IMG/VR virus record: IMGVR_UViG_3300035681_000001
Location: 62,001 to 126,000 of that record
Length of the DNA stretch: 64,000 nt
Source: a virus
Direction: 5' to 3' (one strand)
A model generated the notes under the pieces. That model saw nothing but the letters and a program-made list of their open reading frames with translations, was not told where the DNA came from and searched no databases. Shown one piece after another: positions 1 to 64,000 of the stretch (the stretch's first letter is position 1; each line of letters opens with the position of its first letter). A program made the translations under genes and the position numbers.

Positions 1-28
1 TGGAGCACTAAAAGGTGGGATCAATGGT

Positions 29-268
29 GTGCAGAAAATCCAGGTGCTCAAGAATGTAAAATGTATGACGTATGATACTGGTTACCTAAAAGAACGTATA
101 GGCGGTGGAAATCCTTACTGCCGCTGTGCATACTGTAAAGTATCAGATCCACAAATTAACGGAGAACTAGAAAACCATGCTGATTGGTGTGAATATAAAC
201 AACGAAAGCTACTTGAGCAAAAAGTAGAACTCCTAAAACTTGATTACCAAGTAGAAAGAAAAAAGTAG
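29..268 (+). CDS. Small Cys/His-rich protein, possibly cut at the left edge
   Basis: I do not recognise this 79-residue protein. It has a CxCxxC cluster near residues 31-36 followed by a His and a Cys around residues 50-54, a pattern compatible with one small zinc site, and a Lys/Glu-rich helical C-terminus. The GTG at 29 has an AGGTGGG ribosome site nine bases upstream. However, the frame is open back to position 2, so the gene may start outside the window; an ATG at 65 would lose twelve residues. It is the first of four small rightward genes spaced 20-60 bp apart that may share a transcript. Confidence 0.6.
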   Translation: MQKIQVLKNVKCMTYDTGYLKERIGGGNPYCRCAYCKVSDPQINGELENHADWCEYKQRKLLEQKVELLKLDYQVERKK

Positions 269-325
269 TAAAGAATAATATAAAGTACACATAGTAGAAA
301 AACTAGTTACCCAAACCCAAACCTC

Positions 326-724
326 ATGCATCTAGATGGTATTGCCTCAGTTCCTAAAACCCCTACAAACCTTGATTTAACAGCTAATAACAGATTTACT
401 GTTCCTGTAACAGTAGTACTGTCGGCTGTTGACGAGCTGAAATTACACAAGTTCTTAAACCTACACTACTTAGGTGATGAAGAAGCAAATGAGCTGATAA
501 CCTGCGATAACCAACCATATGGTTTGTACCCTAAATACCCTGAAAAAGAGACAGACGACTTTAAAGCCGCCGTTAACCGTATTTGCCAGGAGCACACAGT
601 TAACCTAGTAGTAACGTATGACGTACTAGGAAAGGCCACTTTTGAACTTGAAAACCCTAACCTAAAGGAGTATCACACGAAATGCTCACTAAAAGAAATC
701 AAACCCGCTACAAAAAAAGTGTAA
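326..724 (+). CDS. Hypothetical protein, 132 aa
   Basis: Unrecognised. The protein is soluble, of mixed alpha/beta composition, without membrane segments or clear metal motifs. It starts with an ATG in a C-rich context (CCTC-ATG) and no visible Shine-Dalgarno sequence, as in the next two genes. The stop codon overlaps a perfect 6-bp stem-loop at 723-738. Coding status is supported by length, an upstream neighbour on the same strand and no competing frame. Confidence 0.65.
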   Translation: MHLDGIASVPKTPTNLDLTANNRFTVPVTVVLSAVDELKLHKFLNLHYLGDEEANELITCDNQPYGLYPKYPEKETDDFKAAVNRICQEHTVNLVVTYDVLGKATFELENPNLKEYHTKCSLKEIKPATKKV

Positions 725-738
725 ACTACCACTAGTTT
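723..738 (+). repeat. Stem-loop at the stop codon
   Basis: Perfect inverted repeat: AAACTA at 723-728, loop CCAC, TAGTTT at 733-738. It overlaps the preceding stop codon and lies 13 bp before the next ATG. It has no T-run, so it is not a classic terminator. It could be an mRNA-processing or stability structure. Confidence 0.5.
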
Positions 739-750
739 GTACTTACCTCT

Positions 751-945
751 ATGACCTCAGAGTTCCCCGGCGTCTACGAGTTGCTAATCCGCGAGCCTAA
801 AGGTTCCGCACCTAAAACACTAGTAATAACCTACGTCAATAACTCCAATCCTGGTTCAGTAATTACCTACAAAGGAATAGATTACACAGTAATAAACCGT
901 TCTGGTTTGCCGCCTACTGGTCAGCTGCTGTTGCGCCGGATTTAA
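751..945 (+). CDS. Hypothetical protein, 64 aa
   Basis: Unrecognised small protein with predominantly beta-strand character (alternating Val/Ile/Thr/Tyr) and a short basic end (LRRI). It begins 26 bp after the preceding gene with an ATG following CCTCT and no Shine-Dalgarno sequence. It is followed within 5 bp by an inverted repeat (950-970). Confidence 0.55.
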   Translation: MTSEFPGVYELLIREPKGSAPKTLVITYVNNSNPGSVITYKGIDYTVINRSGLPPTGQLLLRRI

Positions 946-949
946 TCCG

Positions 950-970
950 TAGGTTACCTTAGACAACCTA
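950..970. repeat. Inverted repeat TAGGTT-N9-AACCTA
   Basis: Perfect 6-bp arms at 950-955 and 965-970, placed between a stop codon at 945 and an ATG at 987. It could be an RNA stem-loop in the leader of the membrane-protein gene or a dyad operator. No T-run follows. Confidence 0.45.
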
Positions 971-986
971 ACTATTTACCACCCTA

Positions 987-1232
987 ATGTTAAACTACTG
1001 TCTAAGCTACTTAGTGCTTACGTGGGCTGTAGCTTATGGTTTTTGGATCGCTATAGGCCGCACTAGTTTAGTATATGCAAACGACAGAAAAGCACTACGG
1101 GCATTAATATGCTTGGTTGGAAGTTTAATGTGGCCACTAGGTGCTTTGTGGGCTACAACATACGGAACAACTAAAGTCTTAAGCTGCGGATGTGATAAAT
1201 TATTTGAGTTAACAGTCAAACTCTTAGACTAA
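987..1232 (+). CDS. Small membrane protein, two predicted TM helices
   Basis: 81 residues. Residues ~4-24 form one hydrophobic segment rich in Trp/Ala/Tyr. Residues ~38-58 form a second (Ala-Leu-Ile-Cys to Trp-Ala), separated by a short polar loop with Arg/Lys. A CGC motif and an acidic/aliphatic helix follow. The family is unknown; small two-helix membrane proteins in phages are often superinfection or lysis accessories, but nothing here shows that. The gene ends 5 bp before the opposite-strand tRNA, so transcripts converge here. Confidence 0.6.
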   Translation: MLNYCLSYLVLTWAVAYGFWIAIGRTSLVYANDRKALRALICLVGSLMWPLGALWATTYGTTKVLSCGCDKLFELTVKLLD

Positions 1233-1237
1233 AGCTA

Positions 1238-1309
1238 AGCCCCCTACGAGGAATCGAACCCGCAACGGTATCTTACAAGGATACTGTTTTACCTTTAAAC
1301 TAAGAGGGC
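1238..1309 (-). tRNA. tRNA-Thr-like gene, anticodon UGU
   Basis: Acceptor stem 1303-1309 pairs with 1239-1245 (7 bp, one G-U). The D-stem is 4 bp. The anticodon stem GTATC/GATAC encloses the loop CTTGTAA with anticodon UGU (1275-1277), reading ACA. The TTCGATT loop is canonical. The T-stem closes only if a base at 1249 is bulged out, which is unusual. No CCA is encoded. It lies 18 bp downstream of the stop of the 4148-aa gene on the same strand, with a TATAAT box just before it. It is either a working phage tRNA with an odd T-arm or one beginning to decay. Confidence 0.72.
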
Positions 1310-1317
1310 AGCTTTAT

Positions 1318-1323
1318 ATTATA
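1318..1323 (-). promoter_or_regulatory. Candidate -10 box (TATAAT) for the tRNA
   Basis: TATAAT on the minus strand, ending 8 bp before the tRNA 5' end and right after the upstream stop codon. No matching -35 hexamer is visible at 16-18 bp, so it may be weak or activator-dependent. Confidence 0.4.
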
Positions 1324-1327
1324 CCAG

Positions 1328-4300
1328 CTACCCTAGTTGATTGCCCATACGCGGGCCAGTAGGCGTCCAATGCCCTGAGCCCCGATGACCTAAAGGCATA
1401 GGTTCGTGTGCAGCTGCTGCAGATTGTCGGTGGCTACCAGCAGGGTCATGCCCTATGCTTTCCACTAGAGTAGTGTATTTCTGAACCAAGCTGATACGTG
1501 CCACTTCTCCCTTTACTTCAGTTTCTTTAGTAGCTACTAGCTGCTTATCATCCCGAACTACCTTAAGCATGGGCTCTGCGTGTTGACTTGCTTTAGGATT
1601 TTGGTTTTCTACCACCACTTGGTGGTTTACTGGTGCTTTAGGTGTAGTTACTAAAGCTGCTGCACCTGCAGCCACTAAAGCTAATACCGCTGCCTGGCGT
1701 TCAGGAGCTACAGCTGAAGCTATCTCAACCTGAGTTTGTCTGATACTAGACTCGTAACTAACTTCAGGTAAGACAACACGTTGTACTGGATGTCTGGTCT
1801 TAACAGGATTTATGGGTATAACTACAGCAGGTTTAGGTACTAAACCACCACCTTTAGCACCTACACCTCGAAGTGCATTTTGAGGCGTAGGTAATACTGG
1901 AGCTTTAGGTAAGGTAGTGTTAATTACATCTCTAGCATGTACTACAGAAACACCGGATTGAGTTTCAAAATAACCAGACAAGCCTGTCCCACCCTGCTTA
2001 ACTGTAACTTTACCTGCAGAAGGAGCAATAAATTTCTTTAGGGTGTCGAAGTTAATATCAATAGCATATTTAGGATCATGGTGACCCATAACACCTCTAG
2101 CTATAGCAGACTTTATCTCAGCATCAGAAGACTTACGAGTCAACCAAATAGATCCACCGCGAGAACCTTGCAAACCGTGTATTTCAATACGCTGCTCTCC
2201 CTGCCTAAAGCCTTCTTTAATAAAAGAAAAAGCATAAGTTTGCAGCAAACTAGCTTCTTGAGCTGTTTGTTGGCCTCGCAAAACATGTGAGCCACCGCGT
2301 TGATTAAGACCTAGGTGAGCATGTATAAAAGAACCGCCCCTAGAGTCCCTATCATTAGTTACGTAAACGGGCCGATCTCCACCAGTACCTGACCTAAATA
2401 GACCCCCTATAATATCAACTGGTGTAGTAGGACGTATAGCATCTGGACTTGCCAAGTACCTACGTCGTGTCTCCCACATCAATTCAGGACTCATAGTAAT
2501 AGTTGCTCGGTTACGACCGACATGGTTATATTGACCACGACCAGAAGCATTTTTAACAGAAGCCCACTCACCGGCTAAAGCATCAATAGCAGCTCTTACA
2601 TTATTGGACTTACCCCTTAAAAAAGCTGCCAGTGCAGGCTGCTTACTACCTATCATTAAAGCAATAGCAGCTCTATCTTGGTTATAGGGACTAAAAACAT
2701 CAGTAGTCTTAAGACCCGCATCACGCATAGCTATTTTGAGGGTACTAGGTATAAACTGAGGAGCACCAACAGCATGGAGTCCGGCAGCTTGCCGCCTCAT
2801 TACTTCTCCAAAAGTCATAGAGCTAAGGCCAGGTAAGCCTCCAGGAGTATCACCAGCATTACCTCGGTTTACTGAGTTATAGCCACCTTCGCCAGCATAA
2901 ATAACTCGTAATAAAGGAGTAAAAGCACTTACTGAAGCTACATAAGCACTACCAGTAAGCTCACCTAAAGCACTACCTAAACCATCAGTAGCACCTTGAG
3001 CAAAAGATCCCACACGCCTAAAAGTTTCAGTAGCTAAACCAGTTAAGTCTTTAACACGGTCAGCAGCCCACTGAAAAAGATCCCAAGACTTTTGCTCGTT
3101 AGTCTGCCTAAAAGTTTGCTCACTAACCCACCGTTGTTGTTTACGTGTTTTTTGATAAGCGGTTTTTTGAGCAGCTATTTTACGCTTTTGAGCAGCTATG
3201 TAGTCATACATAACTTGTTCAGTAGGCTGCAGCGTTAAGTTAGAAAACTTACCTGGAGTAGCTGCCGCTGCTGAACCACCACCAAAGACAGAAGAAAACC
3301 CCCAAAGAGCTAAACCAGCAATCGCTGTACCTAGCCAAGCTGCAGCATCACCAGCTCGGGTGATCATGTTACCCGCAAATCGACTTACCAACTCAAAGTC
3401 ACGCTTACCAGCTTGAGCTTCAGGCGTATTAGCTAAAGACTCACCTTTAAGTAGTTTGTCACGGAAAGATTCATCAGCTTGAACAGCTGCTCTGACTTTA
3501 TTTCCGTAAGGTGTATCAGAAGCTATCAAACCAGCTTGTAGTACTTCTAAGCCAATAATGGCTAGATTCCCGCGTCCTACTGCACCTTCCCCTACTAACC
3601 TACGTAAACCCCTAAAACCCCCACGAGTGCTAGTAGTTGGACTGCTACTAGGACTAGCACCAGCACCACCTCCGGCATTACCACCACCCGTACCACCCCG
3701 AGGGCCGCCACCACCCTTAAAGAAATTCAACAACGCAATACCACCAGCAGCAGCACCAATCGTATTAGACACAGTACCAATATTATCGTCATCCATAGAT
3801 TCATAACCAGGTAGCTTATAAGTGCGCCAGGTTCTCATAGCTATGGAGCTAAGTTGTTTAGCTATAAGTGCCGGAGCAGCCACACGAGCTACAGAACTAA
3901 ACAACCCACCTACGCGAGCAGCAGAAAATAAAGACTGTAAACCAGTAAACAGAATAGTAGAAGTTACAGCTGCACCTAAAGCAGACACACCTGCATCCAC
4001 TAGACTTTTACCAGAATTAACCGCTTCGTCTATTACGTTGAGTACAGTTAAACCAGTACCTAATTTGCCACCTATCAACGTCTTGGCCCAACCTAAGGGG
4101 CTGGCTAGTAAGTTAACCCCTTTTTGCCATAAATTAGGAGAACCAAAACCTTTAGTAGGTCTAGCATACTGAGCTCTGAAATAATCAAAGAAGCGACCTT
4201 TAAAAGTAGACCTGGTACTATCCTGTATTATGGAGTCCCTAAAACCAGCGTCTTGGTAATTAGCCAAACTAACAGCTGCCGCCTCCCAAGGTCTTGATCT

Positions 4301-7300
4301 AGGGTCGTTCTGCATTAAGTAAACTTGAGTACCTGCAATAGCACCTAAACTCTGACTAACGTTAAAAGCAATCAATAGTGTATTAGCTACTGCTAGAGAA
4401 TTACTACGAAATGGAGAACGAATAAGACGAGCAGCTAAAGGCGCTAACAAAGAAGCAGCTATTAGTCCACCTGCACGTTGATATAAACCCAACTCAGCAT
4501 AACCTTGGGGGTTATATTTACCTGCAGCTTGCATACTCTGAGCAATCTGGGATGTCCTGAAAGAACGGACCGGATCCCAACTTAAAGCAGCTCCAGCTAC
4601 CGTGGACCAAATAGCCGTGCTAACACTACCCCTTAAAATAGAACCAAACAATGCATTTTGCAAAGGCTGAAACTCTTGGTCAACAGCCTCTGAACTTAGT
4701 TGCCACGCTGTACGATTTGGTTTCAGTAAACTACCGCTTAGCAAATTAGCAAGCGAAGAAGTTGCTAGTGTTAGGGTTCCAGCTATTCCAGAAAGCCTAG
4801 ACAACGCAGTTTTTGACAACCGTCTAATACCTAGGTTTAAACCTATTACCGCAGCTGCACCCAACCCAACGCGTGTGATATTCCTACGATTAGCACCTGC
4901 AGGATCTAGTTGGTCTTCTTGGTAAAACTGATCAGTAACAGCGTCAGCTAACGGGTTATCTTTGACTAAATCCTGCATTAAGAAAAACGTACCAAAAACT
5001 TGTCGGCTACGACCACCGGCAGCAGTAACAGCCAAACCCGCTGCGTTCTGAAAAAACTCAGAATAAGCAGTTTGGTACTGAACCCTACGTGAGTCACCGT
5101 TTAGTTGACTAACACCCAAACCAGAAGATATTAGGCCCCCATAAACAGCAGCAAAACGACCTAGTTTACCTGCTAATCCACCTACTAACTTACGTGCTGC
5201 AATAAACTTCTCATTTTGTAAAACCTTAGTTTTAAACTCCCTAAGAGCAGGGCGTATGTTTAGTACCCCAAGAAACTGTTGGACATTTTGGAAAAACTTA
5301 TCTATACCGCTGCCTACAGCACCTATACGAGTGCCTTTAAAAGCACCAAATACTCGTTTAATACCCGTTGTTCCTAAGGCACCATAAACACCATAACCTA
5401 CAAGTGCTAGAAAACCAGCCAAAGCGGGTAGTTTAAACACCCCTAAAGAATTAAGGTTGTGAACCGGGAGCAAAGGCAGCAACGCTAACAGACCTAAACC
5501 CATACCGGTGTATCTATTCTTAAGAATTCTTCTCCAAGTAGGAAGAATTCCTAAACGTTGGCTACCAACGTAACTCTTAAAACTTAAGGGTGTATCAGCT
5601 GCAGGCGTGGGCTCAGGTAAAGCTGTTGCTACAGTTGCAGTAGTTATAGGTCCCATACCAGGAGAACCAGGTCCTCGGGGACCACTAAAACCTTTAGGTC
5701 CAGGTAAGCGCACACTAGAGTCTCTAGTTACTGTTGTTACTTCAGGCTCTATATTGACACCTTCCAAATACGTCGCGTAGCCTTTTTGTAGATGCCTGAA
5801 GTACGCATACGAACCTGCACCCACAACAGTACCTGCCGCAGTAGACAAATGGTAGTCTTCTCCATAATCAAAACCCCAGTTTTTACTAGTATTGTCACCT
5901 AGGTAGTTAAAAAGACTAGTAAAAGCAAACGCACCTACACCAGCCGCTAAACCATAACGACCTACACGTGAAACTTGACTCTTACCGTAAACGTAAGCGC
6001 TTTCTTGGGGGTTCCACCTACGAGCACTATCAATACCCAACATAATCTCAAAAGTAGAAGCCGAAGCTAGCCCCAGCCCAAACTTAAGGCGGTTACGGTC
6101 CTGTTCATTTAAGTTGGCAGCAGTAGCGTAATAGTCACCTACAGCATCTCCTAATAACCACACACCTAAACCACCTAAAGCAGCACTAGGTGCTAGAGCG
6201 CCCAAAAACTTGCTGTTCTTAGAAAAACCTTTACCTAAAGCCCTAAAAGTAATGCGGTTACTAAGACCTGCAAACCTAAGACCCCCCACAGTAAACCGCC
6301 GGGTTTGGTTAGCTAACCAACTAATAGCGGGCTCAGTAGTACGGTTGGCTACTCTACCTATACCACTACCTAAAGCCTTTAGATCAGTTGTGAACTCTGA
6401 TTGACTTACTTTGTCACCTAGGGTCTTAAAGTCCCGGTATACAGTACTCGCACCGGTTAAAAACGTACCCCAATAACCTTTGTTGCTAGCTTTAGAACTA
6501 CGCCACGCCAAACCAGCAGCAGTTTGTAGTAAAGAATAGTCATAATTAGCTGGTTGGGGGCGAGTGTAATAAAAGTTAGCAGCTGTGGTGTCTACCATAA
6601 ACTGGCGCTGTCTCATAGCTGAAAGCATCAAGTTACTTACTAGAGACTGCGACCTAAAACCACCCTGGGTAAGTACTCTTTCTGCATAACCCGAGCTACC
6701 AAAATAACGAGCATCAAATTCTGGTTCTGGGTCGTATACTGACCTACCCATTAAGGCTGGGCTGAACAATGCATCGTCTAGCTCATTAGGTAAACTAGTA
6801 GCCCTAAACAACCGGCGTTTTTGCATCGTTTCTGCACGCGTATTAGCATCTTCTCCGTATTCTTCCATACGTGGTCCTTGCCAACTACTAGCTGTAGGTA
6901 GCAAGCCGGTTTGCTCTTCCATAAAAGACCTAACCGTTTCTGGCAGCAGAAAACGAGCTATAATACCAAAACCAGGTACGTTTAAGGCTTTCTTACGAAT
7001 TGCATACAGCGCAGGATCTAAGATCCGAGCGACGGTATTCAACCCACTTAAAGCAGTCTTTACCAAAGGAGCTTGACCTACCGCCGCTAGGCCAGAAGCT
7101 AAAAAGGCAGTAGTAGGCTTGATAAAGTTTTCGTTTACTGTGTCTGAAACACCTGACAAAAAGTTTTGAACACCGTTGTTGGTAATTCGATTTAGCCCTA
7201 CGTAAGTACCTACGGCTGCCAAACCAGCAAACGTAGCAAAAGTGGGGCTGGTAGACCATGCTTTACGTAACAGAGCAAAAATACCTAAACCAGCCGCTAG

Positions 7301-10300
7301 CTCCCCGCTCTTAGCAACTACAAAATATCCAGCTCGTGTTCGTACTGATTCACTAGTAGAGCCTAGGTAAGAACCAGCAGACAGCAGCTCATAAGCTTGG
7401 ACTAAATTAAAGTAGTCTATCAGCGTACTAGTACTGCCGGTTATACCTTCACGAACTAAACCAGAGTAACCTCTTTGCCTAAAGGTTTCATTGATAGCCT
7501 TTACTATAGTATCCGTTGGAATACTATCTGATGCCCAACGTTGAGTGCCTTTACCAGTATAACGACCCGCTAGTGACCTATCAGTTTCTTCAGTATTTTC
7601 CAAGAAACTTTCGTGTACTAGCAGAGCAGCATTAACGTAGTGGTTTAGAGCGTGCAGGCGTTTTGACTCAGCATCAAGTATCCGTGAGCCCCTCACGTTT
7701 CTTTCTAAACCGTATTGTTCAATGATGTTATTTGTACGACGCGGATCATATTCTTTGCCGTAAATCTGTTGGGCAAAGTTTTGTTGGTCCGTAGCACCAC
7801 CGTACATACGAGCCATGTCGTCTAGCAAGGTTTGTTTAATATTTTGAGGTGATAGCTGCTCGTCAGTTAAACTAAACATGCTATTTCGAGCAGTGTTATA
7901 AGCGTCAGCTACTTGAGAGCTAGCACTAGCACTAGGAACACTTACTTTTATCTGAGGATTAGTAGTACCCCCACCACTACGAAGACTAAACTCGTATGCC
8001 TCACCTTTAGCAACTACGTTAAAGGTAGCTGTAGCTCGACTCCTAATGTCTGTTTCTGCAGGTACATAAGGCTTAACTTTAGAAGAAGCAGCAAAAGTAA
8101 TACCAGCTAAACTAATAGCGCCTAAAGAAGCCAAACTTGCAAAAGCAAGTGTAGAAAACAACGCACCACCAAAAACGGCAGAAGGCAAAGAGCCTTCTTG
8201 AAAAGACTGAGCCGTAGCTTTTAAGGTACTAGTAAAGTAAGAGAAAAACGGGGTACGACCTAAGATTTGTTCTTGGTAGTAACCTGTGTAGTTCCCTAAT
8301 TCATCACCTGAAGATTTACCAGTAGCGTAGTCCAAAAAGTCATAGAACCCTTTCTTAAAAAGGTCTACTGAAGCTTCACCGCCTACTCGCGCAGAAAAGT
8401 TATCTATGTTAGGAAAGTAAACTTTGCCCTTTTTAGATAGAGCCTGAGCTACGTTGGTCTCATGAAGCAGACCCATCAAGATTTCTACCGGTCTTTGGTT
8501 AGAAATTCGGATTAGTTCTTGCTGCCTTACACGAATAGCAGCAGATAAACCTTGACTGGTACCTAGTTGGTTGTATTCTTCAGGTCGCGCGGCTTTTTGA
8601 ATAGTTGCAGGTTGTTGCCTAGGTACAGCACTAAAGATTGAGTAAAGAGCTGAGGTTGAATTACGACTGGTTTTATACAAAGACTGCAGTAAGTAAACCT
8701 GATCCTTAGTAACCGACAACCCCTTTATCATTGCTAGTTCTGAACCTGAAATATCTGTGTAAGCACTAGTAGCTTGCACGTAACCTCTAAAACCATTTTT
8801 AGACTCTGACAGACCTAAAGGTCCTATCAAAGAAGCAAACATATTAGGGTTGTCTTGATAAGCTCCGGTTAGCTTTTGAATATTCCAGGCACCTGTAATG
8901 GTACTGCCAGCTTGTTCCAGTAACCCCAAAATGCCTGGGTTCTGTTTAGGGACATTAGCGTATCTAGCCCGTCGAGCTAAAGCTAATTGAGCCTGCGTAT
9001 AGTTATTTTGACCACCAAAGTGAAAAATCAGCATGGCGTTTTGCAGCCAGCTCATCTCTCCTTTGGGACCTATAGTAAGCTGATTACCAGCTGCTAAAAC
9101 AGCTGCAGCTAAGCTGTAAACCGCTGCGTATTTAACACCCTTACGAGCTGCCAGGTTAAAGCGTAAACCAGCAGTCTCTACCAAAGCAGGTCTTAAAGAC
9201 TGTAGGTGTAATAAAGCATCACTTTTACCTTTAGCAGCACCCAACGCTGCTGCCAGAGTTTTTACTGATTCGTCTCCTAAACCTAAACCTCTTAAAACCC
9301 CTTTATCACTTGCGTTAAACTTACGCTCATACGCATCCCAAATACCTTTTTGGTATCGAGCTGTAGTCCCAACAAATTCAAAATTAGGGTCACCAAAACG
9401 ACTGAACTTCTCAGCCCCAGCAAACACGCCGGCCCTAGCTAAAGCTGTACCGTAGTAAGCACCAAAAAACCCACCTATGTACAACTGCCTAAAGAAATTA
9501 TCCCGCGCTACGTTACCTGCAGACCAATTAGGGTCTTGAGCTTGTGTAGCTTGAGACTCATAGATCAAAGCTAACGGATTAAAAACCGAAGAATTAGGAG
9601 AAACTAAAGAACTATACGCTAAATAAGGCAGCAAATAAGGGGCTAGTGCTCTCAACGCGCTGCCTCTACGCATAGCACCTACAGTAGGTGAGGTATCAAG
9701 TAGAGTCCCAAAGGCACCTTTTATTAAGTTAGGTGCTACCAAAGTAGGAACTTGAGCCCAAGTAATAACTCGCTTAGTCATACGACCAGCAAAACCAATC
9801 AAGTCACGGGAAACAGAACCCTTTGGGTCTGCTGCACCGACAACGTTTTGGTTTCTGACAGCACGATAAACAGAACCCAAATAGCTAAGGGCACCTACTG
9901 TTCCTAGTGCAGCGTAAGTTTGTGATTCAGGAAAGAAAGTTACTACTGAGGCTAAGTCAGCAGCTTTACCCCAAAACAGTGCTGATTGTTCATCGTCATA
10001 AAACCTAGAGTCACTAACTAAACCAGCTCTTTTTTCCAGTAACCGCTGCATACGGGTTTTAGTTGCCCCGAAACTAAAACCAAAAGGTGCCATTGGTGTA
10101 GAACCAGCACCTAAAACAGGCATAAATTGGAAGCCAGCTCCTAGAGCCGTAACACCAGTTCTAGGATCTGAACGACCTACTACAGCAAACTGGAAGATAG
10201 GTGTAGGTATTTGTGCAGCAAAACTATAAGTGATGTCTTGTCGAGTAATGTCAGGAACACTCAACCGTTTTGCTAAATCACTTAAAGTTTGAGCACGAGC

Positions 10301-13300
10301 TGCATAAATAGGATTTTTCCAGCGCTGAGGGTCATTATTGATAATGTCTACCAAGATACCCTTAGCTATTGCATTTTCAGGATCTATCTCAAAAGAGCTG
10401 CTTTTGTCTTTACGGTAAATAGCGTTAAACAGGTTAGCAACAAACGAGGTTGAAGCTTGAGCTATAAGTATGCCGGCTACGGCACCTACCATAGCTCCTG
10501 TTTTGGAAAACCTTACACCCTTACGTGTAGTAGTTAGAATCTTACCTTTTTCGTAACCAATTTGCTGGTATTGAAGCTCACCATCAACTAGACCCTCAAA
10601 AACACTTACCAAGCTCCCACGCGATTTACCGGTACCTGATTTACCGCCTATAACTTTCTTAGAATAAACCAACTGACCTGGTTCAGTAACCTGAGATTTA
10701 TTAAGTATAGTTTCGTCTTTTAAGTTGTACTCAAACCTATCAGTAGTACGTTTGTGCATAACGTGACCACCCAACCAACTACCACCCAGCAAAGCTAACG
10801 TAGCTATAGGTTTAGGTACCGTACCTGTAAAGTAAGTCTCATTCCATCGTGTCCATTCTGAATCTTTATTCTGAGTCCGGTAACCAAAAATCTCACCTCC
10901 TATTTGGCTGAGTAAGTCAGCGCCTTGAGGTTGCATATAGTAGTTGTCAAAAATACGGTCTAAGACCAACAATGATCCTAATTTAAAGAAACCGGAGCGA
11001 AACTTACCAAACGAGCTAACGTCCTTAAAGCCACTAGCACCTAACACACTAGAAAAGCCACCAGCTCTAATCAGGTCTTTTTCAGCTGCTTTTAAGCCAA
11101 GTAACTGCTCACCTAGGGTCCCGGTAGCGGCATTAGCTCGGTTGGTTACTCTGGCCTGACGTAAGAATATATCTCGATGTATCTGTAGCATCTCACGTAC
11201 AGAACCTTTGCTAGCAAAGTTTCCTATTAAGTGACCCATACGAGTCACCGATTTAGTCAAACTGGTAAAACCCGGACTTACCAAAGAACTAGCTGAACGA
11301 TCAGACCCCGGTATTACACTCGTACCACCTTGAGATATAGTACGAGTGCTGGTATTACCAAAAGCCTCTCTAACCTCAGGAATCCACAACCACGGACTAG
11401 CAAAGATAAAACGCCCTATTTGATCAGCTGAAGCAGCAAGTGCTCTAACACGATCAGCCCCAATACCTTTGAGAGTTAACTGATAAGAGTAACCTTTAGA
11501 CTCATCTAAAAGGTTTATTTGAGGTAGCTCATGAGCCAAATCCCTAGCTGTTATTTTAGCCTCTTGCATCTTACCGGTTTCAGCAGAGCCAGCTGTCATT
11601 ACATAGTTTAAGAACGGCTCTAAAAAGTTATTCCAAACACTAGAATCAATACGCCTAAACACACCTATAGTGCCTATAGGGCCTGATACAAGCCCTTTAG
11701 GCTTTACTTCTAAGCTGTTTATATCAGACAAAAAGCCTACTTGGCTGCGTTCTAACTCAACTAATTCTGAAGCTGTAATACCTGAGTGTATTTTGCCTCC
11801 AAAGCCTCTTAAGCCTGCCTGATCCAGTTCTTTCCAGACTTCACTACTAATAGGATCAAAACCGTAGCTGTTAACTTTCTGTAGCTTACTGTCTATTAAA
11901 TCGCCAAGTTGTGTTTTACCTTCACTTTGAGCTACTTGAAGAGACCTTAAAGTATTAGACTGCAGCACGTGCAGCATTCTTTTAGAAGTTTCTCCTGGTT
12001 TATCACTAACAGAAACCTCATACAACTTGTTGTACCAGCCATCTAAAAAACCACCTTTTAAGCCGTACTGAGCCATAGTATCCGCCGCACGTTGCTCAAT
12101 ATGAGCTCGTAGCAGAGTAACACCGTGGCTAAACACAAAATAACTACCAATTGCTTGAGCAGTTTGTATTACAGTTTCTTGAGCAAAACCCAAAATACGT
12201 TCTACAGGGCCTACTTCGTTTTGGGTCTTATAGGCAGAACGGTAGAGCTTTTTAAGGCTGCCATAGTCCCTACCAGCTTTAGCATCTTCTAGGTCCTTAA
12301 GCCAGTAGTAACCTGACATAGTGTCCGTGGCTCGACCTATGCCCGCACCTAACAACCCTAAGAAACCCAACCCAGGTTTGTAGACATCGGTGTTAAAAGT
12401 ACTATTTACCCAAGCACCTACACCTGGATCTGAGAGCTGACGATCTAGCTGCCTTAACCAAAACCCAGGTTGGGAGTTACTTACTAAAGAATGAAAGTTC
12501 TCATAGACACTAACTTTAGTATTAGGGTGGTTAGTAAAAAACGACTGCGGCATTCGGGTAGGTAACCGCTGTAGCATACGCCGCTCACCGGCATCTGCAC
12601 CCAGCTCCCTAGATACTGTAGTAACATCTACAAACAATAAGTCCCTGACGTTCTTAGGGAAACTACGATACGCTTTTTCAACGGCGGATTCTTTTACGTA
12701 ACTCGGAGCTACGTCTACAAACTTAGTAGGGTTATCAGAAACTTTGATAAAACCATATTTACTAAAACCTTGAAGCTCGCGGGCTAAAGCATCAGCCAAT
12801 CTACGGTCGTTCAAGTACCGAACTTTTTCTAAAGTTTTGTTAGCGCTGCGGGATGAGATATTATAGGAACCAGAAAACAACTTACTGTCAATAACTCCTG
12901 CTTTAGCGTGCTGCAAGAGTTGTTTAGCGTAGTCAGCGGGTTGTAAATAGACTTCAACCCCAGCAGCACTCAACCCAGCTAGTAGTTTACTAGTAGATTC
13001 TTGATTACCACCACCTTTTGCACCTTTAGGATTTTGACCATATACTCTAACGTCTAGACCTCGTTGTTGAGCTTGCACTAAAGCTTCAGCTACTACAGGG
13101 TCGGTCATGTAAGCTTCAGCAATATATACACGTTGCTGAGCTTTGTTTATATCTCTAACTAGTTTGTCTACAAATTGAGGTCCGGCGCCAGGACCAGTAA
13201 CAAACACTGAACCACTCTTCAAACTAGCCTGCAAACCACCTACGTTACTATTACGATTTAGACCACGCCCTATAAAATCAGCAATACGTGCATCGTCAGC

Positions 13301-13774
13301 CAACACCTTAGGATCAGTGCTACGTACAGCAAAGTTAAGCTGCTGTAGACGCCCCCGCTTAGAATTCAGTATAGTGTTTAAGTTACCTGTTGAGGTAAAG
13401 CTTTCTGCGCCAGGCCTAAAAACCTGTTTAAGGTGTATATTCACCAAATTAGGACTCACGCCTGGCTTATACGGACCTACGTCGTCTAACACCAAAGTAC
13501 TGCTACGAGATATAGCTTGATCTGCTCTAGCTCTTACAAACTCACGTTCACGCCGTGCACCTTTATAAGTATCAGCACCTGCATTAACGTATAGCTCTCT
13601 AAACTTATCTAAATACTGACTTAGACCGGGCTGGCTTTTAACATCATAAAAAGCACCCCTTAAAGACCTAGCAGGTGCTCGCTGGAAAAAGGCACGAGTT
13701 TGTTCACCTATGGCCTCGGGCCCATAAAGAGACTCCGTCCCTGAAGTATAAGTTCCAGACAGAGTGTCAGCCAT
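1328..13774 (-). CDS. Giant 4148-aa tail/injection protein with PLD-like and muramidase domains
   Basis: Very long Ala/Gly/Leu-rich protein, probably the tape measure or an ejected internal protein. Residues ~110-310 look like a phospholipase-D-type nuclease fold: a first HxK site near H114 with a downstream TGNxN, then H289-K291-D296 with GSxN at 302-305. The long middle has many hydrophobic Ala/Leu segments separated by polar repeats, a short collagen-like stretch (~2691-2710) and a Gly-rich linker (~3352-3370). Around residues 3620-3780 lies a muramidase-like domain with a candidate catalytic Glu in the AGEGG motif (~3627), a GDTPGG motif and a GAPQFIPSTL segment resembling COG4678-type phage muramidases. 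Start ATG at 13774 overlaps the previous stop (TAATG). It is the last protein gene of the leftward operon. The tape-measure role rests on size, hydrophobic segments and lack of another candidate. Confidence 0.85.
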   Translation of the reverse strand: MADTLSGTYTSGTESLYGPEAIGEQTRAFFQRAPARSLRGAFYDVKSQPGLSQYLDKFRELYVNAGADTYKGARREREFVRARADQAISRSSTLVLDDVGPYKPGVSPNLVNIHLKQVFRPGAESFTSTGNLNTILNSKRGRLQQLNFAVRSTDPKVLADDARIADFIGRGLNRNSNVGGLQASLKSGSVFVTGPGAGPQFVDKLVRDINKAQQRVYIAEAYMTDPVVAEALVQAQQRGLDVRVYGQNPKGAKGGGNQESTSKLLAGLSAAGVEVYLQPADYAKQLLQHAKAGVIDSKLFSGSYNISSRSANKTLEKVRYLNDRRLADALARELQGFSKYGFIKVSDNPTKFVDVAPSYVKESAVEKAYRSFPKNVRDLLFVDVTTVSRELGADAGERRMLQRLPTRMPQSFFTNHPNTKVSVYENFHSLVSNSQPGFWLRQLDRQLSDPGVGAWVNSTFNTDVYKPGLGFLGLLGAGIGRATDTMSGYYWLKDLEDAKAGRDYGSLKKLYRSAYKTQNEVGPVERILGFAQETVIQTAQAIGSYFVFSHGVTLLRAHIEQRAADTMAQYGLKGGFLDGWYNKLYEVSVSDKPGETSKRMLHVLQSNTLRSLQVAQSEGKTQLGDLIDSKLQKVNSYGFDPISSEVWKELDQAGLRGFGGKIHSGITASELVELERSQVGFLSDINSLEVKPKGLVSGPIGTIGVFRRIDSSVWNNFLEPFLNYVMTAGSAETGKMQEAKITARDLAHELPQINLLDESKGYSYQLTLKGIGADRVRALAASADQIGRFIFASPWLWIPEVREAFGNTSTRTISQGGTSVIPGSDRSASSLVSPGFTSLTKSVTRMGHLIGNFASKGSVREMLQIHRDIFLRQARVTNRANAATGTLGEQLLGLKAAEKDLIRAGGFSSVLGASGFKDVSSFGKFRSGFFKLGSLLVLDRIFDNYYMQPQGADLLSQIGGEIFGYRTQNKDSEWTRWNETYFTGTVPKPIATLALLGGSWLGGHVMHKRTTDRFEYNLKDETILNKSQVTEPGQLVYSKKVIGGKSGTGKSRGSLVSVFEGLVDGELQYQQIGYEKGKILTTTRKGVRFSKTGAMVGAVAGILIAQASTSFVANLFNAIYRKDKSSSFEIDPENAIAKGILVDIINNDPQRWKNPIYAARAQTLSDLAKRLSVPDITRQDITYSFAAQIPTPIFQFAVVGRSDPRTGVTALGAGFQFMPVLGAGSTPMAPFGFSFGATKTRMQRLLEKRAGLVSDSRFYDDEQSALFWGKAADLASVVTFFPESQTYAALGTVGALSYLGSVYRAVRNQNVVGAADPKGSVSRDLIGFAGRMTKRVITWAQVPTLVAPNLIKGAFGTLLDTSPTVGAMRRGSALRALAPYLLPYLAYSSLVSPNSSVFNPLALIYESQATQAQDPNWSAGNVARDNFFRQLYIGGFFGAYYGTALARAGVFAGAEKFSRFGDPNFEFVGTTARYQKGIWDAYERKFNASDKGVLRGLGLGDESVKTLAAALGAAKGKSDALLHLQSLRPALVETAGLRFNLAARKGVKYAAVYSLAAAVLAAGNQLTIGPKGEMSWLQNAMLIFHFGGQNNYTQAQLALARRARYANVPKQNPGILGLLEQAGSTITGAWNIQKLTGAYQDNPNMFASLIGPLGLSESKNGFRGYVQATSAYTDISGSELAMIKGLSVTKDQVYLLQSLYKTSRNSTSALYSIFSAVPRQQPATIQKAARPEEYNQLGTSQGLSAAIRVRQQELIRISNQRPVEILMGLLHETNVAQALSKKGKVYFPNIDNFSARVGGEASVDLFKKGFYDFLDYATGKSSGDELGNYTGYYQEQILGRTPFFSYFTSTLKATAQSFQEGSLPSAVFGGALFSTLAFASLASLGAISLAGITFAASSKVKPYVPAETDIRSRATATFNVVAKGEAYEFSLRSGGGTTNPQIKVSVPSASASSQVADAYNTARNSMFSLTDEQLSPQNIKQTLLDDMARMYGGATDQQNFAQQIYGKEYDPRRTNNIIEQYGLERNVRGSRILDAESKRLHALNHYVNAALLVHESFLENTEETDRSLAGRYTGKGTQRWASDSIPTDTIVKAINETFRQRGYSGLVREGITGSTSTLIDYFNLVQAYELLSAGSYLGSTSESVRTRAGYFVVAKSGELAAGLGIFALLRKAWSTSPTFATFAGLAAVGTYVGLNRITNNGVQNFLSGVSDTVNENFIKPTTAFLASGLAAVGQAPLVKTALSGLNTVARILDPALYAIRKKALNVPGFGIIARFLLPETVRSFMEEQTGLLPTASSWQGPRMEEYGEDANTRAETMQKRRLFRATSLPNELDDALFSPALMGRSVYDPEPEFDARYFGSSGYAERVLTQGGFRSQSLVSNLMLSAMRQRQFMVDTTAANFYYTRPQPANYDYSLLQTAAGLAWRSSKASNKGYWGTFLTGASTVYRDFKTLGDKVSQSEFTTDLKALGSGIGRVANRTTEPAISWLANQTRRFTVGGLRFAGLSNRITFRALGKGFSKNSKFLGALAPSAALGGLGVWLLGDAVGDYYATAANLNEQDRNRLKFGLGLASASTFEIMLGIDSARRWNPQESAYVYGKSQVSRVGRYGLAAGVGAFAFTSLFNYLGDNTSKNWGFDYGEDYHLSTAAGTVVGAGSYAYFRHLQKGYATYLEGVNIEPEVTTVTRDSSVRLPGPKGFSGPRGPGSPGMGPITTATVATALPEPTPAADTPLSFKSYVGSQRLGILPTWRRILKNRYTGMGLGLLALLPLLPVHNLNSLGVFKLPALAGFLALVGYGVYGALGTTGIKRVFGAFKGTRIGAVGSGIDKFFQNVQQFLGVLNIRPALREFKTKVLQNEKFIAARKLVGGLAGKLGRFAAVYGGLISSGLGVSQLNGDSRRVQYQTAYSEFFQNAAGLAVTAAGGRSRQVFGTFFLMQDLVKDNPLADAVTDQFYQEDQLDPAGANRRNITRVGLGAAAVIGLNLGIRRLSKTALSRLSGIAGTLTLATSSLANLLSGSLLKPNRTAWQLSSEAVDQEFQPLQNALFGSILRGSVSTAIWSTVAGAALSWDPVRSFRTSQIAQSMQAAGKYNPQGYAELGLYQRAGGLIAASLLAPLAARLIRSPFRSNSLAVANTLLIAFNVSQSLGAIAGTQVYLMQNDPRSRPWEAAAVSLANYQDAGFRDSIIQDSTRSTFKGRFFDYFRAQYARPTKGFGSPNLWQKGVNLLASPLGWAKTLIGGKLGTGLTVLNVIDEAVNSGKSLVDAGVSALGAAVTSTILFTGLQSLFSAARVGGLFSSVARVAAPALIAKQLSSIAMRTWRTYKLPGYESMDDDNIGTVSNTIGAAAGGIALLNFFKGGGGPRGGTGGGNAGGGAGASPSSSPTTSTRGGFRGLRRLVGEGAVGRGNLAIIGLEVLQAGLIASDTPYGNKVRAAVQADESFRDKLLKGESLANTPEAQAGKRDFELVSRFAGNMITRAGDAAAWLGTAIAGLALWGFSSVFGGGSAAAATPGKFSNLTLQPTEQVMYDYIAAQKRKIAAQKTAYQKTRKQQRWVSEQTFRQTNEQKSWDLFQWAADRVKDLTGLATETFRRVGSFAQGATDGLGSALGELTGSAYVASVSAFTPLLRVIYAGEGGYNSVNRGNAGDTPGGLPGLSSMTFGEVMRRQAAGLHAVGAPQFIPSTLKIAMRDAGLKTTDVFSPYNQDRAAIALMIGSKQPALAAFLRGKSNNVRAAIDALAGEWASVKNASGRGQYNHVGRNRATITMSPELMWETRRRYLASPDAIRPTTPVDIIGGLFRSGTGGDRPVYVTNDRDSRGGSFIHAHLGLNQRGGSHVLRGQQTAQEASLLQTYAFSFIKEGFRQGEQRIEIHGLQGSRGGSIWLTRKSSDAEIKSAIARGVMGHHDPKYAIDINFDTLKKFIAPSAGKVTVKQGGTGLSGYFETQSGVSVVHARDVINTTLPKAPVLPTPQNALRGVGAKGGGLVPKPAVVIPINPVKTRHPVQRVVLPEVSYESSIRQTQVEIASAVAPERQAAVLALVAAGAAALVTTPKAPVNHQVVVENQNPKASQHAEPMLKVVRDDKQLVATKETEVKGEVARISLVQKYTTLVESIGHDPAGSHRQSAAAAHEPMPLGHRGSGHWTPTGPRMGNQLG

Positions 13775-14358
13775 TAGGTGCGCACGCGCTCTACGTTACC
13801 TAAAGCACCTACTTTATACTCTTGAAGCATGTCTAAAGTAGCAGCAGGTTCGTAGTTAACAGTCAAGTTCGTACCTACTGCCGGGCGGTCAAAACGCCAA
13901 GCCAAAGCGTTATATTCAGCTACCCAATTATCTCCACTAGAAACAGACACTACACGCCATACCTTAAGGGGCAAGGTAGGGTCTTGATCCCCTAAAGCAA
14001 AAAAGTATTGGTTTAATAAGGGCACAGAAGGCACAATCCAAGTCTGAATGTCTAGCGGCGTCCGATTGCCAACCCGAAAGAATTCAGCTTGGTAACGACC
14101 TATAGGTAAGTATTTATCTGAGGGTAACAACTGAAAGCGCAACAGCCCATCAGGAGGTACATCTAACACTAGCGAATCAGGTATGTACTGATCAGGTCCT
14201 CTACGATTAGACCTAGGTGAGGTAATGCGTAAACGGTACTTAACGTCTGTTGGATTAAGAGCTGAATCGTCAGGGTTTAAAGCCCAGGGCTTAAATTGTA
14301 TGACTATAGGGGTGTAAATCTGACTACCTGCTTGGATTAAAGTATCTGACATTATCAA
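13774..14358 (-). CDS. Hypothetical virion protein, 194 aa
   Basis: Unrecognised. Beta-rich sequence with many Pro and aromatic residues and an Ig-like alternation (RYQAEFFRV), suggesting a small structural or tail-surface protein. It lies between terminase and the giant gene; its stop overlaps the giant gene's ATG by one base, implying translational coupling. The start is given at 14358; the second Met two codons later is equally possible. Confidence 0.75.
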   Translation of the reverse strand: MIMSDTLIQAGSQIYTPIVIQFKPWALNPDDSALNPTDVKYRLRITSPRSNRRGPDQYIPDSLVLDVPPDGLLRFQLLPSDKYLPIGRYQAEFFRVGNRTPLDIQTWIVPSVPLLNQYFFALGDQDPTLPLKVWRVVSVSSGDNWVAEYNALAWRFDRPAVGTNLTVNYEPAATLDMLQEYKVGALGNVERVRT

Positions 14359-14386
14359 TACGGTGCTAGTTCCAGCTTAGAGCAAA

Positions 14387-17300
14387 CTACCAAGTGTCTA
14401 AAGAAAACCTAGAACCACCACCTGAACCACTAAAACTACCCCATCGCTGGCGGGTACCTAAAACTTCCCTTTTGAAGTTTCCTCTAGTAGAACTAAAGTC
14501 ATCTTCTACTGTAGGAGAAAATATAGCCGCAGGTTTTGGTACCGCTAATTTCCTAGAACTAGACCAATCAGCATGGGTGTTGCCTACTAGTTGCCAGCAA
14601 ATGGCGGCGACACAATCAGCCAAATCTTTGCTGTTATGGACTATAACTCCTGCTCCGACAGCAAAGTTATCCCAAAGATCCACTGACAAATCATAAACAG
14701 GAACTGGTTCTGATAATACAACCTTAGTAGTAGAAACTAGCTTTACTAGTTTTGTCAAACACATCAACTCAGCTTTACAGGTTTCTAGGTCTTTGGCTTG
14801 TATATACTCACCGCTGCTAAGCATAAATGGATGATCTGGGGTACACCTAATAACAGAACCATTATCTAAGCCTACATCTAGCAGTTCTGTTACCTCCATG
14901 GTTTTACGACCTCTAGCTCGACCAGGTACCAAAGTACCATCTGACTTAGCACTATATAACCAAACTTCTTTTCCTACCAACTCTGAAATCATTGGTGTAG
15001 TACCATCTAATAATGGTATTCGAGTTTCCCCGACTAAACATTTATCTGGCTTATGGTCAATTTTGTTAGCATTAATCAGCTGTAAGTGTATGAGTTCATC
15101 TTTTAGTAAAGATGTAAACTCTGACATCCTAGGGAAAATAATCCGATTCTCGTGTAGCAGCTTCCTCAAACAGTCATACATATCAAGTTGTATACCTCTA
15201 CTAAAGAAAATAGTTTCAGCTCGTAAGCCGTTAGCCTTAAGACGCTGAATAGTCTCTGGAGAGTGAGCGTGATCACTGGTAACTTTAGCTAGCGGCCGTT
15301 TACGGTTAATCTCATAAATAACAGACTGTACATTAGTGATACTGACTTGAATGCCGGGCTCAGGCTCCCAAGCTACTAGACCGTCTATAACCACTAAAGT
15401 TTCACCTTGTGAGTCGCGTTCTTTATGACCAAAAGCTAAACCGTAAGCATCACGTTTAACTGCTGGATCTAGGTGTAAGTAAGTAACTATACCGTCAGCT
15501 TCAGCTACTGTTGCTTGCATCCTCACTAGACCATCACCACCACTAGTGTCTTTCACTACTTTGATCTTTGAGCTGCCCCTAAAAGCTCTTACTACTTCTT
15601 CTTTGTCCAAGAACGAATACTGCCCTGAATGGCGTATACCTTCAAACTCCAAAGCAGCTTTAATAGGATCTTCTGCATACTCGATCTTAATGACTGGTTG
15701 TTGACGACCTGCTCGTTTAGGGTTAAGGTCCCAAGATCTTAACCTAAAGCCTACCATTGAGTCGGCTACTTCAGGATCTTTACACGTCCGATAAAGCTTT
15801 TGTATAGCATCTTCGTCTTCCCAAGCAGAAGAAATAGCTACCCTCAAAGCATCTAGCCCAAAAGTAACACCTGAAACACCAATGTTAGACCAAAGCTCTA
15901 AAGCGTTAGACTCACCGTTTTCAGATTTAAAGCGAGCTACTTCATCCATTACCAGCAAGATCACACTAGATCCTACCTGAGAAGAAGACTTAGAATTACC
16001 CGCGTAGATATATAGTAATTTTTCCGGATACTTGATTTCTTGTTCACCTACTATTATTCTTTTTTGGTCTATCAACCTGCGGATTACAGGTACGTAATAC
16101 AACAACGCTCGGGCTTGACCGTAAATAGTACGTTTAGTTTGTTCTGCAGCGGTAGCCATACAAAATATGGCTATAGGAGTAGAAGCTGCTATACCGTAGT
16201 GCAACTGGGGCGAAGACTGTAAGCACAACTTGTAGAACTCATAAGCAACTATCAAAGAGCCAACCATCGTGTTGTGGTTGGTGAAGCCCTGTGCAACGTA
16301 TTGCTCACACCCAGGTACTGAGAGGTCTACACAAAAAGCTTCAGAGTCTTCAACAGACTCCACGAGATCATAAAAGTAGTCGCAATCTCGTAAGTACTTA
16401 AAGTGCTCGACGGCTTCTAGATCACTACAATGTTCCTCAGCAAACTCAATCAAAGCCGGCAAACGGTAAGCACTGAATTCTTCAGTGGAGTTTTCTTTAA
16501 TAGAATTACCTACGATAGCTCGAAACTCTAGCTTTAAGTTTCGGGTTTTAGGTCGGTCTGCATAACCAGAACCTAGTAGTTTACCGGCGGCGTGAGCTGA
16601 ACCTGGCTGCTTGCCTCTATTAGAGGGTAAAGAATCACGCAGCCTCTTCAGCCACACTTTTTGGTTAGGTATACGTTCGGTATCACCTCCGTCTCTACTA
16701 GCAGCAGCTAAATAGTCAACTAACGGTTGCTGTTTTCTTGGCAAGCCAAAACCTATTTCAACAGCAAATCTCTTAACGCTGCGTTGCCCTCTTAGGATCA
16801 ACACGTAATAATCAGTTCCTTTGACATCTTTAGTTCTTACACGACTGACTACACCAAAGTTTAAGAGCATCAGCTGTACTTCTTCGGCTAACTGCTTTGA
16901 AGCAGTAGACAAAGTAACTTCTCGACCACCTTTCTCGCAGCTACCGTCAGCAGCAAAAAGACCGGACAAAAAAGCAGCTTGTACGTCTTTAGGGCTACGG
17001 CGTATAGACCAGGGTACTTTTTTAGTAGTAACGTGAGACTCAATAACAAAACCTAAAGAGTCAAAGTAACTACGCAGCACTTTACAGCCAATTGACAACC
17101 TGGCCCCAAATTGAGACCTCTTATCTTTAGTCTCCTTGGGGTACTCAAGTCCCGTTTTAGTAACTACGTCTGTATACCAAGGAATGTCTTGTAAGTGCGT
17201 AGTAAGCTGTATTTGGCAATTACTGGTCCAACTGCCGTCACCTACCAATAAACCTAAAAGCCTGCCTAAATCAGCATCTAAGAACTCAGGGTACTGCCGC

Positions 17301-18097
17301 TGCTTAACTGACATCCCATTGCTGTACTTAGTAAGGCTAGGGGCAAAGTGTTTTATTGATACGTATTCTGTAGGAAAAAGGTTGGTAGCTCTGTGTATAC
17401 AAGCCCACTCTCCCGCCTGAATGTCCCTAAAGTATCTCCACTCAATATTGCCGTGCGTATTTAATACTTTGATTCTATGTTCAGGGGTGGCTTCCAAGTT
17501 GTAGCTACATTCTGTTAGTACCTTTTTGGTTTTGGTTTGACCTTTTACGTAAAAGTTTTCAGCAGTAGCTCTTTTATTAGTTCCCTCAGTAGCTACGGTG
17601 TGGCTTAAAGGCAAAGCCACGTCTTTTAGTTGCTGCATACCTTGTTCAAGGGTAAGCATGTTCAGGTTCTGAGAAACAGACATAGCTTCTTTAAGCAGCT
17701 CGTGTCCATAAATCATACCATACTTTTGAGAGCCTAGGAGGGTATACAGACTGTGGCATTTGCCCCCCCTACGACCACATTCTAAAATCAGAGCTTGTTT
17801 CTTACCAATCTCCATTTCTAAGGAGAAACAGAGATCAAAAGTAGTACGATCTAGTTCATACCAAGTTTGTATAATTGCTCGCTCTTCATCATTAAAAACG
17901 TAATGCCCGTAAAAGATCTTTAAAATAAGCATCTGGCGGACATCTAACTCGATGCCCCAGTCTGGGTGTATTTCTTGCTCAATAAAGTCAACTATATTAG
18001 TTACTGCTGTATCAGTAGCAAACTTGGTTTGGAGATCTGTGACTAGATCATCAAAAAAACCATCAAAATTAAAATCCAGCCCGGCCGATTTGCTCAT
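14387..18097 (-). CDS. terL: Terminase large subunit precursor with two inteins
   Basis: DNA-packaging ATPase/nuclease translated as 1236 residues. Removing inteins 114-609 and 1020-1155 leaves 604 residues, a normal size. Joining the exteins restores Walker A (GRRGGK, then T610-M). Walker B is VILLVMDEV (~708-716). The C-terminal RNase H-like nuclease shows HLDPAVKRD (~875), an SDHAH segment and the final IDHKPDK/SKDLAD acidic motif, which the second intein splits. Both insertion points are thus in catalytic motifs, as is usual for inteins. The gene sits late in the structural operon, between baseplate genes and the giant gene. No small-subunit gene was recognised nearby. Confidence 0.96.
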   Translation of the reverse strand: MSKSAGLDFNFDGFFDDLVTDLQTKFATDTAVTNIVDFIEQEIHPDWGIELDVRQMLILKIFYGHYVFNDEERAIIQTWYELDRTTFDLCFSLEMEIGKKQALILECGRRGGKCHSLYTLLGSQKYGMIYGHELLKEAMSVSQNLNMLTLEQGMQQLKDVALPLSHTVATEGTNKRATAENFYVKGQTKTKKVLTECSYNLEATPEHRIKVLNTHGNIEWRYFRDIQAGEWACIHRATNLFPTEYVSIKHFAPSLTKYSNGMSVKQRQYPEFLDADLGRLLGLLVGDGSWTSNCQIQLTTHLQDIPWYTDVVTKTGLEYPKETKDKRSQFGARLSIGCKVLRSYFDSLGFVIESHVTTKKVPWSIRRSPKDVQAAFLSGLFAADGSCEKGGREVTLSTASKQLAEEVQLMLLNFGVVSRVRTKDVKGTDYYVLILRGQRSVKRFAVEIGFGLPRKQQPLVDYLAAASRDGGDTERIPNQKVWLKRLRDSLPSNRGKQPGSAHAAGKLLGSGYADRPKTRNLKLEFRAIVGNSIKENSTEEFSAYRLPALIEFAEEHCSDLEAVEHFKYLRDCDYFYDLVESVEDSEAFCVDLSVPGCEQYVAQGFTNHNTMVGSLIVAYEFYKLCLQSSPQLHYGIAASTPIAIFCMATAAEQTKRTIYGQARALLYYVPVIRRLIDQKRIIVGEQEIKYPEKLLYIYAGNSKSSSQVGSSVILLVMDEVARFKSENGESNALELWSNIGVSGVTFGLDALRVAISSAWEDEDAIQKLYRTCKDPEVADSMVGFRLRSWDLNPKRAGRQQPVIKIEYAEDPIKAALEFEGIRHSGQYSFLDKEEVVRAFRGSSKIKVVKDTSGGDGLVRMQATVAEADGIVTYLHLDPAVKRDAYGLAFGHKERDSQGETLVVIDGLVAWEPEPGIQVSITNVQSVIYEINRKRPLAKVTSDHAHSPETIQRLKANGLRAETIFFSRGIQLDMYDCLRKLLHENRIIFPRMSEFTSLLKDELIHLQLINANKIDHKPDKCLVGETRIPLLDGTTPMISELVGKEVWLYSAKSDGTLVPGRARGRKTMEVTELLDVGLDNGSVIRCTPDHPFMLSSGEYIQAKDLETCKAELMCLTKLVKLVSTTKVVLSEPVPVYDLSVDLWDNFAVGAGVIVHNSKDLADCVAAICWQLVGNTHADWSSSRKLAVPKPAAIFSPTVEDDFSSTRGNFKREVLGTRQRWGSFSGSGGGSRFSLDTW
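14633..15040 (-). other. Mini-intein in terminase nuclease motif (136 aa)
   Basis: Residues 1020-1155 of the precursor. It starts with Cys (CLVGETRIP), has the block B TPDH motif, and ends with VIVHN followed by Ser1156 as +1 nucleophile. No LAGLIDADG endonuclease is present, so it is a minimal splicing (Hint) unit. It splits the nuclease motif between IDHKPDK and SKDLAD. Confidence 0.93.
16271..17758 (-). other. Full intein with LAGLIDADG endonuclease in terminase Walker A (496 aa)
   Basis: Residues 114-609. It begins with Cys114 immediately after GRRGGK, has block B ATPEHR, two dodecapeptide LAGLIDADG motifs (LLGLLVGDG ~280-289 and FLSGLFAADG ~375-385), and ends with the penultimate His and Asn609 before Thr610. 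The paired Asp residues of the dodecapeptides are intact, so the homing endonuclease may be active. Excision rebuilds GRRGGK-TM. Confidence 0.95.
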
Positions 18098-18909
18098 ACC
18101 ACTACTAGTTTCAACACCAACTGATAGTAAAGTTTACCAGTCCCAGTATTAGTTACTATTTCTAGATCTAACCCAGTACCTGCAGCCAACGGGCCGGTTA
18201 GGTAACTACTAGGATAACTACTAAGCAGCGCCCCGCTGGATTGAGAATAGATCCTATTGGTTAGTACGTTACTAGTAGTGGGAGTAGTAGCTCCTACTAC
18301 GGTAGCCCCAGCCCGCAAGCGAACACTACTAGCAAAACCTACAGACTTCAAATAGAGGTCTTGTATCCAAGAACTATTAGGTAAAGACAAAACTACCGGG
18401 CAGATCACAGGTGCAGTAACGTCTAATACACCACTAAAAGAATAAGTAGAAACCCGAGCCCAATCAGCTGGTCTAACAAACCCTGCCAAACCAGCACCGT
18501 CAAGCTGCTGGAAGTCTTGTGTAGCTGCTGAGGTGTAGAACGTTACTAAATTACTGCCTGAACTGAGGTTAATACCATGTATGCAATATACGGTCGCACT
18601 AGTTTGTGGGTTCCTGACATAAAGCGTACCGTTAACCACAGTTTCAACAGCTGAAACCGTAAGCCTTAAGGTACTAGCAGCTATATAAGTAATAGTGGCC
18701 GGTACTACAGTAGCTAAGATTTCTTCAGCTGCATCGTTATATACGTAAACCGCATCTCCTATATTAACGTTGTAGCACCTAAAGTCAGGAGGAGTTACGC
18801 GATCGTGGGTGTGTACGTTGTACTTACCATAAGCTAGTGTAGGGTCTTCTGTTTGTAGCCCCCCAACACCGCCAACTCTAATTTGAGGATAAGCAGCGCT
18901 ATAGGTCAT
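18094..18909 (-). CDS. Hypothetical virion/tail surface protein, 271 aa
   Basis: Unrecognised. Almost entirely Ser/Thr/Val/Gly-rich beta sequence, typical of fibre or baseplate periphery proteins, with a His-containing N-terminal motif (VHTHDR). It overlaps the upstream gene by 4 bp (ATGA) and the terminase start by 4 bp, so it is translated as part of the baseplate-to-terminase run. A fibre or baseplate-associated role is inference from composition and position. Confidence 0.75.
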   Translation of the reverse strand: MTYSAAYPQIRVGGVGGLQTEDPTLAYGKYNVHTHDRVTPPDFRCYNVNIGDAVYVYNDAAEEILATVVPATITYIAASTLRLTVSAVETVVNGTLYVRNPQTSATVYCIHGINLSSGSNLVTFYTSAATQDFQQLDGAGLAGFVRPADWARVSTYSFSGVLDVTAPVICPVVLSLPNSSWIQDLYLKSVGFASSVRLRAGATVVGATTPTTSNVLTNRIYSQSSGALLSSYPSSYLTGPLAAGTGLDLEIVTNTGTGKLYYQLVLKLVVV

Positions 18910-21371
18910 TCGTCAACCTCTTTAGGAGCTGTTAGGTGGAGCTTAATACCAGCAGTTTGAGTCTGACTTATGGCTTGAATCAAACTACTGGTAGCCGGTA
19001 AGTCAAGACTAACATACCTAGTAGCTACATAATTAGCCAGAGGGTCTATAAATACCGGGCCGTCTACTACGTAAACCTCTGGGTTTCTCGGGTCATAATC
19101 TTTAGCTAAAACCCGAGGGCGGTCTCTTAAAGCTGCATTAGCAGGCAGCGGGATTTGATCAGAAGATTGTATTTGAATTCCTCCTAAGGGTAAGTGTTGG
19201 TAACGATAACCTACTGGAGGGCCAGGCTCTAAATCTAAATTAGTACTTACAGGTCTAGAATCCGAGCATAAAACCTCAGCGCCTATTAACGCTAAATCTC
19301 GATAGGGAAAACCAGCTACTGATCTAGGCTCTAGACCTAATTTGGTATTTATAGGTCTGGAATCAGAACACAAAAGTTTTGCAGAAAGCTTAAACCCTCT
19401 ACTAGGACGATACACCAAATTAAAATAGTCTTCAGCTGGAGTGTCAGGTTTAAAGGCTTGATTAGGCACAGTATAAGAATCGTAATTATCCCCTACAGCA
19501 CCTGGCAGACGAGCTGAGTAAGGTTTAGGTGTTGGGTTAGTATAAGTAGGTGTATAACCCCAAGCGTTCAGCAAAGTAGCTAAGTCTTTGGAGCCTAAGG
19601 TTGCTACTAGCAAACGTCTCAAAAAAATATCAGAAACTAAAGACCGCTGCGGTAACATCAAGGTAACCCAATCTCTCAAAGCACGTCCGGTAGCGGTAGT
19701 AGGAGCTAAGCTGGCTTGTTTGATCAAGTAACCCAAATACCAAGGGTAAGAAACTTCGGCCTCTGCTTTTAACAGAGCCCCTAAAACGCTTTGGGGGTCT
19801 TCATCAACTGAATACCCTGACCAGTTAGACCCATAAGGCCACAACCTACGTATTTCTTGAGCTGCATTTTCTACTAAAGTAGACGCAGCTTGCGACCTAT
19901 AATCAAAAGCTGTGCTCAACACAACAAAGTAAAGCACTGACCTAAGGTATAAAGCCGCTAAGCAGTCTAAAGAATAACTAGTCGCATTATTAGTTAATTC
20001 GGCACTTTCAGCTGCCAGGTTACTAACCCAACTAGGTGCTTGTGGTTGTGTCAAGTACAACCACATAACTAGGTAATCGGGCTTAGAACTCGTAAGACCA
20101 GTATGAGTATTAAAAGCTGCGCGGGTTGTTTCGTAACGATTAAAAGCTGAAGCAGCCGCAGTAGGTCGGAACTGTAAAAACCACCAAACCTGATAAGCAG
20201 CAGCGTTTAGTTGTGTGTACTTAATCCCAGCCTGAGGATCTGACCTAACTATTGTAGGATCTTGCGGGTCTGGTTGACCTACGTAATCACGACCTACAAA
20301 TCCAGAGTAGTCGGCAGACGTAACGTCTTTATTAGAATCCACCAGCACTTGGTGTAAACGAGAAGCACGTACGTGTATATCAAAATCGTAGTCTATGGAC
20401 AAATACTGGCTGAGAAATAGGTCTACTAAATAAGAACCTGCTAACGTAGGAGTCTCATAAGTAAAAAATCCGGCCTCACTACAATAAGCTGCGTATCCAC
20501 TAATAGGTGAAATCGAAAAACTACAAAACGTAGCTAAAGCCTTTACAGAAACTAAAAGCTCTTCTTGGAATTTATCTCTAGCACCATACAACGGTAAAGC
20601 ACCTACTGGATAGGTTTCTTGTAAAGCCTTAATAGCTAACACTAGAGCTAACCCCAGCAGCGCGTTAGGTGCTACTTCTTTAACTACATATTCACTAACA
20701 GGTGGATTCAAAGGAACTGGAAAGCGCTCAAAACCCCACGTAGGTTCAGTATTAACGTTTAGGGTATCAGTGCCCACAAACCAAGCTCTAGAACGAGCTT
20801 GGTATATGAATTCCTTGATAATAGATAACACTAAAGAAACTTCTTTAGCTGCTACGGCAGCCAGCAGTCCCCAAGCTACAGTCTCAGGAGGAGACTCCAA
20901 CATTGAACTACCTAGATAAGGACTTGGAAAAAAACCTCGCTCAACCCAGGGTAATAACAGTTTGTCTTCTACACCAGAAGTATCTACCGTCAGCACACCC
21001 TGCACAGACGGAAGTCTTTTGAGGTACAAACGATCACTTAGGTAGCTACCTAGTTGAGGAACCTCGATGTTGCTAGTACTACTAGGGTAAGTAATCTGTC
21101 TATATTGACGACCATCTAGCAAGGTAGTTACTTCATACGTATTTATAGGTACACTTGCACTCAACTTACGCCGCTGACTTAACTTACCTGCGCTAGAAAG
21201 TTTTAAAGCAGTGCGGTAATTATGATAAGTGGCAGTTACTACCGAGTCATTGGGGACTTTTACCGCCACTACGTTTGCTGGCCCAGTACCATGAGTAAAA
21301 TTAGGATCCAAAACAGATCCATTAAGGTCTAACCCCAAGGAGGTATAAAAAGGCAGCAAACTAAAGGTCAC
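18906..21371 (-). CDS. Large baseplate-region protein with C-terminal tandem repeats, 821 aa
   Basis: Unrecognised. Residues 1-~600 are aromatic-rich and mainly helical, with many Tyr/Trp. Residues ~664-765 contain two and a half copies of a ~34-residue repeat carrying a CSDSRP motif and a following LxLEP. The GTG start overlaps the stop of the J-like gene (TAGTG). Directly following the J-type baseplate gene, it occupies the place where I-type baseplate or receptor-binding proteins often lie. That assignment is contextual only. Confidence 0.8.
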   Translation of the reverse strand: MTFSLLPFYTSLGLDLNGSVLDPNFTHGTGPANVVAVKVPNDSVVTATYHNYRTALKLSSAGKLSQRRKLSASVPINTYEVTTLLDGRQYRQITYPSSTSNIEVPQLGSYLSDRLYLKRLPSVQGVLTVDTSGVEDKLLLPWVERGFFPSPYLGSSMLESPPETVAWGLLAAVAAKEVSLVLSIIKEFIYQARSRAWFVGTDTLNVNTEPTWGFERFPVPLNPPVSEYVVKEVAPNALLGLALVLAIKALQETYPVGALPLYGARDKFQEELLVSVKALATFCSFSISPISGYAAYCSEAGFFTYETPTLAGSYLVDLFLSQYLSIDYDFDIHVRASRLHQVLVDSNKDVTSADYSGFVGRDYVGQPDPQDPTIVRSDPQAGIKYTQLNAAAYQVWWFLQFRPTAAASAFNRYETTRAAFNTHTGLTSSKPDYLVMWLYLTQPQAPSWVSNLAAESAELTNNATSYSLDCLAALYLRSVLYFVVLSTAFDYRSQAASTLVENAAQEIRRLWPYGSNWSGYSVDEDPQSVLGALLKAEAEVSYPWYLGYLIKQASLAPTTATGRALRDWVTLMLPQRSLVSDIFLRRLLVATLGSKDLATLLNAWGYTPTYTNPTPKPYSARLPGAVGDNYDSYTVPNQAFKPDTPAEDYFNLVYRPSRGFKLSAKLLCSDSRPINTKLGLEPRSVAGFPYRDLALIGAEVLCSDSRPVSTNLDLEPGPPVGYRYQHLPLGGIQIQSSDQIPLPANAALRDRPRVLAKDYDPRNPEVYVVDGPVFIDPLANYVATRYVSLDLPATSSLIQAISQTQTAGIKLHLTAPKEVDE
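19075..19380 (-). repeat. Protein-level tandem repeats (about 2.5 x 34 residues)
   Basis: Copies begin at LLCSDSRPINT, VLCSDSRPVST and the degenerate IQSSDQIPLPA. Copies 1 and 2 share CSDSRP, LxLEP and a Y-rich tail. The repeats lie near the C-terminus of the 821-aa protein. Confidence 0.75.
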
Positions 21372-22456
21372 TAGCTGTTCACCGGATAGGTTACTTTAAT
21401 ATCACCTGGGACTAATAATTCTCCTACACCAGCTGCTACTGAACTACCTACACCAGTAACCACTACAGACCTAACAAAAGGACGCACGGCGTTAACTATA
21501 GCTTCAGTGTAAAAGGTCTCCCCTACCGACAACGCTCCTATAATGGTACCTACCAGAGTGTTAATGTTTTCTGTTAAAACACTCAAGTCAGCGTTCAACC
21601 CCCTAAAGGGTTCTACTATTAAGGTCAGGTTCAAGCGGCGTTGTGTTACCTGACCTAAAATAGGTACTACTCCGGCGGCCACAAAAGGACTGATGTAAGT
21701 CTTGAGTTCTTGTAGCTGACTAGGAGTTAGTAAATCTAAAGAATCAACCCATAACTCCACATACCCTCCAGCTACCGTTTTTACAAAAGCTTTAGTAACC
21801 AACGGGTACTGCTGCAGTTTTAAGGTAAGCTCTTGTTTAGAGCCAGTATTAGTTGACGCTAAATATTGACCCACACGCTGTCGATAAGTACTGTCAGATT
21901 CTGTGTCTCGACCGCCGGTTAAGTCTCCTAGATAACCACTAAGGTGGGTACTACCTACCACAAACTGAATCTCGGGTCGCTCTAAACAAAACAGCTTAGT
22001 GCCTGCTGGAACATTGCTAGCCGAACCGGACAACAGAGCCTTAACCAGCAAACGGACTTCAGTGTTGCTGTATACAGTAGCATCAGAAACTACCACTACG
22101 TATTGGTTGCCGTTAGAAAAGTCAACCAACGTAGTCTTACCTGTTAAGGTATAACTAGTCAAATTAGACTCGGCACTGATTATAGCTAATACGTAACCTT
22201 GAGCGTAGGTTTCTTGCAACCGGCTAACACCAAAGGATTCACCTATAGCATCTAGCTGTGTACCTACTGCAGTAGTAAGTGAAGCGTTTAGTTGCTGTAG
22301 TTTTAAGTCTTGACTGACAGCTACAGCAGCTACACCACGAGCAAGGGTATACACCACTGAACCAGGGTCAGTATCTAACACTAAAGAGCTACCTGACTTA
22401 GCTACAGCAATCAGGTAGTCTTGTTGTATTTCTTCAGTGGTTCTTACTTCAGGCAT
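21371..22456 (-). CDS. Baseplate J-like protein (Mu gp47 / P2 gpJ family)
   Basis: Baseplate wedge protein of contractile tails, 361 aa. The family signature is the central GGRDTESDSTYRQRV segment (GG-D-E-S-D-x-x-[YF]-R-x-R). It sits after a beta domain and before a C-terminal region (VETFRG-like, SVGETFYTEAIVNAV) typical of J proteins. It directly follows the gp25/W-like gene with a 1-bp overlap, the conserved W-J order. Confidence 0.9.
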   Translation of the reverse strand: MPEVRTTEEIQQDYLIAVAKSGSSLVLDTDPGSVVYTLARGVAAVAVSQDLKLQQLNASLTTAVGTQLDAIGESFGVSRLQETYAQGYVLAIISAESNLTSYTLTGKTTLVDFSNGNQYVVVVSDATVYSNTEVRLLVKALLSGSASNVPAGTKLFCLERPEIQFVVGSTHLSGYLGDLTGGRDTESDSTYRQRVGQYLASTNTGSKQELTLKLQQYPLVTKAFVKTVAGGYVELWVDSLDLLTPSQLQELKTYISPFVAAGVVPILGQVTQRRLNLTLIVEPFRGLNADLSVLTENINTLVGTIIGALSVGETFYTEAIVNAVRPFVRSVVVTGVGSSVAAGVGELLVPGDIKVTYPVNS

Positions 22457-22836
22457 TAGGTAGCTACCATATTAACAGTGTTATCTAACAAATCTAAATA
22501 GGTCAAATCTACAGCTACTGAACTAGACCCTAGTGTTTTGTTAACAGACAATACTTCTATTGTAGGGTCTGCTGCCAAAGACTCTGAAACAACTTCTTCT
22601 AAAATAGACAGATCAACTTCAGTAGCCGGCAAAGAAACTAGTTCTGGTAGCTTGCTGAAATAATTAGTATCCAAGTCAACCCAACCGGCAGCTTCCTTAA
22701 CAGCTCTGGTATAACCACCTACAGGTGTAGTCAAGCGGCGCTTGATAGCTGGCGCACGATTACTTTCAACAGCTAACTTTCCACTAGCAGTCAGCTGCAG
22801 ATCCCCTGAAGGTTTAATAACTAGGTCTACCTTCAC
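22456..22836 (-). CDS. Baseplate wedge gp25/W-like protein, 126 aa
   Basis: Short baseplate protein of the P2 gpW / T4 gp25 / Mu gp46 type, inferred from size, an N-terminal D-x-x-SGDLQLTASG pattern, the Arg-rich helix (AIKRRLTTPVGGY) where the family has its QRL-L-T-GE segment, and its place just before the J-like gene. The GTG start overlaps the preceding gene by 4 bp. In homologous systems this protein anchors the sheath-initiating ring. Sequence match is moderate. Confidence 0.75.
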   Translation of the reverse strand: MKVDLVIKPSGDLQLTASGKLAVESNRAPAIKRRLTTPVGGYTRAVKEAAGWVDLDTNYFSKLPELVSLPATEVDLSILEEVVSESLAADPTIEVLSVNKTLGSSSVAVDLTYLDLLDNTVNMVAT

Positions 22837-23474
22837 TGCAAGCTAAGAGGAGTAGTACTGTCATTGTAGTTTCCATAACTGAGCAAGGCCAACCCCGGAC
22901 TACCTACAGTCCAAATAACCTCCGCACTACCTAAAGGCTGGGGTCCTTTAAAAGCCTGAACACAAAATAAGTATTCACCTGCCGGCCACAAACCAAAACC
23001 GGTTAAGGAACATTCTGTAGAACTAGCAGTTCCTACAGCTATAAACTCAGAGTCCTTAAAAAGTGACCAGCCTAAAGAAACACCTACGTAAGACTCTGGG
23101 ATGGACAACCTAACCTGCAAACTCCCACCAGCCAAGTTGGTCAGCGGTTCAGGTATAGGTAGATTAGGTACTAGCAACTTAGTACCGTATTTAACCGTTG
23201 CCGGCAAAGACAACACCACTTCAGCAGTACCTGCTAATGATTCAACCACTAGCCCACGTAGGTCCTGCCCAAACAGCAAGATATTACCTGGCACTAATTG
23301 GTTATCAGAATCCCTAACCACCACTTTTCTTGCTGTTTGTTCTAAGACTACAAAAACATTAGGGCGGATCTCGGGAGAGTAGTTGCTAGTAGCGGGTAAA
23401 TTAATGTCCATTAAATTAAAAAAGAACGGCTTAAGCGTAAAACTCACCTTAAAGGTCCCACTAACGAGCGTCAC
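22833..23474 (-). CDS. Hypothetical baseplate-region protein, 213 aa
   Basis: Unrecognised. Beta-rich, consistent with one or two Ig-like modules (alternating Val/Leu, a GxYLFCVQAF strand near the C-terminus). GTG start at 23474 overlaps the preceding gene by 14 bp. Probably a structural adaptor of the tail tip; no catalytic motifs seen. Confidence 0.75.
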   Translation of the reverse strand: MTLVSGTFKVSFTLKPFFFNLMDINLPATSNYSPEIRPNVFVVLEQTARKVVVRDSDNQLVPGNILLFGQDLRGLVVESLAGTAEVVLSLPATVKYGTKLLVPNLPIPEPLTNLAGGSLQVRLSIPESYVGVSLGWSLFKDSEFIAVGTASSTECSLTGFGLWPAGEYLFCVQAFKGPQPLGSAEVIWTVGSPGLALLSYGNYNDSTTPLSLQ

Positions 23475-24993
23475 CTAAGGCAGTCTTTTCAGCACGAGCT
23501 GACTTACCTTCAGGTTGCTGCAAGTAAGTAGGAGGAGTCTCTACATTAGAGTAAGGTTTTGTAGGTAAAGCAACAGGAGGTGGTGGAAGCCCACCTTCTT
23601 CACCTTCTTCACTTAAATCACCTTCTTCACTTAAATCAGCAGTTGAATCAGCTGCAGTAGTTGAATCAGCTGCAGCACTACCAAAGTCTCCAACAGCTGA
23701 TTCTACAAAAGGAGCCCCTGTAGCAATATAGTTATCTGCAGCAGTAGCTAACGCCTCTTCACCAGCTGGGGATTGTACTGAAACTACCGTATTTTGTGGC
23801 GTACTAGTAACACCTGCATAACTAGCCCAACTAGAAACTGCTGCAGCAGTTGGCCCTAAAGAACTTTTTTGTAGCATTTGAGTTACGACAGCTCTTCCTG
23901 GTCCGTCTAAAGTCTCACCTACAAAATCAGCTAATTTAGTAGGCAGAACGTCACCTAGTAAGTCTTTAACCTGACCTAAACCTAAATCAACAACAGCACC
24001 AAAAGGATCTGCAGCAAACTCAGCTACATCTTCTAGTACTTTAAGTGAATTTCCCACACCGGGCAAAGAACCAGCTATTCCTACCGTAGACACCAAAGCC
24101 CCAATAACATTTCCGTCTTTTATCTGAGTAGCTAAAGTAGCAATAGTAGCTGCGTTAGCTAATACGTCAGTAATGCCTAAAGAAGAAAGCTTGTCTAAAG
24201 CATCTAAATTCAAAGGACTGCGAGCTGCCACACCCGCAGCTCCCATATTGATGTGTACTAAGCTGCCATCTAAAGAAAGTATTCCTAGTGCAGAAACTTT
24301 AGCTATTCCCAGCGAACTTATGTTAGTAACAGCACCTGAAAGGCTCAAAGCACCGGTAGCAGACACCTGCCCCACTGCCCCAGCAGACACAGAAAAGTTT
24401 TTCTGAGCAGACATTTTTACAGCATCACCCGTAAAAACCACATCTTTAGTAGCTCGACCTACTAAGTAACCCTCAGCTTGCATATTAATAGACTCTTCTG
24501 CTTTAAGGTCATACCTACCGGCAACACCTTCTAGATCACCTGCTTCAAAAACAGATTTGGTAACTTGCAGCTTTTGGTAACCAGTAGCCTGAACAGCAGC
24601 AGCAGACTGCCTAAAATAATCTTTAGCATAGCAATAATCTTGACCTAACACAGCTCGGTGGTGTGATCCAGACTGTAAAGAAATCAGTTTACTAGCTTGT
24701 ACCCAAAAATGCTCCGTAATATTGGTACACGTAGTTAGCACTTGTTTTAATGATTTACCTTGAAAACTAATCACAGCCGAATTAACAGACAACACCGGTG
24801 TGCGGATGTCAAATTGGCTAGTAATATCAAACCTAGCTAAAGGTTGTAAAACAAACCCAATAGCAGTCGTGTTTTGGTGACTAATTCCAGTACCATAATC
24901 TTTAGCTAACACGCCAGCAGCTTTAGCCAGATCAGCTTTAAGCTCTTGCATCAAGTCAGAATAAGTGTTGAGATCTTCTTTAAGGGTGCTCAT
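23461..24993 (-). CDS. Tail-spike-like protein with beta-helical core and acidic tandem-repeat tail, 510 aa
   Basis: Residues ~165-260 run as short alternating strands (SINMQAEGYL, VKMSAQKNFSVSA, QVSATGALSLSG, KVSALGILSLDG), similar to the intertwined beta-prism of gp5/VgrG needle proteins. A helical Ala/Leu/Gly region follows. The tail end is acidic with two duplicated hexapeptides (DLSEEG twice; DSTTAA-type twice) and a Pro-rich end. Position near the hub and OB-fold spike supports a central-spike or hub-associated role, but no OB domain is in this protein. The role is inferred. Confidence 0.75.
   Translation of the reverse strand: MSTLKEDLNTYSDLMQELKADLAKAAGVLAKDYGTGISHQNTTAIGFVLQPLARFDITSQFDIRTPVLSVNSAVISFQGKSLKQVLTTCTNITEHFWVQASKLISLQSGSHHRAVLGQDYCYAKDYFRQSAAAVQATGYQKLQVTKSVFEAGDLEGVAGRYDLKAEESINMQAEGYLVGRATKDVVFTGDAVKMSAQKNFSVSAGAVGQVSATGALSLSGAVTNISSLGIAKVSALGILSLDGSLVHINMGAAGVAARSPLNLDALDKLSSLGITDVLANAATIATLATQIKDGNVIGALVSTVGIAGSLPGVGNSLKVLEDVAEFAADPFGAVVDLGLGQVKDLLGDVLPTKLADFVGETLDGPGRAVVTQMLQKSSLGPTAAAVSSWASYAGVTSTPQNTVVSVQSPAGEEALATAADNYIATGAPFVESAVGDFGSAAADSTTAADSTADLSEEGDLSEEGEEGGLPPPPVALPTKPYSNVETPPTYLQQPEGKSARAEKTALGDAR
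23603..23676. repeat. Two adjacent 18-bp tandem duplications
   Basis: CCTTCTTCACTTAAATCA is present at 23603-23620 and 23621-23638. An 18-bp unit with AGTTGAATCAGCTGCAG is present at 23641-23658 and 23659-23676, differing only at its last base. Both are in frame with the 510-aa gene and double six-residue acidic/Ser-Thr units. Likely slipped-strand products. Confidence 0.9.
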
Positions 24994-26912
24994 GCTATAC
25001 CTTCACTAGTAGGTACTAACGGGCCGCCTGACAAAGTATTGTCTGCAGCAGTAGTATCAACACCATCTTTGCTGGCCGTAGTCGGTTGGTCAGCAGTAGT
25101 TTCAGCAGCGGGTTTACTAGGCAGCCAGTCTAAAACAGACTTAATAGCACTGCTTAAGTGCACGGAATCCAACAGACTAACTAAGCCTAAAGTCCGAGCA
25201 CTACTTTCTTGGCGGTAACCATATATGTCATCACGCATAGCCCGCAGTTGCATCTGGTAGTCTTGTAAACCAGGTTCAGGTAAGCCGTTAGCTAAATACA
25301 AATCGTTGTTAGATCCCCTGGGGTTAGTAGTACTTTGCAGACCAAACAACAAGTCATACGTACTCAACACATCCTGAAAACCCGTTTCTATAGTAGTAGT
25401 ACTAGTATCTGCTGGTTGAGGGAAAACAGGAACCACATTACTGTAAGACTGCTCGGTTGAGTAACTCTCAGTAGCTAAGTAAGTATCTAAATCCACTGCA
25501 GTACCTTGAGGGTCAGTAGCTACAAAAGCAACCGGGTTACTAGAACTTAACGTAACGCTGTAACTACCAACACCTCCAGTAGGAGTTAAGGTACCGGTGG
25601 CATCCGGGCCGTACAACGGAAAAACCTTACCTTCTACAGGGTTACCTAAAACATCAGTAACCTGCAAGTTAATCCGATTACCAAATTGTTTGTCTGCTTT
25701 TAATAGACGAGTAGTACCTTTAGGAGGTTGTTGTTGTAAGGATAAAAACTGCGGATCTGCAGTTTCAGCAATTTCTGTCAAACGCAGGTCCTCAGCTTGA
25801 TACCACCCGACAACATTTATACGTGTGTTGCCAGTAGCTAGAATAGAATCTCTATCAGAACCAGACAGCCAATACAACGCTAGCTGCTTTGCATTTCGTG
25901 CACTTTGAGAAGCTGTAAGTATAGAATCCCAAGTTGACTGTATGGAGTAAGCGTCATAGCTAAGAGCTAAGCTACAAGCTAGTTGGTACTTTAAATCAAA
26001 ATAAGCTGTAGAAGCATAAAAAGTATCCAACGGTAAGCGTAACACCGTTTCAGGTTGTGCATTCAAGAGTTCGACCGCTTTTAGGTAACCTTCTACAGCT
26101 GAAGCCTGTAAAATTAACAATCCACCGCTGGGTTTAGCCAAGCTCAAGCAGTTACTTAAAGCTCTAGTAATAGACTCCCTATGAGCCTCAGTTAACAAAG
26201 GAAAGCACAAGTAAAAAACAGAATCCTCATATTCACCTAAAAAGACCCTCAATGCCAGCTGATTAGTCTCTAGTGGTAGTTGCTGTCTACGTAACTGGTA
26301 GAGCTGTGTTAACGCTGCTCCACTAGTGGCTTGATTTATGGTAGTTAAAGTTGCAGGGATAACCGCTAAACCCGAAAGGTCTAACGCTGAATAAAGCTGA
26401 GTCAGCCGATCAGTAGCATTACCTACAAAGCCCAAGTCCTGCCAAACTACACCTACCAAAGAACTCAGTAGCTCAGTAGGCGTAACATTAGGGTTTAGTT
26501 GAGTTGCATAATAACCTAATGAACCCAGCACGTCAGCATACTTATAGTCTGGAGGGTGCTGAGGGTTAGGGCTACGGTAGGGCCAAATATCATCATAAGA
26601 ATAAGCAGCCCATGCTTTAGTAGAGTGCCTAGTAAGGGTACTCTTAGCAGCATCACGATACTGACAATTAACTAAACACTCAAACAACCCCTTACCTAGC
26701 AAATAATCTCGATAGTGTAAAACTGTAGGGTTAGCAGCTTTAGACCAGCTAGCTAAATACTGGCTAGCTAGACGAAATAAAGCAGAACGCCCCTTCAATA
26801 AAGCCAGCAAATACTCTCGGTTAGACTCCCACCTAGAATTCACCTCAAATCCAAGCTTGAGGTTACCTGAAGCAAAAGGAAACTCAGCTAGAGGCTTGGA
26901 TCTGAGAGACAT
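24990..26912 (-). CDS. Hypothetical tail protein, 640 aa
   Basis: Unrecognised. The first ~380 residues are helical and rich in Tyr/Leu/Gln; residues ~400-470 look like a small beta domain (GNPVEGKVFPLYGP); the C-terminus is Ser/Thr/Pro-rich and low in complexity. It overlaps both neighbours (4 bp with the 510-aa gene, 29 bp with the 195-aa gene). Likely a baseplate or tail-tip component from position. Confidence 0.75.
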   Translation of the reverse strand: MSLRSKPLAEFPFASGNLKLGFEVNSRWESNREYLLALLKGRSALFRLASQYLASWSKAANPTVLHYRDYLLGKGLFECLVNCQYRDAAKSTLTRHSTKAWAAYSYDDIWPYRSPNPQHPPDYKYADVLGSLGYYATQLNPNVTPTELLSSLVGVVWQDLGFVGNATDRLTQLYSALDLSGLAVIPATLTTINQATSGAALTQLYQLRRQQLPLETNQLALRVFLGEYEDSVFYLCFPLLTEAHRESITRALSNCLSLAKPSGGLLILQASAVEGYLKAVELLNAQPETVLRLPLDTFYASTAYFDLKYQLACSLALSYDAYSIQSTWDSILTASQSARNAKQLALYWLSGSDRDSILATGNTRINVVGWYQAEDLRLTEIAETADPQFLSLQQQPPKGTTRLLKADKQFGNRINLQVTDVLGNPVEGKVFPLYGPDATGTLTPTGGVGSYSVTLSSSNPVAFVATDPQGTAVDLDTYLATESYSTEQSYSNVVPVFPQPADTSTTTIETGFQDVLSTYDLLFGLQSTTNPRGSNNDLYLANGLPEPGLQDYQMQLRAMRDDIYGYRQESSARTLGLVSLLDSVHLSSAIKSVLDWLPSKPAAETTADQPTTASKDGVDTTAADNTLSGGPLVPTSEGIA

Positions 26913-27471
26913 AAGGAAAATAAAACTGCTGGGTTGGTAAATGACCTAAAGCTACTGGAGCATATGCCTGACCTAACAAACCAGCTAAAGAGGCAGTAGC
27001 AGAACCTAAATCTAGTATAGTGGTGTGTGTAATCCTTTGAACAGAAACTGTCAAGAAAGACAGCAAGTCTCCTGTGAGCAAACTCAAAAGCTCTGTCTTG
27101 AGAATAGGTTGTTGCTCACTAAACCAACGGACTAGATAAATAGGATCAAGCTGCTGGCTAGCATCAAACTCCGCATAACCTAGATACTCAGTTACTGCAG
27201 TAAGATCTTCACGTTGCCCTGACCATAATTCTCGCAAAGGCTCTTCAAGCTGAGCTAGACCGGGGTCTACTAAAGCTACTAGTTTTACCAAACCATAAAC
27301 ACTGTGGTTTACCCACTGCTCTAAAGCTACTACCCACTCATCTGCTTTAAGTAAACCATAACTAGTTAAAAGGCTTTCTAGTGCTAGCTGCGGGTTTCCA
27401 TTAAAGTCACCCTGACCAGGAAAAACATAGTAAAACGGAGTAGTAACACGACTAGACAAAGAAATATTCAT
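26884..27471 (-). CDS. Hypothetical tail protein, 195 aa
   Basis: Unrecognised, mainly helical and acidic, rich in Leu/Gln/Tyr with a hydrophobic stretch around residues 130-165. Its start overlaps the preceding stop by one base and its end overlaps the next gene by 29 bp, so the three genes are probably co-translated. No motif identifies the family. Confidence 0.7.
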   Translation of the reverse strand: MNISLSSRVTTPFYYVFPGQGDFNGNPQLALESLLTSYGLLKADEWVVALEQWVNHSVYGLVKLVALVDPGLAQLEEPLRELWSGQREDLTAVTEYLGYAEFDASQQLDPIYLVRWFSEQQPILKTELLSLLTGDLLSFLTVSVQRITHTTILDLGSATASLAGLLGQAYAPVALGHLPTQQFYFPYVSQIQASS

Positions 27472-28808
27472 CAGGCCACACCTGCATCTAACCTAGGAAA
27501 TAGTTCAGGATGCACAGGAGGTAATTCTTTAGTATCTACATAAGGAGGCAATACTTGAGGAGTAGCAGGTGTGTACTTACGAGTACAAGCTTCTAGTAAA
27601 GCTGCACGACTGGTCTTTTTAGCTCCTTTAGGAGCAGTACCTAAAATCTGTTTAAGCAAACGACTAAACAAGTTCAAAGGGTCCACAGCATTCCACAATA
27701 GTAACCCTAAAGAATCCTTAGGAGCTAAAGCACTTAAATACTGACCACCTAGCCCTAATAAGGTGCTTTCAGCCGCACTAGCTGACAACGCCACTTTACC
27801 AGTTTTAGGGTCATAACTAACAGGCCCTAAACTCAAACCTGATTGATCATTACGCAGTTGTAAAAAGTCAGGAAGCTGGGCATTGGCAGTACTCAAACCA
27901 TAATCAAAAGCTTGAGCCGCCAAAGAGTTACCTACTACTTTTAGTTTCCCTACATCGAAAAAACTAGTACCTTTTTCTACGTAAATCTTACCTGTACTGT
28001 CTGTACGTACATACATACCAGGACCTAAAGCCTGCTTGTCTAAAGGTTTTATAGTACCATCTTCAGCTTTAGCTAAGTCTTTAAAAGAAACGGTTAGTCC
28101 ACCAACCCACAAGCCCTCAACACTAGACCTAACTTGTGCAAACCCAGGTTGGGTTTGATTTAAGCCCGACAACCCTGAGTCCACTAAGGTACTAAAAACC
28201 TGACTGCCTACATAAACTTCTGACTTGGAAGGATTATAACTAACACCACCTACGCCTATACTTTCAATACCCTTGCCGTCTGCAGTGCGAGAAACATTCA
28301 GCTGAGCATAACCAGGTAAGTATTTATTAATCTCACCTAAAGCTAGATCTAAACCTCTAGACAACAACGTGCCCAACAAGTCAAAGTTTTTCTTACTAGT
28401 CCCTTTTATAGCCTCTAGGTTTTGCTTAACACAAATATTTATCTGAGAGTTTCGGGCCATTTCGGCCTCAGCTGCCCACCATTCATCTTCAGCTCGCTTT
28501 AGTACTGCTTGTTGGAATTCTTTATTTTTAGGTAAAGTTTGCTCACCCCACAAACAGAATTGCGGAGGCTCTGGTCTAGGTACAGTAGGGTTTGAATCTG
28601 AAGGTATAGGTGCTACTAAGTCTTTAGACTGCTGAAGCAGTAAAGAAAACTTACGGCGGGTTTCTTGAGCTTCTGCTGAGAGCCCATTAGCGTTAGCTTT
28701 AGCAGTACGTTGTGTTATTGATCCATTAGTAACTACTTTGCAATCAACTTTTTCTACTACCGTCCCTAATGGAGTAACAAAAGTATGAGCACCAGCGTGT
28801 CTACTCAT
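27471..28808 (-). CDS. Structural protein with three internal beta repeats, 445 aa
   Basis: Unrecognised. After a charged helical N-terminus (to ~150) there are three related units near residues 164-201, 220-245 and 312-343. Each has the form [LQ]P-x-[FY]-x-Q followed by GxxxGxVSY(D/N)P and a K-x-[EV] strand. The C-terminus is basic, then Pro-rich. It lies directly after the OB-fold spike gene (4-bp overlap), suggesting a spike- or hub-associated component. Confidence 0.75.
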   Translation of the reverse strand: MSRHAGAHTFVTPLGTVVEKVDCKVVTNGSITQRTAKANANGLSAEAQETRRKFSLLLQQSKDLVAPIPSDSNPTVPRPEPPQFCLWGEQTLPKNKEFQQAVLKRAEDEWWAAEAEMARNSQINICVKQNLEAIKGTSKKNFDLLGTLLSRGLDLALGEINKYLPGYAQLNVSRTADGKGIESIGVGGVSYNPSKSEVYVGSQVFSTLVDSGLSGLNQTQPGFAQVRSSVEGLWVGGLTVSFKDLAKAEDGTIKPLDKQALGPGMYVRTDSTGKIYVEKGTSFFDVGKLKVVGNSLAAQAFDYGLSTANAQLPDFLQLRNDQSGLSLGPVSYDPKTGKVALSASAAESTLLGLGGQYLSALAPKDSLGLLLWNAVDPLNLFSRLLKQILGTAPKGAKKTSRAALLEACTRKYTPATPQVLPPYVDTKELPPVHPELFPRLDAGVA

Positions 28809-29278
28809 TCTACTAAAAAGGCTGCGTGTACTTGAGCATAACCTGAATAACCAAAACGAACAGCTTCAAGAGGTACGGTAATAGGTAAAGGCTGTAAAGT
28901 AACACCTTCTGAAACCATACCTGCAGCTGGAGCTAAAGACCGTTTAACGTAATTAGGTAAGCGCCCTAAGTGTGGCCTAAAGCTAGTTATATAAGGCCTA
29001 CCTGAATCACCACTTTCAAAAGCTACGGTTACTGCGTCTCCATAAGACAACGTAGTTTGAGTACCTATACCGTTAGTAGAAGCGTGGCTAGTGGCGTTGT
29101 TAGTGACTGTATAAGTGTAACCTAAAGCTGGAATAAAAACTTGAGCGGTGCCCGCTAAGTGATCTATAGGCGTTATTGCACACACTACACCATAATGCGT
29201 GGCATTACGTTTACCATCATAATAATCACGCTGCTCTAAATACCTAGGGCGCGAGTTTAGGTCTAGGTGTGCGCTCAT
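28805..29278 (-). CDS. Baseplate spike OB-fold protein (gp5 / gpV-like), 157 aa
   Basis: The core matches the OB domain of central-spike proteins: GVVCAITPIDHLAGTAQVFIP, then YGDAVTVAFESGDSGRPYI, i.e. the G-x-V ... V-x-V-x-[IV]P ... GD-x-V-x-V-F-x-x-GD ... P-x-[IV] series. It lacks a lysozyme domain and a long needle. A needle may be supplied by the 510-aa protein and the tip by the PAAR protein at 59.4 kb. It follows the hub gene with a 1-bp overlap. Confidence 0.78.
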   Translation of the reverse strand: MSAHLDLNSRPRYLEQRDYYDGKRNATHYGVVCAITPIDHLAGTAQVFIPALGYTYTVTNNATSHASTNGIGTQTTLSYGDAVTVAFESGDSGRPYITSFRPHLGRLPNYVKRSLAPAAGMVSEGVTLQPLPITVPLEAVRFGYSGYAQVHAAFLVE

Positions 29279-31188
29279 CAGAAAGGACTTAACAGTGCTA
29301 ATTCAGTGTAATAACCTTCTTCTGCGTCGTTATATAGGTGAGTAATACCCTCTACACGCCACACGTTTTCGGGAGCTGGTACAAACTGCAAAAGGTTGGC
29401 TTCATCCTTAGGCTCTTGTCTGCTAAACGATAAATTACAAAGCTGCTTAGCACCCGTGGTGTTGCCATCCACTTTAACCTCTAGCGGTTTTTTTAAAACT
29501 TCAGGGCCTTCTATAGCTATATTTCCTTTACCATCGGTGTCCTTTATTTGTTGGTCGATGCTGCTATCTATAGCCACAAAAGCATTTACTTGATTCACTA
29601 ACAGCCGACGCTCTTCTTTTAGTCGTTCAGGCTTTTGCGGATCAAACGGTACCCAAGTAGAGCCAGCAATTTGTATGGCTTCACCTGGGGCAAAAGAAGG
29701 GTCACCTACCAACTTACAACTAGCTGCTCTTAAATCCTTAGCTAGCTGCCGAGCGTACTTAATAGCTAAAGCCCCTACAGAAACCGCATCAGTAGCTGAA
29801 GGGTCTACTACTGTATAGTAAGTAGCTGGGTGGGGAATAGGGTTACCTTGATCTTGCAGCACCGGTGGTACTGAGAGTAAATGAGTAGCTAGGGTATTAC
29901 TCGAAGTGCCGTCTTTTTGGTTAGTAACGATAATATTAGTCCTTAAGCCAATAGCAGACCGTTCTTCACGGTAGCTTAAACACATCTGCCTAAGATCAGG
30001 CACTACACCATTAGGGTACATCCGGTAGTAGTAAACCCGATTGAACCTCAAAGGATCGTCAAAACCAGTAACGTCCGTACCTCTATTTACATACCAATAT
30101 TCACCTGACCGGTGATCAGCAAACATTTCTGTAGGCCAAGGCTCTTGGTTAGACAAGTACTTAATAAACTCAATAGGCACTCGCTCAGAAACCTGAAAAT
30201 TAGAAGTTATAGATCCGGGTTCATATGCTTTACGCCCACTCAAGATATTAAACTTCAGTCCAGGATAAGGTAACCGGCCGTTCTTAGTACTAGCACCTAA
30301 CAACCCCACCCACTCAGACTTAGAATCATACTTAGAATAAGCTTTCAAAGAATCATCAGGATCAGTTTGATTACGTTCAGCAGTTGACTTTAAATTACCT
30401 TCAATACCTACTCCTCGTACAAAGCTGCAAGGCCCACTTATTTCCTTATCATTAACTACAGCAGTAGAATCACGTAAGTCTCCTACAGCCCGTCGAGCTA
30501 TAGCCAGAATCACAGCTGATCTAGTAAGAGGGCCGGTGGTCTGAACACCTTCTTTTGAACCAAATGTTTCTGCTAAACCAGATGAAGTACTACCAGCAAC
30601 ACGGGTATTATCATCAGAATTGTAAGTACCTAATGAATCCATCAAGTACTTCATTCGGTCCCTAACCTGAATAAGCAGGTTTGTACCGTTACGGTTAGTA
30701 CCAGTAACAGTAATAGTATCCACGCCACCTACAAAAACCCTTAGCAGTCGGTTTTGTTCTATATCTTTTTCTGTAACAGGCCGTAAAGTATCAATGTAAC
30801 CTAAGTAAATGCAGATTTCTACAGTAGGCCTTAATGGTATTTGGTAGTTTACAGCAGCAGGCGCTTGAGCCGTACTAGCAACCGCACCTTTAGCCGTAAC
30901 TACACTTCGGTTAGCAAAACCCGCTATACCCTTAGCTGCTCGGATCGAAGGGAAACCACTCCCTAAATCGTCAGCATTAATGGTGCACTGCACTATAGCA
31001 GTACTAGAGCTCCAAAAACGATTAACGGTAACTTTGGCTTTGGTAACCAACCACTTAGTAACCCCTACAGGTTCCATATTCCTGATAAGGATCTTGCCTG
31101 CTATATCCGTAATTACACAAACAGGTATATAACCGTTGCCCTTCATGTGGCAGTTATCTCCCAACTTAGCGTCATAAGCCGGAGCCAT
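29278..31188 (-). CDS. Baseplate hub protein (gp27 / gpD-like), 636 aa
   Basis: Hub features: an N-terminal beta domain, then an LRVFVGGVDTITVTG segment followed by QVRDRMKYLMD, the usual rim of the tube-continuing barrel. The C-terminal region ends ENVWRVEGITHLYNDAEEGYYTELALL, typical of D/gp27 proteins. It precedes the spike gene as expected. I prefer ATG at 31188. A GTG at 31209 would add seven residues but sits directly on the T-run of the terminator at 31210-31238. Confidence 0.75.
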   Translation of the reverse strand: MAPAYDAKLGDNCHMKGNGYIPVCVITDIAGKILIRNMEPVGVTKWLVTKAKVTVNRFWSSSTAIVQCTINADDLGSGFPSIRAAKGIAGFANRSVVTAKGAVASTAQAPAAVNYQIPLRPTVEICIYLGYIDTLRPVTEKDIEQNRLLRVFVGGVDTITVTGTNRNGTNLLIQVRDRMKYLMDSLGTYNSDDNTRVAGSTSSGLAETFGSKEGVQTTGPLTRSAVILAIARRAVGDLRDSTAVVNDKEISGPCSFVRGVGIEGNLKSTAERNQTDPDDSLKAYSKYDSKSEWVGLLGASTKNGRLPYPGLKFNILSGRKAYEPGSITSNFQVSERVPIEFIKYLSNQEPWPTEMFADHRSGEYWYVNRGTDVTGFDDPLRFNRVYYYRMYPNGVVPDLRQMCLSYREERSAIGLRTNIIVTNQKDGTSSNTLATHLLSVPPVLQDQGNPIPHPATYYTVVDPSATDAVSVGALAIKYARQLAKDLRAASCKLVGDPSFAPGEAIQIAGSTWVPFDPQKPERLKEERRLLVNQVNAFVAIDSSIDQQIKDTDGKGNIAIEGPEVLKKPLEVKVDGNTTGAKQLCNLSFSRQEPKDEANLLQFVPAPENVWRVEGITHLYNDAEEGYYTELALLSPF

Positions 31189-31209
31189 TAAGCGTTGGGT
31201 AGCGACCAC

Positions 31210-31238
31210 AAAAAAAGCTGCAGGGTTAACTGCAGCTT
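31210..31238 (-). terminator. Leftward intrinsic terminator between tube and hub genes
   Basis: Read on the minus strand: AAGCTGCAG, loop TTAACC, CTGCAGCTT, then a run of T to 31210. The 9-bp perfect stem plus T-run lies inside the structural operon, so it should reduce transcription of hub and baseplate genes relative to sheath and tube. The hub ATG is 22 bp beyond the T-run. Confidence 0.85.
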
Positions 31239-31265
31239 AGCTTATTTCACTTACCTAAGTGGTAA

Positions 31266-31988
31266 CTAGTTAGTAAAATAGCTAGACCAATCAACCAAAG
31301 CGTTACTGTTTGAGGTAACACCTAAAGAAGGAATGTTTGCGTAAGTTCGGTTGGGATCAGCCGTAACACCAGGAGTAGCACCGGCCCTGGAAAAATTATT
31401 ACCAGTGTTTAGGATGTTCTCATAGTGGTAACCTTCACACAACCCCTCAATACGAGTAGCAATAACTGACCTACCAGCCATTACACCAATAGTAACTGAG
31501 TCAGGCTTACAATTTTGCAGGTGGTACCGACCGGTTGTTTCCCGAGTGGAATGCAGCGGACGATTAGCTCCTGTTAGGTATTCACCAGTACGAGTGGCAT
31601 TAGAATTAGAGATCCCGTTAGCTTGTTCAGTACTCAGGTTAGGAGCGTAGACTTCAAAAGTAAGTTGAAGTCTAGGGCTGCGATCAGGCCGCATCTCACG
31701 ACCCATACTAGAAAAACCAAAGACATCCTGCATGATTGCAGTGTCAACCATGCCTCGTTCCAGAACCCAACCAAACTGGAATTCACCGTCTAGTAAACGG
31801 GGAATACGTTGGTTCATTTCCATATACGGTTCGGTAGCATTCCGAATTGTTAGCTGAAAACTAGCAAAACGGCCTACCAGCACTTGTCGACCAGTAGCTT
31901 GATCTAACGCGAATACGTCAGCATCAAAACCCTGCATCGGGTCAAGAATAGCGTTATTCGTAACAGTCCTATTTAAGGGTTGTGTCAT
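31266..31988 (-). CDS. Tail tube protein, 240 aa
   Basis: Inner tube protein of the contractile tail, assigned from its position directly after the sheath, its size, and the FQLTIRNATEPYMEMNQRIPR and GEFQFGWVLERG segments, which resemble tube proteins of the myovirus type (beta hairpins followed by a loop that contacts the next ring). It starts 11 bp after the sheath stop, and is followed by a strong terminator, consistent with high-level expression. Confidence 0.85.
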   Translation of the reverse strand: MTQPLNRTVTNNAILDPMQGFDADVFALDQATGRQVLVGRFASFQLTIRNATEPYMEMNQRIPRLLDGEFQFGWVLERGMVDTAIMQDVFGFSSMGREMRPDRSPRLQLTFEVYAPNLSTEQANGISNSNATRTGEYLTGANRPLHSTRETTGRYHLQNCKPDSVTIGVMAGRSVIATRIEGLCEGYHYENILNTGNNFSRAGATPGVTADPNRTYANIPSLGVTSNSNALVDWSSYFTN

Positions 31989-31998
31989 CTAAAGTACC

Positions 31999-34900
31999 TC
32001 AGAAACCTATAGTGGAACCTACATCTACCGAGAAGGTTTCTGAAAGGTCTCTGATAACGTTGACCTTAAAGAAATCTGCAGGGAAAACGGGTGTTACTCT
32101 AATGGTAATGTAAACCTTACCTGAAATCATATCAGACTCAGAGTTGTTCTCTGGTCCACAAATAGTAGGAGCAACTCGAATAAAATCACCATCTCGCAGG
32201 CCAGTAGCTAACCGAGCATTTACAGCTGCAGAAATACGGCGCTGCAGTTCACGAGTATTAGGCTCTGATCTTACCCACTGAAGAGCAAAGTAAAGATCAG
32301 CCATCAGTTGGTCCATAATGCGACGAACTGAACCATACCGCTTGTTGGTATCACTAGAAGTAGTAACACCATTCAGGAACTTAAAGGCCCGAATACCTGA
32401 GTCATAAATCAAAGCTTCTGCATGTCCGGCAGAAATAGTTTCCAGGTACTCACTAGTAGACTTAGTGTCTACTGAAACCACGTTAGGAACTACTACTGAA
32501 CCAGAAGTAGAAGCCAGAGAAATACGGGGCGGTCGGATAGCCATCAAAGCAGCCGCCTTGAGAGAAGAACCTACCCGAGGGTAAAGGTTACCATCTAGTG
32601 CCCTAGAAGTAGCATGACCTACTGTTAGTAGAACACGCTCAGAATCTAAACCAGTAGCCAACGCAGCAGCTTGACGAGCAGGCAAACCTGGAGCTGGTTC
32701 AAAAATACCTAACCGCAAACCTAACTGAACAGTAGCTGATTCGATGTCTGCTTTTATCCGAGTAAAAACTTCATCAAAATAACCATCTCCGTAGGTCAAA
32801 CCAGGTAGCGTTACAAAAGCTACGTCTTCGTTAGCCAGCTGCTCTGCAGCAGCCAAAAAGCCTCGCTTACGTGCTTCTACAGAAGAAAAAGTAGTAGGGA
32901 AATAGTCACTAGCTCCAGTAAGAGGAACTGAGCGAATAAAAGCCCCAGCCTGAGCAGAAACTGAAGTAGTACCAGTATTAAAAATAGAAGACTGCTGTCC
33001 CAACGGTGGTGCTTGACGCAGCGGCTGCAGCAGATAAGTATCAGCAGTGGGACTAGTACCTACAGCAGCCTCCAAAACAGGAATAAAATAAGCCCTGATC
33101 AATGAGGAATTAGCAGTAGCTAAGTAAACACCATTGCTGTCTAGATCACTGTTTGACAACCGATAGCTTTCAGGAGCACTACCGTTAACGTTGCTATCTA
33201 CTACTGAAAGATCAAACTGAGCGGCAGTAGCTGAAGTGGTCCCAGGCGTAATGGTAACCTGAATAGAATTACCATAAACACCAGGGCTAAGAGCTTGAAC
33301 TCTTAGCAAAGGACGCCCGTTAAGAGCGTAGAAATCCCGATAAGCAAAAGTAGGACCTTCAAAACCGTTTTGAAAAGCCGAGTAGACTCCATAGCTAGCA
33401 ACACCAAAAGCGGTGTCTGTAGCACCTTTAAACAAAATGTCTAGTGCAGAACTGGCAGTACCTACCGCGTAGCGTACTACTCGGTAGTAAATCCGGTTAG
33501 CTTCTATACCAATTAGCTTAGAAGTAAGTGTGAAAGAATAAGGAGGAACCAGCAGGTTGGATTCTGCATCAGCTACTAGAGAATTAAAAACAGCGTTGCT
33601 GTTAATAGCTGTTTCTAAGGAGCGCAAGATAGTAGCTGCCGAAGTACCAGCAGTAAAAGCACCTGCACCACTAGCAGTAGTAGAACCTACCGTAAGAGCT
33701 GAACGGGCAAAAGAAACAGAAAAGTGTCCGCCTTTAATCAAGGCAATAGAAGATTGAGAATCAGCACCAAACTGAATCTGCAAACCTTCATCAGTACCTG
33801 TACCAAAGTTCTCCAGCGGCAACACCGTCGCGGCTAATAACCCAGCAGAAGGAGCTGTTAGATACCCAAATCGACGGTAAGTGCCACCACCATCAACAGG
33901 TAACACTACATAAGCATCAATCGGATAAGTACTGACCGTGTCGGTGTAGCTAACACCCGAAATCGAATAGTAAGTGTTGCCAGCTGTATAAGCAGTAATT
34001 GAACTAGAGTCAATAGCTTCGTAAGCATAACCAAGGATGTAGTTACCTTTGTTAGGGTTAAAGACAGCCATACCATTTACGGTAGTAGCTGTGGTAGCCG
34101 TTACGTTACGAACTACATAAGCATCTTTGGTAGCTGAATGGTTAATAACCGGGGAGGTTACTAGGAGTTCAGTAACAGTATTAGCTGTACCGGTACCACT
34201 ACCCACACCAGTAGCAGTAAAGATAGTACCTACAGTATTAGCGGCAGCACCTATCAGAGTAAAGTTGGTGCTACCTACACTAACAATCTCGTAACTGGTT
34301 CCTACCACAAAGGAAGCGGCCGTTACGGAAGAACCTACTAACCGCAGAGAATAACCAGGGCGAATAAACGGCTTAACTACTGAGTAGTTATGACCCGTAG
34401 AGTCTGCTTTATCCAACAGCACGTATTGATAAGCATCAATAGCCGCTGCAGCTGTTTCTACCTTTACTACGTTAGTAGCAGTAGAAACTGCAGTGGTACG
34501 TGTGCCGGCGTCTACGTAATCAGTAACGTGCAGCTGCAAGTTAGCTCGACCGTTAAGAGTCGAGTGATTAACCTTAGTAACAGCACTTTTTACACGTTCG
34601 TTTAGGTCCCTGCGAACCAAAGCAGAAGAAACGTAATTAAGCTCTACTGCTAACCCCACAGTGTAGTTAGTAGTATCAGGCAGCACAGAGGTGCTAGGGC
34701 TAACACTTTCATAACCCACTACAGGCTCTAGGTCCGGATTACCTGCACCTAGATAAAAAGTAGCAGAACCGGCGGTAGACTGCGGAACAGCTCGGGCAAT
34801 GGTGAAATTAGTAGCTCCTAGGACTAGAGCATCTTGAATTTCTAAAGAAGCTGCAGAAGTACTTTCACCGTAAAGACGTACGATTTCCTCCCTAGAAGAA

Positions 34901-35034
34901 ACTTGACGCGGCTCTACAGGGCCTCGGGGAAACTCACCAATCACACCAATACGATCGCGCCACGGCCTAGTTTGTGGAGTAGGCCCGATGATTGATTCGG
35001 TGAAAGAAATATTAGGGTAGCTGAGATCTGCCAT
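31999..35034 (-). CDS. Tail sheath protein, 1011 aa
   Basis: Contractile sheath. The N-terminus (PNISFTESIIGPTPQTRPW...GVIGEFPRGP) and C-terminus (YGSVRRIMDQLMADLYFAL ... ISGKVYITIRVTPVFPADFFKVNV) are characteristic of the family, whose arms join neighbouring subunits. The length is well above that of T4 gp18. The middle (~150-560) is a Thr/Ser/Val-rich insertion likely exposed on the tail surface. An AGGAAAG ribosome site precedes the ATG. Confidence 0.95.
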   Translation of the reverse strand: MADLSYPNISFTESIIGPTPQTRPWRDRIGVIGEFPRGPVEPRQVSSREEIVRLYGESTSAASLEIQDALVLGATNFTIARAVPQSTAGSATFYLGAGNPDLEPVVGYESVSPSTSVLPDTTNYTVGLAVELNYVSSALVRRDLNERVKSAVTKVNHSTLNGRANLQLHVTDYVDAGTRTTAVSTATNVVKVETAAAAIDAYQYVLLDKADSTGHNYSVVKPFIRPGYSLRLVGSSVTAASFVVGTSYEIVSVGSTNFTLIGAAANTVGTIFTATGVGSGTGTANTVTELLVTSPVINHSATKDAYVVRNVTATTATTVNGMAVFNPNKGNYILGYAYEAIDSSSITAYTAGNTYYSISGVSYTDTVSTYPIDAYVVLPVDGGGTYRRFGYLTAPSAGLLAATVLPLENFGTGTDEGLQIQFGADSQSSIALIKGGHFSVSFARSALTVGSTTASGAGAFTAGTSAATILRSLETAINSNAVFNSLVADAESNLLVPPYSFTLTSKLIGIEANRIYYRVVRYAVGTASSALDILFKGATDTAFGVASYGVYSAFQNGFEGPTFAYRDFYALNGRPLLRVQALSPGVYGNSIQVTITPGTTSATAAQFDLSVVDSNVNGSAPESYRLSNSDLDSNGVYLATANSSLIRAYFIPVLEAAVGTSPTADTYLLQPLRQAPPLGQQSSIFNTGTTSVSAQAGAFIRSVPLTGASDYFPTTFSSVEARKRGFLAAAEQLANEDVAFVTLPGLTYGDGYFDEVFTRIKADIESATVQLGLRLGIFEPAPGLPARQAAALATGLDSERVLLTVGHATSRALDGNLYPRVGSSLKAAALMAIRPPRISLASTSGSVVVPNVVSVDTKSTSEYLETISAGHAEALIYDSGIRAFKFLNGVTTSSDTNKRYGSVRRIMDQLMADLYFALQWVRSEPNTRELQRRISAAVNARLATGLRDGDFIRVAPTICGPENNSESDMISGKVYITIRVTPVFPADFFKVNVIRDLSETFSVDVGSTIGF

Positions 35035-35113
35035 GGGCTTTCCTAGAAAGGACGTACTACGAGTTCAATGGTCAGTAAGACCCTGTCTATAAAAATACTA
35101 CGTGGGTTAAGCA

Positions 35114-35132
35114 AAAAGACAAATCTTATTTG
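35114..35132 (-). terminator. Weak leftward terminator at the end of the 275-aa gene
   Basis: This lies downstream of, and partly over, the stop of the gene ending at 35126. CAAAT/ATTTG with a 3-nt loop is followed on the minus strand by a short T-run (TCTTTTT). The stem is short, so it is weak. Confidence 0.4.
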
Positions 35133-35953
35133 CTGTCCTCTGTAATTATCACTTGTGGAACAGGAAAAGTATAAGGACTATCTGGCAGTGCACTAGTGCC
35201 TGAGTTGTTTAGTCCAGGTTCTTGGATGTCGTACTCAATGCACATATAAGCTGTATGAAAAACCACGTTGGATCCTTCTCGGATCCAATTACTGGTGGGG
35301 TAGTCAACGTAAAGGATATTAGGGTTACGGTGGTAAAAAGGATGCAATATAGGAATGTTTCGGATCACAAAACGTAATAACGGCATGTAATCACGTAGGA
35401 TCTCTTCACCTGGTAAGATTTGTACGTTCAGTACAGACTGTTCTGTTTGAAAGTAAACTCGATCAGGCAGCAAAGACTGCTGAGGCTCATCAGTAATCTG
35501 AACCAACTCACCGTGAGGGATGTTAGTAGTGAGGTCTGTTTGGCTTACTAAGTCAGACTTTATTTGTATAGGTGCGTTAAATACTGTGTCTTGGTAGTAA
35601 AGCTGAACTATGAGCCGTATTGTAGCTGCGACTGCAGCTTGACCTACAGCGCCTATTTGAGCAGACTTATGCTTTTCATCAAAATGCATAGATTTATCTG
35701 CTATCAACCGAGAATAAACCCCACTGCTCAGTTTATAACCTGAATGGTAAGGAAAAACAGACAGCGTCAGTCCAGGTTCTATTAGCTCTAAACCACCAAA
35801 CAACCTCCAATTTTGAATTAGTACCTGACTAGTAGGCGTAGCCTCGTTTACTATTGCCGGGTAGTAAATACCGGGGTTTTTAATCAAAGGGTGAGTAGCT
35901 ATAGCGTTAAGCAAAGCCCGACAAAGCTGCCGCTCGCTGGCATAAAGACTCAT
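35126..35953 (-). CDS. Neck/tail-terminator candidate, 275 aa
   Basis: Unrecognised by motif. It lies immediately upstream of the sheath gene, where tail-terminator or neck proteins are usually encoded. The N-terminus (ERQLCRALLNAIATHPLI) resembles the helix opening of terminator-like proteins, and the rest is beta-rich with Tyr/Pro. It overlaps the preceding gene by 4 bp. The assignment is from position. Confidence 0.75.
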   Translation of the reverse strand: MSLYASERQLCRALLNAIATHPLIKNPGIYYPAIVNEATPTSQVLIQNWRLFGGLELIEPGLTLSVFPYHSGYKLSSGVYSRLIADKSMHFDEKHKSAQIGAVGQAAVAATIRLIVQLYYQDTVFNAPIQIKSDLVSQTDLTTNIPHGELVQITDEPQQSLLPDRVYFQTEQSVLNVQILPGEEILRDYMPLLRFVIRNIPILHPFYHRNPNILYVDYPTSNWIREGSNVVFHTAYMCIEYDIQEPGLNNSGTSALPDSPYTFPVPQVIITEDSK

Positions 35954-37626
35954 AAGTAAAAAGGATCTTCTATGGACTTAGACTCATCTAAAATAGACTG
36001 CCACAACCTGGGGGTCGGTCTTTTTACTACGTAGGCTTGTTCTTTTTTTAATACGCCGTCTACTACACCACCAGTACCGTTCAAAGGATTTTTGACTCTT
36101 ATAGATTTAGGGTTGCTGGAGTACAAAGTAAGATCCCTCATACGGTTACCAGTAGCAGTTTCTATGTCTGCTGGTACTTCTAGTATATCTAGCACTACGT
36201 GAGTAATAACCGTAGAATTACTCCACGCTATGAGTTCTACAGCAGACGTAGGTCCGGCTGCAGTAGGAGGATCATTACGTATTAAGGCTCCGGTCACCCT
36301 AGTGTTTACATTTAGCTCAGCTAGTGCGTTGAGTAATGCTAAGGATACTTGTGAATACCTATCAGCATCTAAAGCAGCTTGTGCTTCTGGGTCTGTGTCG
36401 TACAACCTAGGAATGTCTACAGTAACCTCAGTGGCTAATTCAGCTGCACTCAACGTAGGCTGCCAAGGTTGTACCCTAAAACGCAGGTGAGCTAAATCTT
36501 CTGGTACTGTAGGTTCTTTAGAAAGTACATTCCTAAAGTAAACCACCACGGGGTCGTAGTTTTCAGCTATAGAACTAGCACTACTGAGTTTGTTGTACCG
36601 CAGCACTACCATACTGCCGTTAACCGGATAAGTATTAAGTGAGCTGCCATGGTTACCCCAAATAAAAGGTGACCGGTTTACAGGCCAATCAGGAGTAGTA
36701 TCGGGCCCTGTTAACAGTAGGATTTCAACTTTAAGGTTTATTGAGTAAGCCAGCATCCCAGGCTGCGGGTTACGTGGGTAAAAGACTAGTTGGTGGTACT
36801 GAGTAGCATTAGGGTTAATAGGATTTGTTAAGTAAGGACCAGAAAGGTCAGCCGCAGCTAGTAAAGCAGTATCTGGGTTCAAAACAATCTGAGAGTTCAT
36901 ATCGTCCGCTACTGCGTTGACTATCTGCCACGTACTAACACTACCTGTGTAGTCAGCTACCCTAGACCAACTATTAGAAACCCCAGGAACCTGCCACTCA
37001 ACCCGTAAAGTTTTACCATTAGGGATGATTAAGTCTTTAGGTTCAAAGTAAAAGCCTACTGGTAAGTCTTGCTCTGATTCAGCTGGAGTCTGTACCGCGG
37101 ACTCAGACAGCTGGTAAGTTTCTACTATACGATCTAAATCGGCTAGAGCGTTTTTCTCAATTATCTGAGCATGTTCTGCTTGTTCTTTAACCTGCGACAG
37201 CTGAGCTATCAAAGTGGCGGCAGTTAAAGCAGCAGCTACACGCCTAATACCATCACTAAACAAATTACGGTTAGCTAAGCCGGTACCAGTAGGAGCTCGG
37301 GCAGCATCATTAAACATTATTTCTTTAACTGCTGCTAAACCGCCAAAAAGAGGAAAGTTATCTTTCCTTCGTTTGGCAGCAGCCAGAATCAAAGCTATTC
37401 GAGGGTCAGCTTGGCTGGTAATTATATTAAAGATTTCTAGAGTAGTCCTTCTTTGCAAAAGCAAAGAATAGGCCCGGACCATCCGGGCCATATCAGCTAA
37501 GTCTTGAGACTCTGCTTCTAAATCAGCATCAGTTAAAGACTGAGCATCAACTGCAGGCGTACCACTACCTACTCCATCAGCTGCTGGGTAAGAAAAACGA
37601 TCAGCAAAGCTAAAAGTGGTAGCCAT
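35950..37626 (-). CDS. Neck or portal-vertex-associated protein, 558 aa
   Basis: Unrecognised. Helical N-terminal third (residues ~30-190, with DLADMARMVRAYSLLLQRR and a later coiled segment), then a beta-rich domain with a receptor-like VEWQVPGVSNSW strand, then a mixed C-terminus. Encoded between the capsid block and the sheath block, it is likely a head-tail joining component. No enzymatic motifs. Confidence 0.75.
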   Translation of the reverse strand: MATTFSFADRFSYPAADGVGSGTPAVDAQSLTDADLEAESQDLADMARMVRAYSLLLQRRTTLEIFNIITSQADPRIALILAAAKRRKDNFPLFGGLAAVKEIMFNDAARAPTGTGLANRNLFSDGIRRVAAALTAATLIAQLSQVKEQAEHAQIIEKNALADLDRIVETYQLSESAVQTPAESEQDLPVGFYFEPKDLIIPNGKTLRVEWQVPGVSNSWSRVADYTGSVSTWQIVNAVADDMNSQIVLNPDTALLAAADLSGPYLTNPINPNATQYHQLVFYPRNPQPGMLAYSINLKVEILLLTGPDTTPDWPVNRSPFIWGNHGSSLNTYPVNGSMVVLRYNKLSSASSIAENYDPVVVYFRNVLSKEPTVPEDLAHLRFRVQPWQPTLSAAELATEVTVDIPRLYDTDPEAQAALDADRYSQVSLALLNALAELNVNTRVTGALIRNDPPTAAGPTSAVELIAWSNSTVITHVVLDILEVPADIETATGNRMRDLTLYSSNPKSIRVKNPLNGTGGVVDGVLKKEQAYVVKRPTPRLWQSILDESKSIEDPFYL

Positions 37627-37636
37627 AAACCCTCAG

Positions 37637-38092
37637 TTATTTGTCAGTAACTTCGACTGAAGCCCCAGAATCTTTAGTAACCTTAGCTTTAGTCTTAGGT
37701 TTAGGAGCTGCTGTCAGTGCGTTAAGTAAAACTTCACCATCAGCAGCATTTTGTTTGTAAATGTCCTCAATAGGAGCTACTGTATTAGCCGCTAGAGTGC
37801 CATCGGTTTCGACAGTTTCTGCCGGTGGGACATACACCCCGTCTTCTTTAGAAGGTACCGTAGGCAATGTCCCGTCCGAGAAAAAACCACCAGGAACAGA
37901 CTGCTCTTGAATAGCAGGTGCTGATTCTTCTTCTAGGTGCTCAATAACGATAAATTTGTCACTGTACGGACCAGCCAGAACGGTAGCCCCATCTTCATTA
38001 GAAAGAAAGGGCCGATCGCCTGCTTCTACCTTATAGCTACGACCCGATACGAAAATCGTACACGGAGCTAGAGCTTTAAGACGATAAGACAT
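37637..38092 (-). CDS. Hypothetical head/neck protein, 151 aa
   Basis: Unrecognised. A compact beta N-terminus (residues ~3-50) is followed by a long acidic, Pro/Ala-rich, probably unstructured C-terminus ending in Lys/Thr-rich sequence. ATG at 38092 is chosen over a TTG two codons upstream. It shares the 11-base context AATTGAACATG with the gene starting at 46792, so this may be a specific initiation signal. Confidence 0.7.
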   Translation of the reverse strand: MSYRLKALAPCTIFVSGRSYKVEAGDRPFLSNEDGATVLAGPYSDKFIVIEHLEEESAPAIQEQSVPGGFFSDGTLPTVPSKEDGVYVPPAETVETDGTLAANTVAPIEDIYKQNAADGEVLLNALTAAPKPKTKAKVTKDSGASVEVTDK

Positions 38093-38120
38093 GTTCAATT
38101 AGCAGGGTTAAAAAACAGAT

Positions 38121-39128
38121 TTACGGATTAGTCAGATTACCAGTAGCATTCAGCACACTACGAGCGGGCGAGAGCACGTAAATATTAGCTGCCGTTACCG
38201 GAGTGATGTTTACGGTCTTGGTACCCGTAGTACCTGTATAAGCAGCACCCAAAGTAATAACACCTGTGCTGGAGTTATAACCAGTAGCAGCTAACGTAGC
38301 ACTGTCAATTTGCAGCAAGTTAGTATTAGTAACAGAAGCTGCAAGGTCAGCCATAGTAGCCCGACTAGCTGCAGCAACAGTAACTGAAGTACTACCGTTA
38401 GTAAACGTAGCAGTTATAGCTTCAGGCAACACGTGGTAGTAAATGCTAGCAGTTACCAGCTCCAAAGAAGCAGAATCCCGCAGCAGCGCTTTAGAATTAG
38501 AAGAAACGTACGGGGGGTACTGATTCTCAATATAAATACGCTTTTCTACTTGCTCTACGGTAAAGTTAGCCGAGGCAACTTTAGCGATGTTTTCACCGCC
38601 CCAAGTACGGTTTTTACCAGACTGGGCAGGGCTAGCAGGAGCTTCGAACGAAGGGTCAATAGCACTCCAAGCTGTACCGTCATAACGGTAAAAAGCGGTG
38701 GCGGAGAAGTACTCACTGTAGTCAACAACTGAACAATAAGCATCACCTGCAGCTACTGCATCGCCGTTCAAACGAGTAGTAGGAGCCGAACCACCCAACA
38801 CTACTGGAATTAGTGCACGGGTAGGATTAAGGTAAACCCTACGGTTAGTAAAACCATCAGGAGCGCTAGTGGAAGGTGCTACGGACACGTTAACGCTGCT
38901 ACCCAAAGTAGCAAGCTGACCATCAAGGTAAGCAGTACCTGCTGAAAAACTTACGGTAACTGCTTGAGGGGTAGCTGAAGGGGCAGTAGCTACTAAGGAC
39001 CAACTAGCTACTAGACCAGAGTTAACAGAAGAATAGGGGTAATAAGAAAGACCACCCTGACGACCAGTAGGGTAAAGGTCCTTCCAAAACCTGAAGCCGG
39101 GAGCGCCGGTAATAGGAACAGTAGGCAT
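38121..39128 (-). CDS. Ser/Thr/Ala-rich virion protein downstream of the capsid gene, 335 aa
   Basis: Unrecognised. Low-charge, beta-rich sequence with many Val/Thr/Ser/Ala and repeated TV/SV strand patterns. A GGAGAC ribosome site precedes the ATG. Position immediately after the major capsid gene is where head decoration or fibre proteins occur; either is possible. Confidence 0.75.
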   Translation of the reverse strand: MPTVPITGAPGFRFWKDLYPTGRQGGLSYYPYSSVNSGLVASWSLVATAPSATPQAVTVSFSAGTAYLDGQLATLGSSVNVSVAPSTSAPDGFTNRRVYLNPTRALIPVVLGGSAPTTRLNGDAVAAGDAYCSVVDYSEYFSATAFYRYDGTAWSAIDPSFEAPASPAQSGKNRTWGGENIAKVASANFTVEQVEKRIYIENQYPPYVSSNSKALLRDSASLELVTASIYYHVLPEAITATFTNGSTSVTVAAASRATMADLAASVTNTNLLQIDSATLAATGYNSSTGVITLGAAYTGTTGTKTVNITPVTAANIYVLSPARSVLNATGNLTNP

Positions 39129-39160
39129 CTAGAGTCTCCGTAAAAGGTCAGGTTAAATGA

Positions 39161-40483
39161 TCAGAATGTACCGTAGTTGACGTTAGCCTCAAGGATCAGC
39201 GAGCTGGTGAGGTCATTAGGTTCACAAACAGTCAAGTTAGCAATCCAATGGGGGTACACAGCAAAAGGCAAGAACGCGTCACCCATTTGCATAACCCGAC
39301 CCGGAGGAGAAGGAGGTGCAGCATCAGGGCTGGTACGCATATAAATGCCAGCAGTACCGTCAGGCGCTTCACCCACGCAGTGTTGAGTCATACCCAAAGA
39401 AGCACCACCACCTTGCATATCACGAGGAGCTACCAGCGCTACTTTGTTAGCAGGCCAGTAAACTTTGATGGTGTTAGTAACAGGATCACGGTACAAACCG
39501 TTAATCTCTCGAATACGCAAACCAGCAATAGAAGTCAGGCGACCACCTGGACCAAAAGTAGCCCAACCAGCAGGCAGAGCACCTTGAGAAGCACCGACTG
39601 CTGCATTACCTGCTACCGAACCAGCTTGGTTAAGTACCATCAAACCAGGTAGACCTTGGTAAGCCTTAAGGTACTCGTTAGTAGACTGAATAACAGTCAG
39701 CAACTGAGGAGACATAACAATCTCCGTAAAACGGTTTTTGTTAGTCAGCTCTAGGTATTGAGCAATCAGTTGAATACAACGAATGATGTTAGCTCGGGGG
39801 TGAGTCCAAGGTACACCAAAGCGATCATCCGAAGAAGTAAAGAAAGCAGCTTCGGTACGACCTGCATCATTAACCAAAGCGGTAGCTGCAGTATAAGAAG
39901 TACCAGCAATAGTTTGAGTAGCACCAGCAGCTACTGCACCATTCCAGCCTTTATAGCTAAAGAAATTCTGGGCCGGGATATTGGTACTTACGTTAATACT
40001 TACACCAGTACGAGGATCAGTGTAGTTAATACCACCCAACAGAGTCTTGGAACGGAAAAGCTCCTTAACGCGCATGTGGCGGTTAACGAGCTTCTGAACC
40101 CGACGAGACACAATCTCAGCAGGTGACCACTGTTGATTTACAGTGCCCGGCTGGCGAAGTTGGTTAATAAGAGCTTGTTCGATAAAGTCTTCTTCCCGCA
40201 CTGAAGCAGGAGTTACGCGCATCGAACGAGTCCGGTCGGGCTCTACAAAACCACCACCAGGAACACCAAAACGAACAATAGGCATAATGCCCAGACCTTC
40301 GATGATCTGTTCGATCACGATAGTCCGTTCGTTAATAGTAGTATCTGGGAAAAGGTCTTGTAGGCCACCAATTTCCACAGTCTCAAAAGATCGCGCCAGC
40401 ATAGTCAGCTGCAGCGAACCTAGAGAAGGAATATCACCTGTATACGCGTAAGGAGTAGTCTCAGCCTGAAACTCTAGAGCCAT
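39161..40483 (-). CDS. Major capsid protein, GpE-like, 440 aa
   Basis: HK97-fold capsid protein of the lambda gpE type. Supported by the N-arm, a TLLGGINYTDPRTGVSINVS segment (the family has a K-[DE]-x-x-G-x-x-[VI]-[DN]-[FV] hairpin here), the later R-[IL]-REINGLYRD segment and the C-terminal SLILEANVNYG. It follows the protease/scaffold gene and has a GAGGCAAA ribosome site. Conserved Pro/Gly-rich loops (GVPGGGFVEPDR) match the E-loop region. Confidence 0.9.
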   Translation of the reverse strand: MALEFQAETTPYAYTGDIPSLGSLQLTMLARSFETVEIGGLQDLFPDTTINERTIVIEQIIEGLGIMPIVRFGVPGGGFVEPDRTRSMRVTPASVREEDFIEQALINQLRQPGTVNQQWSPAEIVSRRVQKLVNRHMRVKELFRSKTLLGGINYTDPRTGVSINVSTNIPAQNFFSYKGWNGAVAAGATQTIAGTSYTAATALVNDAGRTEAAFFTSSDDRFGVPWTHPRANIIRCIQLIAQYLELTNKNRFTEIVMSPQLLTVIQSTNEYLKAYQGLPGLMVLNQAGSVAGNAAVGASQGALPAGWATFGPGGRLTSIAGLRIREINGLYRDPVTNTIKVYWPANKVALVAPRDMQGGGASLGMTQHCVGEAPDGTAGIYMRTSPDAAPPSPPGRVMQMGDAFLPFAVYPHWIANLTVCEPNDLTSSLILEANVNYGTF

Positions 40484-40513
40484 TTGTTTGCCTCGAAGGG
40501 ATTAAATAGAAAA

Positions 40514-41533
40514 TCAGACTTGAGCAGCCCGAGCTTGGTTAGCAGCTATAATATGAGCATAAGGGTTTTCTTCAGCAACTCCAGCCGAATCTGCCGCAGA
40601 TTCTTGAGAACCTTTAGGCTCGCTATAAACTTGCTTGTTATCGCTAGACAAAGTACGAAGCAGACCCATTACCTGCTCAGCCTGAGGCTCAGAAAGTACT
40701 TCTTGACGAAGCATTTCAGAATACTTTTCTTTAACAGGAGCAGCTAGGTTCAGCGAAGACACTTCAGACAAACGCTGATCCAAAGCCTGAGCTTTCAGAC
40801 GAGCACGGGTTTGAGCTAGTTCAGTTTTTGTACCTTCCAGTTCACCTCGAAGGGTTTCTACTGCAGTTACTAGTTCAGTAAACTTTTCGAGATCAACTGC
40901 ACTAGCAGCGACCTGAACCGGAGCAGTTTCAGTGGCCATAACATCAGAATCAGGGTTAGCTAAAACAGAAACGGCAAACAGCGTAGGGGCTGTGCCATCA
41001 GACTCAGAGAACTGTAGGTGTTCCCCAGCCTCTACACGAGGCATACGAGTCAAGAACGGTGTGTTAGTAAGTGCAGCACCTACTAATAGAGTACCAATAG
41101 ATTCGCCAGTTTCTTTAGAGTTTGCATCACGCACAATCTCTGCAGAAGAATAGCGGAACTTCCCTTGCTTCGTGTTTTGAAAGGCCTCGTCGTCTACCGG
41201 TTCATATTCCCCAAAAAGGGTATCTGATTCTTGGTAGAGCTTATTCAAAAAGGCAACTGCCGGAGCACCACCTACAGTACTACGATCAGTAGGGTGACCT
41301 AGGTATAGAGGAGGCTCATAACCCGTTACTCGTGCATTCCAGTTACTTTGTATTTGGTCAAAGTCTTTCTGAGAAAAAGTAACCTGACCGTATTGGGGGT
41401 GCACCCACTCTCCCATAACAGCAATAGGTACTCGGATGTACCGATTACCCTTTGAATCGGAAGATTCAGAGAGCTCCCATCTGCGGTTATAAGGTAGCGG
41501 AAATTGATTCATTGGAATCTTCATCTCATACAC
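40514..41533 (-). CDS. Prohead protease / scaffold, Mu I-like, 339 aa
   Basis: Residues ~1-190 match phage Mu protein I-type proteases: GYEPPLYLGHPTD, GKFRYSSAEIV and GALTNTPFLTRMP-like segments in the usual order. Residues ~210-275 form a coiled coil (ELVTAVETLRGELEGTKTEL), the expected internal scaffold. The C-terminus is Ala-rich. Start: GTG at 41533 or ATG at 41524 (M4). It directly precedes the capsid gene, the standard protease-scaffold-capsid order. Confidence 0.88.
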   Translation of the reverse strand: MYEMKIPMNQFPLPYNRRWELSESSDSKGNRYIRVPIAVMGEWVHPQYGQVTFSQKDFDQIQSNWNARVTGYEPPLYLGHPTDRSTVGGAPAVAFLNKLYQESDTLFGEYEPVDDEAFQNTKQGKFRYSSAEIVRDANSKETGESIGTLLVGAALTNTPFLTRMPRVEAGEHLQFSESDGTAPTLFAVSVLANPDSDVMATETAPVQVAASAVDLEKFTELVTAVETLRGELEGTKTELAQTRARLKAQALDQRLSEVSSLNLAAPVKEKYSEMLRQEVLSEPQAEQVMGLLRTLSSDNKQVYSEPKGSQESAADSAGVAEENPYAHIIAANQARAAQV

Positions 41534-41578
41534 AAATGTAAGGGCAAACGAAAGGAAAAAACAAGAGGTATTTTTGGA

Positions 41579-42400
41579 TCAACCAAAAGCCTTAGTTACT
41601 GAACCATGCTTTGCTCTGTATTTCGATACGTACTTCTGACGAGTGTACTCCAAAGCCATAGCAGAATCAGGGTTACTAAACCTAGTTACAGTCATGTCTC
41701 TAGCTTCACTATATAACTCAGGGTCTGCAAAAACTAGGGGTTGAGGGTTAATAACTACTGGAGCTGGTACTACTGGAGCAGGTTCACTAGGTAGCGATAC
41801 AGCTGTAGTAGCAGGTAGTTCAGTCGCTGGTGCCGGTGCCGGTGCTACTGGCGTAGGCACTACCTGTGGTGCTACAACTGGTTGAACTGGAACTACAGGT
41901 TCAGTTAGAACTTCAGTAGGCTTAGTTTCTAACTTGTTTAACAGCTCGTTGGCAGAATCAGAAAAAGCTTGGTTGGGCACTACACCAGCATCAGGCTTTA
42001 CTGATCCGTAAAGCTCAAAAGCACTACACGTATAACCTGAGCTACAAGGAAAGTCAAACTTGGTGCAGTAGCCTGCACGATCTCTACCGTAAGATTCACC
42101 ATAACTAGTCTCAAAATAGTGGCACTTGGCGCAACTCTTAGAAGGACCGTAATCGCTAGGAAGAGAACCTACCGGGTTACAGCAGCTAAATTTCCGTAGA
42201 GTTTCCTGAGACATAACACGTTGAGACATAATAGGTGTCGAGGGAGGTACCACCTCAGAAAACTGCTGGGGAGGTGCTACTTGAGGTTGTGAGTAAATAC
42301 CTGCTGTAGGTGAACCACCAAAAATAGGTTCTATAGCAGACCCGGTACTCGCAGCAGTTAGTCGAGTACTCTGATTGATAAAATCGTTCAGTAAATCCAA
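41579..42400 (-). CDS. Cys-motif head-module protein with Pro-rich linker, 273 aa
   Basis: Residues ~72-130 carry a Cys cluster (SCCNP, SCAKCHYF, GYCTKFDFPC, YTCSAFE) with six or more Cys, consistent with a metal or Fe-S-type knuckle. Residues ~160-230 are Pro/Val/Ala-rich and probably unfolded. A DNA/protein contact or maturation role in the head module is only inferred. The only upstream start is TTG at 42400, since the next Met is ~57 residues in and would lose the N-terminus. It is divergent from the island at 42477. Confidence 0.7.
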   Translation of the reverse strand: MDLLNDFINQSTRLTAASTGSAIEPIFGGSPTAGIYSQPQVAPPQQFSEVVPPSTPIMSQRVMSQETLRKFSCCNPVGSLPSDYGPSKSCAKCHYFETSYGESYGRDRAGYCTKFDFPCSSGYTCSAFELYGSVKPDAGVVPNQAFSDSANELLNKLETKPTEVLTEPVVPVQPVVAPQVVPTPVAPAPAPATELPATTAVSLPSEPAPVVPAPVVINPQPLVFADPELYSEARDMTVTRFSNPDSAMALEYTRQKYVSKYRAKHGSVTKAFG

Positions 42401-42405
42401 AGGAC

Positions 42406-42425
42406 GTTAGCCGCATTACTCTAAC
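42406..42425. promoter_or_regulatory. Dyad GTTAG-N10-CTAAC in a divergent intergenic region
   Basis: Arms at 42406-42410 and 42421-42425, in the 76-bp gap between a leftward and a rightward gene. The other divergent gap (46799-46853) has a TTAG/CTAA dyad too, so a common regulator is possible. Confidence 0.4.
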
Positions 42426-42476
42426 TTACCTTACACTACACCAGAAAAACAAAGAACACCCAATGAGGAAAAAACA

Positions 42477-43058
42477 ATGCACACCCCCAGACTAATAGCA
42501 GTAAGGACAGAGCTAAATGAAGCTCTGAAAAAAGTTAAAGAAGTTACTTTTTCAGCAGCTGAAGACTGTTTGTACATAAACCAAAAAAAGTTACCTCTAA
42601 ACGCTCCAGCCTTAAAGGATCCAGCATTTGTCAAACGCTGGGCTCTAGCTCGCATCCTACTAAATGAACCTGTCCTGAATGAAGAAAAACTAGTTGCTTC
42701 AGCGTGTATAGAACAAATAATAGAAACACAAGTAGACCGGGCACTTATAAAACAAGGTTTTGTAAGGTGGACTTGTTGGGGTAAAGCTAGGTCTTTAGAC
42801 CTAAAAGAAGCGCCTGCAGAACTTTGGTTGGTAGCAGCCAAAGCACTACAAGAAGGGTACGTACTTAAAGAAGCTGTAGGTTCGCACTTTTGGGTAACAG
42901 CCCCTTCGGGCCTACAGCATGTAACTACTTTTAGGGAGTGTAACTGTGTAGAATTCTCAAGGCGGCATGAATGTGTACACCACCAACTTGTTCTTGCAGC
43001 CCAAGCTAAGAGGAGCTTATTCCTCCAACACCAATTAATTGAACAATGCTTCCTATGA
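42477..43058 (+). CDS. SWIM zinc-finger protein, 193 aa
   Basis: Residues ~145-175 contain CNC-x8-CVH, the CxCx(n)CxH SWIM signature, preceded by the usual strand (HFWVTAPSGLQHVTTF). The first 130 residues are helical and unassigned. SWIM domains bind DNA or partners via zinc. A GAGG ribosome site lies 8 bp before the ATG. First gene of a rightward three-gene island inside the leftward structural operon. Confidence 0.82.
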   Translation: MHTPRLIAVRTELNEALKKVKEVTFSAAEDCLYINQKKLPLNAPALKDPAFVKRWALARILLNEPVLNEEKLVASACIEQIIETQVDRALIKQGFVRWTCWGKARSLDLKEAPAELWLVAAKALQEGYVLKEAVGSHFWVTAPSGLQHVTTFRECNCVEFSRRHECVHHQLVLAAQAKRSLFLQHQLIEQCFL

Positions 43059-43660
43059 TTAGCGCAGAAGCTCTTAGCTTACTGAAACCTAGAATTGTAG
43101 AAATTGAACCTGGCTGGGCTCCTAGACCAGCTAACCAAGGTGATGTCGGGGCGGACTTAAAGCTGTATATAGAACCCGGAGAAGAAGAATACTACTGTGA
43201 CTGTGTATTAACTCCTAATTTAGTAGTTGATGGAAAACTAGTAGAAGACTACTCTGCCGCTCAAACTTTAATAGATACTAGTCGTATCGTAGTCTTGCAA
43301 CCTGGCCAAACTAGGATCTTCAATGCGGGCTTTAAGATTGCCGTAAATGCCGTTGCTAGTCTCGCACCTCTTATTCCTGTCTACTACATAGTTAGTCGTT
43401 CTGGGTTATCCACCAAGTTCAAAGTATCTGTCACCAATCGTCCAGGTGTTATAGATCCCGTAACGTATAGAGGTTGGGTAAAAGTCTCGCTGGAAAACAC
43501 CGGTGTGTGCACCCACGTTTTTACGCACGGTGCAAGAATCGCTCAAGGTATTTTACAGTTAGTAATTGACCAGTCTTACTGGTCACCGGAAGAACTAATC
43601 GTAGAATCTTTAGAAGAAACTGTTCGTGGTACCGGCGGCTTCGGGTCCACAGGGGTGTGA
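43046..43660 (+). CDS. dut: dUTP pyrophosphatase (trimeric type), 204 aa
   Basis: All five dUTPase motifs occur in order: DVGADL (motif 1), SRSGLS (2), the uracil-binding hairpin RPGVIDPVTYRGW (3, with the catalytic Asp), GARIAQ (4) and GTGGFGSTG (5, the Gly-rich arm). It hydrolyses dUTP to dUMP, keeping uracil out of phage DNA and feeding thymidylate synthesis. At 204 residues it is longer than minimal family members because of an insertion after motif 1. The start may be 43046 or ATG at 43055, which overlaps the preceding TGA (ATGA). Confidence 0.94.
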   Translation: MLPMISAEALSLLKPRIVEIEPGWAPRPANQGDVGADLKLYIEPGEEEYYCDCVLTPNLVVDGKLVEDYSAAQTLIDTSRIVVLQPGQTRIFNAGFKIAVNAVASLAPLIPVYYIVSRSGLSTKFKVSVTNRPGVIDPVTYRGWVKVSLENTGVCTHVFTHGARIAQGILQLVIDQSYWSPEELIVESLEETVRGTGGFGSTGV

Positions 43661-43661
43661 G

Positions 43662-44126
43662 ATGTCAATAGAATTCATTAAAAAAGAAGGATTGGGTGAC
43701 ACCTGGGCTGAGTACCAAACCAGGTTTCCGTCACTACCAGAGTTTTACTTCAAAACTCTGCAATATCCTACTAGCTGCTCTAAAGCCGAGGAGCTAGTAA
43801 GACTAATCCAACTTGAAATGAATTCTATTGATGCTCAATTCATAGAACGTCGAGTAGAACTGGAAACAGTAAACACAGCCCAAAAAGACTCAGTTACCGC
43901 AGAACACGAACGGTGGAAACTAAAAGCCTTAAGGGCAGTGAGGATGAAAGCTGCACAAATACAAATACTGCAAGCTTGGATAGCAGATAACTCAAAAACC
44001 CACGAAAGCCGCTTTACACAACTTGAGTCTGAGTTATCTGCTTTACGTAAGGCCTTACTAAAGCTGGTATCGTCAGTAGAAATCTCAGACTCAACTTATT
44101 GTGAAATTATTAAGCTGCTGGCTTAG
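43662..44126 (+). CDS. Coiled-coil protein, 154 aa
   Basis: Unrecognised. Residues ~40-135 form a long Lys/Glu/Leu-rich coiled coil. ATG at 43662 follows the dut stop by one base with an AGGGGTG ribosome site; the upstream GTG at 43626 is inside dut and less likely. Its last 17 bp overlap the convergent portal gene, so transcripts of island and operon collide here. Confidence 0.75.
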   Translation: MSIEFIKKEGLGDTWAEYQTRFPSLPEFYFKTLQYPTSCSKAEELVRLIQLEMNSIDAQFIERRVELETVNTAQKDSVTAEHERWKLKALRAVRMKAAQIQILQAWIADNSKTHESRFTQLESELSALRKALLKLVSSVEISDSTYCEIIKLLA

Positions 44127-45567
44127 CTGGCAACCTAGCTTGACGATTAGGCATACTATTTCCAGTAGGACGACCTCTACCACCCGTACCGCCCTTACCT
44201 GTTTCATCAGCACCAGGTTTAGGTAGTAAAGGATTAATAACTACCTGTTGAATAAATCGCAAATCATCAGCATCCATCTTACGATCTGACAACCTAACCA
44301 TCTGCCTAACCATGTCCCAATCTTGCGGGTTAGTAGGGTTTAGGTAACCAGTATCAGTAAGACCTTTAACCATTTGCATGGTAGCCACGCGGTCTTCGGG
44401 ACGATCTGAATAAACCCTAGTAAAAGTAGGGGGTATCTTTGCAGAAGCTCTGCTGAAGTTCCACTCTACTAACGGCATCATTACTTTACGCAACACCACT
44501 GAGGTTAAGTTCCGGCGGTGAGAATCTAGAGCATTGTAGTAAGCTTCCATGCGGCGCTCTTTAGCTTCAGGGTCAGCTTTACTATTAGCTGCTTGGTGAT
44601 CTGAAATTAAGAAATAAGGCAGAATGTGTTTGGTTGACTCTTGGTCGGTATAGGCAATAGCATCTAAGAAAGTAGTTCCTACGTTATCAAACAACGGAAC
44701 TGAATTTACTGTAGGTTTGTTTTCTGGGCTCTGCTGAGGCAAAAACAGAAACTCAGGAGGACCTTCGATGTTCTCTAGTTGCTCCCTAACTAGATCCAAA
44801 GTAGTAATAGGTTTTTGTTCACCAGTAGAAACGTCCAGCCGTTTTTCAGGTAACTCGTAACTAGGGATAGAAATAGAAGTCATACGGGACCCAGTTTTAT
44901 CCAACGCGGCGCCCATCATGTCAATAATGGCTTCTTTTAAGCGATACCACTTGTAACTAGGAGCTATCAACGATCGACCGTAATAATTACCGTAGTCAGA
45001 CTCATTAGCTAAATAAAGGGTCTTCCACAGCGGCAGCTTTACTTCAGCTTGCAACGGGTTCAAACCTACTTGGTAAAAACCTGATTTATGGTAACCATCC
45101 ATAGTAGGCTTACCCTCTGTCAATCGCCCGTGCTTGTCTGGGTAAATCAAGCACGTTGAAGGGTGGTAGGTTAGCAAGTCATGCAAATACAACTGCCCAA
45201 ACTTGAGATCAAACATTACCTCCGTAAGAGAATATCCAGCCCAAAAGCTAGTGTGCTGGATAGTAGACAAACAGTTCTGCCAAGACCTACCGTGTTCGTC
45301 TTCTAGTTGTTTTATGTTGTCGTTTAGAAATTCAGCTATTTCTGGATCAGGGTGAGTTAGTTCACCAATAGTCCCTACTATGGAATTAACTTGTGTGTGC
45401 AGAGCAGTTTTGATAGTTAAGTCTTGTCTCCACATTCTTTCATAAAGCCTTAGCCTAGCTATTAAAGGTCGGCGTATAGCATCTGTTAAAGAAAAGCTGC
45501 CTAGTTGTGCAAACTTACCCCGAGCTGCACTCTTAGACAAATAACTTAGATCTCCAGATACAGGCAT
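44110..45567 (-). CDS. Portal protein, Mu gp29-like (DUF935), 485 aa
   Basis: Head portal for DNA entry and exit. Features match the DUF935/Mu gp29 type: an N-terminal RLRLYERMWRQDLTIKTALHTQ helix, SFWAGYSLTEVMFD and YGRSLIAPSYKWYRLKEAIIDMM segments, then a helical crown and a Gly/Pro-rich basic tail. Its ATG overlaps the stop of the frameshift extension (TAATG), coupling the two. Confidence 0.9.
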   Translation of the reverse strand: MPVSGDLSYLSKSAARGKFAQLGSFSLTDAIRRPLIARLRLYERMWRQDLTIKTALHTQVNSIVGTIGELTHPDPEIAEFLNDNIKQLEDEHGRSWQNCLSTIQHTSFWAGYSLTEVMFDLKFGQLYLHDLLTYHPSTCLIYPDKHGRLTEGKPTMDGYHKSGFYQVGLNPLQAEVKLPLWKTLYLANESDYGNYYGRSLIAPSYKWYRLKEAIIDMMGAALDKTGSRMTSISIPSYELPEKRLDVSTGEQKPITTLDLVREQLENIEGPPEFLFLPQQSPENKPTVNSVPLFDNVGTTFLDAIAYTDQESTKHILPYFLISDHQAANSKADPEAKERRMEAYYNALDSHRRNLTSVVLRKVMMPLVEWNFSRASAKIPPTFTRVYSDRPEDRVATMQMVKGLTDTGYLNPTNPQDWDMVRQMVRLSDRKMDADDLRFIQQVVINPLLPKPGADETGKGGTGGRGRPTGNSMPNRQARLPAKPAA

Positions 45568-46112
45568 TAGTTAAAAGCGCGGTGCATAGACTCGTTGGCT
45601 CTACCAAAGTTTAAATTAGACCCTACATTCATAGAATCTAACTTAAACTGTTGTTCTTTTTCCTGTTGAGCACGACGAACACGTTCAGCGTGCTCAGTGG
45701 TTTCTTTTAGTATCGCATCCATAATAACAGTTGGGTAGCCATATTGTTCAACCCACCAATCACTACCCAACCAGTCCTTCAAGCATACTGACCCACCTAA
45801 AGCTGTAAATTCACGTATACGGTATTTATTAGTGTAGTGCTGTAAGTGCTCTAGCTTTACTAGTTCTTTGTCCAAAATAAACTGGTTGTATTCTTGTTCT
45901 GTCCAACCAGACCAGGGGCCGAAGCCCCACCAGTCTGGGTGAACTGAAGTAGCTCCGTAAGTAGCTCCGTAGTAGTCAAACTCTAAAGATTGAGGTACTG
46001 GAGGTACGTAGTTTAAGTAAGGTATCAGTCCTGAGTTACTACCAAGGCTGAGCGAGTAGTACCTTTCGCTTTTGATTCTGGTTTCACTGACCCACCGCGC
46101 CGACCTAACTGC
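45567..46112 (-). CDS. Frameshift extension of the chaperone-like gene (-1 frame)
   Basis: This frame has no usable ATG of its own; the first candidate start (TTG at 45875) would cut a well-conserved-looking Trp/Tyr-rich region (DWWGFGPWSGW). The -1 frame is open without stops from the slippery heptamer at 46112-46118 through to the stop at 45567-45569, adding 181 residues. Together with the 0-frame N-terminus it gives a ~408-residue fusion, analogous to lambda gpGT. The C-terminal part is charged and helical. Function is not recognised beyond this analogy. Confidence 0.8.
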   Translation of the reverse strand, partial: AVRSARWVSETRIKSERYYSLSLGSNSGLIPYLNYVPPVPQSLEFDYYGATYGATSVHPDWWGFGPWSGWTEQEYNQFILDKELVKLEHLQHYTNKYRIREFTALGGSVCLKDWLGSDWWVEQYGYPTVIMDAILKETTEHAERVRRAQQEKEQQFKLDSMNVGSNLNFGRANESMHRAFN

Positions 46113-46792
46113 TTTCCCAGGGTCTTAGCTGACTCAGTTTGAGCATCATCAATAGTAAACATATTGATGAAAATCAAGTTAGCAACTTGAACATCCATAA
46201 TAGGCAGTGGATCTAAAATAGCCACTGGGTCTTTTTTAGCAGTACGATCAATTTCTACTCCATCAATATGCGTGATGCAAATCGACATCAGCATTTCTTC
46301 CAAAGAACACCCGTTAGTTTCAGGACCTTGGTGACTGCGATCAGCAGACATCTGAGTACCAGTGTTGGGCCTAGTAAAAGTTACTGTATGTAAGTTAGAA
46401 GGCAAAAAGTCTTTAGCTAGGGTGTAACTAAGAGTAGGGGCACCCAACGCAAGGTTTTGTGCTTGTTGTCTAGCCACTCGTGCTTCAGCAGGAGACATAA
46501 AGTAACCTTCCATAAAAGCAATCAGCAGAAACTGTTTGTCTTCAATGCTGAGGTTGCTAAGCCGGTCGATTACATCCCGAGCGTTATTATCAAATTCTTT
46601 ACCGTTAACACCTACAAAAGAAAGAGCAAACAGCAGTTCTTCTACGCTGTAACCTGGTGAAGGCTGATTCTGACCAGGGTAAGGATAACGCTTGCGGGCT
46701 TCTCTCCAATCCCCAAAAGTCGGTTCCTTGAGTAGGATAGAGAAAGACTTAGAAGGAATCTGATCCTTCTCAATGGTAATCAGCTCGGTCAT
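46025..46792 (-). CDS. Tail assembly chaperone-like protein (0-frame product), 255 aa
   Basis: The first ~110 residues (FSILLKEPTFGDWREA, YSVEELLFALSFVGVNGKEF, LIAFMEGYF) resemble gpG- or gp26/gp51-type tail and baseplate assembly factors in pattern. Without frameshifting, translation stops at 46025-46027. With it, translation enters the extension ending at 45567. ATG at 46792 (context AATTGAACATG) is preferred to a TTG two codons earlier. It is the first gene of the leftward operon, unusually far from the tape-measure candidate. A baseplate-hub assembly factor is an alternative. Confidence 0.75.
   Translation of the reverse strand: MTELITIEKDQIPSKSFSILLKEPTFGDWREARKRYPYPGQNQPSPGYSVEELLFALSFVGVNGKEFDNNARDVIDRLSNLSIEDKQFLLIAFMEGYFMSPAEARVARQQAQNLALGAPTLSYTLAKDFLPSNLHTVTFTRPNTGTQMSADRSHQGPETNGCSLEEMLMSICITHIDGVEIDRTAKKDPVAILDPLPIMDVQVANLIFINMFTIDDAQTESAKTLGKQLGRRGGSVKPESKAKGTTRSALVVTQD
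46112..46118 (-). other. Programmed -1 frameshift site GGGAAAG
   Basis: On the minus strand the 0-frame reads CTG GGA AAG, i.e. G-GGA-AAG, the exact slippery heptamer of the lambda G-GT genes. After slippage the -1 frame stays open for 181 codons, to the portal gene. No strong downstream stem was required for the lambda site. Confidence 0.85.
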
Positions 46793-46798
46793 GTTCAA

Positions 46799-46853
46799 TT
46801 TGGTTAGTTTAGGGGCCTAGACCCTACCTAATCATACACCTCTAATTTACTGA
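46799..46853. promoter_or_regulatory. Divergent control region with dyad TAGGG-N7-CCCTA
   Basis: 55 bp separate the head of the leftward operon from the 3211-aa gene. A perfect 5-bp dyad (46810-46814 / 46822-46826) is flanked by TTAG (46804-46807) and CTAA (46828-46831), forming a larger imperfect palindrome centred near 46818. It is a plausible shared operator. A TAATTT sequence before the ATG at 46854 could serve as a rightward -10. Confidence 0.45.
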
Positions 46854-49800
46854 ATGAACCCAGAAGAAAACCTAGATCTAAATGACGAACTAGACTCTGA
46901 GCTAGGGGAACTAGGTGGCGAGGATTCAGTAAAAGACCAAATAGCAGACGAGCTAGAAGGTAAGCACGATATTGCTGACGGTGACCACCAAAGCTCAGTC
47001 AAAGAATTCTTTCGTATTTACGACATTAAGGCTGGTGATCCTTTTAAAGCCGTAGAACTAGAAAGTACTGCATTCTTAGAAAAGGTAACAGCGCAAGAAC
47101 TACAAAATGTCAATCGGCTTAATAAACAAGAAGATCAACGAGCAGCAATTAATAAAACTCTAGAGACGTACCGAGAAGCACAGTCACAAATCACACAGCT
47201 GCAAGGTAACCGCTTAAGACAGTCACTGACTGCTTACGGTCACGCTATAACAGAACGCAGCGGAGGTTACATAGGACCTCAAACAGGCCTAACGTTCAGG
47301 GCTAGAACTGAAGACTATTTAGCCTTTAGTAGATCACTAGGTACCAGCCGGCTGGATATGGCTGTGTTCCAAGTACAAAACCAAGAACTACTAGGTGGTT
47401 TTTTGCGCGGTGGTGTGCGGAAATTGCAAATAACCACTCAACTAGATGAACCTATCGCGGCCTCTAGTGAAAGTGTTAGTAAGTGGTACGAAAACGAAAA
47501 ACAGAGATTTGGTATTACAGGGCCTAACGAAGTACTAGCCAGTGCTTTTAGGAATAGCCCACACTTAGGCCGAGCTGAAGTAACTGTGAGTGGTAGTTAT
47601 ATTAAAAAACCCAACGACACCCAACGCGGCTTGATGCACGCCAAAATAGCTGCTTTGTATGAAGGAGACGAGACAAACCAAAAACTAGTAGGTGCTTTTA
47701 TAGGCACACAAAACTTTACTAGAGCTCTAGCCAACACACGTACTGAAGAAGAAACTCTGTTTATCTCCTTAAAAGGAGATCAAAAGTATCTTGACGGTCA
47801 AGATCAACTAGAACGAGGTCGCGCACTGATCAGACAAAGAATAGCTAACGAGATAGCACTAGTTACTGAAGGAATCAGAGAAAACTTTACTGAAGCTCGT
47901 ACTAGTAGGCAACTAACCACAGACATAGACCGCAAACTGCAAAGAAGAAACGTAAGCTACGGTACGCACGTGTTGCCAGTAATAGGCGAGATGCTCAGTA
48001 CCGCTGTTACTGAAAAGAGACACGTGCTGTTGAATATGCAATATATAGAAAAGTTCTTAGCTGCTGAAGGAGAACACGAAGGTAAAATCTACGGCAGCTT
48101 AGCCACACTAGCCGCCGAAGGTCGCTTAACAGTAGCTGTCTCTGAGACCAGCTTAGCTAAAGGTACAGGCTATTACTCTTTAATGGACCAAGTAAGAAAA
48201 GATACGGTCAACAACACCTTAATACAAACACTGCTACAAAAAGATGCTTTTGCAGTGCTACCAACCAGGTTCTTACACACTAAAAGCATTGCTATTTTTG
48301 GAGACTCAACGCTAAGTAACTTAGTTGAGTACGGTATAGGCTCACAAAACCTTAGTGAAGAAAAATACACCTCCGCAGAATTAAACTTTGAAACTTGGGT
48401 CCGGTTAACTCAAGGTGGTCTGCCAGGAGACCTGGAAGACGAACTAACTGCGTTGGGAGTACACAGGTCTAGTGGTCAACTAGCAGCTACAGCTAGAACT
48501 CGCTCGCAACTATATGTAGACCGCATGGGGTCTGCTGCACAAGTAGCAAACTTAATAGACAAATTGGGTGAAATGGGTGGAGCCGATACACATTTGTTTG
48601 ACACACTAGAACCTGGAAAAAGGTTTAAATACAACGTTAGGTATAAGACTCCCAGCTTGATTCCAAACCTAGCCCAAAACTCAGCCCGATCAATAGCTGA
48701 AAAGGCTATGTCTGGTGTAGATATCTACCTACCTAGTGCTAACAACTACCGCTTGAGCGCGACCATAAGTGAAGAATATACTCACGACCTTAAAAGAAAA
48801 ATGCCGGTGGTTTACCTAAACACCGGCAACCGTATCATCACAGGTGCTATCTATCGTATAGCACGAGACCTAGAAGGTCAGGTTATGCTGCCTAACGGCA
48901 AAATAGCTAAAGCTGGAGACACCATAAAACTTGGTGCTCTAGAGGTATTCCAAAGTTTTATTGAAACCGTAATCAAAGCCACTGAGTACGAACGTAACTA
49001 CCGAGCGCCGGTACTGGTACTTAGGTCCATGGGTGTTGAAAAGCTAAGTCGATTTATTGACTCAGTACCTGGAGACCCGCAGGGTAAAAGAGACTTACTG
49101 TACCAACTACTAAGTCCAGAAAATAAAGGACAGCAAGCGCAAGGTTCACTAGAAGCTATACGACTATTACAATCCGTAATACGAGCTGACCCTACCGGCC
49201 GACTGCAGCGGATGGAAGCCGGGTTTGTGTCTACTGGTATTAGAAACGTAGTATCAAATATCTCAGCTAGTTTCTTACAACCACACGAAGAACTTTACTC
49301 AGGTGGGCACCTGACAGCAATCATGCCTATATTTGGCATGGACAATACCATATTCAGTAAGCACTTTAGTGGTAACTCCGGCACCGCTTTACTAAACCCT
49401 TACAAGCTGTCTCACTACGACTTAATAAACACCGGCGGGTTGGATTTATTCCGTGGAGTACAAGATTCTACTCAAATACGTACTACTAACTGGCAAGACC
49501 TAGAAGGAGGGTTGTACCACTCAGAAGGCGGCCCTACCAAAGTAACTGACATAGCCCAGTTCATCAGATCTACTAAAAATATGGCTGTTATTAATGAACA
49601 GTCGTTAAGAGAGTCTCAAGCGTTAGGGTTGACCAGCAACATACAGCTCACACCTGGTACTAATTTATACGTGATGCCTTACGGCAAGGCAGAACAAATT
49701 TCCGCTCGCTTGAAAAACAAAAAATCAGAACGGGTACTGCTAGAACCTAGTGACGAGCTGCTGAAATTCATACAACAAGGAGGCCGGAATGCTAATAACT

Positions 49801-52800
49801 TAATCCAAAACAACAACTTAATCAGAAATGCAGTTTCAGTAGACTTACCACCTGAGCAATTTGCTATCTATCGTCAGATCCTGGCAGAACAAAGAGGTGA
49901 TACTCAAAAAACTCTAGAAATACTACGTGAAAGGCAATCCAACCCTTTAACTGCTATGCAAGGGTTGTTAGGTGCTAGTCAGTATCAAAAAGTACTGATC
50001 TCAGCCGGTTTTAGTATGCAGTCTGATTTCTCGTACTTTAATGAAAAGTATCTAGACAGACCCTTAGTAGACCAAACCATAAAGTCTTACTCTTTTAGCA
50101 GCGATAACGTAGGCTCAGCTTTAACGCTAGCCAGACAAGCTAAAGAAAAACTCCGTAAGGGTACTATATTCCTAGCCGAGGACATAGACCTAGAAGATTA
50201 CTCTAGGCTAGTAGGAGGAGAAAGCTATTCCGACGCTTTTGTAAAAGCGTACCTAGTTAAAAGCGAAAGTACTTATTCGTGGGGTGAAAACGTAGATGCA
50301 GAAACCAGAAAACAACTGAACAAAATGGTGTTTGTGGATCTTACTGATCCTGCAAAACCCATACTAAAACTTAAAAAGGGTGTTTACTACAACGACAGCC
50401 AAGAAATACTGGGTCTACAAAAGATCGGTAAAATGAACTCTACTTCTCTAACCTTTACCATTGACGGCCTAGAGGTACAAAGCAGAGAAAACCGCAAGCT
50501 CAGAACCTTCACTCTACCGCTGGATAACTCAGCTATTTCTCGTCGAGCTCACCGATCTATAGCTGTGTTAAAAGAAGATGCTATGGTCAGCCAACAAGGA
50601 CCCAACGTACGATTAGAAGCTACTTACAGTACGTTGCTGTTTGGTCAAACCGGGATGCGTACGATAGGAGCCAAAGGTCCTATCTATTCCGTGATGGAAA
50701 GTTTCTTTGAAGGACTAGCTAAAAACAGAGGTTGGGATAACAGCGCTGTAGCAGTAATAAACCCTAGTCAGATCAAAGACTATAACTTCGGAGACGGGTT
50801 CTCTAAGCTGTCTGATAAAAACCACTTTTTAAGAACTGGTGCAGCTGACGCTGACCAACTAGAGTACTTTAGGCAAGGTCTGCAATACCTAATAGACACT
50901 GGTAGGAACACTGAAAAAAACCTACTAGCACGTGGCGGCCCACTAAAGTGGGGTTGGGACATATATGAACTTTTAGGAGACTTAGAGCTTAACGAAATAC
51001 AACAAATCACCACTGAACAAGCTGCAGAAAAACTCAAAAGAGTACAGCAGTTTAGTGCAAAAATCTATGGTAACAAAAACTACTTCCAAGGCGGAGCCAT
51101 AGTATCTAACACATTAACTCGCGGTCTGAGCATACTAGCCACAGTTAGCTCTCAAGCTGAAGACATCGCCACGCAAAAAGAACTGTATTTAAGTAGAAAA
51201 AAACCGGGTGCACTAGAAACAGAAATAAACTACGACAGTGTGGCACTACAAGAATACCTCTATGACTCGCAGAACCCTCGTAACCGCACTAGGGAATCCC
51301 AAGCTTTGATCTTTGGTATAAATCTAAGGAACTTAAGAGAAAACGAATTAGCGGCAGCTTTCCAATTAATGGAAGCTACGTATGGTAACAACATAATGCT
51401 ACGAGCAAACATAGACTTGAGTTTCAGCCGGATTGCCGTTTCGATGGGCATGAAAACTGAAACCAAACTAGAAGCTGCCTACGCAATGGCCATGACTCAA
51501 AACCAGCTAAAAGCGTACACTTACCAAAAAGGCGGCGCTGAAGGCCTGCAAGGTGCGCTGGTAATGCTGGCTCAGTTAAACAATCGTGTAGTAAGCACTG
51601 ACGCCGTAAGCAGATACTACTCATTTGCACAAGAAACAAACTTACTAGAATTTGGTCTTAAAGAAAAAGCCAAAAAGTCTAAAAACTGGAGGGATCAGTT
51701 AAGAGCCAACGCGTTTGTGGCTGCTTTTACGAGTAAGTACTCCATATACTCCAGACAAGACCTGGTTGAAATAGAAGAAGACCGACAGCGCCGAGTCAGA
51801 GAGGAACCTATCAAAAGTTTGGTAGACGAATTTGAAAGAGGATTGTACAGGGACATAATCCCTAAAACTGAGCTGCTAACTGCACCTACTAACATTCTGT
51901 TAAACAGAATGGAAACCTATGGCGGCATCATGAGTTCTGGAACAGTAGAGCAAGCCGCTAAAGCAATGATCGAACAGTTAAAAATAGTTAGAGGTACAGA
52001 GTTTAGAGCAGGTATGCAGCAAAATTACGGAAAATTAGAATCAGGGAAACTCACTAGTAAAAAAGCTGGTGCTAAAAGGTTTACAGAAAGTGGCAGCTTT
52101 TATAAGGAGTGGTTTTACTCAAAAGAAGCAAAATCTGATCGTTTTACTTTTACTAAAAGCATAGAAATACCATCTAATATATTCTCTCCAAAAGGGCTAA
52201 GTGAAAACTTTTTGCAATATGCAGGGTCTTTTATAGAAGAACGGTTAGGTAAAGGAAACCTACTTAAAATTACGAATTATGTCCAACTGCTAGATACTAT
52301 AAAAAAAGCAGAAACTACTCCAAGCGGGTCGCTAACATTCAAAAGTTACTACGAAAAACGCTTCAGAGAAACTTTTGATACTCCAGAGACCTTAGAGTAC
52401 TACACAAACCTAATAACTAAAAGCCGGGAACGCATTTCTAGTAACGATGGCTCAGAATACCTAGAATCCATGCGCTCCCTGGCTCTTTATGCAAAAAAAG
52501 ACTCAACACTAATGCGCACCGTACAGCAATCTCAGTTGCTGCACCTACCTATGTTAGAAATGACTGGTAGCGGTGACTCGCTAAGGTACCACCTGTCAGA
52601 TCAAGTAGTAAGTGGTGCCAGGTACGGTCTGGACATCCTAGAGCAAATTAGCTTAGTGTTCCACGGCTACAGCTCAAACATTTTAATAGAACAGCGTAAT
52701 CTACAGTCTTACTTAACAGAAGCCATCCGCAGTGGGTTGCTAAAGAAAATAACTCAAGGGATCCAGCAAGGAGAGGCTTACCAAGGCTTAGACCTAAATG

Positions 52801-55800
52801 CTAAAGAAGTAGAACTCTATCAAAACCTAGTAAACACTTTAGGTAGTACGCCGCAAAGCATTCAAACACTGTTTGAAGCTAAAGACGTAATGCGTCAAAG
52901 TGAAGGCGACCGCCTCAAGATGTCAGGTACTACCTTTGTAGGTATTAACAGTGCCTTAGTAGCTGTTAAGGACTTGATATTAGGTGACCAAATCGAGCAT
53001 GTTTTTAACACTGGAGGCACCAAAGGTACTGAAGGGTTAGCTCAAACTTTAATAAAAGAACTAAACGCAACTAGCAAACGCGCTCAAGAAGCTACAAACC
53101 AAGCTCTAGCCATAAAAAGACTGTACTTAGTCGACAGCGGCTTTAGTGACCTACCTACCGAACAAAGCTTTAAAACACAAAGCAAAGCACTAAAAGAAAT
53201 AGCAAGCGAATGGAAAACAGCCGGTAAAGATAAAGAAGCCAGAAAAGTACACGAGCTAAGGTTCTACGAAACTATGCTAGGTCTGAGTGCCGGAGACCTA
53301 AGTACAGAAGAAAAACTAAAAACCCACACTGAGAAATTGTCGTCACTATACAGAGTAGCTAATGCAGTTCGTACTGGCGCACCTTACGGCATAGCACAAG
53401 ACTCAGCTTTGATTCCAGTACAAGTCAAGGGTTTAGACGCTTTAAAAACCGCTGGTACCACTACTGGTACGTTGTTGCAGCCAGGCAGGCACAACACCAC
53501 AGCTATGATCAGCTCTAGTTTGTCGTATATGTTTACGCAACTAGGAGACTACGACGGGGATACTTTCCAAGTAGCTTTTCCTGCAATAGTACAAGAACTA
53601 GCTAAAATAAAACTTACTCAAAACAAATTAGCCAGCCTAAAACCAGGTACCGAGGCCTTTAAAAACACTTCAACAGACCTAGTTGATTTACAAAAACAAC
53701 ACACTGAAGCCATAAATGCACTTACTGGACACCTGCAGAACATCGCAGAAATGCAAAAATCTGCGCTGCAGCGGTTTAGTTCACGTTACTACGGCTTCGA
53801 TAAAGAACTACTGCGATACATGACCAATGAAGAACTGCAGCACCTTAGCTTGCAGTTCCGGGATACTATGTCAGGTTCAGACAAAGGAGCTGAGTACGTC
53901 AATGAAAGCTGGCGGCTAATCACTAGGTTAGTAAAAGCTGCTGAAGCAGTAAATCCCACTAAGCTACTTGACTACGGAACTCTATTAGAGGACTTACAAC
54001 TCACTGATGGAGAACTGAAAAAAGACCTAGCTCAGGCTTTGGACCCTGAAAAAAAGTTCACAGAAATAAACGGATTAACTGTAAGAGAGTACATAAACCA
54101 GCTGCAAATCCTTAAAAACGCAGAATTTGCAGAAACTAACGTCCGCAGCATGTTAAAAAATAGTATGGGTACTGTACTAAGCGGCGTAGAACTAGAAACC
54201 CTAGGTGCTGTAGTAGGTACTACTGGTATGGGTATGCTCGGAGTTACCTATAATTCCGTCACACCTTTGATGGAATTAGTACAAGGTCAAGAAATGGCCC
54301 AACGGGCTTTGAGTAAGCCTGAAGGTGATTCTTTGTTGCAAGGCTTAGTCAACCAAACTCAAGCAGCACTCAATACGACAGTAAAACTAGAAAAAAACCA
54401 ATTAATCAAAACACTAGACCTACAAGTAGGCATAGCCCATAATTTCTCCTTGACCACGCAGCAATTCATGCGTGATGCTGCGCTGAAGCCTAAGCAAGGC
54501 GGAGGCATACTACAGCTAGCTGCTGAATATAAGTTAAGTGAAAAGCTAAAAGAAGCTGCTAACAGTCAAACAACAGAAGAACTAAAAAGAACTGCAGTAG
54601 AACGTACTCTAAAAACTTTCATTAATACTAAAGTAGGCTCTCAACTGGGCGTAGGCAGTGCTAATAATTACAGTGCGTTCGCAGCTCTAACACTAGTAAA
54701 TGAATACTTAGGTAGTAGACTCACAGCCGAAGAAATAATAAATGATGGTATGCTAAGCAGCTACCTACAGAACAAATGGAGAGAAAACCGAGACCTAACA
54801 GCAGACCGACTAGTAGCTACCGAAATAACAAAATTACATAACCTGTTCAAAATAGACTACGTAACCAACCACATCCTAAAAGTAGACTCTAGTGTAAACG
54901 GAGGTGTACAAAGGCTAGTAGAAGTAATTAAACAGACTGCTTATGGCCAAAGTGTTAAAAATGCGGGGTACGATGACGAAGCTTACGTTAAAGGTTACCT
55001 AGACCAGCGGTTTAACAGCAAAGAATACACCGAAGGTTCAGTAGACCTACTAATACAAGGCAAACAATTTAGTCAAGAACTCCAAAAAATAGCCGCAGGA
55101 GAAAGTCCTTTAATAGGTGCTTTAGGTAAAGGTGTTTCTCAGTACCTAGCTGCAGCTACGCTGCACAACCGTAAAGGCGGAGACCAAACCGCTCGTCTTA
55201 ACTTGATGAACCAGCTAAGAACTAGTTCTGACAACTTTTACGAGAACTTTACCGAAAACGTTACTTCTAAAAAAGAAGAAACCTACAAAGCTGCTCTAGC
55301 TATAAGTGCTGTAAGTGGTCTGCTACCTATAAAAATTGCATCAGCACTTCAAAACGCTACCCCCGAGCAAAGAGGTAAGTTCTTAACTTCACCTGAAGTT
55401 CAAAATTACATAAACGCTACTTTAAGAGAGTCAGGAACCATAGCCACTGGTGTAACAGCAAACGAGCAGCAAATGCGTTTGTTAAGGCAAGTACTAAATA
55501 CTGACACTAGTGACAGCGGTACTATTCAACTTCAAGCACTATCAAGAGGTGCGGCACCTATTTCAGGTGTTGCGGAGAACCCAGAAATTGAAGCACTGCA
55601 AAGAAGCATAGACGACGTATGGGCTAAAACAGAACCTATAATGGCAGCAGAAAACCAGCAACGAATTGCAGAATCAGAAGCTCGGATAAAAACTGAAACT
55701 ACTAGGTTAGTAAAAGCTCATCGTAAGGCTGAAATATTCTCAATACTAGCTGTACCCGCATTGTTAGCTACTTTCTCAGGACAAACCCTAAAACCAGAAG

Positions 55801-56489
55801 AAATAGGCTCTATAGCCACCAACGTATTCCAAGCTGGATTGATGGCTACCAGCTTTAACAATTCAGCAGTAGGTCAGTTCTTAGCTCCTGATAAAGTAGA
55901 CGCTAAGTCCATAAAAGTCCTAGCTGAAGCTGATCGAGCTATGCAATATACCCGGTTGCGGGAGTTTGTTAGGTCTAATGAAAACCCACTAACGGGAGTA
56001 GCCCAAGCTGCTGCTTTTGAGGCTTCAGGTAGAGCTGCCAGTCATGCCGCTGCGTTGTTAATACAACGTGCAGCTCCTAGGTTAGCTGAATCAAGCGCAG
56101 GTCGAGGTACCACTGAAGTCTTAGGCGGGTTATTAGGCTTAGCTGTGAGCGGTGTATTAACCAACCGACCTATAACTGGATTAAATGAAGGCATGGGTTC
56201 AGTAGTAACCTACGCCGCTGCGGCCCTACAAAACCTACAAATTTCACTACAAGAAGCTCAAAACCGGTATATGTCTTCTTATTTAGATCCAGAAGATTCT
56301 ACTGAGATGTCCTTAAGCATATCAGGAGATACTGATTCCAGCGTTTACCCTTCAGAGCTAGAACTACAAGCTAGGACAGGCTGGGATCCCAGAGTAGAGC
56401 TCTATGATCCAGTAGCTTTTGAAGGCACTATAGATATAGAACCCCAATTACTGGGACCTGATTCCATTGAATCTATAAGCCTCGGATGA
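46854..56489 (+). CDS. Giant 3211-aa protein with PLD-like domain and DxDGD motif (candidate virion RNA polymerase)
   Basis: Residues ~150-510 contain two PLD-type HxK sites: H262-K264 followed by GTQN (284-287), and H475-K477 followed by GSQN (496-499). Residues 2232-2236 read DYDGD in the context QLGDYDGDTFQVAF, close to the catalytic DxDGD loop of two-barrel RNA polymerases (cellular beta', YonO-like, crAss-like and phiKZ-type). The remainder is long, helical and mostly soluble, unlike the membrane-rich 4148-aa giant. No Shine-Dalgarno precedes the ATG. If it is a polymerase it may be packaged and injected like N4 vRNAP. PLD assignment is moderate, polymerase assignment tentative. Confidence 0.8.
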   Translation: MNPEENLDLNDELDSELGELGGEDSVKDQIADELEGKHDIADGDHQSSVKEFFRIYDIKAGDPFKAVELESTAFLEKVTAQELQNVNRLNKQEDQRAAINKTLETYREAQSQITQLQGNRLRQSLTAYGHAITERSGGYIGPQTGLTFRARTEDYLAFSRSLGTSRLDMAVFQVQNQELLGGFLRGGVRKLQITTQLDEPIAASSESVSKWYENEKQRFGITGPNEVLASAFRNSPHLGRAEVTVSGSYIKKPNDTQRGLMHAKIAALYEGDETNQKLVGAFIGTQNFTRALANTRTEEETLFISLKGDQKYLDGQDQLERGRALIRQRIANEIALVTEGIRENFTEARTSRQLTTDIDRKLQRRNVSYGTHVLPVIGEMLSTAVTEKRHVLLNMQYIEKFLAAEGEHEGKIYGSLATLAAEGRLTVAVSETSLAKGTGYYSLMDQVRKDTVNNTLIQTLLQKDAFAVLPTRFLHTKSIAIFGDSTLSNLVEYGIGSQNLSEEKYTSAELNFETWVRLTQGGLPGDLEDELTALGVHRSSGQLAATARTRSQLYVDRMGSAAQVANLIDKLGEMGGADTHLFDTLEPGKRFKYNVRYKTPSLIPNLAQNSARSIAEKAMSGVDIYLPSANNYRLSATISEEYTHDLKRKMPVVYLNTGNRIITGAIYRIARDLEGQVMLPNGKIAKAGDTIKLGALEVFQSFIETVIKATEYERNYRAPVLVLRSMGVEKLSRFIDSVPGDPQGKRDLLYQLLSPENKGQQAQGSLEAIRLLQSVIRADPTGRLQRMEAGFVSTGIRNVVSNISASFLQPHEELYSGGHLTAIMPIFGMDNTIFSKHFSGNSGTALLNPYKLSHYDLINTGGLDLFRGVQDSTQIRTTNWQDLEGGLYHSEGGPTKVTDIAQFIRSTKNMAVINEQSLRESQALGLTSNIQLTPGTNLYVMPYGKAEQISARLKNKKSERVLLEPSDELLKFIQQGGRNANNLIQNNNLIRNAVSVDLPPEQFAIYRQILAEQRGDTQKTLEILRERQSNPLTAMQGLLGASQYQKVLISAGFSMQSDFSYFNEKYLDRPLVDQTIKSYSFSSDNVGSALTLARQAKEKLRKGTIFLAEDIDLEDYSRLVGGESYSDAFVKAYLVKSESTYSWGENVDAETRKQLNKMVFVDLTDPAKPILKLKKGVYYNDSQEILGLQKIGKMNSTSLTFTIDGLEVQSRENRKLRTFTLPLDNSAISRRAHRSIAVLKEDAMVSQQGPNVRLEATYSTLLFGQTGMRTIGAKGPIYSVMESFFEGLAKNRGWDNSAVAVINPSQIKDYNFGDGFSKLSDKNHFLRTGAADADQLEYFRQGLQYLIDTGRNTEKNLLARGGPLKWGWDIYELLGDLELNEIQQITTEQAAEKLKRVQQFSAKIYGNKNYFQGGAIVSNTLTRGLSILATVSSQAEDIATQKELYLSRKKPGALETEINYDSVALQEYLYDSQNPRNRTRESQALIFGINLRNLRENELAAAFQLMEATYGNNIMLRANIDLSFSRIAVSMGMKTETKLEAAYAMAMTQNQLKAYTYQKGGAEGLQGALVMLAQLNNRVVSTDAVSRYYSFAQETNLLEFGLKEKAKKSKNWRDQLRANAFVAAFTSKYSIYSRQDLVEIEEDRQRRVREEPIKSLVDEFERGLYRDIIPKTELLTAPTNILLNRMETYGGIMSSGTVEQAAKAMIEQLKIVRGTEFRAGMQQNYGKLESGKLTSKKAGAKRFTESGSFYKEWFYSKEAKSDRFTFTKSIEIPSNIFSPKGLSENFLQYAGSFIEERLGKGNLLKITNYVQLLDTIKKAETTPSGSLTFKSYYEKRFRETFDTPETLEYYTNLITKSRERISSNDGSEYLESMRSLALYAKKDSTLMRTVQQSQLLHLPMLEMTGSGDSLRYHLSDQVVSGARYGLDILEQISLVFHGYSSNILIEQRNLQSYLTEAIRSGLLKKITQGIQQGEAYQGLDLNAKEVELYQNLVNTLGSTPQSIQTLFEAKDVMRQSEGDRLKMSGTTFVGINSALVAVKDLILGDQIEHVFNTGGTKGTEGLAQTLIKELNATSKRAQEATNQALAIKRLYLVDSGFSDLPTEQSFKTQSKALKEIASEWKTAGKDKEARKVHELRFYETMLGLSAGDLSTEEKLKTHTEKLSSLYRVANAVRTGAPYGIAQDSALIPVQVKGLDALKTAGTTTGTLLQPGRHNTTAMISSSLSYMFTQLGDYDGDTFQVAFPAIVQELAKIKLTQNKLASLKPGTEAFKNTSTDLVDLQKQHTEAINALTGHLQNIAEMQKSALQRFSSRYYGFDKELLRYMTNEELQHLSLQFRDTMSGSDKGAEYVNESWRLITRLVKAAEAVNPTKLLDYGTLLEDLQLTDGELKKDLAQALDPEKKFTEINGLTVREYINQLQILKNAEFAETNVRSMLKNSMGTVLSGVELETLGAVVGTTGMGMLGVTYNSVTPLMELVQGQEMAQRALSKPEGDSLLQGLVNQTQAALNTTVKLEKNQLIKTLDLQVGIAHNFSLTTQQFMRDAALKPKQGGGILQLAAEYKLSEKLKEAANSQTTEELKRTAVERTLKTFINTKVGSQLGVGSANNYSAFAALTLVNEYLGSRLTAEEIINDGMLSSYLQNKWRENRDLTADRLVATEITKLHNLFKIDYVTNHILKVDSSVNGGVQRLVEVIKQTAYGQSVKNAGYDDEAYVKGYLDQRFNSKEYTEGSVDLLIQGKQFSQELQKIAAGESPLIGALGKGVSQYLAAATLHNRKGGDQTARLNLMNQLRTSSDNFYENFTENVTSKKEETYKAALAISAVSGLLPIKIASALQNATPEQRGKFLTSPEVQNYINATLRESGTIATGVTANEQQMRLLRQVLNTDTSDSGTIQLQALSRGAAPISGVAENPEIEALQRSIDDVWAKTEPIMAAENQQRIAESEARIKTETTRLVKAHRKAEIFSILAVPALLATFSGQTLKPEEIGSIATNVFQAGLMATSFNNSAVGQFLAPDKVDAKSIKVLAEADRAMQYTRLREFVRSNENPLTGVAQAAAFEASGRAASHAAALLIQRAAPRLAESSAGRGTTEVLGGLLGLAVSGVLTNRPITGLNEGMGSVVTYAAAALQNLQISLQEAQNRYMSSYLDPEDSTEMSLSISGDTDSSVYPSELELQARTGWDPRVELYDPVAFEGTIDIEPQLLGPDSIESISLG

Positions 56490-56965
56490 CTTCAGCCCGT
56501 ACTGAAAACTTTAGCTACCAAACGTTAGCCTATATGGTAGGTAGGTCTTACGTGCTGGGCATAGGAAAAACTTCAAGCTGGGCTGTAGAAGCGGCACCAC
56601 CTAACGTGGATCCCTCAATAACTGAAGTTCCGGAGTTAGGATTGTTAATACCTGCTGCTTTAACAGCCGTTTATTGGGATCCTAACGGACTTATAAGTGT
56701 AAACGGCGTGCACTACTCAACAGCTAACAACCTAGCAGATATAACCACTAACCACGCTACTAGGCTTTTGGCTACAGCTACTTTAAGTCACAACAACCTA
56801 ACCCTAGCTAGCTACCGTGCGTTAGGATTGTATCTAGCTAGTCCTAGTGGTGTGGGCCCTTGGTTACCTGCTGCGGTGACTGCTAGGACATTAGTATACG
56901 CAACGTACCAACCACCTACTACAGTTACGGCTAATTTGACAGAAAACATAAAGCTGGTCTTCTGA
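56486..56965 (+). CDS. Hypothetical structural protein, 159 aa
   Basis: ATGA overlap with the 3211-aa gene. The N-terminus (YVLGIGKTSSW...APPNVDPS) resembles the glycine-and-proline segment found in several T4-type structural proteins (gp8-like). The remainder is beta-rich. A virion role is inferred. Confidence 0.7.
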   Translation: MTSARTENFSYQTLAYMVGRSYVLGIGKTSSWAVEAAPPNVDPSITEVPELGLLIPAALTAVYWDPNGLISVNGVHYSTANNLADITTNHATRLLATATLSHNNLTLASYRALGLYLASPSGVGPWLPAAVTARTLVYATYQPPTTVTANLTENIKLVF

Positions 56966-57801
56966 TGCTGAACTATACAGACCAATCACTGCTGGACTAC
57001 TTCCAACCCTTAGCTGGTGAAGTTTTAAGTGCTACCACCGGTCCAGCTAGTACTCCAGCCCAGCTAAAAGCTGAAGCCGTGGCCTCGGCTGCCATTTGGG
57101 CTAAAGAATACACCACTGCTTATGACCTTACACGGCTACCACAACTAGACGCCAAAGCGCTAGCAGCTCAAGAAAAGTCCTTTGAAAAAGCTAAAATAAC
57201 AGCTCGGCAAAACAGAGATTCTGGTACCGAAGACTTTTTCAAGATCCTTTACACCAACGTAAAAGGTCAAAAGAAATCTTTCGTGTTTGCTTTGTTACCT
57301 GCCATAGACCTAAGCAGTCGGGGTGTAGGGAACTCAAACGTACCCGACCTAAAAGCTGGTGTAGTAATAAGAACTTCTATGCGTCAGAAAAACATTCCCA
57401 TACCAGGTGGTACACCCATAATTCAAACCATAGGGGTAGACAGCACTATTATGCAAGTGGTGGGGGCTTTCATCGGCAGTGAGAGAATAACTAATCCAGC
57501 TGACTCCTCACGTGGGGACCTAAGTACTATTTATACTGGCTTACAAAACCTTAGTACTGCAGAATCTTCAGAAACTAAAGCACGAGCTTTTATGTCTGAA
57601 GTTGTACACTCAGGTCGGCCGGTAGAATTCCACGCTAAGTCAGTATCCCGTACCAGTGATAACCCTAAAGCTAAAGCAGAAGGCATGGAGCTAAAATACA
57701 AAGGCGTAATAGTTAACTTCAAGTTTTATGCTGCTAGGCGTAACCGCAGCTACTACGCGATAGACTTAATCTTAAGTGAATATGACGTTAATAAAGCATG
57801 A
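56965..57801 (+). CDS. Hypothetical tail-type protein, 278 aa
   Basis: Unrecognised. It is helical at first (to ~95). From ~100 on it has strands with IPIPGGTPIIQTIGVDSTIMQVVGAF, a pattern common in tail completion and baseplate proteins, then an HSGRPVEFHAKS segment. TGATG overlap with the previous gene indicates coupling. Confidence 0.72.
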   Translation: MLNYTDQSLLDYFQPLAGEVLSATTGPASTPAQLKAEAVASAAIWAKEYTTAYDLTRLPQLDAKALAAQEKSFEKAKITARQNRDSGTEDFFKILYTNVKGQKKSFVFALLPAIDLSSRGVGNSNVPDLKAGVVIRTSMRQKNIPIPGGTPIIQTIGVDSTIMQVVGAFIGSERITNPADSSRGDLSTIYTGLQNLSTAESSETKARAFMSEVVHSGRPVEFHAKSVSRTSDNPKAKAEGMELKYKGVIVNFKFYAARRNRSYYAIDLILSEYDVNKA

Positions 57802-58766
57802 CCTTAAACGCCCGCGCTGATTATTTATTTGGTCCGTTTGGAGGCTACGAGGGCGCCTTGGAGCTTTGGGGTCTAGAAGACCTGCAAGAAATGGTGCAAT
57901 TCTACGGATATACAGCTTACCTAACACCTAGACAAACAGTGATAGAAGTACCCGTTACTGAAGGTTCACCTCCTATCACCACTATCAAAGACGTAATAAC
58001 ACCTGTACCTAATAATTCTTGGGAAGACTACGGCTGGTTGCCCGGTACACCCATACAAATTCTTAGTCGAGATTACTCACAAATCATAGAAACCGAGCTG
58101 CAACAAATACCTTACACTGACCGTTGGTGTTGGGGTGTATCAGAAGCCCAACGAGCTTGGGTAGCTTCTAAACCTCATGGTTCTAGGTGGTGGGGCAGAA
58201 TACAAACCGCTAACGGGTTTAGGGTGTTGCAACTCTTAGTAAACCTTAAAATACCAGGAGTTGCAACACCAGAGCCGCCTGCTACCGCACCAAGTAACGA
58301 GGTAATCTTGCAGTTGGGTAACTACCCTAAGATCCGGTTGCATTTAGGGTCTACCACACTAATAAAAAGTGCCGGCGAGTACGTTTACTGGAAGCCTCAA
58401 GGTAACGAGACCTTAAGTTACGAAGCTGTACTAACCAGCCCCGGTTACGATTTAGTAGGTAAAACCCTAACCGCAGCGGATACTTTACTAGTAGCTGCAG
58501 GTTTGACCCGACAACCTAACGGTTTAATCTACACTCGCACCGGAACCACAGAACTTAAAGTTACGTTAGGAGTGTCCAATAACATAATAGTTACGTCAGA
58601 AGAAGACGCTTGGGTACCACTTAATTTGTCTGCGGTTATGGGTACGGAATCTTGGAGACTAAAACAAACCGTTACCGGTAAAGCGGTATTTGAATCTAGG
58701 TCCCGTTTAAGCGGGTTAGGTTGGACACCCGCTGCTAAGGCTAGCATCACAGCTTTAATAAGTTAA
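57798..58766 (+). CDS. Hypothetical protein, 322 aa
   Basis: Unrecognised, beta-rich with many Trp/Gly/Pro, including RWCWGVSEAQRAW and GSRWWGRIQ segments. It starts with an ATGA overlap and ends 4 bp into the convergent gene at 58763. Probably another virion component, but nothing specific is visible. Confidence 0.7.
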   Translation: MTLNARADYLFGPFGGYEGALELWGLEDLQEMVQFYGYTAYLTPRQTVIEVPVTEGSPPITTIKDVITPVPNNSWEDYGWLPGTPIQILSRDYSQIIETELQQIPYTDRWCWGVSEAQRAWVASKPHGSRWWGRIQTANGFRVLQLLVNLKIPGVATPEPPATAPSNEVILQLGNYPKIRLHLGSTTLIKSAGEYVYWKPQGNETLSYEAVLTSPGYDLVGKTLTAADTLLVAAGLTRQPNGLIYTRTGTTELKVTLGVSNNIIVTSEEDAWVPLNLSAVMGTESWRLKQTVTGKAVFESRSRLSGLGWTPAAKASITALIS

Positions 58767-59008
58767 CGGAACCCCAAACGTACCTTTACTTCTACTAAAT
58801 AAGTCAATAAAGCACTCAAAGCGGCTATCTGGCAGTGGTCAGGACCTACAGCTACCACGCTACTTATAATTACAATCAAGTGGTCTAAGTGGTCACCACA
58901 CGAAAGTTCATGTAAGTACTTAACGTACTGAGCTACTGTTAGGCCGCGTCGCTGGGCTGCGGCTCTAAGTGCTACAGCGGTCTGCGGATCTAAGTTGAAC
59001 GAGGGCAT
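58763..59008 (-). CDS. Small protein with helix-turn-like N-terminus, 81 aa
   Basis: Starts at ATG 59008 (TTG 59017 adds three residues). The N-terminal LDPQTAVALRAAAQRRGLTVAQYVKYL looks like a ribbon-helix-helix or similar helical pair, and the C-terminus is hydrophobic. It overlaps the upstream gene by 44 bp. Function unknown. Confidence 0.55.
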   Translation of the reverse strand: MPSFNLDPQTAVALRAAAQRRGLTVAQYVKYLHELSCGDHLDHLIVIISSVVAVGPDHCQIAALSALLTYLVEVKVRLGFR

Positions 59009-59243
59009 CAGGGGCAACTAAAGAACAACTAGGGTACTGGGGTTCTAGCAAAGCAGTCCAAGCTTTAGTACCGTCATCACTAAGAGAAAGTACAGCAGAA
59101 GACTGCACCACTACACCTGGGTAATGAAAATACAACGCTTCAGAGTCCTTAGTAACAGACAACCCACAAGGGTGTGTTATTACTACTCGACCACCCGCAC
59201 GAGTAACGCGTAGTCTGAAAAATTGCCTTAAAAGCCAGAACAT
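58965..59243 (-). CDS. Small membrane-anchored protein, 92 aa
   Basis: ATG at 59243 fits a TGATG coupling with the PAAR gene stop; the earlier ATG at 59294 would overlap it by 52 bp. The N-terminus MFWLLRQFFRLRV is hydrophobic then basic, followed by a beta-rich region with a GRVVITHPCG strand. Family unknown. Confidence 0.6.
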   Translation of the reverse strand: MFWLLRQFFRLRVTRAGGRVVITHPCGLSVTKDSEALYFHYPGVVVQSSAVLSLSDDGTKAWTALLEPQYPSCSLVAPDALVQLRSADRCST

Positions 59244-59539
59244 CAACCTACCAACGTAGTAACAGAACCTGGTCCGGTAACCAGACCAGCGCATGAATCA
59301 GCATCACCCACTCGTATTACCAAAGCACCCCCTATAAAAGTACAGGCGGTACTGGGATACAAACTCGTAGGGTCACCGCACACCCCTAGGTCCCCAGCTA
59401 CTACTGGTACCTTACCACTTACTAAAGTAGTAACCGACCGCCCGTACACTATGCTACCCGTAGGTGACCAAGTTCCTTCAGGAGGATGAGGACAACCCGG
59501 ACAAGTTAGCGAGTCCCCCACTAGAGCTAATGGTTTCAT
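59243..59539 (-). CDS. PAAR-type spike tip protein, 98 aa
   Basis: PAAR proteins cap the central spike of contractile tails. The layout matches: an N-terminal P-x-x-x-GD-S-x-TC-x-GC segment, a TWSPTGSIVYG turn, and GKVPVVAGD, with further Cys residues toward the end (CGDP, STACTF, DSC) and a C-terminal repeat of the same turns. It overlaps the upstream 283-aa gene by 62 bp. It is encoded in a different block from the OB-fold spike (28.8 kb), but likely acts with it. Confidence 0.88.
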   Translation of the reverse strand: MKPLALVGDSLTCPGCPHPPEGTWSPTGSIVYGRSVTTLVSGKVPVVAGDLGVCGDPTSLYPSTACTFIGGALVIRVGDADSCAGLVTGPGSVTTLVG

Positions 59540-60329
59540 CGCGTACCCAAAAAACCCATTCTACAAAGTAGTCTCCATCAACTATAGCAGCTAAATCTCC
59601 CTTACGACCTAAAGGCGCTTCGTAGGGACCAAACTCACCTACTACCCTTAAGTCCAACAAGTCACCAGTAGGTACCGGAGGGATACCTGTTGAGTTATAG
59701 TGAGTTTCTAAAAAGCGCTCTAGTAACACCGGATATTCACCTAGCCCAGCTTGTGGTAAACGTGAAGTATTAGCGGCACCACCTAACGACGTAACAAACG
59801 AAGGTGTTCCCGGAGCGTTGATTAAAGCAGTCACCTGAGCCCTTAAAGCGCCAACACGGTCGATACTAACTACAGACCCACCAGTAGGGTCTAGCACCAC
59901 CGGCCACCGGGCGTCCCACACTAAGTCAGAAGCTGTAGGTACGGGAATACCAGCCCAAACATACCCAGTAGTAGTACGAGTGTAGTAACCTTCAAAAGGC
60001 AACGCTAAAGGATCCGGTGGCGGGTAAACACCTCCCACTATAGGAGTAGTAACGTAAGTATACGAGTCTAAATAGAGCTCTAAGTCCACCGCATTACCTA
60101 AATGCCTAAAAGCTGCGCCGGCGGAACGAGTGTAGTTAGCTGTTAAGTAAACAGCTATGTTCTCAGGCCCTAAAGTAAATAACGGTGAATAAACTAACGC
60201 CGCAGCCATAACTGACTCAGACCGCGCCGGTACGTAAGGTAGTTGAGGGTAAATAAAACCCTCACTAACAGCCGCCAACAACCTAGAGTGTAACCCCGGC
60301 GGGTCAGTATTAATAGGGTAATAAGTCAC
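59478..60329 (-). CDS. Hypothetical protein with an HLGNAVD motif, 283 aa
   Basis: Unrecognised overall. A segment RHLGNAVDLEL near residue ~75 recalls the HxxGxAVD zinc motif of M15/VanY-type peptidases, but the spacing is one residue short and a clear second zinc ligand is not seen, so I do not call it. The C-terminus is Ser-rich. It lies between the Dps-like and PAAR genes, so a tail or lysis role is possible. Confidence 0.65.
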   Translation of the reverse strand: MTYYPINTDPPGLHSRLLAAVSEGFIYPQLPYVPARSESVMAAALVYSPLFTLGPENIAVYLTANYTRSAGAAFRHLGNAVDLELYLDSYTYVTTPIVGGVYPPPDPLALPFEGYYTRTTTGYVWAGIPVPTASDLVWDARWPVVLDPTGGSVVSIDRVGALRAQVTALINAPGTPSFVTSLGGAANTSRLPQAGLGEYPVLLERFLETHYNSTGIPPVPTGDLLDLRVVGEFGPYEAPLGRKGDLAAIVDGDYFVEWVFWVRDETISSSGGLANLSGLSSSS

Positions 60330-60769
60330 GCTACCGCCGAACTAAGTAAAAACCCTAAAGAACAATGAGTCTCACTAATACCACCTAGCAAATTCATACC
60401 ACCCAACGACCGAGGGTCTGTGCTGGTGGCTAAAGCCGAATTAGCTTCGTAAACAGACTTAAGAACGGCGGTGTTAGCTGTTACTAAAGCATCCAAATAA
60501 GAACCAGCAGGTAACACACCAGTCACAGGAACCAAAGTAGTTAGTTCACTCAACAACGCCAAAGTCGCGGGCGCCCGTACACCTACACCCCTAAGGTACT
60601 CAGCCAAACGGTCTACGTTAGCATAAGACTCTTTGTAAACCCGGTCATACAACAAGTGGTGCGCGTAGAAATTAGAACCGGAGGTGTTCCAGTGCGCGTT
60701 CGAAGCCAACAACGCAAAAGAATAAACATCAGCAAACGCAGTTAACAGCTCAGACACTAGCAGTAACAC
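60326..60769 (-). CDS. dps: Dps-like ferritin, 147 aa
   Basis: Ferritin-fold DNA-protection protein. His26-Trp-Asn, His38, Asp53 and Glu57 show the exact spacing (12, 15, 4) of the inter-subunit ferroxidase site of Dps proteins (E. coli H51, H63, D78, E82). Dps oxidises Fe(II) with peroxide and can compact DNA. It lacks the long basic N-terminal tail of E. coli Dps, so DNA binding is uncertain. GTG start at 60769 (GTG at 60757 also possible). First gene of a leftward group that includes PAAR. Confidence 0.88.
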   Translation of the reverse strand: MLLLVSELLTAFADVYSFALLASNAHWNTSGSNFYAHHLLYDRVYKESYANVDRLAEYLRGVGVRAPATLALLSELTTLVPVTGVLPAGSYLDALVTANTAVLKSVYEANSALATSTDPRSLGGMNLLGGISETHCSLGFLLSSAVA

Positions 60770-60822
60770 GAACGATACCAGTTTACTACGGGGCTAACCC
60801 AAAAAGAAAAAAAGAATAGCCA

Positions 60823-60876
60823 AAATTACGTAAAAAACCAAAACCCAAAACCCAACCCAAAACCCCCACTTAGGGT
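60823..60876. repeat. AAAACCC-type low-complexity repeat
   Basis: Irregular copies of AAAACCC/AACCC ending in CCCCC, followed by TTAGGGTTT. The bottom strand is correspondingly G/T-rich. Confidence 0.8.
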
Positions 60877-60911
60877 TTAAAGCCCAGAATAGGAAAACTA
60901 AGTGGAAAAAT

Positions 60912-60941
60912 CCGAAATGGAAAAAATGGTGCGCGGGAAAA
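60912..60941 (+). repeat. Direct repeat copy 1 (30 bp)
   Basis: CCGAAATGG, A-run, then TGGTGCGCGGGAAAA. It lacks the TT found after CCGAAA in copies 2 and 3. Confidence 0.85.
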
Positions 60942-60968
60942 CGTGAAATGGATTAAAGATTAAAAAAT

Positions 60969-61000
60969 CCGAAATTTGGAAAAAATGGTGCGCAGGAAAA
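60969..61000 (+). repeat. Direct repeat copy 2 (32 bp)
   Basis: CCGAAATTTGG, A-run, TGGTGCGCAGGAAAA. Starts 57 bp after copy 1. Confidence 0.85.
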
Positions 61001-61011
61001 TCTGGTAAAAA

Positions 61012-61043
61012 CCGAAATTTGGAAAAAATAGTGCGCGGGAAAA
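61012..61043 (+). repeat. Direct repeat copy 3 (32 bp)
   Basis: CCGAAATTTGG, A-run, TAGTGCGCGGGAAAA. Starts 43 bp after copy 2. Confidence 0.85.
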
Positions 61044-61056
61044 TTAGTCTGTTATA

Positions 61057-61141
61057 GGTGTAACACCCTAGCGTTTCAGTCTTAGTGACTTAATCAGGTG
61101 TTAGTACACCCCCCGACAACTACCTAGTCGGGGGTTTTTTT
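61057..61141 (+). ncRNA. Candidate short structured transcript or leader
   Basis: A TTATAG -10-like element (61052-61057) is followed by GGTGT-A-ACACC (61057-61067), GGTGT-TAGT-ACACC (61097-61110) and a strong terminator ending at 61141. No ORF is present. It could be an ~80-nt RNA or an attenuator leader for the cassette array. Confidence 0.35.
61110..61141 (+). terminator. Terminator T1 at the array's left boundary
   Basis: CCCCCGAC (61110-61117) pairs with GTCGGGGG (61127-61134), then seven T. It is read rightward with no gene just upstream, implying a short RNA or leader. Confidence 0.9.
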
Positions 61142-61163
61142 GTGGGCTTCTTACTACACCCAC
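61142..61163 (+). promoter_or_regulatory. Leader hairpin H1 and ribosome site
   Basis: GTGGG (61142-61146) pairs with CCCAC (61159-61163) across a 12-nt loop, directly followed by GGAG and the ATG at 61173. Confidence 0.75.
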
Positions 61164-61172
61164 GGAGTTAAC

Positions 61173-61370
61173 ATGACCAAGACTGCTGTCTTGTTTGCCC
61201 TTGCAGCTCTCTTTGGAGGGCTGTTAATGGGAAGGGCTTCGGCCCCTCAACCTTTCAGTACCGAGGAAACTCGGTACTGCAAGGAATCCTTGCGTACTGC
61301 AAGGACGGAGCAAAAGCTCCGCAAGGCCTTAGTGGAGGCCTTGACTCCCTTAGGAGTTGAGGTCCAGTAA
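61173..61370 (+). CDS. Cassette gene 1: small membrane-anchored protein, 65 aa
   Basis: N-terminal hydrophobic helix (residues 4-20) followed by a charged helical tail. ATG at 61173 has GGAG 7 bp upstream. A TTG at 61140 inside the T-run is in frame but not credible. The coding sequence is a chain of stem-loops: 61204-61223, 61234-61245 (UUCG loop), 61256-61279 (10 bp, GAAA loop), 61279-61293, 61306-61321, 61322-61343 (8 bp), 61344-61357. Family unknown. Confidence 0.75.
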   Translation: MTKTAVLFALAALFGGLLMGRASAPQPFSTEETRYCKESLRTARTEQKLRKALVEALTPLGVEVQ

Positions 61371-61382
61371 CTAACTTAACTA

Positions 61383-61408
61383 AGCCCCCGGAAACGGGGG
61401 CTTTTTTG
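61383..61408 (+). terminator. Terminator T2 (GAAA loop)
   Basis: AGCCCCCG-GAAA-CGGGGGCT with six T; 8-bp stem with a GNRA tetraloop. Confidence 0.95.
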
Positions 61409-61429
61409 TGGGCTCTTTATTACACCCAC
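61408..61429 (+). promoter_or_regulatory. Leader hairpin H2
   Basis: GTGGG (61408-61412) / CCCAC (61425-61429), then GGAG before ATG 61439. Confidence 0.75.
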
Positions 61430-61438
61430 GGAGTTACA

Positions 61439-61615
61439 ATGACCTTCACCATCGCCGTCTATTGCCAACCCGTTGGGGCCACCCCCCAACGGAGGGGCAG
61501 CCACAGTGCTGCCTCCTTTGAAGAGGCGGTCGCACTGGGCGACCAACTCGTGGCCAACTACCACGAGGTCCTCAATACTGAGGGCTACGAGGTGTATTGC
61601 GAACTCATTGAATGA
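61439..61615 (+). CDS. Cassette gene 2: small soluble protein, 58 aa
   Basis: Compact alpha/beta-looking protein (TIAVYCQP, then FEEAVALGDQLVANYHEV helix and YEVYCELIE strand), unrecognised. Stem-loops fill the gene: 61470-61492 (9 bp perfect), 61496-61513, 61528-61544, 61547-61567 (7 bp perfect), and 61602-61618 (7 bp spanning the stop). Confidence 0.75.
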   Translation: MTFTIAVYCQPVGATPQRRGSHSAASFEEAVALGDQLVANYHEVLNTEGYEVYCELIE

Positions 61616-61652
61616 GTTTGAGACCTAAGCAAGTCCAGTAAACTGCTTACTA

Positions 61653-61677
61653 AACCCCCTGTGAAGGGGGTTTTTTT
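61653..61677 (+). terminator. Terminator T3 (GTGA loop)
   Basis: AACCCCCT-GTGA-AGGGGGTT with seven T; GNRA-type loop. Confidence 0.93.
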
Positions 61678-61693
61678 GTTCTGTTTCATTCTT

Positions 61694-61777
61694 ATGGAAC
61701 TCTTTTTTGGTTGTTTTGCTGCTAACCTAGCAGCCGCAGGGCTGCTAGCTGTTATTTACCTGAGGTGCCTTAGGTAA
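61694..61777 (+). CDS. Cassette gene 3: possible 27-aa membrane peptide
   Basis: Very hydrophobic (FFGCFAANLAAAGLLAVIYL) with a basic end. It lacks the usual leader hairpin and ribosome site; GTTC (61678-61681) and GAAC (61697-61700) could pair across the ATG. It lies between two terminators like the other cassettes. Coding status uncertain. Confidence 0.4.
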   Translation: MELFFGCFAANLAAAGLLAVIYLRCLR

Positions 61778-61785
61778 ACTTTTTA

Positions 61786-61808
61786 CCCCCGGAAACGGGG
61801 GCTTTTTT
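61786..61808 (+). terminator. Terminator T4 (GAAA loop)
   Basis: CCCCCG-GAAA-CGGGGG followed by C and six T. Confidence 0.94.
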
Positions 61809-61812
61809 GTAC

Positions 61813-61830
61813 GTGGGTCACCATACCCAC
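61813..61830 (+). promoter_or_regulatory. Leader hairpin H4, covariant form
   Basis: GTGGGT (61813-61818) / ACCCAC (61825-61830), 6-nt loop. ATG follows at 61845 without a clear GGAG. Confidence 0.7.
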
Positions 61831-61844
61831 ACTGCTTCAAAGAC

Positions 61845-62006
61845 ATGGCTGATTTCCAGATCGTCATCACCCCCTGGGGTGAAGCAAAAGTGGAGGCCTT
61901 AGGGTCTCCTGTTTTGCCCGGTTACACCGGACCGTTTACCTACCCGAAAGGGTGGGTGGTTGAGGGTGCCCTCCGGCACCTGAGGAGGTTGCACTTGATT
62001 AACTAG
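61845..62006 (+). CDS. Cassette gene 4: small protein, 53 aa
   Basis: Unrecognised, with Gly/Pro-rich beta-turn sequence (GSPVLPGYTGPFTYPKGW) and a basic C-terminal helix (RHLRRLHL). Stem-loops within it include TCACCC/GGGTGA, CCGGT-TAC-ACCGG, a 7-bp stem with a GAAA loop before the GGTGGTTG codons, and GGTGCC-CTCC-GGCACC. Confidence 0.65.
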   Translation: MADFQIVITPWGEAKVEALGSPVLPGYTGPFTYPKGWVVEGALRHLRRLHLIN

Positions 62007-62013
62007 TCTAATA

Positions 62014-62038
62014 AGCCCTCGGAAACGGGGGCTTTTTT
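62014..62038 (+). terminator. Terminator T5 (GAAA loop)
   Basis: AGCCCTCG-GAAA-CGGGGGCT (one T-G wobble) with six T. Confidence 0.94.
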
Positions 62039-62059
62039 GTGGGCCTCGTTAACACCCAC
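62039..62059 (+). promoter_or_regulatory. Leader hairpin H5
   Basis: GTGGG (62039-62043) / CCCAC (62055-62059) with GTTAAC in the loop; GGAGG then precedes ATG 62069. Confidence 0.78.
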
Positions 62060-62068
62060 GGAGGTAAC

Positions 62069-62608
62069 ATGTCTCGCACCAGCCGCGTCAACGGCCTACG
62101 CGACGGTCGTCGTGTGCCTAAAGCCCACCAGGGTTTTAGAAAGGTTCTGAGGGCCGAAGCCCTCAATCTGGATTTTCAGGTCCAGATTGAGGAGGATGGG
62201 ACAGATCACTCCTTTGAGGAGGATTGGACAGATCAGATGTACAACTGGGAGCAGTACAACTGGGAGCAGTACAAGTTATTAAACCGTGTCATTTATGACG
62301 ACGGTTTAGTAAAACTTGAGGTTGAAGCGTATATGCCTGTAAGGCAGTTATGCCTACACCTAAACTTAACTACGTGGTGGGGTAACCACTACGTAGGGAG
62401 GGATATTATTCCCCACTGCTCCATAAAAGGTGTAATCAAGGCTTTTAGAGCCTACGTTGAAGAGCTCAAGTGCAAAGAGGTAGAAATACCTTTTTGCATA
62501 TGTCCCTACGACGAAGACGGAAAAAGGGACTACCGAGTCTGTGTGTATCAGAAATTAGGGTTTGAAATAGACCCTGATGATCCAGATTTCCTAATCTTCT
62601 GGACTTGA
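62069..62608 (+). CDS. Cassette gene 5: 179-aa protein, weakly GNAT-like C-terminus
   Basis: The largest cassette gene. It has a basic N-terminus, a duplicated YNWEQ motif (~68-77), and a C-terminal YRVCVYQKLGFEIDPDDP segment like the last motif of GNAT acetyltransferases; acetyl-CoA-binding residues are not evident. Stem-loops: 62149-62164 (CGAA loop), 62164-62189 (9 bp perfect), 62280-62308 (13 bp, one bulge), 62370-62396 (11 bp), 62471-62498 (12 bp, GAAA loop). Confidence 0.8.
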   Translation: MSRTSRVNGLRDGRRVPKAHQGFRKVLRAEALNLDFQVQIEEDGTDHSFEEDWTDQMYNWEQYNWEQYKLLNRVIYDDGLVKLEVEAYMPVRQLCLHLNLTTWWGNHYVGRDIIPHCSIKGVIKAFRAYVEELKCKEVEIPFCICPYDEDGKRDYRVCVYQKLGFEIDPDDPDFLIFWT

Positions 62609-62614
62609 TTTTAT

Positions 62615-62638
62615 ACCCCCGGAAACGGGGGTTTTTTT
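62615..62638 (+). terminator. Terminator T6 (GAAA loop)
   Basis: ACCCCCG-GAAA-CGGGGGT with a seven-T run overlapping the stem's last T. Confidence 0.94.
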
Positions 62639-62640
62639 AC

Positions 62641-62657
62641 GTAGGTCTAGTACCTAC
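62641..62657 (+). promoter_or_regulatory. Leader hairpin H6, covariant form
   Basis: GTAGGT (62641-62646) / ACCTAC (62652-62657). The G-to-A change in the left arm is matched by C-to-T in the right arm relative to H4. Confidence 0.7.
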
Positions 62658-62671
62658 ACCACTAACAAACC

Positions 62672-62890
62672 ATGGCTATCTGCAAAACCTACTGGTCCCA
62701 AGTTTCTGCTTGGGCAGAAACCCTAATATGGAAGGGGGAGGTAAAGCTCCCTACTTCATATTCAGCTGCCTTGTTAAAGGCAGACCTGCTAGTTGCTTTA
62801 AAGCAATTAGCGGGCGAGAGCCCAGTTAAGTACCGCCTGCAAAGGCGGAGGGCGCCTTACCTGCACTTTGTGCTGGAAATAAGGCGGTAA
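62672..62890 (+). CDS. Cassette gene 6: basic protein, 72 aa
   Basis: Unrecognised, helical with an Arg-rich end. An alternative frame (62605-62829) is rejected. Stem-loops: 62766-62783, 62788-62811 (11 bp, one G-T), 62812-62823 (GAGA loop), 62833-62848 (GCAA loop), and CGCCTTA/TAAGGCG near the stop. Confidence 0.72.
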   Translation: MAICKTYWSQVSAWAETLIWKGEVKLPTSYSAALLKADLLVALKQLAGESPVKYRLQRRRAPYLHFVLEIRR

Positions 62891-62899
62891 TCTAACTTT

Positions 62900-62936
62900 C
62901 CCCCGGAGGGTGCCCCTGCACTCCGGGGGCTTTTTT
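62900..62936 (+). terminator. Terminator T7 (9-bp stem)
   Basis: CCCCCGGAG (62900-62908) / CTCCGGGGG (62921-62929), 12-nt loop, then C and six T. Same function with a different loop from its neighbours. Confidence 0.92.
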
Positions 62937-62959
62937 GTGCTTAGCAATTCAGCTAACAC
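62937..62959 (+). promoter_or_regulatory. Leader hairpin H7, alternative sequence
   Basis: GTG-c-TTAGC (62937-62945) pairs with GCTAA-CAC (62952-62959), with one bulged C. It occupies the same place as the GTGGG hairpins but has a different sequence. Confidence 0.65.
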
Positions 62960-62977
62960 TTAAGCCCTCGGAGGGTC

Positions 62978-63073
62978 ATGGTCAAATCTACTTTCGGCAA
63001 CTTTATAGCCGTACGTCGCCGTGAGCGGCGTAAGAAGCTGTGGGCTACCTTTAAGAGGTGGTTGCGCAAGTAA
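62978..63073 (+). CDS. Cassette gene 7: 31-aa very basic peptide
   Basis: Starts at ATG 62978 with GGAGGG just upstream. 14 of 31 residues are Arg or Lys, in one amphipathic-looking helix; likely nucleic-acid- or membrane-active. Its coding sequence includes ACGTCGC/GCGGCGT (7 bp) and CTACCT/AGGTGG stems. Confidence 0.62.
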   Translation: MVKSTFGNFIAVRRRERRKKLWATFKRWLRK

Positions 63074-63081
63074 CTGCCTTT

Positions 63082-63102
63082 AACCCCTACGGGGGTTTTT
63101 TT
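63082..63102 (+). terminator. Terminator T8 (UACG loop)
   Basis: AACCCC-TACG-GGGGTT then a T-run. C(UACG)G is a UNCG-class tetraloop. Confidence 0.92.
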
Positions 63103-63124
63103 GTGGGCTATCGTTAACACCCAC
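63103..63124 (+). promoter_or_regulatory. Leader hairpin H8
   Basis: GTGGG (63103-63107) / CCCAC (63120-63124), then GGAGG before ATG 63134. Confidence 0.78.
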
Positions 63125-63133
63125 GGAGGTAAC

Positions 63134-63400
63134 ATGTCGAGACTACAGCACCGCTTCGCAGCACGGGCTTACAACCTGTGCTGCGAGGCGGAAGCCTACG
63201 GTTTCGTCAATTCGGGCTGGTTACCACCGGCTCGACTTGACGACGACCACCTCCAGGTGTGGGTTGCAACGCTTTTAGGGCGCTGCAACCACTTAGCAGA
63301 GTTCTTGCTAAGGGCTACTCTGGTTTATCCAGAGGCAGCACACACCCTTAACCGGGTACGTCGGCTGGTCAAAGACTACCGACGTGGCCACTTAGGTTAA
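63134..63400 (+). CDS. Cassette gene 8: 88-aa basic helical protein
   Basis: Unrecognised, helical, with three Cys in the first half and Arg-rich ends. Stem-loops: 63151-63191 (14 bp, one G-T), GGTTGCA/TGCAACC (63263-63290 region), 63292-63312 (7 bp), CTCTGG-TTTAT-CCAGAG, and 63358-63385 (12 bp with one bulge). Confidence 0.75.
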   Translation: MSRLQHRFAARAYNLCCEAEAYGFVNSGWLPPARLDDDHLQVWVATLLGRCNHLAEFLLRATLVYPEAAHTLNRVRRLVKDYRRGHLG

Positions 63401-63402
63401 CT

Positions 63403-63427
63403 AAAACCCCCGTAAGGGGGTTTTTTT
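63403..63427 (+). terminator. Terminator T9 (GTAA loop)
   Basis: AAAACCCCC-GTAA-GGGGGTTTT with continuing T; GNRA loop. Confidence 0.94.
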
Positions 63428-63448
63428 GTGGGCCTCGTTAACACCCAC
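63428..63448 (+). promoter_or_regulatory. Leader hairpin H9
   Basis: GTGGG (63428-63432) / CCCAC (63444-63448). Followed by TAAGC rather than GGAG before ATG 63459. Confidence 0.75.
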
Positions 63449-63458
63449 TAAGCTAACC

Positions 63459-63833
63459 ATGTTCAACCTATTCCGTGCCGTTGCCGCTGATGCCTCCACC
63501 CCCATGGAAGCAATTAGTGCGCAACAGCAGCAGGACACTGTTGCTACCGAGGTCGCGTTGAAAGACGCGACTAAGATCAAGCAACAGGCAATGCTGCTAC
63601 GCAACGCAGCTGCAGACGCAAAACGTCTGCGGTTAGAGTTGCGCAAAGCCGAAAGGGTACAGGCTGAAGCCTGTGCTGAATTAGTTGCTGCTGAGGCAGA
63701 GGTTCTGGCTCTTCTTGATAGAGGGTTGGATAATCTTACTTTGGAGCCCCAAGGGACTCCAGAACCACAGGTCCCAGAACCTCAGTTGCAATTTGTAGCT
63801 GAAGACTTTCCTGCCCCGCCTGCACTGCCTTAA
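63459..63833 (+). CDS. Cassette gene 9: 124-aa coiled-coil protein, paralog of gene 10
   Basis: Residues ~20-95 form a long coiled coil; residues 95-124 are Pro/Glu-rich. The N-terminus (MFN, then STPMEA) is shared with the next gene. Stem-loops: 63552-63571 (8 bp, GAAA loop), 63612-63630 (7 bp), ACAGGC-TGAA-GCCTGT. It may be an oligomeric structural or adaptor protein; family unknown. Confidence 0.78.
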   Translation: MFNLFRAVAADASTPMEAISAQQQQDTVATEVALKDATKIKQQAMLLRNAAADAKRLRLELRKAERVQAEACAELVAAEAEVLALLDRGLDNLTLEPQGTPEPQVPEPQLQFVAEDFPAPPALP

Positions 63834-63848
63834 TTAAGTAATCAACTA

Positions 63849-63873
63849 AGCCCCCGGAAACGGGGGCTTTTTT
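63849..63873 (+). terminator. Terminator T10 (GAAA loop)
   Basis: AGCCCCCG (63849-63856), GAAA, CGGGGGCT (63861-63868), then T-run. Same stem-loop sequence as T2. Confidence 0.94.
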
Positions 63874-63894
63874 GTGGGCTCCGTTAACACCCAC
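63874..63894 (+). promoter_or_regulatory. Leader hairpin H10
   Basis: GTGGG (63874-63878) / CCCAC (63890-63894), then TGAGCT before ATG 63905. Confidence 0.75.
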
Positions 63895-63904
63895 TGAGCT
63901 AATC

Positions 63905-64000
63905 ATGTTCAACTTTCGTGCCCGTGCTGCCAAGCCTACTTCCACCCCCATGGAGGCAGTGCTTGCTCAGCAAGCGGCAGATGCTGCCGGTACTGAAGCC
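63905..64000 (+). CDS. Cassette gene 10, cut by the window edge; paralog of gene 9
   Basis: First 32 residues only. Shares MFN, STPMEA and a QQ...T-E pattern with gene 9, with synonymous codon differences, which supports protein coding. Stem-loops GCTTGC-TCA-GCAAGC (63961-63975) and CGGCAG-ATG-CTGCCG (63975-63989) are adjacent. Confidence 0.75.
   Translation, partial: MFNFRARAAKPTSTPMEAVLAQQAADAAGTEA

Follow-up and report, generated by a model that had tools for sequence, protein, structure and literature searches.

A conserved giant phage protein that joins PLD-type sites to a DxDGD motif and may be a virion RNA polymerase

A single giant phage protein carries two PLD-type sites at its N-terminus and a DxDGD motif in its central region, and this architecture is confirmed as widespread in the phage group to which it belongs, viruses of freshwater cyanobacteria. 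The protein is read here as an ejected enzyme of the virion that combines a PLD nuclease with a probable two-barrel RNA polymerase, a reading whose chances we put a little below even. The source record is an IMG/VR virus of 189,763 bp, and the window analysed is a stretch of 64,000 nucleotides corresponding to its bases 62001-126000. Features of the giant gene and of the genes around it are collected in Table 1.

Architecture and conservation of the giant protein

An earlier note, made from the letters of the window, had placed two PLD-type sites and a DxDGD motif on this chain. Both PLD-type sites are present (HAK...GTQN from residue 262 and HTK...GSQN from residue 475), and the DxDGD motif occurs as GDYDGDTFQVAF, which begins at residue 2231, one position beyond the start of 2230 that the note had given. 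In 2000 shuffles of the protein, neither GD[YF]DGD.[FY] nor paired HxK..G[ST][QSA]N sites occurred. Bare D.DGD arose in 1.75% of the shuffles, a figure that could be cited for chance resemblance of both motifs in a fast-evolving giant protein; such a coincidence is scarcely credible, and it is refuted as regards conservation, because both motifs are kept in at least 16 whole genes, down to about 20% identity.

The giant protein has at least 18 relatives that extend to about 20% identity. The whole gene is readable in 16 of them (15 IMG/VR contigs, two nearly identical, and the Microcystis phage Ma-LMM01), and the other relatives are cut by contig ends. One relative, 52-57% identical, was recovered directly. 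A degenerate LGD[YF]DGD.FQ pattern retrieved six IMG/VR stretches, all confirmed by blastp as family members; a search with the RDAxKPK pattern added three further relatives, N-terminal queries with the PLD region four, and broader Asp-motif patterns three contigs, two of them viral and the third assigned to an actinobacterial MAG. The family member on NBNH01000120.1, filed in an Actinomycetales MAG, lies on what is probably a phage contig binned there. The tblastn searches of INPHARED with the giant protein or its near relative gave no match; only distant relatives led to Ma-LMM01, and gp080 of that phage, together with a truncated Microcoleus phage gene, was reached via weak tblastn matches.

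Whole genes of the family measure 3055-5341 codons. All 16 genes that can be read from the PLD region to the Asp motif contain the HxK...N pair together with GD[YFN]DGD, spaced about 2000-3200 residues apart. The Asp motif served as bait in some scans, and the unbiased support for linkage is that of the N-terminal queries: three members recovered via the PLD region afterwards proved to carry GDNDGD, and the linkage is therefore not circular. The occurrence of PLD-type sites and DxDGD on one chain, which the earlier note had described for a single gene, is borne out across the family at 20-57% identity.

The giant protein itself matches no Pfam family, and its PLD region was placed through its relatives. 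PLDc_2 matched in three of seven members (best E 5e-6, just under the curated cut-off), relatives score above the cut-off for RE_NgoFVII (the PLD domain of the NgoFVII endonuclease), and Tyr-DNA phosphodiesterase is a weak Pfam match in relatives. The family profile gave only a weak match to NucT (E 0.21) when compared with the PDB. At both sites HxK and N, which form two active-site halves, are conserved across the family; in the giant protein, an aromatic residue stands where HxKxxxxD has its Asp. A PLD (HKD) domain in the family is supported by Pfam, and this part of the protein may have a nuclease or end-processing role.

Table 1. Features of the giant gene, its neighbours and a Ma-LMM01 gene; positions are those of the window except where an accession is given
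Feature	Position	Strand	Remarks
Giant protein, PLD + DxDGD	46854..56489	+	3211 aa, ATG start, uninterrupted ORF
PLD (HKD) region, residues 140-560	47271..48533	+	Pfam PLDc_2 / RE_NgoFVII in relatives; invariant HxK and N
PLD-type site 1, H262-x-K264 ... N287	47637..47714	+	motif, conserved in relatives
PLD-type site 2, H475-x-K477 ... N499	48276..48350	+	motif, conserved in relatives
Conserved block 1265-1315, K1274 (KGP) and K1308	50646..50798	+	candidate basic residues, putative second barrel
Conserved block 2010-2050, R....(D/N)R.....G...I...S...	52881..53003	+	candidate first half of DxDGD-bearing barrel
R2173-TGA-P2177, near-invariant R..P, ~55 residues upstream of DxDGD	53370..53384	+	family conservation
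D2232-Y-D2234-G-D2236, candidate Mg-binding Asp triad	53547..53561	+	three Asp invariant across family
LGxxYN motif, residues 2462-2467, conserved	54237..54254	+	family conservation
RDAALKPK, residues 2540-2547	54471..54494	+	R, D and both K invariant in 11 full-length sequences
Hydrophobic Gly/Ala-rich C-terminus, residues 2950-3211, conserved	55701..56486	+	70-82% identity to nearest relative over most of length
159-aa protein directly downstream of giant gene	56486..56965	+	weak baseplate-wedge / virion structural match
257-aa gene	46025..46798	-	function unassigned; adjoins giant gene in relatives examined
Mu-type portal protein	44110..45567	-	neighbour of giant gene
Major head protein, same module	39161..40483	-	
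Ma-LMM01 gp064, RTPMG...NPLLWQAANEGDADGDQ	NC_008562 43811-48832	-	annotated as hypothetical

The DxDGD core

The Asp triad (D2232, D2234 and D2236) and the Gly are invariant in the family, with Y, F or N at x. Within the motif, fixed positions are confined to Asp and Gly, which is the pattern of RNA polymerases; the DxDxD Asp triad of two-barrel polymerases is matched as a sequence motif only. Upstream of DxDGD, R..P is found in 10 of 11 sequences. It may be compared with the RxP motif of RNA polymerases. Other highly conserved core positions are R2173..P2177, L2462-G-x-x-Y-N2467, R2540-D-A-x-x-K-P-K2547, K1274 and K1308. Of the two upstream basic residues, K1308 is invariant and K1274 near-invariant, and hhalign gave no profile support for a second barrel. 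The lysines of that barrel, which the earlier note had not located by eye, are still without a confident location, no lysine pair having been placed. In the two-barrel polymerase scheme, the Asp triad is contributed by one barrel and the basic residues by another (PMC7824862). The conserved core positions look like an active site and appear to resemble this scheme.

Searches of Pfam, PHROG and PDB sequences found no match for the giant protein or for the family core. Alignment of the core by hhalign with phi14:2 gp66, P23-45 gp96 and gp64, RpoB and RpoC extended nowhere beyond the motif itself. In a test of the motif flanks, the giant protein scored z -0.97 against known polymerases, and gp66, gp96, gp64 and RpoC recognise each other at z 2.0-4.8. 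Two AlphaFold models (1182 and 799 residues, from 10 and 15 sequences) reached pLDDT 45 and 52 and a pTM of about 0.3, and are not confident; both are mostly helical around the motif, and Foldseek with the second, low-confidence model gave no match at E<=0.001. Structure prediction, proposed by the earlier note as a check, thus yielded models too weak to show or exclude a double-psi barrel. The motif that the note likened to the catalytic loop of two-barrel RNA polymerases is conserved, and its assignment to such a polymerase is a hypothesis. Given the weak models, the negative flank test and the absence of polymerase alignment outside the motif, the polymerase claim rests on motif, architecture and analogy.

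It is quite possible that the protein is instead a large virion or ejection protein with a PLD nuclease, in which DxDGD is the metal-binding or catalytic loop of a non-polymerase domain (a structural ion site, or a nuclease or nucleotidyltransferase of unknown fold). The negative flank test, the helical, albeit unreliable, models and a profile similarity that stops at the motif are what such a domain would predict. However, the three Asp and the Gly stay invariant while x drifts, and further invariant R, D and K occur in the core, a pattern to be expected of an active site. An EF-hand-type calcium loop is unlikely, since loop position 6 lacks Gly and position 12 has no conserved acidic residue. 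In favour of the polymerase reading are the Asp triad, the upstream R..P, RDAxKPK, a gene position within the virion module and the existence of a second DxDGD protein, as in P23-45; by sequence and analogy, polymerase identity is plausible, though a little short of an even prospect.

Genomic setting and a second DxDGD protein

Genes near the giant gene encode a Mu-type portal, a major head protein, TerL with an intein, a sheath C-terminal domain, baseplate J and a baseplate-wedge-like protein, a set from which the phage is taken to be contractile-tailed (a myovirus). The giant gene lies on the strand opposite to the capsid module, with its start beside the portal cluster; like the 257-aa gene, the portal gene adjoins the giant gene in the relatives examined. 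Portal identity is about 49-57% among IMG/VR relatives and 89% in the nearest, and Ma-LMM01 has a more distant portal homologue (22%) beside its giant gene. The giant protein diverges much faster than the portal (about 20-25% identity). From gene order beside the portal and capsid genes only, we infer that the giant protein is part of the virus particle; a search for virion proteomics found none. Its C-terminus is possibly a packaging or membrane segment.

The terminase large subunit gene (window 14387-18097, - strand) contains an intein that includes a LAGLIDADG endonuclease; a second HINT-like match lies close to the C-terminus. A full sigma-70 gene (record 7696-9618, + strand) has about 320 extra residues, possibly an intein, between region 2 (93-144) and region 3 (464-541). 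The sole tRNA found in the window is a tRNA-Thr (TGT) at 1238-1309 (- strand).

Another giant gene of the phage (window 1328-13774, - strand) encodes a protein of 4148 aa that bears a PLDc_2 domain at its N-terminus (E 9e-16), has several TM-like segments and, towards its C-terminus, contains stretches which by eye resemble transglycosylase and M23 sequences; it is a tape-measure candidate. Paralogy between the two giants was rejected, as blastp gave no match at E<=0.01. The presence of a PLD domain in this other giant, along with the great size and the hydrophobic Gly/Ala-rich C-terminus of the DxDGD protein, would fit a third account, in which the latter is mainly structural and tape-measure-like, its PLD part is a phospholipase or membrane-active domain that aids DNA across the thylakoid-rich envelope, and no polymerase is involved. 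This account is improbable: the closest PLD profiles are nucleases and end-processing enzymes (RE_NgoFVII and, more weakly, Tyr-DNA phosphodiesterase and NucT), the 4148-aa protein with its TM-like segments is a better tape-measure fit, and the invariant Asp triad is left without explanation.

A second DxDGD protein of the same phage (2319 aa) is encoded outside the window (record 129720-136679, + strand). Its motifs read ...SRAPLAAG...GGDCDGD..., and a Dda-like helicase forms its C-terminus. Homologues occur in five of the relatives' records, with the R, P, G and Asp triad invariant (RxP...G, GDxDGD). Profile comparison with P23-45 gp64 gave an alignment in register, 101 columns long and including both motifs, but the match is weak (probability 17%; reversed-profile control 0.1%). 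The motif flanks of the helicase-fused protein show no significant likeness to those of known enzymes (z 0.36). An hhalign match between the two DxDGD families (probability 36%) was not relied on, as the reversed profile of the giant protein also matched the giant protein (76%), the motif being near-palindromic. Ma-LMM01 gp064 is a homologue of the helicase-fused protein (138 columns, probability 31%; reversed control 0.1%) and adjoins the early gene cluster gp054-gp063, whose genes belong to the early class (PMC5780444). Directly upstream of the early gene gp063 are 42-bp tandem repeats, six full and one partial (NC_008562 43271-43551), possibly a promoter array. The helicase-fused protein is a candidate non-virion RNA polymerase.

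Proposed role and comparison with known systems

In the preferred reading, the giant protein would be a multi-domain particle enzyme that enters the cyanobacterial cell together with the DNA. Its N-terminal part would be an HKD phosphodiesterase (PLD superfamily) with two sites, most likely a nuclease or a phosphotransferase acting on DNA ends, and its central region a two-Mg catalytic centre (DxDGD), most likely within a highly diverged single-chain two-barrel RNA polymerase. The polymerase would make the first phage transcripts, as P23-45 gp96 and crAss-like gp66 do, and the helicase-fused protein and Ma-LMM01 gp064 would be the non-virion polymerase of the same phages. To the ORF, motifs, motif linkage and invariance, gene neighbourhood and second DxDGD protein observed here, this reading adds a presumed packaging and ejection, presumed catalytic activities and a presumed polymerase fold. 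The full combination, in which one ejected chain unites an HKD nuclease with a single-chain two-barrel polymerase of deep divergence and acts alongside a helicase-fused second polymerase, is a tentative and rather doubtful proposal.

Among viruses of Microcystis blooms, the freshwater cyanophages of the Ma-LMM01 group have been studied best; they are described as devoid of an RNA polymerase and dependent on the host (PMC9927357, PMC5780444). A true particle polymerase would supply the transcription enzyme that these cyanophages were thought to lack, and would be a new domain architecture among single-chain two-barrel polymerases; no report of a PLD-polymerase fusion was found in the literature searched. 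Ma-LMM01 is in culture and allows a direct test of the idea. The statement that the MaMV-DH01 genome has no RNA polymerase (PMC9927357) is one of annotation. All three Ma-LMM01 promoter classes are reported to be SigA-like and host-type (PMC5780444), which is real counter-evidence, yet compatible with brief pre-early transcription.

Homologues of the giant protein in known phages are gp080 of Ma-LMM01 (YP_851094.1, 3562 aa; annotated only as a hypothetical protein) and UWV19731.1 of MaMV-DH01, both Microcystis phages (Fukuivirus). They share with it the two HxK...N sites, LGDFDGDTF, LRDAIKPK and the strand arrangement beside a portal homologue, but are about 20-25% identical, and the second PLD site aligns with a shift. 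PLD-superfamily enzymes (the NgoFVII N-terminal domain, NucT and Tdp1) likewise have HxK...N sites, and Tdp1 has two in one chain; in contrast to these nucleases and end-processing enzymes, the giant protein matches at weak scores only and has the HxKxxxxD Asp replaced. The virion RNA polymerase of phage N4 is about 3500 aa long, packaged in the head and ejected, and has a T7-like fold with a motif unrelated to that described here. The virion RNA polymerase gp66 of the crAss-like phage phi14:2 (AGO48955.1 in KC821624) is likewise one long virion chain that bears a DxDxD motif, but the motif is DFDID, and there is no PLD and no profile match.

Thermus phage P23-45 gp96 resembles the giant protein in its great size, its place in the virion module and its single D[FY]DGD, and it too comes from a phage with a second DxDGD protein. 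In gp96, however, the polymerase lies at the N-terminus of a tape measure, no PLD is reported, and sequence similarity is limited to the motif. The arrangement of a virion and a separate DxDGD polymerase has been shown experimentally in P23-45 (PMC10770324). Sequence-profile similarity is weak or absent even among accepted two-barrel families, and one giant virion protein turned out to be a polymerase though DFDGD alone was recognisable (PMC10770324).
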